In this document: positions 1-40,136 of the stretch, piece after piece
How the letters are laid out: each line of letters opens with the position of its first letter
Numbering within the stretch: the first letter of the stretch is position 1
NCBI RefSeq assembly: GCF_009831575.1
Contig: NZ_WUUT01000004.1
Coordinates: 1 to 40,136 of the forward strand
DNA length: 40,136 bases
From: Halovenus carboxidivorans
GTDB lineage: Archaea; Halobacteriota; Halobacteria; Halobacteriales; Haloarculaceae
Reading direction: 5' to 3'
The notes under the pieces: generated by a model
What the model saw: the letters and a program-made list of their open reading frames with translations, nothing else
Told to the model about the DNA's origin: nothing
Database searches by the model: none
Position numbers and translations under genes: made by a program

Positions 1-91
1 ATATAAATAGTGGTCAAGTGAAACACGGTCCCGGGAAACGTGCATCAAACCATTTCCCAATATACTGAACTGGAGGAGGGGATGCAACTCA

Positions 92-901
92 GTGTTTGAC
101 AAATCTACGGCTTCAAAAGGTGTACTACGGTCAGAAACGTATCTCAACAGCGGCTATCACCCGGACCAACCTATCGGCCGGGACTCAGAAATAGACCGGA
201 TAGCCGACGCAGTAAGACCTCTCACACACCGAAAGAAGCCTGAAAACCTGTTGATACACGGACCAGCCGGCGTCGGCAAAACCACCTGTGTAAAACATGT
301 ATTCGATCAGTTAGAGAACGAGACTTCTGCCAGATCCGTCTACATCAACTGCTGGCAGTACAACACCCGATCCAGTCTTCTCACACAGCTTCTGATCGAA
401 CTCGGGTATCCAGCACCACGGAAGGGAAAACCGGTAGACGAACTACTTTCAAAAATCCGGGAATGGCTTGACAAAAAGCGGAATGTAGCCGTCGCACTCG
501 ACGAATTTGACCAACTAGAACAACGCACCGAGATCATCTACGACCTCCAACTGCTCAACGAAGAAGCAGACAACCAAATCGGCATAGTCATGGTATCCAA
601 CCACCACCCATCCAAACTCAAACTCGATCCCAGAAGCAGAAGCCGACTAAACTGCCAAACACTCCAATTCAAACCCTACAACCAAGACCAACTCAAAAAC
701 ATCCTCGAAAAACGAGTCGAACAAGCCTTCCGCCCAGGCACAGTACCCGACGAAGTCATAGAAAAGATCGCCGAACAGGTAGCAGAAAACAGCGGCGACT
801 GCCGAGAAGCACTAGAAATACTGCTGAGAGCAGGAAGAGAAGCAGATTTAGAAGAAAAGAAACGTGTAAATCCGTCTGATCTACCTTTTGAGCAAAGATA
901 A
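92..901 (+). CDS. Orc1/Cdc6-like AAA+ ATPase lacking the winged-helix domain
   Basis: This 269-residue AAA+ protein resembles the ATPase part of archaeal Orc1/Cdc6 origin-binding initiators. The early segment GYHPDQPIGRDSEI (21-34) is the usual Orc1 entry motif. Walker A is GPAGVGKT (57-64), Walker B is VAVALDEFDQ (132-141), and a sensor-2-like GDCREALEIL lies near 235-244. Full-length Orc1/Cdc6 proteins run to about 400 residues and end in a DNA-binding winged helix, which is missing here. The GTG start at 92 is chosen because a GGAGGAGGGG run ends 10 nt before it; an ATG at 82 reaches a stop after five codons. Bases 560-900 use A- and C-ending codons heavily, unlike the next two genes. Origin binding would need a partner; a non-replicative ATPase role is also possible. 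Confidence 0.7.
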   Translation: MFDKSTASKGVLRSETYLNSGYHPDQPIGRDSEIDRIADAVRPLTHRKKPENLLIHGPAGVGKTTCVKHVFDQLENETSARSVYINCWQYNTRSSLLTQLLIELGYPAPRKGKPVDELLSKIREWLDKKRNVAVALDEFDQLEQRTEIIYDLQLLNEEADNQIGIVMVSNHHPSKLKLDPRSRSRLNCQTLQFKPYNQDQLKNILEKRVEQAFRPGTVPDEVIEKIAEQVAENSGDCREALEILLRAGREADLEEKKRVNPSDLPFEQR

Positions 902-955
902 TGTTATGAATATCCGGTCTATTATTTTGATCATAATCGAATGCGGTAGTAAAAT

Positions 956-2173
956 ATGCCTGATAATCTAATTCTCACGGTAGAAGAGGTTGTCGAGGAC
1001 TCTAACAGGCTCGTTGCAGCCTTTGGTAATCAGAATGAAATCATAGTGGAAAATGATATAGAAGAATCTGTATCCTCTGGCGATGCCGTACGCATCAATG
1101 AAGATGGAACGGAAGCTCTCGAATTAATTAAGGCTGGAGGTGTCGATACAGGGAATTTAGTGGGGGTAGTCAAACGGATTTCTTCTGAAAGAGTGGTCGT
1201 TCAGACTGACAATGCTCCACTTGGATTTGCTAATCCTGATGATGTTGATCTAGAGGTGGATGACACTGTGGAGATTGCCTCAGGAAGGATTCTTAGAGTG
1301 ATTGATGATATCGAGCCTCTATCATTTGATGAGGGAGCAGGTGACTCAGATGTGAGCGAGTATAGAACAGACAATCCAGAGAAATCATTTAGCGATATCG
1401 GTGGTCTGGATCGGATCAAGGAGCGTGTCCGGGAAGTCGTAGAATTGCCTCTTAGTAGGGCGGAGGAGTTTAGTGAGATAGGAGCAGAGGCTCCGACAGG
1501 AGTTCTTTTTTACGGGCCCCCTGGAACAGGTAAAACATTGTTTGCTCAAGCAGTAGCAAATAGTCTTGAAAATGGCACATTCTACAATATCAATGGTCCA
1601 GAAGTTCTTAGCAAGTGGTACGGGGAAAGTGAAAGGGAAATTCGCCGGATCTTCGAGGATGCTTCTGATCAAGAGGGGCCCTCTGTAATATTTATCGACG
1701 AAATTGAAAGTATAGCTTCCTCACGCGAGGGATCCCGCGAGGTCAACCGCCGGATTGTCACACAGCTATTGACTATGCTGGATGGATTTGATGATTTTGA
1801 GGATGTAATTGTCATTGCCGCAACCAACCGTCCTGAGGACATCGATCAAGCACTTAGAAGACCAGGTCGTTTTGATCGTGAAATAGAGTTTCCTTCGGAA
1901 CTACCCACTAGGGATCGAGTGGACATTCTCAAAACGATCTCTGAACAAGAGGATATGAAAATCAGCGACTCAGTCGATTTCGAGGAATATGGCGCTAAGG
2001 CAGAAGGATGGAGTGGGGCAGAATTAGAACGGTTGCTGAACGATGCCGCGATAATCGCTATTAAGGACGGAAAGACTACTATTATGTCTGAGGACTTGAA
2101 TTTAGCCTTCCGGCAAGTGGAACGCTCCAGACGAAATAAAAAGAAAACATCGAAAGGTGAAAGCAATGACTAA
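956..2173 (+). CDS. PAN/Cdc48-like single-domain AAA ATPase
   Basis: The protein has 405 residues: an N-terminal beta-rich region (about 1-125) with a segment near 90-118 resembling the OB domain of proteasomal ATPases, then one AAA module. Walker A is GPPGTGKT (187-194), a pore-loop-like KWYGESE follows (220-226), Walker B is VIFIDEIE (244-251), sensor 1 is in AATNRPED (288-295), and the arginine-finger segment is RRPGRFDR (301-308). These features define a hexameric unfoldase/remodeller. It has one AAA ring where Cdc48 has two, and ends KGESND without the HbYX tail used to dock on the 20S proteasome. Its last 8 bases overlap the next gene, so the two are probably made together. A role as remodelling partner of the downstream protein, perhaps in defence, is inference. 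Confidence 0.8.
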   Translation: MPDNLILTVEEVVEDSNRLVAAFGNQNEIIVENDIEESVSSGDAVRINEDGTEALELIKAGGVDTGNLVGVVKRISSERVVVQTDNAPLGFANPDDVDLEVDDTVEIASGRILRVIDDIEPLSFDEGAGDSDVSEYRTDNPEKSFSDIGGLDRIKERVREVVELPLSRAEEFSEIGAEAPTGVLFYGPPGTGKTLFAQAVANSLENGTFYNINGPEVLSKWYGESEREIRRIFEDASDQEGPSVIFIDEIESIASSREGSREVNRRIVTQLLTMLDGFDDFEDVIVIAATNRPEDIDQALRRPGRFDREIEFPSELPTRDRVDILKTISEQEDMKISDSVDFEEYGAKAEGWSGAELERLLNDAAIIAIKDGKTTIMSEDLNLAFRQVERSRRNKKKTSKGESND

Positions 2174-3401
2174 AATGCCGATGTGGCCATACAGTAAGCG
2201 TTCCCAAGAGAATACTGATGAGGATTTACCTCTAAGAGAGTTCGTCTATCTTGACGAAACGAGTGTTGTAAGTTTGCTGGCATCGCTTACACGGGAAGTT
2301 ACACAGGCAAGAACGGAAACTGACACAACTGAGGAACAAGAGGGTTGGGGAGCTAAAATTAAAGCTACGTTGCCGCTCATAGGTAGTGGGGTTGATGCAC
2401 ACCATTTGGAAATCGATAGAGATACTGAAGAGGTTGTTCGGAGGTCAGAAATTCAATCGAAGTTTGACGAGCTTTACAGCGAAACCTCCTCACAATTTGA
2501 ACTACAGAACGGCGAACAGGACGTCACTAGAGATCTCTCAGATGTCTCTGAAGGTGGTGTTGCTGAGGTAGAGGTTGAGTTTTCGGCTCATGAGCTTTTT
2601 CACTATTACAAGGCTTTTGAGTACCTGATCGATATGGCTGAAGGGGCGGAGTATGAGTTCAACGATGATGAAAAACAGATTGTGGAACTGTTGGGTTCTC
2701 TGTTTGGAGAACAGATTCCCGTTGTCGGTGAGGTCCATGGATATAGACTGGTAGAAGGGAAGCTCCGGCCAACAGAGACCGTCAGTGAAGATGAGTCTGA
2801 ACCGTTGCTGATCGTTGGGACTCTTGATCCAGATATGATGTGGCAGGAAGCCAGCCAATTCCTATTCGAGGATAATCAGTATACTGCGTACGTTCGAATT
2901 CCTGAACCAGAAATTCAAGATGAGTGGGATCCTCTGAAACTAACCCGAGTTATCAGAAGTATTTCTCCGCGTATTGGAGATCAGTTGAGTGTCGTTCTTG
3001 ATGGAGCTCTTCGACAGGCAAAGCAGGAAATCGACGAGACTTCAATAGAGAACGTCGCGGTGCAGGATGACTTGGTTAATGATCGTCATCACAATTATTT
3101 TGATTATATCGAAGAGGAGCATGAAATCACAGTCTCTGATGAGTATAGAGCTCAAATCGTAGAAGATGCATACGAAAGTAACAATTCGCCAGAGGATGCG
3201 TCAGATTATGAGATCGAATCAGAAGTTCTGAAGGACGCAACAGATTCTATTGAAGAAGATAAGGATGTTGAGTTGGATAGAGAGAGCTTGTCTGACTTTC
3301 GGTCAGATATTCTTGATCAGCAACAGAATGGGCCAGTTCCGGGTAGCAGTGAGGAGGATCAGAACTATCTGGAGGTTAGCTTTGTAGCTATATATTGGTG
3401 A
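2166..3401 (+). CDS. DUF6414-like protein, partner of the AAA ATPase
   Basis: The protein has 411 residues from the ATG at 2166. The start region LREFVYLDETSVVSLLASL (about 24-42) recalls the opening of DUF6414 family proteins; that match is from memory. A second block near 205-300 includes LLIVGTLDPDMMW and a hydrophobic/acidic alternation, and the last 100 residues are highly acidic. No catalytic motif, signal peptide or membrane segment is visible. An in-frame GTG at 2157 is possible, but the AAAGGTGA run at 2154-2160 sits at ideal ribosome-binding distance from the ATG. The start lies inside the end of the AAA ATPase gene (8-nt overlap), so translation is coupled. The function is not known. 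Location at the end of an integrated element suggests accessory cargo. Confidence 0.7.
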   Translation: MTKMPMWPYSKRSQENTDEDLPLREFVYLDETSVVSLLASLTREVTQARTETDTTEEQEGWGAKIKATLPLIGSGVDAHHLEIDRDTEEVVRRSEIQSKFDELYSETSSQFELQNGEQDVTRDLSDVSEGGVAEVEVEFSAHELFHYYKAFEYLIDMAEGAEYEFNDDEKQIVELLGSLFGEQIPVVGEVHGYRLVEGKLRPTETVSEDESEPLLIVGTLDPDMMWQEASQFLFEDNQYTAYVRIPEPEIQDEWDPLKLTRVIRSISPRIGDQLSVVLDGALRQAKQEIDETSIENVAVQDDLVNDRHHNYFDYIEEEHEITVSDEYRAQIVEDAYESNNSPEDASDYEIESEVLKDATDSIEEDKDVELDRESLSDFRSDILDQQQNGPVPGSSEEDQNYLEVSFVAIYW

Positions 3402-3787
3402 GTTTATACCCTTGCGAGCCGTTCAATTAGTGTTATCTCTCAGGCCGAAAGCCTGCTTACCCGGTGTTTGAAGGGGGTGCGTGATAATACTAAGTTGACG
3501 AAGAGACCGGCCAACACCGGAAAAAACAGGAAAGTCCAAGACGCAACCGTGGTTCGGAAAACGGAAGAGATTCCTGCTGCCTGAGGACGGACAAAAATCG
3601 GTTTCCAGGCCACGACTTATATCAGTGTCTTGGTAAGGACGAGAGCCCGGGTTCAAATCCCGGCCTAGGCTCTTTTCACGATCCACGTACCCGACAGATC
3701 TTCGCGTGTCTCCGAGGTGGGACGCTGGCCACGAGAGGATCAGTCACTCACCGTCCCGGTGACGACGAAGTACCGGTCGAACGGGAC
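3402..3787. other. Non-coding stretch carrying the element boundary
   Basis: No convincing gene lies here. The left part (3402-3628) is the terminal non-coding DNA of the integrated element, 3629-3671 is the tRNA-Thr remnant, and 3672-3787 is core DNA with a clear rise in GC. A minus-strand frame across 3423-3686 runs straight through the tRNA fragment and is not believed. Confidence 0.6.
3629..3671 (+). repeat. att remnant: 3' half of tRNA-Thr(GGT)
   Basis: The sequence reads as the anticodon loop TTGGTAA (3630-3636, anticodon GGT), the 3' anticodon-stem strand, a variable loop, a T arm with stem CCGGG/CCCGG around loop TTCAAAT (3647-3663), a 3' acceptor strand CCTAGGC (3664-3670) and discriminator T (3671), as in haloarchaeal tRNA-Thr. 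Upstream bases do not pair: GTGTC cannot form the anticodon stem with GGACG, and no GCCTAGG 5' acceptor strand occurs in the preceding 100 bases. It is therefore a 3' fragment beginning at the anticodon loop, the classic attachment-site footprint of archaeal tyrosine integrases. Confidence 0.75.
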
Positions 3788-4040
3788 TCACCTTTGACTC
3801 TCCGTCGCGTGGACGAACGTCCAGTCATCCGTGTCGACTCCCTCGGTCCGTTTGTCGACGCTGTCCTCGACCTCCGACGCGCTGTCGACCCGCGGCATGT
3901 CGTTTGCGCGCTCCTCTGCGGAGCGTTTCTCGACCGTCTCCGGGCTACTGTCCGACCCGTCTCCGTCGACGTTTGGCGATATCGTGCCTCGTCGTGAAAC
4001 CGTTCTCTTGTACGCCCCTGCCTGCCTCGATAGCGTCGAC
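3788..4040 (-). CDS. Small acidic hypothetical protein (doubtful)
   Basis: A possible 83-residue protein starts MSTLSRQAGAYKRTV and has an acidic, Ser/Asp/Glu-rich remainder, the composition expected of haloarchaeal proteins. The competing frames on both strands are Arg/Pro-rich and look like shadows. An upstream in-frame start at 4081 would add 14 cysteine/arginine-containing residues that look less natural. No domain is recognised and no ribosome-binding site is obvious. It lies between the element boundary and the CBS gene and may be a decayed gene. Confidence 0.35.
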
Positions 4041-4105
4041 ATACGTTCCCACCGAACTCGGCAACACGCGGAGTAGCCCAACCGACTGGTACCTCCGGCG
4101 TCCGT

Positions 4106-4525
4106 TCAGGACTCTGAAAGTCTGATAGGGTCGCCATCCCAGCGGATATCGAGGCGGTGACGGGGGAGATACGGCGCGAGATGATCGGCCGTAACGAATC
4201 CCTCGTACCCGTTGTCGACGATCGGAAGCACCGAGATGCCTGCGTCCCGCATCCTGTCGGCGGCGAGACCGACCGGTAGCGTCGGGTCGGCGGTCTGTAC
4301 TGGTGTCGACATGTACGCCTCGACGGGTGGGTTCTCACCACCCTCTGCGACGGTAGCCACGATGTCCGATTCGGTCACGACGCCGATCAACGTCTGACTC
4401 TCTACGACGAACAACGCCGGAATCTCCGGATCCCGGAGCCGTGCAGCCGCGCTCGCCGTCGTCTCGGTCGGTCCGATCAGCGGTTCCCGCTCGACCATTG
4501 CCGACGACACTGGCACGTCGATCAT
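4106..4525 (-). CDS. CBS-domain pair protein
   Basis: This 139-residue protein is essentially two CBS motifs in tandem, a Bateman module that binds adenosine nucleotides. The first covers about residues 3-60 (hallmark segment PALFVVESQTLIGVVTESDI) and the second about 66-120 (ISVLPIVDNGYEGFVTADHL). No other domain is attached, so it probably acts as a stand-alone energy or ligand sensor or as a subunit of another protein. The start at 4525 is preceded by AT-rich sequence (TTTACGTA and TTGAATAT) that could supply a TATA element, consistent with a leaderless or short-leader transcript. It is divergent from the MscS gene. The partner is unknown. Confidence 0.85.
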   Translation of the reverse strand: MIDVPVSSAMVEREPLIGPTETTASAAARLRDPEIPALFVVESQTLIGVVTESDIVATVAEGGENPPVEAYMSTPVQTADPTLPVGLAADRMRDAGISVLPIVDNGYEGFVTADHLAPYLPRHRLDIRWDGDPIRLSES

Positions 4526-4709
4526 ATATTCAAATGTTTCGCAATCTACGTAAATCTGTGGTGTGTGTCACGTTCAGGGCCATATTACCTAGTTATTTTG
4601 ATCTCAATAGCACAGAGATACCAGAATAAACTTTTCTGTCCGGGCCGTCTCCCGCCGGGCGGCCGGACCAGACGCCAAGCTTGATTTCCCTGCCGTCGGT
4701 TGATCTGGT

Positions 4710-5561
4710 ATGTCCGGAATCGACATCGCAGCACTGGGTGCGAAATACGCCGGCCTTCTCAGTCAACTGGCCGAGTTCGCACTCGTGACTGTGCTCCTGT
4801 ACCTCCCGGCTCGGTTCGTCCTGCGGCCGCTGGTCAGCCACGGTCTCGCACGGTGGAACCTGAACCGGACGCTCGAACAGACCATCGAGAAGGCACTGGG
4901 TGTCGTCACGGTGCTCGTCGCGGTCGTAGCCGGTGCGTGGGCGGCCGGTTTCGCGGGGTTACTCGGCGGTTCCGCACTCTTTTTCGCCGCGCTGACGCTT
5001 GCAATCGGCTTCGCGGCACAGGACGTGCTCTCGAATTTCGTCGCGGGCATCTTCATCGTCCAGGACCCGAACTTCAACATCGACGACTGGATCGAGTGGG
5101 AGGACAAAGCCGGGTTCATCGACGATATCGGCTTCCGCGTGACGCGCATCCGAACGTTCGACAACGAGACGGTGACAGTCCCGAACACCGTGCTGGCGAC
5201 GACCCCCGTCACGAATCGGATGAGCAACGAGACGCTACGGATCTCCTACACGGTCGGCATCGGCTACGCCGACGACATCGATACCGCGACGCGGATTCTG
5301 CTGGACGCGGCCGCCGACCACGCCGACATCCTCGACGACCCGGAACCGTCCGTTCGCGTCGCCGAACTCGCAGACAGTGCGATCCTGCTCCAGTCTCGCT
5401 TCTGGATCGCCGACCCGGACCGCGAGGACTTCTCCGTCACTCGTTCCGAGTACATCCAGGAGACGAGCGAGCGGTTCCGCGAGGCGGGAATCGATCTCAG
5501 CACGACGACACAGCACCAGTTGTCGGGCAACCTCAGCGTCGACACCGACCCGCGGGAGTGA
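4710..5561 (+). CDS. MscS-family mechanosensitive ion channel
   Basis: The protein has 283 residues. Three hydrophobic segments (about 20-40, 63-82 and 84-112) are followed by the MscS beta domain. The pore helix region reads LGGSALFFAALTLAIGFAAQDVLSNFVAGIF, with the small-residue packing and QDVLSNFVAGIFI signature of MscS TM3 and its exit. DDWIEW, IDDIGFRVTRIRTFDNETVTVPN then match the cytoplasmic beta domain, and a C-terminal alpha/beta part follows. Such channels open on membrane tension and release solutes during hypo-osmotic shock, relevant for a salt-loving cell. It converges with the dehydrogenase operon, with only 48 bases between the stop codons. Confidence 0.92.
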   Translation: MSGIDIAALGAKYAGLLSQLAEFALVTVLLYLPARFVLRPLVSHGLARWNLNRTLEQTIEKALGVVTVLVAVVAGAWAAGFAGLLGGSALFFAALTLAIGFAAQDVLSNFVAGIFIVQDPNFNIDDWIEWEDKAGFIDDIGFRVTRIRTFDNETVTVPNTVLATTPVTNRMSNETLRISYTVGIGYADDIDTATRILLDAAADHADILDDPEPSVRVAELADSAILLQSRFWIADPDREDFSVTRSEYIQETSERFREAGIDLSTTTQHQLSGNLSVDTDPRE

Positions 5562-5609
5562 GCACGCGAGCGCCGCTCCGACGAGTGTAGGGATCGTTTC
5601 GGGGGCGAC

Positions 5610-6398
5610 TCAGACGAACTGCGACGCCGCTTCGAGATTTCCGGCGAGCGTTTCGAGAAACCGCGCACCGTCGGCGCCGTCGACGACCCGGTGATCGAAG
5701 CTCAGATCCAGCGGGAGTTCCCGACGGAACGTGACGCCGCCGTCGCCGTCAGGCATAGCTCGCTCGTCGAGTCGCCCGACCGCGAGAATCGCAATCTCAG
5801 GCGGGTTGATAATCGGCGTGAACGAATCGACTCCCAAGGGTCCGAGATTCGTCACGGTGAACGTCCCGTTTCTGAAGTCGCTCATCGAATACTCACCGGC
5901 CCGAACGCGGTCGACCAGCGACCGCCGCTGTCGGTGAATCGTCTCCAGCGACTTCGAGGCGACATCCCCGAGCACCGGTGTGACCAGGCCGCTGTCGATA
6001 TCGACCGCGAGACCGATGTTGTGCTCCTCGTAGAGGCGGTGGGTCCCGTCCTCGTAGGTTGCGTTGAACTCCGGATGCTCCGCGAGCGTCTCCGAGAGCG
6101 CACACAACAGAAGATCGACGAACGAGATGCTCTCGATCTCCATTGCCGCCTGCTCTGTCGCTTCGAGCAGTGGCTCCGCGTTCACCTGCCGACTCAGCGT
6201 CACGTGCACAGCCTCTCGATAACTCTCGGAGAGTCGTTTCGCGATGGTCTTGCGCATCCGGTCGAGTGAACGCTGCTCGCGGAGTGTCCGCTCGACGGGG
6301 TCGGCTCGACCGCCGTCGGCCTGCAACCGAGTGCGATCGGTCCGACACCGGGCGCTGTCTGCCCGATACGACCGGCGTGGGAGTTCGTCGTCAGTCAT
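5610..6398 (-). CDS. 2-oxoacid dehydrogenase E2, catalytic domain only
   Basis: These 262 residues cover the acyltransferase core of a 2-oxoacid dehydrogenase E2. RMRKTIAKRLSES (near 45) is the usual entry to the core and SFDHRVVDGADGARFL near the C terminus holds the catalytic His and Asp of the DHRxxDG motif. Normal E2 proteins have a lipoyl domain and a subunit-binding domain in front; here the first 45 residues are a short Arg-rich lead with neither, and the lipoyl domain is a separate upstream gene. The start at 6398 overlaps the lipoyl gene's stop (8 nt). Together with E1alpha, E1beta and the lipoyl protein it forms a complex oxidatively decarboxylating a 2-oxoacid or acetoin; no E3 gene is in view. 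Substrate cannot be assigned. Confidence 0.88.
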   Translation of the reverse strand: MTDDELPRRSYRADSARCRTDRTRLQADGGRADPVERTLREQRSLDRMRKTIAKRLSESYREAVHVTLSRQVNAEPLLEATEQAAMEIESISFVDLLLCALSETLAEHPEFNATYEDGTHRLYEEHNIGLAVDIDSGLVTPVLGDVASKSLETIHRQRRSLVDRVRAGEYSMSDFRNGTFTVTNLGPLGVDSFTPIINPPEIAILAVGRLDERAMPDGDGGVTFRRELPLDLSFDHRVVDGADGARFLETLAGNLEAASQFV

Positions 6399-6651
6399 AC
6401 TCTCCGATGTACGCGAGTGTCTCTCCGCGCTCGAACTCGCCGTCCTCCGGGACGACGATTTCGGTGACCGTCCCACCCGCTGGCGCGGCGATATCGACGT
6501 CGACCTTTTCGACCTGAATCTCACAGATGACTTCCCCCTCGTCGACGGTCGTCCCCTCACCGACGAACCAGTTGATGACGACGCCTTCGTCGTCGTCGGC
6601 ATCCTCCGGCCAGTACTCGTCGACGTTGATCGCCACTCGGTCGCCGCTCAT
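6391..6651 (-). CDS. Free-standing lipoyl-domain protein
   Basis: The 86-residue protein is a complete biotinyl/lipoyl attachment domain. The lipoylated lysine is K49 in EIQVEKVDVDIAAP, and the second half carries the mirror-image hairpin GTVTEIVVPEDGEFERGETLAYI. It would act as the swinging arm carrying the acyl group from E1 to the E2 core. In most organisms this domain is fused to E2; here the two genes overlap by 8 nt but remain separate. The start overlaps the E1beta stop codon (ATGA), so all four genes are translationally coupled. The haloarchaeal acidity is strong (WPEDADDDEG). Confidence 0.88.
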   Translation of the reverse strand: MSGDRVAINVDEYWPEDADDDEGVVINWFVGEGTTVDEGEVICEIQVEKVDVDIAAPAGGTVTEIVVPEDGEFERGETLAYIGEYD

Positions 6652-7673
6652 GGCTCTGTCGCCCGGATCGCCTCCTGGATGTCCTCGCTGTCGGGAACGA
6701 CCTCGTTTTCCATCGGTCGGGCGTACGGAATCGGGATGTCCGGTATCGCGACCCGCTCGACGGCCTCGACGCTCCCGGGGTCGTCCTCAACGACCCGGGT
6801 GATTACCTCGCCGGTGACCCCGAAGGACTGGTAGTCCTCGTCGACGGCGACGAGACGCCCGGTCTTGTCGACGGACTCGCGGATCGTCTCCTCGTCCAGC
6901 GGGACCAGCGAGCGGAGATCGATTACCTCGACGTCGATCCCCTCCTCGGCGAGTCGCTCCGCGGCATCGAGCGCACGGTGGACGTGCAGACCGAGGGTGA
7001 CGACGGTGACATCGTCGCCCTCGCGTTTCACGTCGGCACTGCCGAACGGAATCGTGTACTCCGTCTCGGGGACTGCGGTCTTGGGGCCGTCCGGCGCGGG
7101 CAGCCAGCCGATTCCCATCAGTCGCTTGTGGAACATGTAGGCCACGGGGTCGTCGTCGCGGATGGCGTTGTGCATCAGCCCCTTCGCGTCGTAGGCGGTC
7201 GACGGGACGACCACCTTCATTCCGGGGACGTGCGCGAAGGTGCCGTACAGCGTCTGTGAGTGTTGTGCGGCGTCGTTGTACGTCCCCCCGACGGCGGCGG
7301 TCAACACCATCGGGACGTTGACCGCCCCGCCGCTCATGTAGGTGTTTTTCGCCATCTGGTTGTAGATCTGGTCCATCGCGACGCCGAAGAAGTCGACGAA
7401 CATCAACTCCGCGATGGGCCGCATCCCCTCCTGGGCGGCGCCGACCGCCGCGCCGATGTAACTCGTCTCGCTGATCGGAACGTCCATGATCCGGTCCCGG
7501 CCGAACTCCTCGAGCAAGCCCTCCGTGGAGTCGAAGATGCCGCCGTAGTCCGCGACATCCTCTCCCATGTAGAAGACCTCCTCGTTTTCGCGCATCTCTG
7601 TCGCGATGGCCTCGACCATCGCGTCGCTCATCGTTCGCGTTCGCTCGACCGTCTGTCGCTGTTGTTGTGCCAT
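6648..7673 (-). CDS. 2-oxoacid/acetoin dehydrogenase E1 beta subunit
   Basis: The 341-residue protein matches E1beta subunits along its length: an early MSDAMVEAIATEMRENEEVFYMGEDVADYGG segment (helix, then the GEDV contact with thiamine diphosphate), AELMFVDFFGVAMDQIYNQMAK in the middle, and the C-terminal transketolase-like domain with VIDLRSLVPLDEETI and VDEDYQSFGVTGEV. It pairs with E1alpha to form the alpha2beta2 decarboxylase. Its ATG overlaps the E1alpha stop and its stop overlaps the lipoyl-protein start, both as ATGA. The overall look is closest to the acetoin/branched-chain type of E1, but the substrate is not decidable here. Confidence 0.92.
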   Translation of the reverse strand: MAQQQRQTVERTRTMSDAMVEAIATEMRENEEVFYMGEDVADYGGIFDSTEGLLEEFGRDRIMDVPISETSYIGAAVGAAQEGMRPIAELMFVDFFGVAMDQIYNQMAKNTYMSGGAVNVPMVLTAAVGGTYNDAAQHSQTLYGTFAHVPGMKVVVPSTAYDAKGLMHNAIRDDDPVAYMFHKRLMGIGWLPAPDGPKTAVPETEYTIPFGSADVKREGDDVTVVTLGLHVHRALDAAERLAEEGIDVEVIDLRSLVPLDEETIRESVDKTGRLVAVDEDYQSFGVTGEVITRVVEDDPGSVEAVERVAIPDIPIPYARPMENEVVPDSEDIQEAIRATEP

Positions 7674-8719
7674 CAGTCGTCACCTCCTGCGAGATCGAAG
7701 TTCGGTTCTGTGTCCGTCACGCCCGAGGGTGGGTTCACCCACATGTCGTCGTAGGCGTCCTCGGGGTCCGGTTTCGGCTGGTCTTTGGCCCACTCGATGG
7801 CCTCCTCGACACGGCTCTCCGCGCGCTCGCGGATCTCCGCCAGCGTCTCGTCGTCGACGCCGTGGCTGCGCAGATCCGCCGCGAGACGTTCGATGGAGTC
7901 CCGGCGCCGGTGAGCCTCCTGATCCGCCTCGGATCGGTATGTCTCGGGGTCGCCCATGAAGTGGCCCATCCGCCGGTGGACCTGCACCTCGATGACCGTC
8001 GGTCCGTTGCCGTCTCTGGCACGCCCGACGGCCTCCCGGGCGGCCTCGGACACCGCGAGCACGTCGTCCTGATCGACTCGGATCCCCGGCATATCGAAGC
8101 CGTCCGCCCGACGGGAGCCGTCCTGGGAGTCCGCGACCCGCTCTTTGGGCATGCTGATCGCCCAGTCGTTGTCCTCGATGATGAACACGACGGGCATGTC
8201 GTGGACGCTCGCGAAGTTCAGCGATTCGAGAAAGGCCCCCTGGCTGATCGCTCCCTCCCCGAGGAAGGCGACGCCGACGCTGTCCTCGTTTCGCTTCTGT
8301 GCCGTCAGACCCGCACCGACCGCCGGCGGAACCCCCTCGGCGATGATCCCGCTACAGGCGAAGTTCACGTCGGGATCGAACAGGTGCATATGTCCCCCCT
8401 TCCCGGAGGAGAGGCCGGTCTCGCGGCCGAATATCTCGGCGGTCATCCGCTTGAGATCGACCCCCTTCGCGATGGCGATGTGGTGCGGGCGATGCGGTGC
8501 CGTCACGGTATCTTCGTCGCGGAGGTGGTGACAGACGCCGACCGCGGCGGCCTCCTGACCCGCCGCGAGGTGCAACTCGCCCGGAATCTGGCCGGCGCTG
8601 ATGTCGAATCCGGGTGTTTTCCCCTCCATATACTCCTCCTGCAACCGCTCCTCGTACACTCGTGCCGTCACCATGTCCTCGTAGAATGATTTCATTTGTG
8701 TGGTGCTGACGCTTGTCAT
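7673..8719 (-). CDS. 2-oxoacid/acetoin dehydrogenase E1 alpha subunit
   Basis: A 348-residue thiamine diphosphate-dependent E1alpha. FYEDMVTARVYEERL opens the fold, SSGKGGHMHLFDPD is the conserved HxH-type contact region, and the TPP motif reads GEGAISQG...EDNDWAIS, with GEG instead of the commoner GDG. The loop RRADGFDMPGIRVDQDD and RMGHFMGDPETYR follow as in AcoA/PdhA. The start at 8719 is chosen because homologs begin about ten residues before FYxxM and a GGGGGG run lies 5 nt upstream; an ATG at 8755 would add 12 residues. It is the first gene of the operon; the AT-rich stretch around 8756-8810 probably holds the promoter. Confidence 0.9.
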   Translation of the reverse strand: MTSVSTTQMKSFYEDMVTARVYEERLQEEYMEGKTPGFDISAGQIPGELHLAAGQEAAAVGVCHHLRDEDTVTAPHRPHHIAIAKGVDLKRMTAEIFGRETGLSSGKGGHMHLFDPDVNFACSGIIAEGVPPAVGAGLTAQKRNEDSVGVAFLGEGAISQGAFLESLNFASVHDMPVVFIIEDNDWAISMPKERVADSQDGSRRADGFDMPGIRVDQDDVLAVSEAAREAVGRARDGNGPTVIEVQVHRRMGHFMGDPETYRSEADQEAHRRRDSIERLAADLRSHGVDDETLAEIRERAESRVEEAIEWAKDQPKPDPEDAYDDMWVNPPSGVTDTEPNFDLAGGDD

Positions 8720-8983
8720 GAAACCCCCCAATCGTTGTTGGTTCGAATCCGACATAAAATTTGAGGGTGTCAAAAACCGATAGTACAACCGGTTTATTTC
8801 GTGTTTCGTGATGAACGCCAGCTGATGATCTACCTGCGGTGGTCGCTTCGTCTCCGGTTTCGTGTGTCCTGTTTCGTCTCGACTACTTCGCGCCGGGCGT
8901 CTCTTCGAGGCTTGATTGCGGACATTACAGTGGAAGATCTATTAAATCGAACAATATTTTGAATCGCGGGAAACGACACATCT

Positions 8984-9178
8984 ATGCCCTCCACCGAAGA
9001 CACCCACAGTAGCGGACCGAGTGAAAGAAGGCTCAGTGTGATTCTCTACGTCCTGGGTATCGTTACCGTTCTTTTCCTGACTTTCATGTTGCTGATTTAC
9101 GAAGGCCCCAACGCGCTCAGGATTATCCGGATCGGGTGGGTCGTCTCGATAGTGTACCTGGTTTCTAAGCTCGCATAG
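8984..9178 (+). CDS. Small two-segment membrane protein
   Basis: This 64-residue protein has a hydrophilic N terminus (MPSTEDTHSSGPSERR) and two hydrophobic stretches, about 18-42 (VILYVLGIVTVLFLTFMLLIY) and 49-63. No family is recognised. AT-rich TCTATTAAAT and AATATTTTGA motifs lie 20-45 bases before the ATG, fitting an archaeal TATA region for a short leader. It stands alone between the divergent dehydrogenase operon and the convergent lipoprotein gene. Confidence 0.6.
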   Translation: MPSTEDTHSSGPSERRLSVILYVLGIVTVLFLTFMLLIYEGPNALRIIRIGWVVSIVYLVSKLA

Positions 9179-9233
9179 GTGGGTTCGTCTTCCAACAGGA
9201 CACGCTGGTGCTGTCTCATTTGTTGGCGGGTCG

Positions 9234-9284
9234 GCCGCCAGTCACCCTGAGATATTGTGGATGCTATGGTCTCGGACTGGCGGC
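9234..9284. repeat. Inverted repeat in intergenic DNA
   Basis: GCCGCCAGTC (9234-9243) and its exact reverse complement GACTGGCGGC (9275-9284) are separated by 31 bases, between the converging small membrane protein and lipoprotein genes. It is too loosely spaced for a normal terminator hairpin and could be a protein-binding site or a trace of a lost insertion sequence. Confidence 0.4.
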
Positions 9285-9408
9285 TTGCGGTGACGGTCTC
9301 ACACAGATTGGTGAGAGTGGCCCAACAGTTCTGGCGTATTCCTGCGTAAAAAGATAAACATCGCCGTTCGAATTCAGCTGCAACCAGGGTTACCGACTGG
9401 CTCAGTCA

Positions 9409-10023
9409 CTATTCCACTCCCAGAATACGGGCGACATCTCTGGCGTCACGCACGTTAATGGTATTCGCCTCTGACTCCAGGCTATTACTCTGGTCAATCG
9501 CTTCGTTCGCACTCTCAATATTCCCCTCACGAGAGTATTTCGCAGCCTGTTCTGCTTGCCACATCGCCTGTTCCATCATGGATGCATGTTCCTCTGCATC
9601 ACTACAGATTTGCTGGACACGTTCATTGTTTATTTCATACGCGAGATCAAGTGCTTGGGCAAATCCTGATGCAGCGCTTGAGAAGTGCTGTTGCGCTGTA
9701 CTTGCTTCGCTCTCTGCTTGACCGTAATTCTCGGAGTTCATTGCGTTGACTGCGTTATTTCGCGCAGAAATACCGTTATTCAAGCTACCGAGCGCCTCGT
9801 TATATCTGTCAGCCAACCTCTCCCGAGTCCGCCGGTTCTTACTGTTCCCATCGTCGGACTCCCCACCAGAATTTCCTCGCTGGCCCACGCTCGGGGTGGT
9901 TGTATTTGTTTGATCTTCTTCACCCTCGTTCTTTCCACTCTCTTCTATCCAATTAGAACACCCCGAGAGCGCAACCGCAATCGCAGTTCCTGACCCAATC
10001 AGGAGGGATCGTCGTGAAGACAT
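9409..10023 (-). CDS. Tat-exported lipoprotein of unknown function
   Basis: A 204-residue protein opens with a twin-arginine signal, SSRRSLLIG, a hydrophobic core and the lipobox ALSGC (cysteine at 22), so it should be folded in the cytoplasm, exported by Tat and anchored by a lipid, as is usual in haloarchaea. After a Gly/Ser/Asn-rich acidic linker, residues 75-195 form long helices rich in Ala, Glu and Gln (NAMNSENYGQAESEAS, AEQAAKYSREGNIESA), which could be a helical repeat bundle. No enzyme motif is seen. An AT-rich TTAATTTTAAG about 35 bases upstream on the minus strand is a likely TATA region. Confidence 0.8.
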   Translation of the reverse strand: MSSRRSLLIGSGTAIAVALSGCSNWIEESGKNEGEEDQTNTTTPSVGQRGNSGGESDDGNSKNRRTRERLADRYNEALGSLNNGISARNNAVNAMNSENYGQAESEASTAQQHFSSAASGFAQALDLAYEINNERVQQICSDAEEHASMMEQAMWQAEQAAKYSREGNIESANEAIDQSNSLESEANTINVRDARDVARILGVE

Positions 10024-10412
10024 ACAGACAGACGGCGTCGGTACGACCTTAAAATTAACTCTACTTTAACATTAGATAACAACTACACTACAAGCATTTT
10101 GGATTTTTCAATTTAAATATAATGTCACCTGAACCCGTAGTGAGGTTGCACGGTAATGAGAACGGTGACCGGTCTGTACGACTCTGTTATTTCCCTGTTC
10201 TTCGTGACCTGAACCCGGACCCAGACGTGCTCGCTTCGCTGCGCGCGACCGGTGGGGATTCAGATCCACACGTCCGCAGAGCAGACGCTCGGCTCGCCAT
10301 TTTTATTCGTTCAGAAACGGACCCGCCGGGACTGAGCAAAACCGAAGGTTTTGCGAAGGTCGGCGAGGCCACTCACTTCCTTCCGTCGCTTCGCTCCGTC
10401 AGTCTTCGTGGC

Positions 10413-10474
10413 CTCGCCGGGATTTGAACCCGATTGCAAGACTCGCTACGCTCGTCTTGCGTGATTCAAATCCC
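10413..10474. repeat. Decayed att copy forming an imperfect palindrome
   Basis: Bases 10413-10431 match 19 consecutive bases of attL (10515-10533). The same block also forms an inverted repeat: GGGATTTGAA (10419-10428) pairs with TTCAAATCCC (10465-10474) and GCAAGAC (10436-10442) with GTCTTGC (10454-10460) around an 11-base loop. This suggests an older attachment site, or an integrase accessory-binding site made from T-arm-like sequence. Confidence 0.5.
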
Positions 10475-10509
10475 GTCTCGACCATTCTCGCTCGCAAGAA
10501 CTCGCTCCG

Positions 10510-10543
10510 ATGGACTCGCCGGGATTTGAACCCGGGGCCTCTT
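10510..10543 (-). repeat. attL: displaced 3' end of tRNA-Ala
   Basis: This copy is identical over 34 bases to 24297-24330. Read on the minus strand it covers the end of the anticodon stem, variable loop, whole T arm and 3' acceptor strand of tRNA-Ala. Sequence diverges at once on both sides, and no 5' tRNA half is present. Confidence 0.9.
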
Positions 10544-10594
10544 GCGCCGCGACAGGGCCTCCTACCGCCGATTTGGGGGAGGCCGTCGCGGCGC
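10544..10594. repeat. Strong hairpin abutting attL
   Basis: GCGCCGCGAC (10544-10553) pairs with GTCGCGGCGC (10585-10594) and GGCCTCC (10556-10562) with GGAGGCC (10578-10584), giving a 17-bp GC-rich stem with one 2-base bulge. It begins at the very first base after the att repeat and lies before the integrase promoter. It could be an integrase arm site, a barrier to transcription from outside, or an integrase autoregulation site. Confidence 0.6.
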
Positions 10595-10682
10595 GTGGGG
10601 TGCGAAGGACCGCCGCGGCTGCCAAGTTGGGTTGAGCGAAGTCCGACGGTGCGCACCCTCACGCGCGTTCGGTGGGAAAACC

Positions 10683-11690
10683 ATGAACGCAACACCACCA
10701 CACGAAGCCAAGAACCGCTACCTGAAAGACAAGTCCACCGACGTTACCGACTCGACTCTCTCGAACTACGAAACCACGTTGAACGTATTCTGCGGCTGGC
10801 TCACCGATGAGGCAGATGTGGATACACTCAATACGCTAAGCAGCGACGATACACAGAAATTCAAAGAATGGCGGCTCGAACGGGTGAAAACCATCACTCT
10901 CAAGAGCGACATGACCTGCATCAAGGGCTTTATCCGGTTCTGCGAACACATCAATGCCGTACCGGAGGGGATGCACAAGTTGGTTCGTGTGCCGAAACCG
11001 AGCCGCGAAGACGAGGTGTCCAGCGATCTAATCACCAGCGAGGAAGCTAGCGAGATCTTGGACTACCTCGATACCCACGAATACGCGAGCCTCCGTCACG
11101 TCATCTTCCGTACCCTGTGGAAGACCGGGATGCGGCGGAGTTCGCTGTACGCGCTTGATGTAGACGACTTCGATGACGGATCAAAGCCGGTACTCCGCCT
11201 GCGTCATCGGCCTGATACCGGCACGCCGCTCAAGAATAAGCGCCGAGGCGAGCGGGATGTGCGTCTTGACCGAGAGACAGCAGATGTGATAGCCGACTTC
11301 CTCAAGCACAATCACCCCAGCGGGACCGATCAACACGGACGGACGCCGCTACTCATGTCCACACAGGGGAAACGATGCAAGCCTTCCACCATCCAACGGA
11401 ACATCTACACCGTCACTCGGCCCTGCCACTACACCGGCGAGTGTCCCATGGGCCGCGACCTCGATGAGTGCGAGGCAACATCCTACAATACAGCGAGCAA
11501 GTGTCCGGGTTCGGTCGGCCCACACGCCCTTCGGCGCGGGTACGTCACCGAGGCATTGAACGCCGGTCAACCACGTGACGTAACTGCCGACCGAGTAGAC
11601 ATGACTACTGAGGTATTGAACAAGCACTACGATCACGCGACGAAAGAGGAGCGGATGGAACGGCGAGAAGACTACCTCGTTGATGTATAG
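10683..11690 (+). CDS. Tyrosine recombinase (island integrase)
   Basis: A 335-residue integrase of the phage/XerCD type. Residues 20-95 form a SAM-like core-binding domain (DSTLSNYETTLNVFCGWL). The catalytic domain has Arg151 in KTGMRRSSLYAL, the HxxR pair His281/Arg284 in GPHALRRGYVTEAL, and the nucleophile Tyr316 in NKHYDHAT. Between them are four cysteines (248, 254, 263, 274) that could bind zinc, an insert familiar in haloarchaeal integrases. The open frame extends back to 10542 but would run through the att hairpin, so the ATG at 10683 is preferred. It lies just inside attL and probably inserts and excises the island at tRNA-Ala. Confidence 0.9.
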   Translation: MNATPPHEAKNRYLKDKSTDVTDSTLSNYETTLNVFCGWLTDEADVDTLNTLSSDDTQKFKEWRLERVKTITLKSDMTCIKGFIRFCEHINAVPEGMHKLVRVPKPSREDEVSSDLITSEEASEILDYLDTHEYASLRHVIFRTLWKTGMRRSSLYALDVDDFDDGSKPVLRLRHRPDTGTPLKNKRRGERDVRLDRETADVIADFLKHNHPSGTDQHGRTPLLMSTQGKRCKPSTIQRNIYTVTRPCHYTGECPMGRDLDECEATSYNTASKCPGSVGPHALRRGYVTEALNAGQPRDVTADRVDMTTEVLNKHYDHATKEERMERREDYLVDV

Positions 11691-11821
11691 CGACTTCGAG
11701 TGAACATCAAGAGTTATTAGACACCACCGCATACACCAAAATGAGCGTCTTTGAGAGAAGACGTGATTTCAGTCCCTCACAGGGGATTGACTTTTACACT
11801 CATTAGTCGCAACTACTCCTC

Positions 11822-12892
11822 TTATCCCTCAAAATACTCAATTGCTTCGTCTCCAACAATTAACTCGACATCCTTATTCAGCTGAGATAGACGGGTTAAT
11901 TTATCTGTTTCTCTGTCCAGGGCAACCAGTACATCCCCTTCCGAAATATAGTGTCGGTCGATTTTCATGTCAAGCGATTTGACACAGCCTCGCTTCCGAT
12001 AGGCATAATCACAGGCATACCGCATGGCGTCAAGAGATTCCATTTCTTTTTTACCCACGTTCCCTCGATCTATATATATGGTTGGCTTCGGGTAGTGTTG
12101 GGAGCGTCGGATTGTTTCATTTCGGCTCGGAATCATACGCTCAAACTCGTACTCTTGTGATGTACTCAATCCATCTGCGTCGATCCAAGCATCTGAATTA
12201 CTCCCATCATCATAATACTCCCGCAGGTGTTCATAGATATTCTGTGCGAACAATGGATAGACTTCCTGCTCTAAATATCCCATAATAATATCTGCGGCAG
12301 AAAGTAGCGGGTACGTTTGATCTCCGTTGGGAACAATATTTAGGTGCTCTGATTGATCGCCCAATTCTGACCACATTTTATTATATTTCCCAGTGAAGTC
12401 ATCAGTCAATATATTATTTCTATTTTCTGTGGGTCTACTACCATCATTGTCAAGATACTGCCATATTGACACAAGATTATAATACGAAGATAGTTTCCCA
12501 GTCAGCAGTTCTTGAGCGTTTATTCGGTTATGTGAATGGTCGTCATCTTTGTAGATGTCAACCCACGAAGGTTCAAAGTATGTTTCTGTAATCTGTATAG
12601 TTTCAACAGAATTTATATCTAGTAGAGAAGTCGCAATATCAACCCGAGCTTCATCAATCCTCCAATCGGCGACCCATCTGTTAATATCTTTATTTTTTAT
12701 GACCTCGAATGGGACTCGGATATTGTATTTTTCTTTCTTTTCTGATATGACCTCTTTATAACTTTCATCGAAGTCATCAATATCCTTCACAGCGACTGCA
12801 ACAGAAAGAAGGCTGGCTCCTCCGGGCCGTTCACTGTCAAATCTCACTACCAAGGAATCCGAAGCAACCCAGCCATTGTTTGTCATACACAT
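11822..12892 (-). CDS. Unknown island protein, possibly DUF3800/RNase H-like
   Basis: The 356-residue protein is not recognised with confidence. Two places recall DUF3800-type RNase H-fold proteins: the opening LVVRFDSERPGGASLLSVAVAV (14-35, a strand with an acidic residue) and the late segment YPLLSAADIIMGYLEQEVY (194-212), like the Q/AADLIAG helix ending those proteins. The middle is acidic and low in recognisable motifs; residues 300-356 include a possible separate small domain (YISEGDVLVALDRETDK). The start at 12892 has a TATA-like ATTTATACTTATT about 20-30 bases upstream, fitting a leaderless message; 12886 is an alternative. It is AT-rich relative to the core and transcribed toward the integrase. 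A nuclease role is only a guess. Confidence 0.7.
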   Translation of the reverse strand: MCMTNNGWVASDSLVVRFDSERPGGASLLSVAVAVKDIDDFDESYKEVISEKKEKYNIRVPFEVIKNKDINRWVADWRIDEARVDIATSLLDINSVETIQITETYFEPSWVDIYKDDDHSHNRINAQELLTGKLSSYYNLVSIWQYLDNDGSRPTENRNNILTDDFTGKYNKMWSELGDQSEHLNIVPNGDQTYPLLSAADIIMGYLEQEVYPLFAQNIYEHLREYYDDGSNSDAWIDADGLSTSQEYEFERMIPSRNETIRRSQHYPKPTIYIDRGNVGKKEMESLDAMRYACDYAYRKRGCVKSLDMKIDRHYISEGDVLVALDRETDKLTRLSQLNKDVELIVGDEAIEYFEG

Positions 12893-12905
12893 TGTTTGAT
12901 GCTAA

Positions 12906-12920
12906 ATAAGTATAAATTAT
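12906..12920 (-). promoter_or_regulatory. Probable TATA element for the unknown gene at 11822-12892
   Basis: On the minus strand the sequence ATAATTTATACTTAT lies about 15-28 bases before the ATG at 12892. With the usual archaeal TATA-to-start distance of about 25 bases the transcript would begin at or next to the ATG. Confidence 0.4.
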
Positions 12921-13004
12921 GGGGAGGATAATGATCATGGATTCAGTAGAAGTTCGATCCCGTAACACGGCCAAGATTTCTTAACCACTGGGGTCTGGTT
13001 CGAA

Positions 13005-13619
13005 TCACTGATCAACTCCTCGACCGACCTCCTGAATAGCATCTAATGCCCGGCTCATTTTTTCCCTCACATCTTTGCCTACGCTGATCGTGTCTTGTGC
13101 GGCCCTTTCGTATCTTCGCGGACCAAAATCGGCCTCATATGGATATAACAGTCGTACTATTTGTACACCATCCCAAATTGGCCCATCCTCTGAATTCTTA
13201 TTTTCCAAACTCAGATTCTGTATACGACAATCTGTGTGCGTTATGTAGGAGTCTGCCTCCTCCAGAGATTTCCTCGCTTCTTCAATGCCAATATCGTCAA
13301 TGCGCTCATATGCAACCTTCTTGTGTAAGTCTTCGTCGCCTATTGTAGTCTCATCAATCTCATACCTCTCTATATGGCCACGAAGTAGTTGGTTTTCCCG
13401 CTTATATGCTGCTATCAGTTCATTACTGAGACGATATTCGTATTGTATCCTGAAATGTCGAGTATACGGCTCTGCTAATAGATCTATATACTCATCACCT
13501 CGATGTAGTGTGAATTTCAGACCAGATTCACTTTTTCTCTGAGCATATATCGAGTCGCCAGCACCCAGAGCATAAGCCAATACTTCTCCGACCGCATCAT
13601 AATATTCGTCAGCAGCCAT
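13005..13619 (-). CDS. Unknown island protein
   Basis: A 204-residue acidic protein with no motif that I recognise. The first 80 residues look like a compact alpha/beta fold (EYYDAVGEVLAYALGAG, FTLHRGDEYIDLLAEPYTRHFRIQYEYRL). Residues 75-135 are helical and charged, followed by ENKNSEDGPIWDGVQIVRLLYPYEADFGPRRYERAAQDTI. No signal or membrane segment is seen. It is on the same strand as the 11822-12892 gene with 112 bases between, and divergent from the next membrane protein. Like its neighbour it is AT-rich, which suggests they arrived together. Confidence 0.7.
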   Translation of the reverse strand: MAADEYYDAVGEVLAYALGAGDSIYAQRKSESGLKFTLHRGDEYIDLLAEPYTRHFRIQYEYRLSNELIAAYKRENQLLRGHIERYEIDETTIGDEDLHKKVAYERIDDIGIEEARKSLEEADSYITHTDCRIQNLSLENKNSEDGPIWDGVQIVRLLYPYEADFGPRRYERAAQDTISVGKDVREKMSRALDAIQEVGRGVDQ

Positions 13620-13736
13620 TCGTAGGCGTATACTGCGGGAAATTTTATTAAATTATTCACCACGATGAGAATCTCTGTTACTAAAATCAACTAACATTTA
13701 TAGTATCTGTAGTAACGTGACGGTAATCTACTGATC

Positions 13737-14252
13737 ATGAAAATTTTAATGTTGGCGTCTTATTCGCGAAATATGGCTGATGAAAATAATGAAGGTGATA
13801 AGGATAGTAATCCAGAAACCAGCGAAAGCGAAAATTCAGAATTTAATGTATTTACAGGGTTAGAGGACGCGGGTGATGACCGAAGTGGATCTCCGCCACA
13901 CGCACCAGAGAATGATAATGCGCCGACAACTGGTCAAATGGCAAACGAACAGCCTGACTTGAACAAAATCCTTGCAAACCTTGAGGATATAACCGACTTA
14001 ATAAGAGAATACTTTGAACAATCCCGAGAAAATAAGCGAGTAGAAAATGAACGAAGACAGCGTTACTTAAAACACCAAAGGAAAGTCATCTTTACGGCTG
14101 CGATTACATTTATTGTCGTTATTGGGATCTCGGCCCTGATGACATTCTACAATGCTCTCAGTGGAGATGCTTTCACTTTTGTGCTGGGGACACTGTTTGG
14201 TGCTATTCTCACTTTCTTACAGAATATGCTGGGTGCGAATAGTGAGGACTAA
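13737..14252 (+). CDS. Acidic coiled-coil protein with two C-terminal membrane helices
   Basis: The 171-residue protein has a disordered, acidic N terminus (about 12-75), a charged helix likely to form a coiled coil (76-117, with EYFEQSRENKRVENERRQRYLKH split over its length), and two hydrophobic segments (118-138 and 146-166) joined by a short loop containing SGDAF. Cytoplasmic domain plus two-helix hairpin is a layout shared by many small membrane effectors, but no family is recognised. The start at 13737 lies about 36 bases after a TTTATAG box (13697-13703); Met13 at 13773 is an alternative start that would drop MKILMLASYSRN. It is divergent from the unknown gene at 13005-13619. Confidence 0.65.
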   Translation: MKILMLASYSRNMADENNEGDKDSNPETSESENSEFNVFTGLEDAGDDRSGSPPHAPENDNAPTTGQMANEQPDLNKILANLEDITDLIREYFEQSRENKRVENERRQRYLKHQRKVIFTAAITFIVVIGISALMTFYNALSGDAFTFVLGTLFGAILTFLQNMLGANSED

Positions 14253-14477
14253 CTTGCGTTGATATCCTTAATTCACAGCAAGTTCGTACCGTCTTATTCT
14301 GGAATACGACTAACCCACCGATGACGAACCGAATAAAATTCCAGAGAAGCCATCCCATCCTCTTGAATAATATCCACCAAACTCACGGGAATTGATACCG
14401 GTCCTGAAATTATATTAACAGTGAGTTAGAATCTACCTGTCGTCCCACCGTCGCGGTAGCCTATACCGATAACAACC

Positions 14478-15287
14478 ATGGATATTGAATTACCATCTGA
14501 CAACGATCAAGAAGATGATTCCGTGTTTGGTGGCCGTATTGATGCCTATGAGGCGTACTGGCTGTACGTTGACGGCGTGAGATACGTCGGTCCCGCATTA
14601 GAGCAGTCTGAAGCCACAAAACAGGACGAGGATCGTTCTCCGCTCGCTTGCCACTATAATCACTTCTATGAAAAGAAGGAAGAATACAAGGATAGGTGTA
14701 AGGATCTTCCAGGGTCCCTTCCTAAATACAAAGATCATTTTGAAGAACCGCGGGGTGATGTCCGAAAGATTCCAGAACACCGGCTGTCTGATTTAGGACT
14801 CGGTCAGGAGGGTGATGATCCAATTTGGCTTCCCCCAGAGTACGAGTTGCCGGATGTATGGGAAAATGATCTCGATGAAATGGACGAGCCGGAGCTTCGG
14901 GACCTTGTCGAGAAACTTCGAGAGGAAAAGAAAGAATTGAAACAAGAACGCGATGATCTGCGCGAGAAATTAAAACAGGTTCGGCAGTCGTTGACGAGTT
15001 TTCTTGATGATGAGTCGATGAATAAGAGCGACGGTGATTCGGCAGCCTACACCTGCAATAATTGTGGCCGGGCATTTGAGTCCCGAGCAGCTCGGAACGG
15101 TCACAAACCCCACTGCGATGGCGTGTCTTCTGGCAATCGTGCTTCGGATGATAACGCGTCCCGGCAAGACTTGGCTCAACTTGCTGAGGACCTACCCGAA
15201 ATATTGGAAGAACAATCGGACACAGATCATGAATCCGCTGAGGAGGAGCTGAAGAATCTAAATCATCTGCTTCAAGGTAGCCTGTAA
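14478..15287 (+). CDS. Coiled-coil and C2H2-type zinc-finger protein
   Basis: A 269-residue protein of unknown role. The N-terminal 130 residues include aromatic-rich AYEAYWLYVDGVRYVGPALEQSE and PIWLPPEYELPDVWEN. A strongly charged helix (136-175) should form a coiled coil, followed by a zinc finger: Cys193, Cys196, His209 and His212 or Cys213 in YTCNNCGRAF...RNGHKPHC. The acidic C-terminal helix suggests a protein-interaction tail. It ends 85 bases before hsdM and shares its strand, so it may be co-transcribed with the RM genes. It might be an accessory or control protein of that system, or independent cargo. Confidence 0.7.
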   Translation: MDIELPSDNDQEDDSVFGGRIDAYEAYWLYVDGVRYVGPALEQSEATKQDEDRSPLACHYNHFYEKKEEYKDRCKDLPGSLPKYKDHFEEPRGDVRKIPEHRLSDLGLGQEGDDPIWLPPEYELPDVWENDLDEMDEPELRDLVEKLREEKKELKQERDDLREKLKQVRQSLTSFLDDESMNKSDGDSAAYTCNNCGRAFESRAARNGHKPHCDGVSSGNRASDDNASRQDLAQLAEDLPEILEEQSDTDHESAEEELKNLNHLLQGSL

Positions 15288-15372
15288 ACGCGTTCTTATT
15301 ACATCTATCTGTCAGGGAGGCTAATAGACACTCACCGTAGCAAATAACATCATCCGGCCAGATTGGACGGAC

Positions 15373-16878
15373 ATGGCTCTCACGTTGGATGATCTTGATT
15401 CACATCTATTCAAATGCGCTGACATCATCCGCGATGCAGTAGACCCGACGGATTATAAAGAATACATCCTCCCGCTCGTCTATTACAAGGCGATTTCCGA
15501 CGAGTTCGAGAAACAGTACGAGGAGAACCTTGACGACTACGGCGAGGACTTCGCTCGTGATCCCGACCTCTACGACATTCCTGTAGTCCCGGAGGGCTAC
15601 CTCTGGGAAGACATCCGTGCGGTCAGCGATAACGTCGATCAGGCACTCAACGAGGCTTTCGATGCCCTCACCGAGGAGAATCCTGACTTGGAAGGCGTCT
15701 TTCTGGCGGATTACATCGACGCTGGTGGCCTCGATGACGACCGACTGGGCAGACTGGTCGAACACCTCTCGAAGGACGGGTACGAACTGGACCGCGATAG
15801 CGTTCCGCCGGACATGCTTGGTGAGGCGTACATGGACCTCGTTCGCCACTTCGCGGAGGAGGAAGGCAAGTCCGGTGGGCAGTTCTTTACACCGCCGCAC
15901 ATCGTCCGGCTTGCGGTCAAGCTCGTGGACGACTTCGAGGATGGTGACGAGTTCCACGACCCTACAGTTGGTTCCGGTGGGATGCTCATCGAGGCTGCGA
16001 AGCACTATCGGGAGGAGCAAGGCGGTGACCCCTCGAAGCTCCGTTACACTGGTCAGGAAATCAACCCTGACATCGCGGCTATTGCCCGGATGAACCTGTT
16101 CCTCCACGGGCTGACAAACTGGTCGGTCGAGCGCGGCGACTCGCTCTCATCGCCGGCGTTCACCGATGGGGACCAGCTGGAACGGTTCGACTATGTCCTT
16201 GCTAACTTCCCTTTCTCGGCAGACTGGGCGAAGGACGAACTTCAGGACGACCCGTACAACCGCTTCGACTGGCACGAGAAACTACCCCGAGCTGACCGCG
16301 GTGACTACGCGTTCATCATGCACATGGCGAAGCAACTGAAACGCCCCAGCCTCGATGACACCGGCGGAAAGGCCGCCATCGTGATCCCTCACGGCGTGCT
16401 GTTCCGCAAACACGAGAGCCGGTATCGGGAACCAATGCTGGAAAACGACATGGTCGAGGCCATCGTCGGTCTACCAGAGAACCTGTTCCAGAACAACTCG
16501 ATTCCGTCGGCCATCCTCGTGCTGAACACGGACAAGCCCGCCGAACGAGAGGGCGAGGTGCAGTTTATTCACGCCGCCGACGAGGACTTCTACGAGGAGC
16601 TGTCGAACCAAAACGAACTAACCGAAGACGGCCTCGATCACATCATCGATAACTTCCGCGGGTGGAAAACCGAGGAGCGCGTGAGCCGTACTGTGTCTTT
16701 GGACGAGATTCGAGAGAACGACTACAATCTCAATATCGCGTTGTATGTAGATACTACGGAACCGGAGGAAGATATTGACGTGGAGGAGGAGCTGGCGACA
16801 CTGCGCGAGTTACAGGCTGAGCGCGATAAGATCGAGTCGCGGATGACTCGACACATGGAGGCGCTAAATTATGAGTAA
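15373..16878 (+). CDS. hsdM: Type I restriction-modification methyltransferase subunit
   Basis: The 501-residue HsdM methylates adenine in the target recognised by HsdS. An N-terminal helical domain (1-150; LFKCADIIRDAVDPTDYKEYILPLVYYKAIS) is followed by GGQFFTPPHIVRL (168-180), the SAM-binding motif I DPTVGSGGML (196-205) and the catalytic motif IV. Motif IV reads VLANFPFS (275-282): the usual NPPF is NFPF here. Length and order are normal for HsdM and the end is helical (LRELQAERDKIESRM), as expected for contact with HsdS. It heads the operon; its stop overlaps hsdS by 8 nt. It is GC-richer than the preceding island genes. Confidence 0.95.
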   Translation: MALTLDDLDSHLFKCADIIRDAVDPTDYKEYILPLVYYKAISDEFEKQYEENLDDYGEDFARDPDLYDIPVVPEGYLWEDIRAVSDNVDQALNEAFDALTEENPDLEGVFLADYIDAGGLDDDRLGRLVEHLSKDGYELDRDSVPPDMLGEAYMDLVRHFAEEEGKSGGQFFTPPHIVRLAVKLVDDFEDGDEFHDPTVGSGGMLIEAAKHYREEQGGDPSKLRYTGQEINPDIAAIARMNLFLHGLTNWSVERGDSLSSPAFTDGDQLERFDYVLANFPFSADWAKDELQDDPYNRFDWHEKLPRADRGDYAFIMHMAKQLKRPSLDDTGGKAAIVIPHGVLFRKHESRYREPMLENDMVEAIVGLPENLFQNNSIPSAILVLNTDKPAEREGEVQFIHAADEDFYEELSNQNELTEDGLDHIIDNFRGWKTEERVSRTVSLDEIRENDYNLNIALYVDTTEPEEDIDVEEELATLRELQAERDKIESRMTRHMEALNYE

Positions 16879-18259
16879 GGACTCTACCTTGGACGACTTT
16901 ATCGAGGATAAGAAAGAGAAGTCATCGAATCTGAAACTGGGTCCTATTGAGATAGACATACCGGATGAGTGGGACTCGAAAGAACTGACAAGCGTACTCG
17001 ATTTAACCACTGGGAATAACTACTCTGGAAAGCATCTCTCGGATAATGATAATGGTGGTCGTATATTCTTAACACTGAAATCGGTAAATAAAGGAGGCGG
17101 TTTCAACTGGGATAGTCTAAAATACTACACTGGTGAGGTGAATGACAAAGAAATAGTAGAGCCAGGAGATCTACTCATAGCCAATACTGACGTTACCCAA
17201 GACGGAGACATTGTCGGGTATTCCATCAGGGTACCTGATTTTAACTCAAAAAAAGAGATTGCGGCGTCAATGGATCTGTCCATCTTACGGCCTAAATGTG
17301 ATAGTATAAATATCCCATACGTAGAGTACCTTCTACAGACGAATTATGTGCACTCTCGAATGCGAGCATTCAGTGCAGGTTCAACAGTCCTACACCTGAA
17401 TACCGATCTTGTAAAATCACTCTCTCTTCCTTTCCCACCACTCCCCGAACAGCGCAAAATCGCGACTATACTCCACTCCGTCGATCAGGCGATTGAGAAG
17501 ACCGAGAAGATTATTGAACAAGCAGAGAGAACAAAACAGGCTCTTATGCAGAGTCTCTTTGTAGATGGGTATTTTGAACATGGTGAGACAGTTACCGCTC
17601 ACCACCAGAACCGACTTCCTCGGCATCCAGCAGAATGGCAAACTAAACCAGCAGAAGATGTGATGGAGGTGACTCGAGGTGCCCATCCCCGGCCTAAGAG
17701 TGACGATTCTCTTTGGAGAGGAGAAACTCCTATTGTGAAAATCGGCGACCGGAATCGAGGGGATTCCCGTACGATTACCACAACGAAAGAGAAAGTAACC
17801 GAAAAAGGGAGCCAAAAGAGTAAATTGGTTGATGAGGGAACTTTGATTGTATCTAATGCTGGGACTGTTGGGGTTGCCCGAATTACGGGAATGCAAACCT
17901 GTATTCACGACCATTGGCTCATCCTCCGAGACTACGAGGAAGACCTCTCTACACGCTATCTCTACTATTTCATAAACTGGAATCAGGAATTCTTAGAGGC
18001 ACTTGCATCTGGTAGCACAGTATTGGATCTAAATACTGACGATTTCCGACTATTTGATGTGACCTTCCCGCCGTTGGATGAGCAACAAAAAATCGCTGAC
18101 TCACTTGACAGCCTACATGACCAGAAGATGGCTAATATACAATACTCTGAGCAACTCAAACGTCTCAAGCAAGGGCTTATGCAAGATCTCCTTTCAGGAA
18201 CAGTCCGCACAACCGACACTAACATACAGGTTCCCGACGAAATCGAACAGTATGGTTAG
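16871..18259 (+). CDS. hsdS: Type I RM specificity subunit
   Basis: HsdS (462 residues) reads the split DNA target and holds the complex together. It has two target-recognition domains (about 35-190 and 250-395), each followed by a conserved helical repeat: LPFPPLPEQRKIATILHSV then a long helix near 185-235, and VTFPPLDEQQKIADSLDSL then a helix near 398-445. The phrases SAGSTVLHLNT and ASGSTVLDLNT precede them in parallel, showing the internal duplication. The recognition domains are AT-richer than hsdM and hsdR, as expected if they are exchanged by recombination. The target sequence cannot be read from the protein. Both ends overlap neighbours by 8 nt. Confidence 0.93.
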   Translation: MSKDSTLDDFIEDKKEKSSNLKLGPIEIDIPDEWDSKELTSVLDLTTGNNYSGKHLSDNDNGGRIFLTLKSVNKGGGFNWDSLKYYTGEVNDKEIVEPGDLLIANTDVTQDGDIVGYSIRVPDFNSKKEIAASMDLSILRPKCDSINIPYVEYLLQTNYVHSRMRAFSAGSTVLHLNTDLVKSLSLPFPPLPEQRKIATILHSVDQAIEKTEKIIEQAERTKQALMQSLFVDGYFEHGETVTAHHQNRLPRHPAEWQTKPAEDVMEVTRGAHPRPKSDDSLWRGETPIVKIGDRNRGDSRTITTTKEKVTEKGSQKSKLVDEGTLIVSNAGTVGVARITGMQTCIHDHWLILRDYEEDLSTRYLYYFINWNQEFLEALASGSTVLDLNTDDFRLFDVTFPPLDEQQKIADSLDSLHDQKMANIQYSEQLKRLKQGLMQDLLSGTVRTTDTNIQVPDEIEQYG

Positions 18260-21209
18260 TATCCCATCCGAGAGCGGTGTTGAGCGATCACTTCTCTCGT
18301 GGCTTGACGGCGAAGGATGGGTGATACACGGACAGGATGGAGATCGGGGCGCAAACGTTCTTGATGACGCCTACAACCGCGATAGTCACGATGTCATCTA
18401 CTGGAATCTCCTCGAAGAACAGGTAATTGAACTCAATGATGCCGTAACAGAGGGCAACGTCGGAAAGTTCATTTCCTCGCTTCGCCGCGATCTCGACGCC
18501 GAGAACCTGATGGACGGCAATCAGGCGTTTCACCAGTTGCTCACCAAAGGCAAGCCATTCGCTGTTCAGCGTGATGATGGGAGTAGTGAGACAGTCTACG
18601 TTGACCTCATCGACTACGAAAATCCCGATAACAATCGCTTCCACGCGGTGAATCAGTTCTCTGTCTCCCGCGAGACGACGATCCGCCCCGACGTGAATCT
18701 CTTCGTGAACGGGATTCCGCTCGTGACGATGGAACTCAAAAGTCTCGCACAGGATAACGACTGGCACGACGCGGTGAGTGATCTGTTGGCTTACGAGAAC
18801 GATGCTCCCCGACTGTTTGTTCCCGGTCTGTTCAATATTGCCGCCGATACGATGGAACTTCGATATGGGGCCGTCGGGGCTCCCCGCGAGTTCTACGAAC
18901 CGTGGAACGACGCACCAGCGGACTTTGAGGATGAGAATTCGATGAGACAGGCAGTCAGGGCGCTCTGCAATCCCGATACCATCCTCGATCTGCTGAAAAA
19001 CTTCGTCTTCTACGAACAGCGGCCCGGTGGAGACGCGAAGATCGTTCCGCGGTACATGCAGTACTACGCGGTAAATCGCATCCTCGACCGCGTTCGTCAA
19101 GGCAATCATAAGCGCGGTCTCATTTGGCACACCCAAGGATCCGGGAAGTCGTTCACCATGCTCTACGCCGCCGAGAACCTACTCTCTCGCCCCGACGTGG
19201 CCCGCAACCCGCAGGTCTTCATCATCGTCGATACGGACAAGCTGAACTCCCAGATGCGGGACCAGCTGGCAAACCTCAATCTGAATCAATGGACCGAGGC
19301 CGAGAGCATCGATCACCTCCAGCAACTCATCGAAGACGGTCAGAGTGAACTGGTATTAACGACCATTCAGAAGTTTGAGGACGTTGAGCCGGACGTGCAG
19401 GGTAACGATGATGTCGTAGTGATGTCGGACGAGGCTCATCGCTTCATGGAGGCTGACCTCGGAAGCCGGCTTGATGCCGCATTACCTGATTGCTATCACT
19501 TCGGATTCACGGGTACGCCCGTCCGTGAGGGTGAACGCCACGAGGACCGCAACACTTTCCGTGAGTTCAGCCCCGATGACGAAGACTACCTGCACCGCTA
19601 TTCAGTCAAACAGGGCATTGATGATGGTTTGATCCTCCCGGTCTACTTCACCCTCCGTCACGAGATGGAGTGGGAGATCGACGAAGCTGAACTTGATGAG
19701 GAATTCGAGCAGCAGTTCCGTGGGATGAGTACTGAGGAGAAACGTGAGTTCATTCAGGATAATATCAACGCGACTACGCTGGCTGAACTCGCTCCTCGTG
19801 TTGATCGAGCGGTCGAGGAAATTGACCAGCACTACGATGAACACGTCGCACCCAACGGCTGGAAGGGCATGGTAGTCACGCCGAGCCGACGCTCAGCCGC
19901 GATGTATGGCGAACGACTGAGCAGACGCCGCGATGAGGGCGAGGTGGAAGTGCTGTATACTGCAACGAACGATGATCCGGATCTTATCCAGCAATTCCAC
20001 ACAGACAACGACGAGCGTGACCAGATCGTCCAAGACTTCAAACAGGAAGCTAATCCCAAGTTGCTCGTAGTGCATAATATGCTCCTGACTGGGTTCGATG
20101 CACCGGTGCTAAAGACGATGTATCTCGACCGCAACCTGAAGAATCACAATCTCATGCAGGCAATCGCGCGGACTAACCGTCCCGCACCGGGGAAAGAGAA
20201 TGGCGAGATTGTGGACTTCCAGGGCGTGTTTGAGAACATCGATGAAGCACTGGACTACGACGCCGAGACGAAAGCCTACGCTGCCCGTGACAAAGACGAA
20301 CTGTTCGAAGATCTCGTTGATCACCTCGGAACAGTCTGGGATATCTTCGATGGAATCTCGAAAAACGACGACCAGGAAGCCACCTACGAAGCAGTAGAAC
20401 GCGTAAGCACCCACCCAGAACGGCGCGAGTTCAAACAGGGCTTCCGTCGTCTTCAGAACCTCTACGAAGCAGTGGCTCCCGATGGCCGCCTCGTTAGCGA
20501 AGGTATCGAAGACAAGTACAAGTGGCTCAGTCGCGTCCATGTTGCCTTCAAGCGAACCACCTCTGGTGACCCGAAACCCGAGAAAGCAATGCGGGAAAAG
20601 ACCCGCGACATTTTAGAGGAGAATATTGACGTGGGAGAGATCCGCCGTGATTTCCCGACGTACAAACTCGGTGAGGAGTATCTGGAGGACGTGGAGGGGC
20701 TGGACAACCCCGGAGTGAAAGCCTCACAGATTGCGCACGCCACACGGGAGCATCTGCATCCCCGGACCGAGCAGAATCCGCGATATAAGCGGCTCAGTGA
20801 GAGAGTGAACGATATCGTCGAGCGGTGGCAAGGTGGTGAAATCGGTGATCCTGAGGCCGTTGAGGCCTTGAGGTCTGTTGAGGAAGAAGTGCTGGAGGTT
20901 GAGGAGCAGGCCAGCGAACAGGAATTGAACGATGCAGAGTTCGCTATCTTCACTCACCTCACAGAGGAATGTGAAGAGAGCATCAGCACCGATGAGGCCA
21001 GAGAGATTGCTCAGGAGGTCGTGTCGGAGTTCGAAGATCGCGTTGACCGTGGTTACCCTGGTTGGGAATCTAACCAGCAGACTACAAAACAAATTACACA
21101 GATTCTGTTCGACATTTTGGTCGCAAATCGTGGGCTTGGACACCTGATCAAGGGAGATGATGAGTTTACAGACGCAGTTCAGGGATATCTCATTGAGAAC
21201 TATGTCTGA
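18252..21209 (+). CDS. hsdR: Type I restriction endonuclease subunit (translocase)
   Basis: HsdR has 985 residues from the ATG at 18252. The N-terminal PD-(D/E)xK nuclease is visible as RPDVNLFVNGIPLVTMELKS (Asp147, Glu161, Lys163). A superfamily 2 motor follows: Walker A QGSGKS (295-300), the DEAH box in VVMSDEAHRF (393-396), GFTGTPV after it, and TGFDAPVLKTMYLDRNL with QAIARTNR as motifs V-VI. The C-terminal 300 residues are helical and bind the methylase core. It translocates DNA and cuts unmodified targets at a distance. The open frame extends upstream to 18078 but that lead lies in hsdS and is not conserved-looking; the 8-nt overlap with hsdS fixes the start. Confidence 0.95.
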   Translation: MVSIPSESGVERSLLSWLDGEGWVIHGQDGDRGANVLDDAYNRDSHDVIYWNLLEEQVIELNDAVTEGNVGKFISSLRRDLDAENLMDGNQAFHQLLTKGKPFAVQRDDGSSETVYVDLIDYENPDNNRFHAVNQFSVSRETTIRPDVNLFVNGIPLVTMELKSLAQDNDWHDAVSDLLAYENDAPRLFVPGLFNIAADTMELRYGAVGAPREFYEPWNDAPADFEDENSMRQAVRALCNPDTILDLLKNFVFYEQRPGGDAKIVPRYMQYYAVNRILDRVRQGNHKRGLIWHTQGSGKSFTMLYAAENLLSRPDVARNPQVFIIVDTDKLNSQMRDQLANLNLNQWTEAESIDHLQQLIEDGQSELVLTTIQKFEDVEPDVQGNDDVVVMSDEAHRFMEADLGSRLDAALPDCYHFGFTGTPVREGERHEDRNTFREFSPDDEDYLHRYSVKQGIDDGLILPVYFTLRHEMEWEIDEAELDEEFEQQFRGMSTEEKREFIQDNINATTLAELAPRVDRAVEEIDQHYDEHVAPNGWKGMVVTPSRRSAAMYGERLSRRRDEGEVEVLYTATNDDPDLIQQFHTDNDERDQIVQDFKQEANPKLLVVHNMLLTGFDAPVLKTMYLDRNLKNHNLMQAIARTNRPAPGKENGEIVDFQGVFENIDEALDYDAETKAYAARDKDELFEDLVDHLGTVWDIFDGISKNDDQEATYEAVERVSTHPERREFKQGFRRLQNLYEAVAPDGRLVSEGIEDKYKWLSRVHVAFKRTTSGDPKPEKAMREKTRDILEENIDVGEIRRDFPTYKLGEEYLEDVEGLDNPGVKASQIAHATREHLHPRTEQNPRYKRLSERVNDIVERWQGGEIGDPEAVEALRSVEEEVLEVEEQASEQELNDAEFAIFTHLTEECEESISTDEAREIAQEVVSEFEDRVDRGYPGWESNQQTTKQITQILFDILVANRGLGHLIKGDDEFTDAVQGYLIENYV

Positions 21210-21924
21210 AGTGGCCTCGCATGAAGTCACGTTGCTTGGGGAACGTGTGAACTATGACCTAAAGCAGAGTGATGAAGCGACAGAACCTCGAATTGAGGTG
21301 GATATCCATGGAGTGACTGTTATTCTTCCTCCGAAATCGTCCGCAGATCCAGAAATATTACTTCATGAAAATGCCGCGTGGGTGGTTGAAAAGAAACGTA
21401 AATTCGATACTTACCGTGAGGATATACCCCAGCGTAAATTTGAACCTGGGGAGTCGTTCCCCTATCTCGGCAACCCTCATGAGGTCATCATTGAGCGGCG
21501 TTCTTCCTCTGTGGTTGGAGACAATACACTTCGGTTAGCAAAGCACCACGTTCAGGAAACGTCGGTGAAGCGTGCATTGGAAACCTTGTATCGGCGGAAG
21601 GCTCGTGAACGGTTCGAGAGCCAAGCCAATCGTTACGCGTCAGAGATGGGAGTAGAGTATGAGAAGATCGAAGTACGGAACCAGCGGACCAAGTGGGGGA
21701 GCTGCTCAACAACCGGAACACTTGGCCTGAACTGGCGATTGATGATGGCCCCACCGGAGATCTGTGACTACGTCATCATTCATGAACTTGCACATCTCAG
21801 TGAACCCAATCATACAGACGCATTTTGGTCGCTGGTTGCGAAGTATGATCCAGAATACGAAAGTCACTCGCGGTGGCTTGAAAACCACGGCGCCGAGCTG
21901 ATCTTCTCTGATGACGACATTTAG
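21202..21924 (+). CDS. YgjP-type M48-like metallopeptidase of the RM operon
   Basis: A 240-residue zinc peptidase of the YgjP/DUF45 (SprT-like) kind. The zinc motif is HELAH (194-198) with a third ligand His204 in PNHTDAFW, preceded by the family signature RTKWGSCSTTGTLGLNWRLM (162-181). The N terminus is a beta-rich domain with LRLAKH and YLGNPHEV. Its start overlaps the hsdR stop by 8 nt, so it is the fourth gene of the operon. Peptidases of this family are known next to type I restriction genes. It may trim or clear HsdR, limiting self-damage, but that is inference. Confidence 0.88.
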   Translation: MSEVASHEVTLLGERVNYDLKQSDEATEPRIEVDIHGVTVILPPKSSADPEILLHENAAWVVEKKRKFDTYREDIPQRKFEPGESFPYLGNPHEVIIERRSSSVVGDNTLRLAKHHVQETSVKRALETLYRRKARERFESQANRYASEMGVEYEKIEVRNQRTKWGSCSTTGTLGLNWRLMMAPPEICDYVIIHELAHLSEPNHTDAFWSLVAKYDPEYESHSRWLENHGAELIFSDDDI

Positions 21925-22450
21925 GTTAACATTGTAAAATAGCGACTTTCCTGGACTGGAGAGTGAACGCCGAATTTCAGGCTATATATAGAAATTCTAA
22001 ACAGCCTGCTACCAAAGATCGAAACTTTGACCGAACCCTCATGTAATAACTCCCGTGTGGTTTTTAATCTCGCTGAGAGCGCTAAGGACGCTTTCTGAGA
22101 GGTTTCTATCTGGCATAGTGTTTCCCCCTCGCTCAGTCATTAATCCTCATAGGGCTTATCTCAGGCTTGTTTTGGCCGTTTGCAGAGTGTAGGGCCGGTC
22201 TGACAATAATGGGGGGTACTGGAATCTGTCAAGATCAGTAGGGGCCCTCTTGTGCCAAAGCTATCTGAATTTGAAAACCAGTGGGGATCAATTCTAACGG
22301 TATTTGCATTGAAGCGGTAACTCCTGTAGGTGTCTGTATCTGGAAGGTCCCCAACTTGGTGCATACACACTGGTGAGTCTGGTGTAATCTACACAGTCAG
22401 TATAACTTATAAAGTGTACACACCGATGAGGCCGAGAGACTTTACACATG

Positions 22451-22508
22451 TCTAACTGGTACCGTTTCATTGGTACACATCTAACTGATACCGTGTTATT
22501 GGTACTGG
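22451..22508. repeat. Two 29-bp tandem repeats with internal dyads
   Basis: Unit 1 (22451-22479) and unit 2 (22480-22508) both start TCTAACTG and share ATTGGTAC; 23 of 29 positions agree. Unit 1 carries GTACC-8 bases-GGTAC (22459-22476) and unit 2 ATACC-8 bases-GGTAC, so each unit is itself a dyad. This iteron-like layout suggests a DNA-binding protein dimer on each unit. Confidence 0.55.
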
Positions 22509-22555
22509 TAGAGTTACTATTGAAAGTGGGACGTATGAGAGTATACCTTGTTGTG

Positions 22556-22577
22556 GGGGCCCTTTGTTGTGGGCCCC
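22556..22577. repeat. GGGGCCC/GGGCCCC hairpin
   Basis: GGGGCCC (22556-22562) pairs with GGGCCCC (22571-22577) around the loop TTTGTTGT; TTGTTGTGGG is also repeated directly across it. It lies about 50 bases after the 29-bp tandem repeats. No T-run follows, so a terminator role is not supported. Confidence 0.5.
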
Positions 22578-23013
22578 TGCTTAGGCAATGCCCACTATGT
22601 TGTTCCCCTTCGTTGTTGCATTCAATTGTGGCTCCATTTTTATAGCCCAATTGATCATCTTCCCCTGAACTCAACGACTGTCTCAGGCAAGATCTGGTGG
22701 TTATGGAGACTTGATGAATAATGGCTGCCTTTCATGATTTTACTAATTGTGCTATATTCTGGTAGTAACGTAACATTGTAAGTTGCTCCTATCGAGACAT
22801 CCATGAGGCCAGTTTCCCCGCTATTGGATTCCCAGATTCACGGATTTTTGACTGCTTCAATCATTATATTATTATAATTTCATACCAAACGACAAGACAA
22901 CATCGTCCGTCATCGGTGTCATGACTTGCTAAGCTCTACAGCAGGAGGAGAGTTCACTTTAATTTCTGGACAATACAAACCTGATACGTTGTCAACTCGG
23001 CGTAAACAGTATA

Positions 23014-23562
23014 TCAGTACGGTAGTCGAAGGTGATTCGCTGCTGCTGCTTGGCCTTCGGCGTAGATAGTTTCGATGTATTCAGGGTACCAAATAGTGGT
23101 GGTAAAAACGCTCATCTCATTTCCGGACGAAGACCTATCAATTTTGAAATCAACTCGGTCGGTTCCGAAGACCTCAGCCGGGTGTTCTCGCGGCGCGTCA
23201 CAGTATGCGATTAGTGTTTTCGTGACAGCATCAGAGAGTTCTGCATAGGGTCTACCTGAATCGCTTAGATATGTTACACTGACATTGTCAGATTGCTCCT
23301 TCATACTGGACTCTTGTGCGGCTCGCAGATCTTGAGAAAAGTGTAATGACACACGGAGAACTCGCTTATTATCAACCCCACCTGTGATGCTGATGGTTTC
23401 AAGGGCTGGAGTGGAAGCAATTGACAATGTATCCTGCTGCTCCCACTGTGCAGGGATTAACCGTGTGACTTCGTCGTTTTCCCGATGGGCCTCAGTGATT
23501 ATGTCCCGAAGTGTCTGTTCAAACTGTTCTTGAAGATGTTCCGGAAGATTGGTGGATAGCAT
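23014..23562 (-). CDS. Unknown island protein
   Basis: A 182-residue protein from the ATG at 23562 (a GTG at 23598 would add 12 residues). It starts with a charged amphipathic helix (LPEHLQEQFEQTLRDIITEA) and continues as beta strands (ALETISITGGVDNKRVLRVSLHFSQ, DRVDFKIDRSSSGNEMSVFTTTIWY). No family, catalytic motif or membrane segment is recognised. A GAGG lies 12 bases before the ATG and the strong inverted repeat 23578-23599 sits just upstream, which would fall in the leader and favours the shorter start. It is isolated in the gene-poor right arm of the island and transcribed away from the tRNA. Confidence 0.6.
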   Translation of the reverse strand: MLSTNLPEHLQEQFEQTLRDIITEAHRENDEVTRLIPAQWEQQDTLSIASTPALETISITGGVDNKRVLRVSLHFSQDLRAAQESSMKEQSDNVSVTYLSDSGRPYAELSDAVTKTLIAYCDAPREHPAEVFGTDRVDFKIDRSSSGNEMSVFTTTIWYPEYIETIYAEGQAAAANHLRLPY

Positions 23563-24297
23563 GAGTTGCTGCCTCAGGGTGGTTCCCCTTAGAACCACCT
23601 ATGTCCTCAACAATTGTAAGTTTAAAGACAAAAGCGCCGGGAGTTAATTCTTTGCTCGGATCCAAACGGGTGGGTACCTCGGATAGATTGCTGGTTACAC
23701 GCGTTACCCGGCACCCCCGAAGTGTAGAACAGCTGAGAGTGAATAGAGACGATAACATTGTCTGAGTCATCGGGGCATTTTCCGAGTACGGCAATCACCT
23801 GATTGATCAGACCATCCTCCCATTGTGAAAGTATACCGGTACATTCCCGGACTGCTCGCTAAGGATGAGAGAGGAGGAGTACAGCGGACACGTCGCCGCT
23901 CACTTGTCACTGATGACTGCGAGCATTCTGTACACCTCGCGTCAGCCCACGAAAAATCTCACCGAGGTCCTCCGGAGGAGATCGCCGACGCCATCTACGT
24001 CGAAGCAGTCGTCCGGTCATCGATGCGAACGCCTTCCCTGGGGCTACCGAGTAGTTGTATCTATCTGACTCGCTTCTCCGCCTCATCGAGTATCAACACG
24101 ACTGGGTGGGTGATATTGGTGGCACGATTCCGTAATTCTCGCCAATCGCAGGACAGCGACCGGAGGACTCCGAGAAATCACGAACTCTCAACCGGCAAAG
24201 GGTGCCGAGTGACGGGGCGAACACACCGTTCTAACGGTCATGTGAATTTAAGTAAAAGCCGTCCCGTATGAGGATTACCGAACGCGTGGAGTGCGTA
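23563..24297. other. Gene-poor right end of the island
   Basis: No gene is supported. A plus-strand frame (23825-24271) and shorter ones are basic and Ser/Arg-rich with no haloarchaeal acidity. Phrases such as EEIADAIYVEAVV appear inside, which could be a scrap of a decayed gene with frameshifts. The DNA turns GC-rich after about 23940 without coding signal. Confidence 0.4.
23578..23599. promoter_or_regulatory. Perfect 8-bp inverted repeat before the gene at 23014-23562
   Basis: GGTGGTTC (23578-23585) and GAACCACC (23592-23599) flank six bases. It lies 16 bases upstream of the ATG at 23562, so it could be an operator for autoregulation or an RNA hairpin in the leader that hides the start. 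Confidence 0.5.
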
Positions 24298-24330
24298 TGG
24301 ACTCGCCGGGATTTGAACCCGGGGCCTCTT
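24297..24330 (-). repeat. attR: 3' end of the intact tRNA-Ala gene
   Basis: This is the right copy of the 34-bp direct repeat, overlapping the tRNA-Ala gene from just beyond the discriminator base into the 3' strand of the anticodon stem. It keeps the tRNA gene whole after integration. Confidence 0.9.
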
Positions 24331-24369
24331 CCTTGCGAAGGAAGCGATCTGCCACTGATCTACGAGCCC
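24298..24369 (-). tRNA. tRNA-Ala (anticodon CGC)
   Basis: On the minus strand a 72-nt cloverleaf is complete: acceptor GGGCTCG/CGAGTCC with the alanine identity pair G3-U70, a D arm with AGATCAGTGGCAGATC, anticodon stem CTTCC/GGAAG around TTCGCAA (anticodon CGC, codon GCG), T arm CCGGG-TTCAAAT-CCCGG, discriminator A. No CCA is encoded. It is the integration target of the island to its left and is followed on its 5' side by rpsJ on the same strand. Confidence 0.95.
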
Positions 24370-24443
24370 GCACCGAACGGTTCGCGCCGCACCGATAAAT
24401 ACGCTACGTCTTCGGGAAACCGCCTGCGCGTGAGGCCCCGTTG

Positions 24444-24752
24444 TCAGTCTTCGAGGACGATCTCGATGCTGACGTCGTTGGGGACCTGGATGCGCATCAG
24501 CTGTCGAAGCGCGCGTTCGTCGGCGTCGATGTCGATCAGCCGCTTGTGAACGCGCATCTCCCAGTGCTCCCAGGTCGCGGTCCCCTCACCGTCCGGGGAC
24601 TTCCGGGCAGGCACTTCGAGCGTCTTCGTCGGCAGCGGCACCGGACCCGACAGTTTCACGCCGGTGTTGTCGGCGATGTCTTTGACCTCTCCGCAGATGC
24701 TGTCGAGATCCTCGGGGCTGGTGCCAGCGAGGCGGACGCGTGCTTGCTGCAT
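24444..24752 (-). CDS. rpsJ: 30S ribosomal protein uS10
   Basis: The 102-residue protein is archaeal uS10 in full: [63 protein letters not shown] and a C-terminal strand [15 protein letters not shown]. It sits in the small-subunit head and contacts 16S rRNA. It starts 1 base after the tuf stop, so the two are surely one operon, the usual arrangement in haloarchaea, followed by the tRNA-Ala gene 75 bases downstream. Confidence 0.97.
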
Positions 24753-24753
24753 G

Positions 24754-26022
24754 TTATCGCTCGTTGACCGAGAGGACCTTTCCGGCCGCGATGGTCTGGC
24801 CCATGTCTCGGATCGCGAACGAACCGAGCTCCGGAATCTCGCTGGACGGCTCGATGCTGAGCGGCTTCTGCGGTCGCACCGTCACGACTGCGGCGTCGCC
24901 GGACTGGATGAAGTCCGGGTCCTCCTCGGCGGTCTCGCCGGAGGCCGGGTCGATCTTCTTGTCGATGGACTCGATGGTACAGGCGACCTGTGCCGTGTGC
25001 GCGTGGAAGACCGGGGTGTATCCCGCGGTGATAACGCTCGGGTGCTGCATGACGACGACCTGCGCCTGGAACGTCTCGGCGACGCTCGGCGGGTCGTCGG
25101 CCGGGCCACAGACGTCGCCACGGCGGATGTCGTCTTTGCCGATGCCGCGGACGTTGAATCCGACGTTGTCACCGGGTTCGGCCTTGGGCACCTCTTCGTG
25201 GTGCATCTCGATGGTCTTCACTTCGCCGCTCACGTCGGAGGGCTGGAAGGAGACGTTGTCGCCGGTGTTGAGGACGCCGGTCTCGACGCGTCCGACCGGG
25301 ACGGTACCGATCCCGGAGATCGTGTAGACGTCCTGGATCGGGAGTCGGAGGTCGGCGTCCGTCGGCGGCGACGGCTCCGGCAGGTTGTTCAGCGCCTCGA
25401 GCAGGATCTCGCCGTCGTACCACGGCGTGTTCTCGGACTCGCTCGCGACGTTGTCTCCCTCGAACGCGGAGACGGGGATGTACTTGACGCTGTCAGTGTC
25501 GAAGCGGACCTGGTTGAGTAGATCCTCGACTTCGTCTTTGGTCTGCTCGTAGCGACCTTCCTCGTAGTCGACCAGATCCATCTTGTTGACCGCGATGATC
25601 ATCTCGTCGATGCCAAGCGTCCGGGCCAGGAAGACGTGCTCCTGGGTCTGTGGCTGGACACCGTCGTCGGCGGCGACGACGAGCACTGCGTTGTCGGCCT
25701 GGCTCGCGCCAGTGATCATGTTCTTCACGAAGTCCCGGTGACCCGGACAGTCCACGATCGTGAAGTAGTACTCGTCGGTGTCGAATTCCTGATGGGCGAT
25801 GTCGATGGTGACGCCTCGCTCTCGCTCCTCGGCGAGGTTGTCCATCACGTAGGCGAACTCGAAGCCGCCTTTGCCCTTCTCTTCTGCTTCTTCTTTGTGC
25901 TGTTCGATGACGTGCTCCGGCACGTTCTCGGTCTCGTACAGGAGTCGTCCGACCAGTGTACTCTTCCCGTGGTCTACGTGGCCGATCACGGCCAAGTTCT
26001 GATGTGGTTTATCCTCACTCAT
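24754..26022 (-). CDS. tuf: Translation elongation factor EF-1alpha
   Basis: The 422-residue GTPase delivers aminoacyl-tRNA to the ribosome. G1 is GHVDHGKST (14-22), G2 the switch segment [12 protein letters not shown]3 DCPGH, G4 NKMD and G5 the SAFEG stretch. Domains 2 and 3 follow with [17 protein letters not shown] and the C-terminal [34 protein letters not shown]. The length matches archaeal aEF1A. rpsJ follows after 1 base. An AT-rich region upstream of 26022 (26060-26095) would hold a strong promoter. Confidence 0.98.
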
Positions 26023-26182
26023 TGTTTCTCACGCGCAGAGGCGCTATATCGGATACTTTACGCGGTTGTTCATAAAATCATTTCGATACCGCCCGTCGTC
26101 GATACTGACGCCCTCCGGTGATTTTGTGAACTGCTCTCACGCCACTCGACCGCCAGCGGCCGGGCGATTTGCTGGCCGGTCG

Positions 26183-27127
26183 CTACTCGAGATGGCCGAT
26201 ATCGGCAAACACGGCTGTCGCGGTCTCCGGACCCCCAGCGCCGCGACCAGAGTTGTACAGCGACCCGGCGTAGGTCGTCTCAAACTGGACGATGTTCTGC
26301 GTCCCCGACACCGCGAGCGCGCTGTTTTCGGGAATCAGGCGCGGGCCGACCCGTACGCCGTCTTCGGTCACCTCGCCGATGAGCCGGATCGTCTGTCCGT
26401 CCTCCTCGGCGAGGTCGAGCGCGCTCGCGGGTAGCTCGTGGATTCCTTCGACGGTCGCGTCGTCGAGAGTCAGTTCTGCCCCGTCACGGAGCACGTTGGC
26501 GACGATCACGAATTTGAGTGCGGCGTCGGTTCCCTCGACATCGAAGGAGGGATCGGCTTCGGCGACGCCGAGGTCCTGGGCCTCCGCGAGGACGTGTTCG
26601 TAGCTCAGCCCCTCGTTTTGCATCCGCGTGAGGATGAAATTCGCCGTCCCGTTCAGCACGCCCCGGACCGTCGTGATCTGGTCGGGGCCGAAGCTCTCGA
26701 TAGTCGACAGTACCGGGATCGCGCCGCCGACCGTCGCCTCGAACCGCACCTCGCCCTCGCTTTCGGCTTCGAGTTCGCGCACGTCGCCGTACCGCTCGGC
26801 GACCGGTCCCTTGTTGGCGAGAACGACGTGGCGGTCGCGTTCGAGCGCGGTGCGCAGGTGCCCGAATCCTGGCTCTGCGTCGCCCAACGTCGTCGGGGTC
26901 GCCTCGACGAGCACGTCGTACTCCGCCTCCAGCGCGTCTTCCGGGTCGGCGCTGCCGACCACGCCCTCGGCGTTCTTTCGGTCCAACACTGTTGTGGCGT
27001 CGAGGCCGCCGGGGTCGACGACCGCGCTACTCGAATCGGCCATCGCGGTGACGGTGTGTCCGTACTCGGCGGCGAGTTCGAGCACCGACGAGCCGACCGC
27101 GCCGGCGCCCATGACTGCGACGTTCAT
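26183..27127 (-). CDS. Homoserine dehydrogenase
   Basis: A 314-residue enzyme reducing aspartate semialdehyde to homoserine for threonine and methionine synthesis. The Rossmann motif is GAGAVGSS (7-14). The middle has VLANKGPVA (the conserved NK of the active site), FEATVGGAIPVLSTI and RGVLNGTANFILTRM. LGVAEADPSFDVEGTDAALK holds the substrate-binding Glu/Asp/Lys. The C-terminal ACT domain of longer versions is absent; instead the preceding gene encodes an ACT protein whose stop overlaps this start (ATGA). The pair probably forms an allosterically controlled unit. Confidence 0.95.
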   Translation of the reverse strand: MNVAVMGAGAVGSSVLELAAEYGHTVTAMADSSSAVVDPGGLDATTVLDRKNAEGVVGSADPEDALEAEYDVLVEATPTTLGDAEPGFGHLRTALERDRHVVLANKGPVAERYGDVRELEAESEGEVRFEATVGGAIPVLSTIESFGPDQITTVRGVLNGTANFILTRMQNEGLSYEHVLAEAQDLGVAEADPSFDVEGTDAALKFVIVANVLRDGAELTLDDATVEGIHELPASALDLAEEDGQTIRLIGEVTEDGVRVGPRLIPENSALAVSGTQNIVQFETTYAGSLYNSGRGAGGPETATAVFADIGHLE

Positions 27128-27657
27128 ACCGCCTCACCTCCCGGAAGCGGCTCGACGACCCGGAGCGCTTTCTGATCGGCGATTTCCCGAATCGTCTCGA
27201 TCACGTCGTCTGCGCGACCCTTCTGCGTGGCGAGGCGGAGCCGTGCGCTCGACTCCTCCTCTTCGCCCTCCGGTGCGGACAGAGAGAAATCCCGGACGGA
27301 CGCACCGGTCGCGTCCTGAATCTGTGTGAGCGTATCTGAGAGATCTGTGTCGACGAGATGGCCGACGAGTACGATGGTGAGTTCGTCGCTGTACTGCTCG
27401 GCGCCCGCCTGGATGACGTTGATCCCCGCCTCCCGGAGGGCGTCGACAATCGAGTCGAACTGTCCCGGCGTCGCTTCGAGATCGACCTCGACGGGAATGT
27501 CGCCCCGAGGTGTGAGGTTGCCGCGTTCGTGAAAAATCGAGAGGAGATTACCGCCCTGCTCCGCGATCGGTTCGAGCGCACGCAGCAACTCCCCGGGCCG
27601 GTCGACCAGTTCGAGCCGGACAGTGTAGGCGCGCACGTCCTCGGCCGAGTCACTCAT
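27124..27657 (-). CDS. ACT-domain amino acid-sensing protein
   Basis: The 177-residue protein begins with an ACT domain (about 8-80: YTVRLELVDRPGELLRALEPIAEQGGNLLSIFHER) and has a second ACT-like half (95-170: LTIVLVGHLVDTDLSDTLTQI). ACT domains bind amino acids and control enzymes; being translationally coupled to homoserine dehydrogenase it most likely confers feedback by threonine or a related amino acid. Its ATG overlaps the stop of an 11-codon leader frame, and its first 30 bases resemble that leader. Confidence 0.9.
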   Translation of the reverse strand: MSDSAEDVRAYTVRLELVDRPGELLRALEPIAEQGGNLLSIFHERGNLTPRGDIPVEVDLEATPGQFDSIVDALREAGINVIQAGAEQYSDELTIVLVGHLVDTDLSDTLTQIQDATGASVRDFSLSAPEGEEEESSARLRLATQKGRADDVIETIREIADQKALRVVEPLPGGEAV

Positions 27658-27689
27658 CGGTCGCTCACCTCGTCGGTCGTGTCGCTCAT
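27654..27689 (-). CDS. Possible 11-codon leader peptide MSDTTDEVSDR
   Basis: The ATG at 27689 lies about 25 bases after a TTATAG box (27712-27717), the position for a leaderless transcript. The frame ends in TGA at 27656-27654, overlapping the ATG of the ACT-domain gene. Its first 30 bases agree with the first 30 of that gene at 23 positions. It may be a translated leader that feeds ribosomes to the ACT gene, or a relic of a 32-bp duplication. Confidence 0.35.
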   Translation of the reverse strand: MSDTTDEVSDR

Positions 27690-27707
27690 TAGCTCTCCCT
27701 CAGACTG

Positions 27708-27720
27708 CCGGCTATAAGAA
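27708..27720 (-). promoter_or_regulatory. Probable TATA box of the ACT/homoserine dehydrogenase operon
   Basis: On the minus strand TTCTTATAGCCGG lies about 25 bases before the ATG at 27689, matching the usual spacing of an archaeal TATA box to its start site. Confidence 0.45.
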
Positions 27721-27741
27721 ACCAGTCGTTCGCCGCCCGCC

Positions 27742-28998
27742 TCAGCCGCCGAAGGTCTCTTTGATCTGTTCCTGCCAGGTCTGCAGATCGTCGAGCGTGC
27801 GCTCCATCTCCTCGATCCGCTCAACGACCTCGTCGTCGGTCACCTGCTCTTCGAGTTCCGCAATCGACCCCTCGATTTCCTCGATGGACTCGTCTAACTC
27901 CTCTACGGTCGTATCCATCGCTTCGAGATCCGAACTCACGTCGTCGATTTCCGTCTCGATCGCCTCCATCTCCGAGCTTACGTCCGCGACCTCCCCGCTG
28001 AGTGATTCAATCTCCGAGTCGACCGAGGAGACCGTCTCGCTCATCTCGTCGAGGTCCGCGCTGACCGAGGTGATCTCCTCACTGTTGGCCTCTAACTCCG
28101 ACTGGACGGAGTCGAGCCGTTGATCGAACGACTCCAGCCGCCCCTCGAACTCCTCGATGATCTCCTCGCCGGTCCCGTTCTCGTCGAGAAATTCTTCGAG
28201 CGCGCCCGTGTATGCGCGGAGATCCGAGATGTCGTCTTGAAGTTGTGCGATCCGCGCCCGGTCGCTCCCCCCGCCGTCCTCCTGTTCCGCCACGTCGAGT
28301 GCGCGCCGGAGCAGTTTGAGATCCTCTCCGGACACGTTTTGCTCCCGGATCTCCGCCGCGAGCGCGGCAGTCAGGCTCTCGCCCTCGACGGCCAGTTCGG
28401 TCTCCCCCGCCGTCGCAGTCTGTTCGTCCTCGTCGGCTTCCCCCGCTGGGTCGGGGCCGGCGGACTCGGACTCGTTCGGGTCGTTGAGCTCAAGTGTTAC
28501 GTCTTCCTCGTCGGTCGGATCGTCCCCCGGATCCTCCAAACCGGGAATCTCGCCGTCACCCGCAATCGCGTCCTTGACGACATCGTCGTCGGTCTCCGGA
28601 ATCACGTCCTCGGGGCTCTGTGTCTCCCCCGACAGCGGCGGGTCGACGGACTCGATTGTCGGTTCGGTCAGAAACTGCTGCACGTCGTCGCTGCCGGTCG
28701 CCCGAATCCCGTAGACAGTCGTGTAGGTCCCCCCGGCCTCCAGCTCCCGCTCGAAGGTGATCGTGTCGTCGTCGATGGTCCAGAACTCGCTGCCGTACTC
28801 GGGGTGAAATCCGAGATCCTCGACCTCGATCCCCTCCGGGACGGTATCACTCATCGTCACGGTCACCGCCTCCTCGCGGGCAGACTCGAACTCGAAGGCA
28901 ATCGCCGGGACGGGGAACTCGTCCTCCTCGAACCGCTTGATTACGGTCACCCCGTCCGACGAGATGGCGACCTCCTCGTACGCCTGTGAATCACTCAT
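27742..28998 (-). CDS. Long coiled-coil protein with N-terminal beta domain
   Basis: A 418-residue acidic protein of unknown role. Residues 1-110 look like a beta-sandwich (ISSDGVTVIKRFEEDEFPVPAIAFEFES, AGGTYTTVYGIRATG). Residues 115-215 are an acidic, Pro/Asp/Glu-rich linker, a helix follows at 215-250, and residues 255-415 are a near-continuous coiled coil with heptads such as VSSDLEAMDTTVEELDESIEEI. No membrane segment is found. The MSDSQAY start at 28998 is preferred over an ATG 63 bases upstream. TTTAATA about 30 bases upstream may be the TATA element. It could be a scaffold or structural protein. Confidence 0.8.
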   Translation of the reverse strand: MSDSQAYEEVAISSDGVTVIKRFEEDEFPVPAIAFEFESAREEAVTVTMSDTVPEGIEVEDLGFHPEYGSEFWTIDDDTITFERELEAGGTYTTVYGIRATGSDDVQQFLTEPTIESVDPPLSGETQSPEDVIPETDDDVVKDAIAGDGEIPGLEDPGDDPTDEEDVTLELNDPNESESAGPDPAGEADEDEQTATAGETELAVEGESLTAALAAEIREQNVSGEDLKLLRRALDVAEQEDGGGSDRARIAQLQDDISDLRAYTGALEEFLDENGTGEEIIEEFEGRLESFDQRLDSVQSELEANSEEITSVSADLDEMSETVSSVDSEIESLSGEVADVSSEMEAIETEIDDVSSDLEAMDTTVEELDESIEEIEGSIAELEEQVTDDEVVERIEEMERTLDDLQTWQEQIKETFGG

Positions 28999-29057
28999 GT
29001 ATCCATGTGGGACCTTCCGGTGTATTAAACCTATTTGCTGTTTCGGCGGCCGTTCGG

Positions 29058-29888
29058 TCACAGCGAACGGCGGTCTCCGATCTCGACGACGGAGATCGTC
29101 TCGGGGTAGGCGAAGCTATTCGCGTGTCTGTGTACGACCGTCGGGTCGGCGGTGAGTCCCTTCCACATGTCGTAGTGGGTCGGCACCAACCGCTCGGCCT
29201 GTAGTTCGTTTGCCGCCTCGACGAGCATGTTTTCGTCGTTGTACCAGGTCGTTCGCTCGGGCTCGCGGCTCTGTTTGTCCGGGATCATCCCGGTCGATCC
29301 GAACGCCAGCACGGCGACGTTGACGTCGTACTCGGCTCCGATCTGCTCGAACTGCCCGGGCCGGGCATCGCCACCGTGGACGAAGGTGCCCGCGTCGTGT
29401 TCGATCACGTAGGCGACGGGATGGACCGCGTCGGGGTCGTTAGCCGGGTAAACCGAGATGGTCAGGTCACCGACCTCGAACGTGTCGCCGTCGTCGATTT
29501 CGACGATCTGCTCTTCGGTCACGTCCCAGCGGTCGGTCCACTCCTGTTCCTCGGTGACGGCGACGCTCTCGTCGGGGCCGTAAAACGTCGAGCCCGTGGC
29601 TTCGAGAATCGGGGCCTGACTCTCGCCGTGGACGTGATCGGAGTGCTCGTGGGTCGCGAGCACCGCGTCGGCCTCGCGCACGTCCTCCGGATTGAACGGG
29701 ACGGGGATCATCCGGACCGTCCGCGGCGGGTCGCCGAGACCGAGGTACGGGTCGATGAAGACGGTCGTACCGTCGGCACTCTTGAGGATGAAACCGTTAC
29801 AGCCGAGATACCAGAAGTCGACGCCTTCGGGGTCAGCCTCGGCGACGGCCTCGGGGAGCCAGTCGCTCCAGTCGCTTTCGATTGGCAT
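29058..29888 (-). CDS. MBL-fold metal-dependent hydrolase
   Basis: The 276-residue protein is a metallo-beta-lactamase fold enzyme of the UlaG-like type. The metal motif is THEHSDHVHG (HxHxDH), followed by the later ligand region FVHGGDARPGQF and LVPTHYDMW. FWYLGCNGFILKSADGTTVFIDPYLG opens the fold. No secretion signal is seen, so it is cytoplasmic. The substrate cannot be predicted; the relatives include lactonases and phosphodiesterases. Confidence 0.87.
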   Translation of the reverse strand: MPIESDWSDWLPEAVAEADPEGVDFWYLGCNGFILKSADGTTVFIDPYLGLGDPPRTVRMIPVPFNPEDVREADAVLATHEHSDHVHGESQAPILEATGSTFYGPDESVAVTEEQEWTDRWDVTEEQIVEIDDGDTFEVGDLTISVYPANDPDAVHPVAYVIEHDAGTFVHGGDARPGQFEQIGAEYDVNVAVLAFGSTGMIPDKQSREPERTTWYNDENMLVEAANELQAERLVPTHYDMWKGLTADPTVVHRHANSFAYPETISVVEIGDRRSL

Positions 29889-29926
29889 ATGCGAGGATCC
29901 GGGGGCGAGGGAGTAAGCGTTTTGTC

Positions 29927-30322
29927 TCAGTCTTCACAGCAGCCGCCGGCCTTCTCGCCGAAGTCGACCGCCAGCGGATCGCTGACGTACTCGTTGAGCG
30001 CCTGCAGGCGCAGTTCGAGGTCGTTCTCGGCCTGGAGGTACTCCCGCATCACCGGGATGTCGTGCAGTTCCTGCTGGGTCTCCTGCAGTTCGCGGAGGTC
30101 GTCCTGGGTCGCCTCGCCGCGCTGGCGGGCGGACATGTACTTCGTGCGAACCTGCTCGAACTCGGCGATTTTCTCCTGTGTCTCCTCGTCGGCCTCCACT
30201 GCCTCCTGCTTTTCGAGGAACGTCTGGTACTCCGGCAGGTCGGCGATGGCGTCGCCGAGGCTTCGGGCGAGGTCCTCGATACTCTGCTCGCTGTCTGTGG
30301 GGGTGTCGCTGTCGACGCTCAT
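29927..30322 (-). CDS. YlbF/YmcA-like protein
   Basis: A 131-residue all-helical protein like the YlbF family. IADLPEYQTFLEKQEAVEADEETQEKIAEFEQVRTKY is the family's main helix, followed by a second helical hairpin (LRELQETQQELHDIPVMREYLQAEN). It ends with GGCCED, a cysteine pair like those that bind iron-sulfur or zinc in bacterial relatives. In bacteria these act with RNase Y; the archaeal role is not established. The start at 30322 is preferred over upstream ones. Confidence 0.82.
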   Translation of the reverse strand: MSVDSDTPTDSEQSIEDLARSLGDAIADLPEYQTFLEKQEAVEADEETQEKIAEFEQVRTKYMSARQRGEATQDDLRELQETQQELHDIPVMREYLQAENDLELRLQALNEYVSDPLAVDFGEKAGGCCED

Positions 30323-30368
30323 TGCTCCTGTGTTCGTGTGGGTATGCAAATGGTTGGCGGTCCGCTTC

Positions 30369-31637
30369 TCACTCGAAGCGCTTGTCGACGCTTTCGGCGT
30401 GCGCATCGAGGCCCTCGGTCCGGGCGAGCGTCGTCACGGTGTCTGCGATCTCTCCGAGCGATTCCTCGTCGAGGCGCTGGACCGTCGTCGACCGGAGAAA
30501 GGTCTCGACGGAGAGGCCGCCGACGCGCTTCGCCGCGCCGCCGGTCGGGAGCACGTGGTTCGGACCGCTGGCGTAATCACCCGCCGCGACGGGACTGTAC
30601 GGACCCAGAAAGATCGACCCCGCGTCGTCGATCCGGTCGAGTAGCGCCTCGTCGTCCTCGGCGATGATCGAGAGGTGCTCGACGGCGTACTCCTCGGCGA
30701 ACAGCGCCGCTTCGCTCATCGACCGAGCGAGGAAGACCCCGCTGGCCTCGCTGTCGAACGCCCCCCGGATGATCTCCTCGCGCTCGCGCTCGCTGGCCTG
30801 CCTGTCTGCTTCCGCTGCAATCTCCTCGGCCAGTTCCTCGTCGTCGGTCACGGCCGCGACGGCGGCGTCGGTGTCGTGTTCGGCCTGCGCGACCAGATCC
30901 GCCGCGACCAACTCGGGGTCGGCGGTCGAATCCGCGACGGTGAGCAGTTCGCTCGGCCCGGCTAGAAAGTCGATCTCCACGTCGCCCCGCACCTCCGCTT
31001 TCGCGGCGGTCACCCACCGGTTTCCGGGGCCGACGATCACGTCGCTCGGCACGACCGTCTCGGTCCCGTAGGCGAGCGCCCCGATGGCCTGTGCGCCGCC
31101 GACCTGATAGACGGCGTCCGCACCGGCGATTTCAGCCGCCGCGAGTGTCGCCGTCGGTAGCTCCTCTGCCGGTGGCGTCGCGACGGCGACGTGGTCCACG
31201 CCGGCGACTGTCGCCGGAATGACGCCCATCAGCACGCTCGACGGGTACGCTGCCGTCCCGCCGGGCGCGTACACGCCGGCGTGATCGAGCGGTCGGAACC
31301 GCCGGCCTAGCTCGCGGCCGTCGAACTCCTCGCGCCAGTCCTCGGGGCGCGTTCGCTCGTGGAAGGCTCTGATGTTCTCCGCGGCGTCTTCGATGGCCTC
31401 GCGCAGGTCGTCGTCGACCTGACCGACCGCTCGCTCGGCCTCGTCGGTCACGTCGATGTTGCCGACCGAGACGCCGTCGAACTCCTCGGCGAACTCCCGA
31501 AGGGCCACGTCTCCCTCCGTCCGAACCCGCTCGACGATCTCGACGACGTCGTCCCGGACCGCTTCGACCCCGCTCTCTCGGTCGAAAATCGCCGCGCGCT
31601 CGTCCGGAGAGAGACTCTCGGTTTCTCGAACGTCCAT
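30369..31637 (-). CDS. hisD: Histidinol dehydrogenase
   Basis: The 422-residue enzyme performs the last two oxidations of histidine synthesis. Typical blocks are seen in order: DHAGVYAPGGTAAYPSSVLM, VGPGNRWVTAAKAEV, FLAGPSELL, the zinc region LVAQAEHDTDAA, the catalytic Glu-His in YAVEHLSII and the GPNHVLPTGGAAK loop. The start at 31637 gives the normal length; longer readings through the alpha/beta hydrolase gene are shadows. It is separated by 46 bases from the YlbF-like gene on the same strand, so they may be one transcript. Confidence 0.97.
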   Translation of the reverse strand: MDVRETESLSPDERAAIFDRESGVEAVRDDVVEIVERVRTEGDVALREFAEEFDGVSVGNIDVTDEAERAVGQVDDDLREAIEDAAENIRAFHERTRPEDWREEFDGRELGRRFRPLDHAGVYAPGGTAAYPSSVLMGVIPATVAGVDHVAVATPPAEELPTATLAAAEIAGADAVYQVGGAQAIGALAYGTETVVPSDVIVGPGNRWVTAAKAEVRGDVEIDFLAGPSELLTVADSTADPELVAADLVAQAEHDTDAAVAAVTDDEELAEEIAAEADRQASEREREEIIRGAFDSEASGVFLARSMSEAALFAEEYAVEHLSIIAEDDEALLDRIDDAGSIFLGPYSPVAAGDYASGPNHVLPTGGAAKRVGGLSVETFLRSTTVQRLDEESLGEIADTVTTLARTEGLDAHAESVDKRFE

Positions 31638-31696
31638 ACCTACCCTTTCGGGGGGCGACACATAGGCCCCTCGGAGCCGACCCGTCCGAACGCCGA

Positions 31697-32590
31697 CTAT
31701 CCGAGCAGTTGGTTGTCGACGAGTTCGCCCACGCAGTTCCCGCCCGCGGTGTGCTCTGCCGGCTTGTAGTAATCGAGATGCCGAAGCACCTGGTCGGTGA
31801 CATCGACATCGGTGTAGTTCGACGGCAGTCGACCGGACGACCGGAGCAGACCGCCCCGACAGTCGCTCCCGCGACAGCCGAGCCCGGCCGACAGCTCTCC
31901 GACCCGGTAGAGCCGACAGACCAGCGTGTCGTTCTCGGAGTGGTAGCTGTACACCGGTCCGTCGACGCTCTCGATGGCTGGCCGGTACCTGTGACAGACC
32001 GAGTCCGGATCGACGGCGGCCCCGAGCAACGCGACCGATTCGAGGCAGTCTCCGGGGTCGTTGCGAAGCGCCTCCAGAGCGACTCGACTCCCGAGTGAAT
32101 GGCCGACGAGGTGGATCGGTTGCGTCTGTCCGTCCAGCCAGTCGGCCAGTTGCTCGCCCGCGCGGACCGACCGCCCTTTCGCCCGCGTCCACGTCGTCGA
32201 GGAGTCCCACATGGCCGCGGCGACGACGGGCGGTTCGCGGTCCCGGGACTCGAACTCGAGCCGTAGCGCCTCCTGTAACGCCGCGGCCTGGTGTGCGCCG
32301 CTCATCCTCGCGATGTCGAGTCGGCCCTGGCCGAGGAAGCCGTGGACGTAGACGACGAGTTCGCCCTCGCCCGGAACGTCGTCCGTTTCGACCGCCGGCT
32401 CCGCCGTCAGATCGATCCGTCTGTCGAGTTCGGTCGGCCAGTCGGTCAACTGCGCCTCCAGCGCGGGTAGAAACCGGCTCTGCAGTCGCGCGCCGGTTCC
32501 GGCCGCCCGCTCTCGAACCCGCGCCCACCACTCTCGGAGTCGGGCGCGCGCGCTCGACCGCGGCCGCCGGTCGCTACCCCGGTCTGTCAT
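31697..32590 (-). CDS. Alpha/beta hydrolase
   Basis: The protein has 297 residues from the ATG at 32590. The Arg-rich lead is followed by an alpha/beta hydrolase: oxyanion segment VVYVHGFLGQG, nucleophile elbow GHSLGS, and a late acid/His region (YSYHSENDTLVCRLY, RHLDYYKPAEH). The cysteine-rich GLGCRGSDCRGG loop near the end is unusual. Upstream in-frame starts would reach into the divergent promoter and are not used. Esterase or lipase activity is likely but the substrate is unknown. Confidence 0.85.
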   Translation of the reverse strand: MTDRGSDRRPRSSARARLREWWARVRERAAGTGARLQSRFLPALEAQLTDWPTELDRRIDLTAEPAVETDDVPGEGELVVYVHGFLGQGRLDIARMSGAHQAAALQEALRLEFESRDREPPVVAAAMWDSSTTWTRAKGRSVRAGEQLADWLDGQTQPIHLVGHSLGSRVALEALRNDPGDCLESVALLGAAVDPDSVCHRYRPAIESVDGPVYSYHSENDTLVCRLYRVGELSAGLGCRGSDCRGGLLRSSGRLPSNYTDVDVTDQVLRHLDYYKPAEHTAGGNCVGELVDNQLLG

Positions 32591-32684
32591 CGTCTGGTCC
32601 GTGGACCGCAGACGTGAAATGGGTTGCTCTGTCACGGGATTCGAAGCACAGGGCGTATATCGCCGGCTTCCCAACACCGCGTCA

Positions 32685-33776
32685 ATGAGCAAACCCAGCC
32701 CGGATGTCTACGAGCAAGGCCGGGGAATGGACGCCCACAACCAGGCGATGCGGGAGATCCGCGGCCGCAACGACGAGAGCTATGATCCCCGCGAACCCAC
32801 CCGCGTCTGGCTCGACGAGGACAACACGCCGGACGGCGTCTACGACTCGCTGACGATCATCCTCAACACCGGCGGCTGTCGCTGGGCGCGCGCCGGCGGC
32901 TGTACGATGTGTGGCTACGTCGCCGAGAGCGTCGACGGCGGCACCGTCGCCCACGAGGACCTGATGCACCAGATCGAACGCTGTCTGGAGCACGAACGCG
33001 AGCACGCCGACGACATCTCCGACGGCGAGCAGGCCGGCCAGATCAAGATCTACACCTCCGGCTCCTTCCTCGACGAGCGCGAGGTCCCCGCCCAGACCCG
33101 GGAAGCCATCGCTTCCGAGTTCGCGGACCGCGACCGGATTGTCGTCGAGTCCCTGCCGGATTTCGTCGACCGCGAGAAGATCGAGGACTTCACCGACCGC
33201 GGTATCGAGACGGACATCGCCGTCGGGCTGGAAACCGCCACGGACCAGATCCGCCACGACTGCGTCAACAAGTACTTCGAGTTCTCGGAGTTCGAGCGCG
33301 CCGCGGTCGAGGCCCGAGCGGCCGGCGCGGGGATCAAAGCCTACCTGCTGATGAAGCCGCCCTTCCTCTCGGAGTCCGAAGCGATCGAGGACATGAAGCG
33401 GTCGATCCGGCGCTGTGCTGACGTCGAGGGGTGTCACACCGTCTCGATGAACCCGACCAACGTCCAGCAGTACACGATGGTCGAACAGCTGTATTTCGAC
33501 GACGGCTACCGCCCGCCGTGGCTGTGGTCGGTCGCGGAGGTGCTCGACTCGACAGCGAAGGAAGACGTGATCGTCGTCTCCGATCCGGTTGGCCACGGCA
33601 GCGACCGCGGCCCGCACAACTGCGGGGAGTGTGACGACCGCGTCCAGCGCGCGATCAAGGACTTCGACCTGCGTCAGGACCCCTCGGTCTTCGAGCAGGT
33701 CTCCTGCGAGTGCGAGCGCACGTGGGAGGAAGTCTGCGAACGCGAGCGGAGTTACTCGATGCCGCTGGTTCGGTAG
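32685..33776 (+). CDS. Archaeosine-type radical SAM protein (RaSEA-like)
   Basis: The 363-residue protein resembles RaSEA, the radical SAM enzyme that works with archaeosine synthase to finish archaeosine (G+) at tRNA position 15. The cluster region reads NTGGCRWARAGGCTMCGY, with the three cysteines in a CxxxxxxxCxxC arrangement instead of CxxxCxxC. IKIYTSGSFLDEREV, ESLPDFVD, VGLETATDQIR and KAYLLMKPPFLSE follow, as in the Elp3-like fold. The C terminus has further cysteines (NCGECDDRV, SCECERTW). The start at 32685 gives the normal length; it is divergent from the hydrolase gene. Confidence 0.88.
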   Translation: MSKPSPDVYEQGRGMDAHNQAMREIRGRNDESYDPREPTRVWLDEDNTPDGVYDSLTIILNTGGCRWARAGGCTMCGYVAESVDGGTVAHEDLMHQIERCLEHEREHADDISDGEQAGQIKIYTSGSFLDEREVPAQTREAIASEFADRDRIVVESLPDFVDREKIEDFTDRGIETDIAVGLETATDQIRHDCVNKYFEFSEFERAAVEARAAGAGIKAYLLMKPPFLSESEAIEDMKRSIRRCADVEGCHTVSMNPTNVQQYTMVEQLYFDDGYRPPWLWSVAEVLDSTAKEDVIVVSDPVGHGSDRGPHNCGECDDRVQRAIKDFDLRQDPSVFEQVSCECERTWEEVCERERSYSMPLVR

Positions 33777-33780
33777 CCGA

Positions 33781-34152
33781 TCACTCGACTCTCACGCCAC
33801 GAACCCACTCCGGCGGATCAACCCGGTAATACATAAAGAATACGCACCCGCGTACGAGTCCGGATGTAAACACTTTGTACACGGACAGAATCGGCTCCGG
33901 TGTCAACAGCAGGACGAAAACTGTCGGGACAAAACACAGCGACCACGATGGCGAACTCGACAGGTTCGCTGCACTGGTTCTACCACGCCGGGCGGCGTTT
34001 CCCCAGACAAGTATCTCAACGGCAACCGTGACGCCGATGGCGACCGCCAGCAGCGGCCGCACTCCGCCTCTGACGACATCCCAGGATACCGGGGCAATCC
34101 AGAACGCGTACAACGTCAGGGGTACGATACGCCTCCCGACCCGTCTCTCCAT
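33781..34152 (-). CDS. Small membrane protein of unknown function
   Basis: A 123-residue protein from the ATG at 34152, with three hydrophobic segments (IVPLTLYAFWIAPVSW, LLAVAIGVTVAVEILVWG and WSLCFVPTVFVLLLT). No family is recognised. It has no Arg-rich shadow pattern, and AT-rich sequence upstream (TTTATGCTTTTA on the minus strand) fits a promoter. A longer version from 34206 would add MVKFMLLHSDIWIYNYEN. It converges with the radical SAM gene, 4 bases between stop codons. Confidence 0.6.
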   Translation of the reverse strand: MERRVGRRIVPLTLYAFWIAPVSWDVVRGGVRPLLAVAIGVTVAVEILVWGNAARRGRTSAANLSSSPSWSLCFVPTVFVLLLTPEPILSVYKVFTSGLVRGCVFFMYYRVDPPEWVRGVRVE

Positions 34153-34273
34153 ATTTTCATAGTTATATATCCAAATATCTGAATGTAAAAGCATAAATTT
34201 TACCACTGGAAGCTCGTTCGCAGTGTCGGGTGGTTACGAATCCTTATCCCCGTTCCCGAGGAACCCACCGTAG

Positions 34274-35608
34274 ATGGCCGACGACGACCGCGTCTACTAC
34301 GTGATCAGCGACCTCCACATCGGCGGCGACGAGCAGTTAGAACAGGTCGACTTTCTCGACGAACTGCTCGCCTTCCTCGAGCGCCTCGCTGACACGGACG
34401 AGGACGCGGAACTGATCGTCAACGGCGACGCGTTCGGGCTGTGGGAGTTCACGACTATCGACGGCGTCGAGAAGTTCGACACGCTGGTGGAGAGCTACCC
34501 GGAACTGTTCGAGCAGTTTCGCGAGACCGGCCGCAACGTCGATATCACGCTGCTGCCGGGCAACCACGACCACGAACTCGCCGCCTACGACGCCTACGTC
34601 GACAGATTCGCCGAGTACAACGTGGACCTCGTTCAGGACCAGTCGATGCGCCGAACGCTCGACGAGCAGGCGATTCACTTCGAGCACGGCCACCAGCGGG
34701 ACCCGAACAACCGCATCGAGGACTGGGGTAACCCACACGCCTCACCGCTGGGGTATTACTACAACACGCTCGTGACGAGCCGAGCGGGCCAACTCTCGGA
34801 CCGCGGGCGGTACAACTGGCTGAAAGATGTCCAGGCCGTCACCCCGACCGAGCGGATGCCCGTCTGGCTGTTCTCGAAGTACTTCTACCGGGAGATGAAC
34901 CCGCTGATCCGGTACTCGCTGATCCCCTTCCTGCTTCTGTTCAACATCTCGCTGGTGCTCGCCGTCTTCGCCGGGTTGGATCTCGCCGGCGTCTGGTCGA
35001 CCCCCGTCGACGCGGTGACGGCGTTTCTCGGCCAGTTCGGCTCCGCCGGGGCCGCCGTGTGGGTGGTGCTCGTCCTCAACGTCACCGCGGTCGGACTGCT
35101 CGTCCTGATCGGGATCCCGCTGTATTTCATCCGTCGGGATATCCGGCAGACGATCGACCGCTTCGGCGTCTTCGAGACGGAACTGACCGTCGACGCCGCG
35201 TCGCCGTATATCGACGCCGCCGGGGAGGTGTTCGAGACCCATCCCGAGACGGGAGTCTTCTGCTACGGCCATACCCACCGCCCGCGGGTCAACGACGTCG
35301 ACGGCGGACTGATCGTCAACACCGGCACGTGGCTCAAACGGCTACACCGCCGGGACGGGATTATCGGGGTACTCCCCCCGGTGTTCTACCCCTCGTATCA
35401 ACTGCTGGTCGTGCGGATGGAGTCGGCCCCGGGCGAGGGTATCGTCGTCGAGTACGAAGAGATCAAGAAGCCGAGTCCGGCGACGGAAGAACTCACCCGG
35501 ACCGAGCGCATCCTGACCGTCGGTCGCGAACCGGAGTTCGACGTGCCCGAGCGTCGGATCGTCCGCCCTGACGGGACGGTTGCGAAACGGCCGGGTTCGG
35601 ACGGCTAG
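34274..35608 (+). CDS. Metallophosphoesterase with two membrane segments
   Basis: The 444-residue calcineurin-like phosphoesterase shows DLHIGG, NGDAFGLWE, GNHDHE and, far downstream, YGHTHRP, the full set of two-metal ligands. Between the third and last motifs is a long insert with two hydrophobic helices (YSLIPFLLLFNISLVLAVFAG and VWVVLVLNVTAVGLLVLIGI). The insert suggests membrane anchoring with the active site assembled around it. The fold recalls UDP-diacylglucosamine hydrolases, but haloarchaea lack lipid A, so the substrate is unknown. Its TAG stop shares CTAG with the stop of convergent purQ. Confidence 0.87.
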   Translation: MADDDRVYYVISDLHIGGDEQLEQVDFLDELLAFLERLADTDEDAELIVNGDAFGLWEFTTIDGVEKFDTLVESYPELFEQFRETGRNVDITLLPGNHDHELAAYDAYVDRFAEYNVDLVQDQSMRRTLDEQAIHFEHGHQRDPNNRIEDWGNPHASPLGYYYNTLVTSRAGQLSDRGRYNWLKDVQAVTPTERMPVWLFSKYFYREMNPLIRYSLIPFLLLFNISLVLAVFAGLDLAGVWSTPVDAVTAFLGQFGSAGAAVWVVLVLNVTAVGLLVLIGIPLYFIRRDIRQTIDRFGVFETELTVDAASPYIDAAGEVFETHPETGVFCYGHTHRPRVNDVDGGLIVNTGTWLKRLHRRDGIIGVLPPVFYPSYQLLVVRMESAPGEGIVVEYEEIKKPSPATEELTRTERILTVGREPEFDVPERRIVRPDGTVAKRPGSDG

Positions 35609-36285
35609 CTCTCGGCGAAGCCGGTGAGGACGCCGCGGCCGTCAGTGCTGCCGAGTTCCGGCAGCGACACTCGCTCGGGATGGGGCATCATCACCGCGAC
35701 GTGGTCGTCCTCGCCGGTGACCCCCGCGACGTTGTGTTTCGACCCGTTCGGATTGGTATCTGCGGTCACGTTGCCGTCCCCGTCGCAGTACCGGAAGAGG
35801 ATCCGATCGTCCTCCTCCAGTTCTTCGAGGCGCTCGTCTTCGATCTCGAAGCGGCCCTCGCCGTGGGCGATCGGAAACTCCACGACTTCCCCCTCCTCGT
35901 AGGCCCGTGTCCAGGGCGTATCGGCGTTTTCGACACGCAGATAGACGTGTTCGCACTGGAACCGGGCGCTCTCGTTGGTCGTGAACGCGCCGGGGGTCAG
36001 CGCCGACTCACAGCCGATCTGTGCGCCGTTGCAGATGCCGAGCACCGGCGTCTCCTCCTCGGCCAGTTCGCGGACCTCGTCCATGATCGGCGAGCGGGCG
36101 GCCATCGCGCCCGCCCGGAGATAATCGCCGTAGGAGAAGCCACCGGGAAGGACGACGCCGCTGGTCTCCGCGGGCAGGCCGTCCTCGTGCCAGACGAGTT
36201 CCGCGTCGACGCCCATCGCGGTGAGCGCCTGTACCGTGTCGCGGTCACAGTTGCTCCCGCCGAACTGAATTACTGCGACAGTCAT
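35605..36285 (-). CDS. purQ: FGAM synthase glutaminase subunit
   Basis: PurQ (226 residues) releases ammonia from glutamine for the fourth step of purine synthesis. It is a class I glutamine amidotransferase: nucleophile Cys85 in VLGICNGAQIG, and the His/Glu pair in MMPHPERVSLPE near the end. IQFGGSNCDRD opens the protein and LPGGFSYGDYLRAGA follows. It overlaps purS by ATGA and works with PurL, whose gene is not in the window. Confidence 0.97.
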   Translation of the reverse strand: MTVAVIQFGGSNCDRDTVQALTAMGVDAELVWHEDGLPAETSGVVLPGGFSYGDYLRAGAMAARSPIMDEVRELAEEETPVLGICNGAQIGCESALTPGAFTTNESARFQCEHVYLRVENADTPWTRAYEEGEVVEFPIAHGEGRFEIEDERLEELEEDDRILFRYCDGDGNVTADTNPNGSKHNVAGVTGEDDHVAVMMPHPERVSLPELGSTDGRGVLTGFAES

Positions 36286-36533
36286 TGTTCGTCGATAGTG
36301 ATCTCGTAATCGTGTAGCGTCGGGTTGGCGAGCAACCGCTCGGTCATCTCCGTCACCCGATCCTCCGCGTCCTCGCGGTCCTCGGCGTCGAGATCGATCT
36401 CGAACTGGTCGGCCGAGCGGAGGTCCTCGAGCTCGAAGCCGAGCCGTTCGAGCGAACGCTGGGTCGTCTCGGCCTCCGGATCGAGGACCCCCGATTTCAG
36501 CCGGACGGTCACCGTCGCGGTGTAGGCTGTCAT
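36282..36533 (-). CDS. purS: FGAM synthase structural subunit
   Basis: The 83-residue PurS bridges PurL and PurQ. TATVTVRLKSGVLDPEAETTQRSLERLGF is the family signature and a C-terminal strand LLANPTLHDYEITIDE completes the fold. Its stop overlaps the purQ start (ATGA). The start at 36533 is preceded by AT-poor sequence and a longer reading is a shadow. Confidence 0.95.
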   Translation of the reverse strand: MTAYTATVTVRLKSGVLDPEAETTQRSLERLGFELEDLRSADQFEIDLDAEDREDAEDRVTEMTERLLANPTLHDYEITIDEQ

Positions 36534-36588
36534 TGTTTGCTCTGCGGGTGGGCACCTCGAAAACGCTTGTGGTTTGGGGGTGCCCGGG

Positions 36589-37008
36589 TCACGACGAGTC
36601 CGGAGCCCAGCCCTCGATCCCATCGCTTCGGAGAACGTGTACAGCTATCCTCAGAACGCCGAACAGGCCGATCCCGATCCCGACGTTCGACGCGAGTGCT
36701 GCCGGTACCGGCCCGACACCGATCAGGACGATGACAGCGAACAGAATCGGCACGATGGCGGTTACCCGCCCGAGGACTCCGATGTCGCCCCACCACTCGT
36801 CGACCCGCGTTCCGACGCCGGTGTGTGCGATCAGTCCCGAGAACACCGCACCGGAACAGAGGCCTATCGCCACCGCCGGGAGCGACGACAGCGAGAGCAA
36901 CTGCGGCCGGAGTCCGAGGAGCAACGAATAGGAGACGACGGCCACGACATCCCCCCACGTCGGAGGCCGATCCGGAAGATGCCCCTCGATACCGAACCAG
37001 TTTCTCAT
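36589..37008 (-). CDS. Membrane protein of unknown function
   Basis: The 139-residue protein has four hydrophobic stretches (VVAVVSYSLLLGL, LPAVAIGLCSGAVFSGLIAH, VTAIVPILFAVIVLIGVG and LASNVGIGIGLFGVLRIAVHVL). No family is recognised. It lies 55 bases upstream of purS on the same strand and could be co-transcribed, but a link to purine synthesis is not implied by the sequence. Confidence 0.7.
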   Translation of the reverse strand: MRNWFGIEGHLPDRPPTWGDVVAVVSYSLLLGLRPQLLSLSSLPAVAIGLCSGAVFSGLIAHTGVGTRVDEWWGDIGVLGRVTAIVPILFAVIVLIGVGPVPAALASNVGIGIGLFGVLRIAVHVLRSDGIEGWAPDSS

Positions 37009-37122
37009 AATTTATTCTGTCCCCTTTCAGAAATAATATTTCTGGCGGTCTCGAATGCCGTCCCACGCGACACGGCCGCCGCGGGTCGCAACCGACAACA
37101 CGCGACGGCCCGAATAGTCGGT

Positions 37123-37965
37123 ATGAACGAACCGTCGAGTCCCCTGCCGCCGGGCACGGAGATCGGTCGCACCGCGCTCCGGGTGGCAGACCGCACCGCC
37201 GTCGTAGAGTTCTACCGCGAGGTCGTCGGGCTTGATCCTCTCCGTGAATCCGACAGCCGGACCGTCTTGGGTGTCGACGGGGAGCCGTTACTCGTCCTGA
37301 CCGAAGGCGAGGACTCCTCGCCCAGAGCGAGCGACACTACCGGACTGTTCCACAACGCCGTCCGGGTGCCGACGCGGGCGGCGCTGGGGGCGGCGCTCCG
37401 CCGAGTCCGCGAGCGGTGGCGGCTGGACGGGGCCTCGGATCACGGCGTCAGCGAAGCCCTGTATCTCACCGACCCGGAGGGAAACGGCGTCGAAATCTAC
37501 CGGGACCGCCCCCGGGAGGAGTGGCCCCGAACCGACGACGGAGGCGTCGAGATGGGCACGTATCCGCTGGCGCTCGAGGACGTTGCGGCCGACGACGACG
37601 GGAGCGACGCGGCCCCTCCCGGAACCGATATCGGCCACGTCCACCTCGAAGTCTCCTCGCTTGAGGCGGTGGATTCCTTTTACACCGAGACGCTGGGCTT
37701 CGAGGTGCAGGCGCAGATGGCCGACGCCCGGTTTCTCGGGGCGGGCGGCTACCACCACCACATCGGCGCGAACACCTGGAACCGCAGGACGGAGCCCGCT
37801 GAGGGGCTCGGGATCGACTACGTCGAGGTCGTCGTCCCCGACGGAGATGCGTTCGATACGCTCCGAGACCGCCTCGACAGTGCTCAGCACTCGGTGACGG
37901 AGACGCCCGAGGGAATCTCGGTGAGGGACCCGGACGGGATCGAGATTCGCGTCCGGGTGACCTGA
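37123..37965 (+). CDS. Two-domain VOC-family (CatE-like) protein
   Basis: A 280-residue protein with two vicinal-oxygen-chelate halves. The first (about 10-135) has LRVADRTAVVEFYREVVGLDPL and LYLTDPEGNGVEIYRDRP. The second (160-280) has IGHVHLEVSSLEAVDSFYTETLGFEV, GGYHHHIGANTWN and VRDPDGIEIRVRV, with the His-x-His and Glu metal ligands. The GYHHHIGANTW phrase is typical of CatE-type ring-cleaving or related dioxygenases. The real substrate is unknown. The start at 37123 gives the normal length. Confidence 0.85.
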   Translation: MNEPSSPLPPGTEIGRTALRVADRTAVVEFYREVVGLDPLRESDSRTVLGVDGEPLLVLTEGEDSSPRASDTTGLFHNAVRVPTRAALGAALRRVRERWRLDGASDHGVSEALYLTDPEGNGVEIYRDRPREEWPRTDDGGVEMGTYPLALEDVAADDDGSDAAPPGTDIGHVHLEVSSLEAVDSFYTETLGFEVQAQMADARFLGAGGYHHHIGANTWNRRTEPAEGLGIDYVEVVVPDGDAFDTLRDRLDSAQHSVTETPEGISVRDPDGIEIRVRVT

Positions 37966-38048
37966 GTTCGGGTCAGCTGTCGAAACGAAAGCTTATCGGC
38001 CCCTACTACACTCACTACGAGTATGACCCCCGTTGTGAGGTGGTTCAG

Positions 38049-39014
38049 ATGACCCGGGAGTTCACCGAGATCACCGTCGTCGGCGAGGACGACACCGGGC
38101 TCATCGCGAACGTCACGACGCTTCTGTTCGAGCGGAGTATCAACATCGAGGATCTGGATCAGGCGGTCCGTGACGGCGTCTTCCGGATGACGATGCGGGT
38201 CGATACCGCCGAGATGGTCTGCACCCAGGAGAAACTCCGGGAGGATCTCCACGACCTCGGGGACGAACTCGGCGTCGACGTGCAGGTCCGGTTTCCGGCC
38301 GACCGGGAGACCCAGCAGATCGCTGTCCTCGTCACCAAGGAGTCACACTGTCTCGAAGCGATCTTCGAGGCCTGGGCCAGCGGCGACCTCGGCGCGGACG
38401 TCAGCGTCGTCATCGGAAACCACAGCGATCTGGAACCGCTCGCAGAGAAGTACGACGTTCCGTTCCACGACATCGGAGACGAGAACGGCAACCCCGACGA
38501 GGAGCAGTTGCTCGACCTGCTCGGTGAGTACGACGCCGACCTGATCGTGCTGGCGCGGTACATGCGGATCCTCAGCCCCGATGTCGTCTTCCGTTACGAG
38601 AACCGCATCATCAACGTCCACCCCTCTCTGCTCCCCGCCTTCCCCGGTGCCGAGGCGTATCTACAGGCGCTCGAAGAGGGCGTCCGGATCGCCGGCGTGA
38701 CCGCACACTACGTGACGACCGACCTCGACCAGGGACCGATCATCACACAGCGGGCGTTCAACGTCCCCCCGGACGCCGAAGTCGAGGATCTCGAACGCCT
38801 CGGCCAACCGCTCGAAGCGGACGCGCTGCTCGAAGCGATCGATCTGCACCTGAACGACGATATCACCGTCCATCGCGGGCGGACGCAACTGCGAGAGAGC
38901 GCCGACGACGACGTGCAGCTCGGGTCGCCGCCGGAACTGGACGACCTCAACCCGGATCGGCCGCTGGACGGGCTCGGAGAAATCGTCGCCAACGAGCGAG
39001 AAGCCGACGACTGA
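38049..39014 (+). CDS. purU: Formyltetrahydrofolate deformylase
   Basis: PurU (321 residues) hydrolyses 10-formyl-THF to formate and THF. The N-terminal ACT domain (about 5-80) reads TEITVVGEDDTGLIANVTTLLFERSINIEDL. The hydrolase domain has LVTKESHCLEAI, VIGNHSDLEPLA, DLIVLARYMRILS, INVHPSLLPAFPGA and GVTAHYVTTDLDQGPII, holding the Asn/His/Asp of the active site. About 40 acidic residues extend beyond the usual end. GAGGTGG before the ATG at 38049 supports this start over GTG at 38040. Confidence 0.93.
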   Translation: MTREFTEITVVGEDDTGLIANVTTLLFERSINIEDLDQAVRDGVFRMTMRVDTAEMVCTQEKLREDLHDLGDELGVDVQVRFPADRETQQIAVLVTKESHCLEAIFEAWASGDLGADVSVVIGNHSDLEPLAEKYDVPFHDIGDENGNPDEEQLLDLLGEYDADLIVLARYMRILSPDVVFRYENRIINVHPSLLPAFPGAEAYLQALEEGVRIAGVTAHYVTTDLDQGPIITQRAFNVPPDAEVEDLERLGQPLEADALLEAIDLHLNDDITVHRGRTQLRESADDDVQLGSPPELDDLNPDRPLDGLGEIVANEREADD

Positions 39015-39160
39015 TCGCTACTCCGCCGGCGGAACCGGGTCTTCTCAGATCCCCTTTTGCCCGCCGAGGAGTGTATGGAATTTGGTATATTCGCTGAACT
39101 GATGAGCTCGATCGATATCCTGTTTCGAGGCTTTTTAACCCATCGACCGCATGTATTCGG

Positions 39161-39175
39161 ATACACTAAGTGTAT
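39161..39175. promoter_or_regulatory. Dyad ATACACT-A-AGTGTAT
   Basis: Two perfect 7-base arms flank one base, with partial extension (GG on the left, CC on the right after one extra T). It lies 102 bases upstream of the GTG/ATG start region at 39277 and has operator-like form. Confidence 0.45.
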
Positions 39176-39207
39176 TCCGGGACTGACGCCAGACCCTACT
39201 TGAAGCA

Positions 39208-39223
39208 ACCAGTATATACTGGT
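39208..39223. promoter_or_regulatory. Perfect 16-bp palindrome with central TATATA
   Basis: ACCAGTATATACTGGT is self-complementary over all 16 bases and its centre reads like a TATA box, 54 bases before the ATG at 39277. A dimeric regulator bound here would block or help basal factors directly. Confidence 0.5.
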
Positions 39224-39276
39224 CCCATTGCTATGCTGATAGGCCGGTATACTCGAACTAAGAGGCGACAGAGCGG

Positions 39277-39453
39277 ATGTCAGAGCCCGAGACACGATCA
39301 GGAGGCCGATCTCGATCCATGAAAGAGTACGAGTTCACGTGTTCCGCGTGTGGGCAACAGATCGATGTAAACGAGACGATGCGGGACGCCATCAAGAGCA
39401 ACGGCTGTCCAGTCTGTGCGACCGCAGTCGACGAAAGCGAGTTCTCGGAGTGA
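39277..39453 (+). CDS. Small zinc-ribbon protein (DUF7560-like)
   Basis: A 58-residue protein with two CxxC pairs: TCSACGQQIDVNETMRDAI and GCPVCATAV, a rubredoxin-like knuckle arrangement common in tiny haloarchaeal proteins. Starting at ATG 39319 the protein would be 44 residues (MKEYEFTC...), the commoner length; ATG at 39277 adds the basic MSEPETRSGGRSRS. It probably binds zinc and another protein or nucleic acid. The family assignment is from memory. Confidence 0.7.
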   Translation: MSEPETRSGGRSRSMKEYEFTCSACGQQIDVNETMRDAIKSNGCPVCATAVDESEFSE

Positions 39454-39468
39454 GTTCCGACTGTCCGC

Positions 39469-39927
39469 TCAGAAATCGCGGTCGACTTCGGTTCGGCGGC
39501 CGGTCAACTCCTCCGGTTCGAGTCGATACAGTTTGATGTCGAGTTCGTCCTTTCCGGCACCCCAGATCTCGAACAGCGGGCGCCGGGCCTCGCCGTACTG
39601 TTCGATCTCTTCGACAGACATCTCGTCGGGTTCGATCTGTTCGAGTGTTCCGGTCGCGAGGACACTCCGGTACCGGGTCTGTGGCTCGTTTTCGTCGTAG
39701 ATGACCAGTCGCGCCTGGGGCTCGGAGGAGAGGAACCGCCGCTTGTCGCTGTCCGGGGTCGAAACCAGCCGCATATAGAACGCACGCGTCTCGGCGTCGT
39801 ACCCGTAGGAGATCGGAATCGAGTACGGCTCGTTGTCGCGGGCGAGGGCGAGGACACCCGTTTCCGCCCCGCTGAGAAACTCGTCGATCTCCGTCGCCGA
39901 CATCTCTGTTTCCTGGGCTAGACTCAT
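39469..39927 (-). CDS. Pyridoxamine 5'-phosphate oxidase-family protein
   Basis: The 152-residue protein is a flavin-binding split barrel. TGVLALARDNEPYSIPISYGYDAETRAFYMRL is the typical opening strand pair, with RRFLSSEPQARLVIYDENE and YRSVLATGTLEQIEPDE following. The stand-alone size suggests an FMN- or F420-dependent oxidoreductase of unknown substrate and not true PdxH. It ends 15 bases from the stop of the zinc-ribbon gene, convergently. Confidence 0.87.
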   Translation of the reverse strand: MSLAQETEMSATEIDEFLSGAETGVLALARDNEPYSIPISYGYDAETRAFYMRLVSTPDSDKRRFLSSEPQARLVIYDENEPQTRYRSVLATGTLEQIEPDEMSVEEIEQYGEARRPLFEIWGAGKDELDIKLYRLEPEELTGRRTEVDRDF

Positions 39928-39986
39928 TGTTCCTTCGTCATGGACATGTGTTTTCGGGGCCTTAAGCTATTTCATGAGCGGCCGGC

Positions 39987-40136
39987 TCACGGTCGCTCCG
40001 TTTCGAGCGCGTCGTCGAGGAGTTTTCGCTGTGCGGTCATCAGATGCTCCGTGAACGTCGACTGCGCGATTCCGAGTTCCTCGGCAATCTCGGTCGCGTT
40101 CGCCCGTTTCGGCCGCTCGAAGTATCCCATCTCGTA
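39987..40136 (-). CDS. C-terminus of an HTH-10 (bacterio-opsin activator-like) regulator, cut by the window edge
   Basis: The last 49 residues of a minus-strand gene are visible: YEMGYFERPKRANATEIAEELG then IAQSTFTEHLMTAQRKLLDDAL and a short tail. This matches the C-terminal HTH of haloarchaeal bacterio-opsin activator-like regulators. The sensory N-terminal part lies right of the window. Confidence 0.85.
   Translation of the reverse strand, partial: YEMGYFERPKRANATEIAEELGIAQSTFTEHLMTAQRKLLDDALETERP

Follow-up and report, generated by a model that had tools for sequence, protein, structure and literature searches.

With a probability of about 0.93, the short stretch at positions 3629-3671 of the window (the whole stretch of DNA that was analyzed, i.e., the first 40,136 bases of the 364,794-bp contig C4, with haloarchaeal gene content) is the attR site of an integrative, ICE-like element that resides in a haloarchaeal tRNA-Thr(GGT) gene and is completed by the tail of the same contig. 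This reading is based on the att sites at the two ends, the GC borders, the integrase beside attL, complete elements elsewhere that are collinear with it, and the alleles of the T-arm. The integration is of the ordinary tRNA-targeted kind. An ICE-like family in the tRNA-Thr(GGT) of haloarchaea is now defined by both ends and a conserved gene order.

The tRNA-Thr(GGT) fragment and its counterpart on contig C4

The fragment (CTTGGTAAGGACGAGAGCCCGGGTTCAAATCCCGGCCTAGGCT, forward strand) comprises nucleotides 30-72 of tRNA-Thr(GGT); it starts with the final base of the 5' anticodon stem, ends at the discriminator and lacks the 5' half. A degenerate form of this 43-mer matched once in the 40,136-nt window and never in 100 dinucleotide shuffles. 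ARAGORN called no tRNA at 3629-3671, and the Rfam tRNA model skipped the 5' half and reached 21.6 bits, which is under its cut-off of 29 bits. The GC content is 44-46% to the left of the fragment and 59-64% to the right of it. A preliminary description had already pointed out the 3' remnant, its missing pairing 5' half and the GC shift; all three are borne out.

The genome is a 3.25-Mb draft in 10 contigs and 98.3% complete. The sole other place in it that matches the fragment (with up to 3 of 35 bases different) is C4:328345, inside an intact tRNA-Thr(GGT) at C4:328316-328388. This attL gene lies on the same strand as the fragment and is the only intact tRNA-Thr(GGT) of the genome. A tyrosine integrase gene begins 187 bp downstream of it (C4:328575-329708; 377 aa; PF00589, 81 bits). 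At the tRNA the GC content falls from ~66% to 45-54% and stays low through the contig end, as it does in window positions 1-3628. Across 3629-3677, attL and attR are identical in 46 of 50 positions. If the 5' half at attL with its host flank is joined to the fragment with its own host flank, a full canonical tRNA-Thr is reconstructed. As in other tRNA-targeted elements, a tRNA fragment stands in direct repeat at the far end, on the same strand as the intact gene. The intact 377-aa gene at attL differs from the split integrase of the SSV type. The intact tRNA and its adjacent integrase support the earlier proposal that the fragment marks the end of such an element. The surroundings had been pictured differently in part. 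An intact tRNA-Thr(GGT) does exist, but it lies at the other end of C4 and not left of the window, because the window begins at base 1 of this contig. It shares 40 of the 43 bases rather than all of them, since attL and attR carry different T-arm alleles. An integrase was found as well; it is whole and located at attL, not split at attR.

The same association is found elsewhere: in GTDB contigs, 10 of 10 relatives of the integrase are encoded directly downstream of an intact tRNA-Thr(GGT), with hosts named as Halobellus, Halonotius, Halobaculum, Halorubrum, and Haloquadratum, and no viral contigs carrying the integrase were found. The DUF7114 gene upstream of the tRNA-Thr is conserved in most relatives compared. 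The right flank is not conserved beside the tRNA-Thr in relatives, where gene order is scrambled, including 400 kb of one chromosome; no empty site with the same flanks was found in them. As a separate observation, one assembly of Haloquadratum walsbyi J07HQW2 (L171, L180, L182) holds three full-looking tRNA-Thr(GGT) genes with the same upstream flank, plus one fragment.

The element is divided between the two ends of C4. Its right-hand end covers 1-3628 of the window (forward strand; GC 44-50%), and the remainder lies outside the window at C4:328388-364794. In the assembly of C4 these parts stand at opposite contig ends and are joined by homology alone; no overlap of at least 15 bp was found between head and tail of C4, nor with the ends of other contigs. 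The homology is provided by five complete elements of 32-56 kb, each on a single contig with both att sites: in the relative G019 (48.3 kb), QH_7_66_36 (48.1 kb), Halonotius pteroides (32.4 kb), Halobellus clavatus (56.1 kb), and Halobaculum saliterrae (36.1 kb). The genes of the C4 tail plus head are collinear with all five, and against these homologous elements the two gene sets are complementary, with no duplication. In addition, the Orc1/Cdc6 genes at the two C4 ends have counterparts that are neighbors, 0.1-2.1 kb apart, in every one of the five, and therefore the tail and head of C4 represent one element. It therefore measures 40,078 bp plus the unassembled gap between the Orc genes, i.e., at least 40.1 kb.

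It is improbable that the fragment ends a different tRNA-Thr(GGT) element, of which the assembly lacks the left part and the intact tRNA, and that the tRNA and integrase at 328 kb of C4 belong to a second one. The start of the window at a contig end, the genome completeness of 98.3% and the three differing T-arm bases would agree with such a scenario. However, there is a single tRNA-Thr(GGT) in the genome, the head and tail genes are neighbors in all five homologous elements and form complementary sets in which nothing is duplicated, and an allele difference is expected from integration and is found elsewhere between the two ends of one and the same element. The single N of the contig (C4:40137), just past the window, was considered as a scaffold mis-join too, and this was rejected: the N falls within the reading frame of an HTH-type gene and is a base ambiguity, not a gap.

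Strand exchange and the arm at attR

The T-arm of the intact tRNA (GACCCCGGATTCAAATTCCGG) and that of the fragment (GAGCCCGGGTTCAAATCCCGG) differ in three bases. The attL and attR alleles diverge after the core in this genome, in QH_7_66_36 and in H. pteroides, and in the latter two the same two T-arm alleles sit at opposite ends. Since the alleles differ between the ends, integration swaps the 3' half of the host tRNA gene for that of the element and displaces the host's. The first allele difference further implies that the strands are exchanged 5' of it, within the 16-bp stretch CTTGGTAAGGACGAGA (3629-3644, forward strand), which is identical in attL and attR ahead of the T-arm divergence and which we infer to be the core.

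In the circular form of the element, attP would consist of the left arm, the tRNA-Thr 3' end and the right arm ahead of the integrase gene. The integrase would recombine attP with the chromosomal tRNA gene in this core, which lies in the anticodon loop and 3' anticodon stem. Host 5' half and element 3' half would then restore a working tRNA gene (attL, C4:328316-328388), while the host's own 3' half would be displaced to the far end (attR, 3629-3671). The CGTC/GACG bases that flank the core in attP may act as core half-sites. We likewise infer the exact cleavage points, the ability of the element to excise and its conjugative transfer.

A conserved non-coding arm of the element (3435-3628, forward strand; ~190 bp) directly abuts attR. 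Its mean column identity is 76% in an alignment of eight elements, and its DNA is 79-85% identical to that of the five complete ones. It holds an inverted copy of core-side sequence, CCAAGACG at ~3536-3543, about 90 bp away. Folding of the arm's own copy gives a z of -0.9, no improvement over shuffled sequence; some relatives do fold better (z between -2.7 and -5.1), and covarying pairs are few. Because of the score of its own copy and the few covarying pairs, the arm is as likely to be inverted-repeat DNA as structured RNA. In a plasmid of Halobaculum limi, the two arms flank a single decayed tRNA 3' end beside a broken integrase, and this site looks like a decayed, unintegrated attP.

The arm also bears on two further explanations of the fragment. 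Split tRNAs occur in some archaea, and the fragment could belong to a tRNA-Thr that is split or contains an intron, with a 5' half encoded elsewhere and attached by splicing or in trans. We consider this very improbable: a complete, single-piece tRNA-Thr(GGT) is present in the genome, and the bases upstream of the fragment are element arm and not leader, as the sequence homologous to the AGTGT side recurs as element arm in related elements. The preliminary description had held that an intact cloverleaf with an intron covering the 5' half would speak against a remnant. Such a version was looked for at 3629 and is absent, the upstream AGTGT being unpaired with the 3' anticodon strand, and the remnant reading stands. 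That the fragment is a chance match or a tRNA pseudogene in decay, with no relation to an element, has hardly any probability, although a lone 3' half would be compatible with decay too; against it stand zero matches in 100 shuffles, the GC border at the fragment and an arm that directly abuts the fragment in eight elements.

Gene content and comparison with known systems

Three genes of the element lie in the window, all on the forward strand. The first encodes an Orc1/Cdc6-like protein (92-901; 269 aa; TIGR02928 with 209 bits, over its cut-off; Pfam Cdc6_lid) that is 68-77% identical to its counterparts in all five homologous elements; its divergent Orc1/Cdc6 partner is found on the reverse strand at C4:363704-364711. 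It is followed by genes for an IetA-like AAA+ ATPase (956-2173; Pfam AAA; PADLOC IetA, 1.6e-34) and a DUF6414 protein (2157-3401; PF19952, 138 bits). Homologues of the latter two adjoin each other in the H. saliterrae element, near the integrase. The ATPase gene is likely defense cargo and the DUF6414 protein its likely partner, which makes the pair (956-3401) a candidate two-gene defense unit. Other cargo comprises an LmuB (Lamassu)-like gene with two small neighbors (C4:356853-359555; L064, ~4.9-7.6 kb), which among the five elements compared is common only to that of H. saliterrae.

Two components of ICEs were found, namely a VirB4-type ATPase (C4:339107-341287; VirB4 models at 6e-39, below the models' own cut-offs) and a VirD4/T4CP-like coupling protein (C4:336223-338133; TraG-D_C and TrwB above the Pfam cut-offs). 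These VirB4- and VirD4-like proteins somewhat resemble a terminase profile. Also in the shared backbone are the Orc pair, a second tyrosine recombinase, a third ATPase that is weakly similar to FtsK/VirD4, a DUF932 protein, and several proteins whose family is unknown. None of the element proteins scanned matched a relaxase model. The element resembles an ICE, and we name it ICE-like rather than ICE because no relaxase was recognized. Conserved backbone genes of unknown family are natural candidates for the missing relaxase function.

Like ICEs (PMC3158045), the element combines an integrase, att sites, VirB4-like and VirD4-like ATPases and cargo; in contrast to them it is without a recognizable relaxase and has its own Orc1/Cdc6 pair. 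An earlier survey found VirB4 and coupling proteins in archaea but very few known relaxases, and this rarity is why few archaeal ICEs were recognized there (PMC3158045). With tRNA islands found by the Islander principle (PMC4383910), the element shares a regenerated tRNA at one end, a displaced 3' fragment at the other and an integrase inside, but it spans contig ends and would be missed by an automatic search of linear contigs. Its integrase is unsplit with SAM-like N-terminal and Phage_integrase domains and restores the target gene, as do the classical (type II) archaeal integrases related to XerA, pNOB8, and SNJ2 (PMC8371274), its putative family. The SNJ2 site measures 14 nt (PMC8371274), whereas the shared site here extends over ~45-50 bp from the anticodon loop on. 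Haloviruses of the HSTV-4/HRTV-10 group possess an integrase that is 42% identical over 96% of its length; however, no virion genes were recognized among the element proteins scanned. The H. limi plasmid (NZ_CP120469) has an attP-like site and encodes an 87% identical integrase in pieces and a 74% identical Orc-like protein; in contrast to the element, these are located in a plasmid of 429 kb, the integrase is broken and the att sites are decayed.

Contig C4 and the neighboring tRNA-Ala(CGC) element

EF-1alpha and four tRNA genes are located on contig C4. The pair of the element, at which both contig ends fall, comprises the only clear Orc1/Cdc6 genes there. Contig C7 has an orc gene and identical ORB-type repeats at both ends, as if circular, and contig C1 starts beside an orc gene, so that contig ends tend to lie at origins. 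A continuous element would turn C4 into a closed molecule, and a closed 365-kb replicon is the most straightforward way to read the assembly. Along the 325 kb of host DNA on C4, the sign of the GC skew is constant in 48 of 60 windows; this is consistent with a segment of a single replichore and speaks against a circle that has long been independent. This uniform skew and the draft status leave room for a mis-assembly inside C4. It is a tentative and rather doubtful proposition that C4 is a closed ~365-kb replicon with EF-1alpha and single-copy tRNAs, whose origin is supplied by the Orc pair of the ICE-like element, i.e., a natural second chromosome. If C4 were a separate replicon, part of a chromosome would here have obtained its origin from an integrated element in nature, comparable to the Haloferax volcanii chromosome that was split in the laboratory (PMC6063281).

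To the right of attR, host DNA (3672-10510) encodes a CBS-domain protein, an MscS channel and a 2-oxoacid dehydrogenase operon, identified by NCBIfam and an MscS search. Its GC content is mostly 0.58-0.68 and amounts to 0.50-0.54 over 8.5-10.5 kb. The closest plasmid relatives of the dehydrogenase operon (5610-8700) are located on Halobaculum and Haladaptatus megaplasmids. Beyond this DNA follows a complete tRNA-Ala(CGC) element (10511-24297), which has an integrase of its own and encodes a type I restriction-modification system (15373-21209). Its attR is a tRNA-Ala(CGC) 3' fragment (10511-10546, reverse strand), in which the last 33 nt of tRNA-Ala are identical, and its attL is the intact tRNA-Ala(CGC) called by ARAGORN (24298-24369, reverse strand). 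The tyrosine integrase (PF00589) occupies 10542-11690 on the forward strand as limited by the reading frame, with a likely start near 10683. With 6.8 kb from 3671 to 10511, the claim that two elements directed at different tRNAs (Thr and Ala(CGC)) lie less than 7 kb apart is confirmed. Beside the attR of the tRNA-Ala element, a second, weaker tRNA-Ala-like 3' end is found at 10409-10433, possibly an older remnant.
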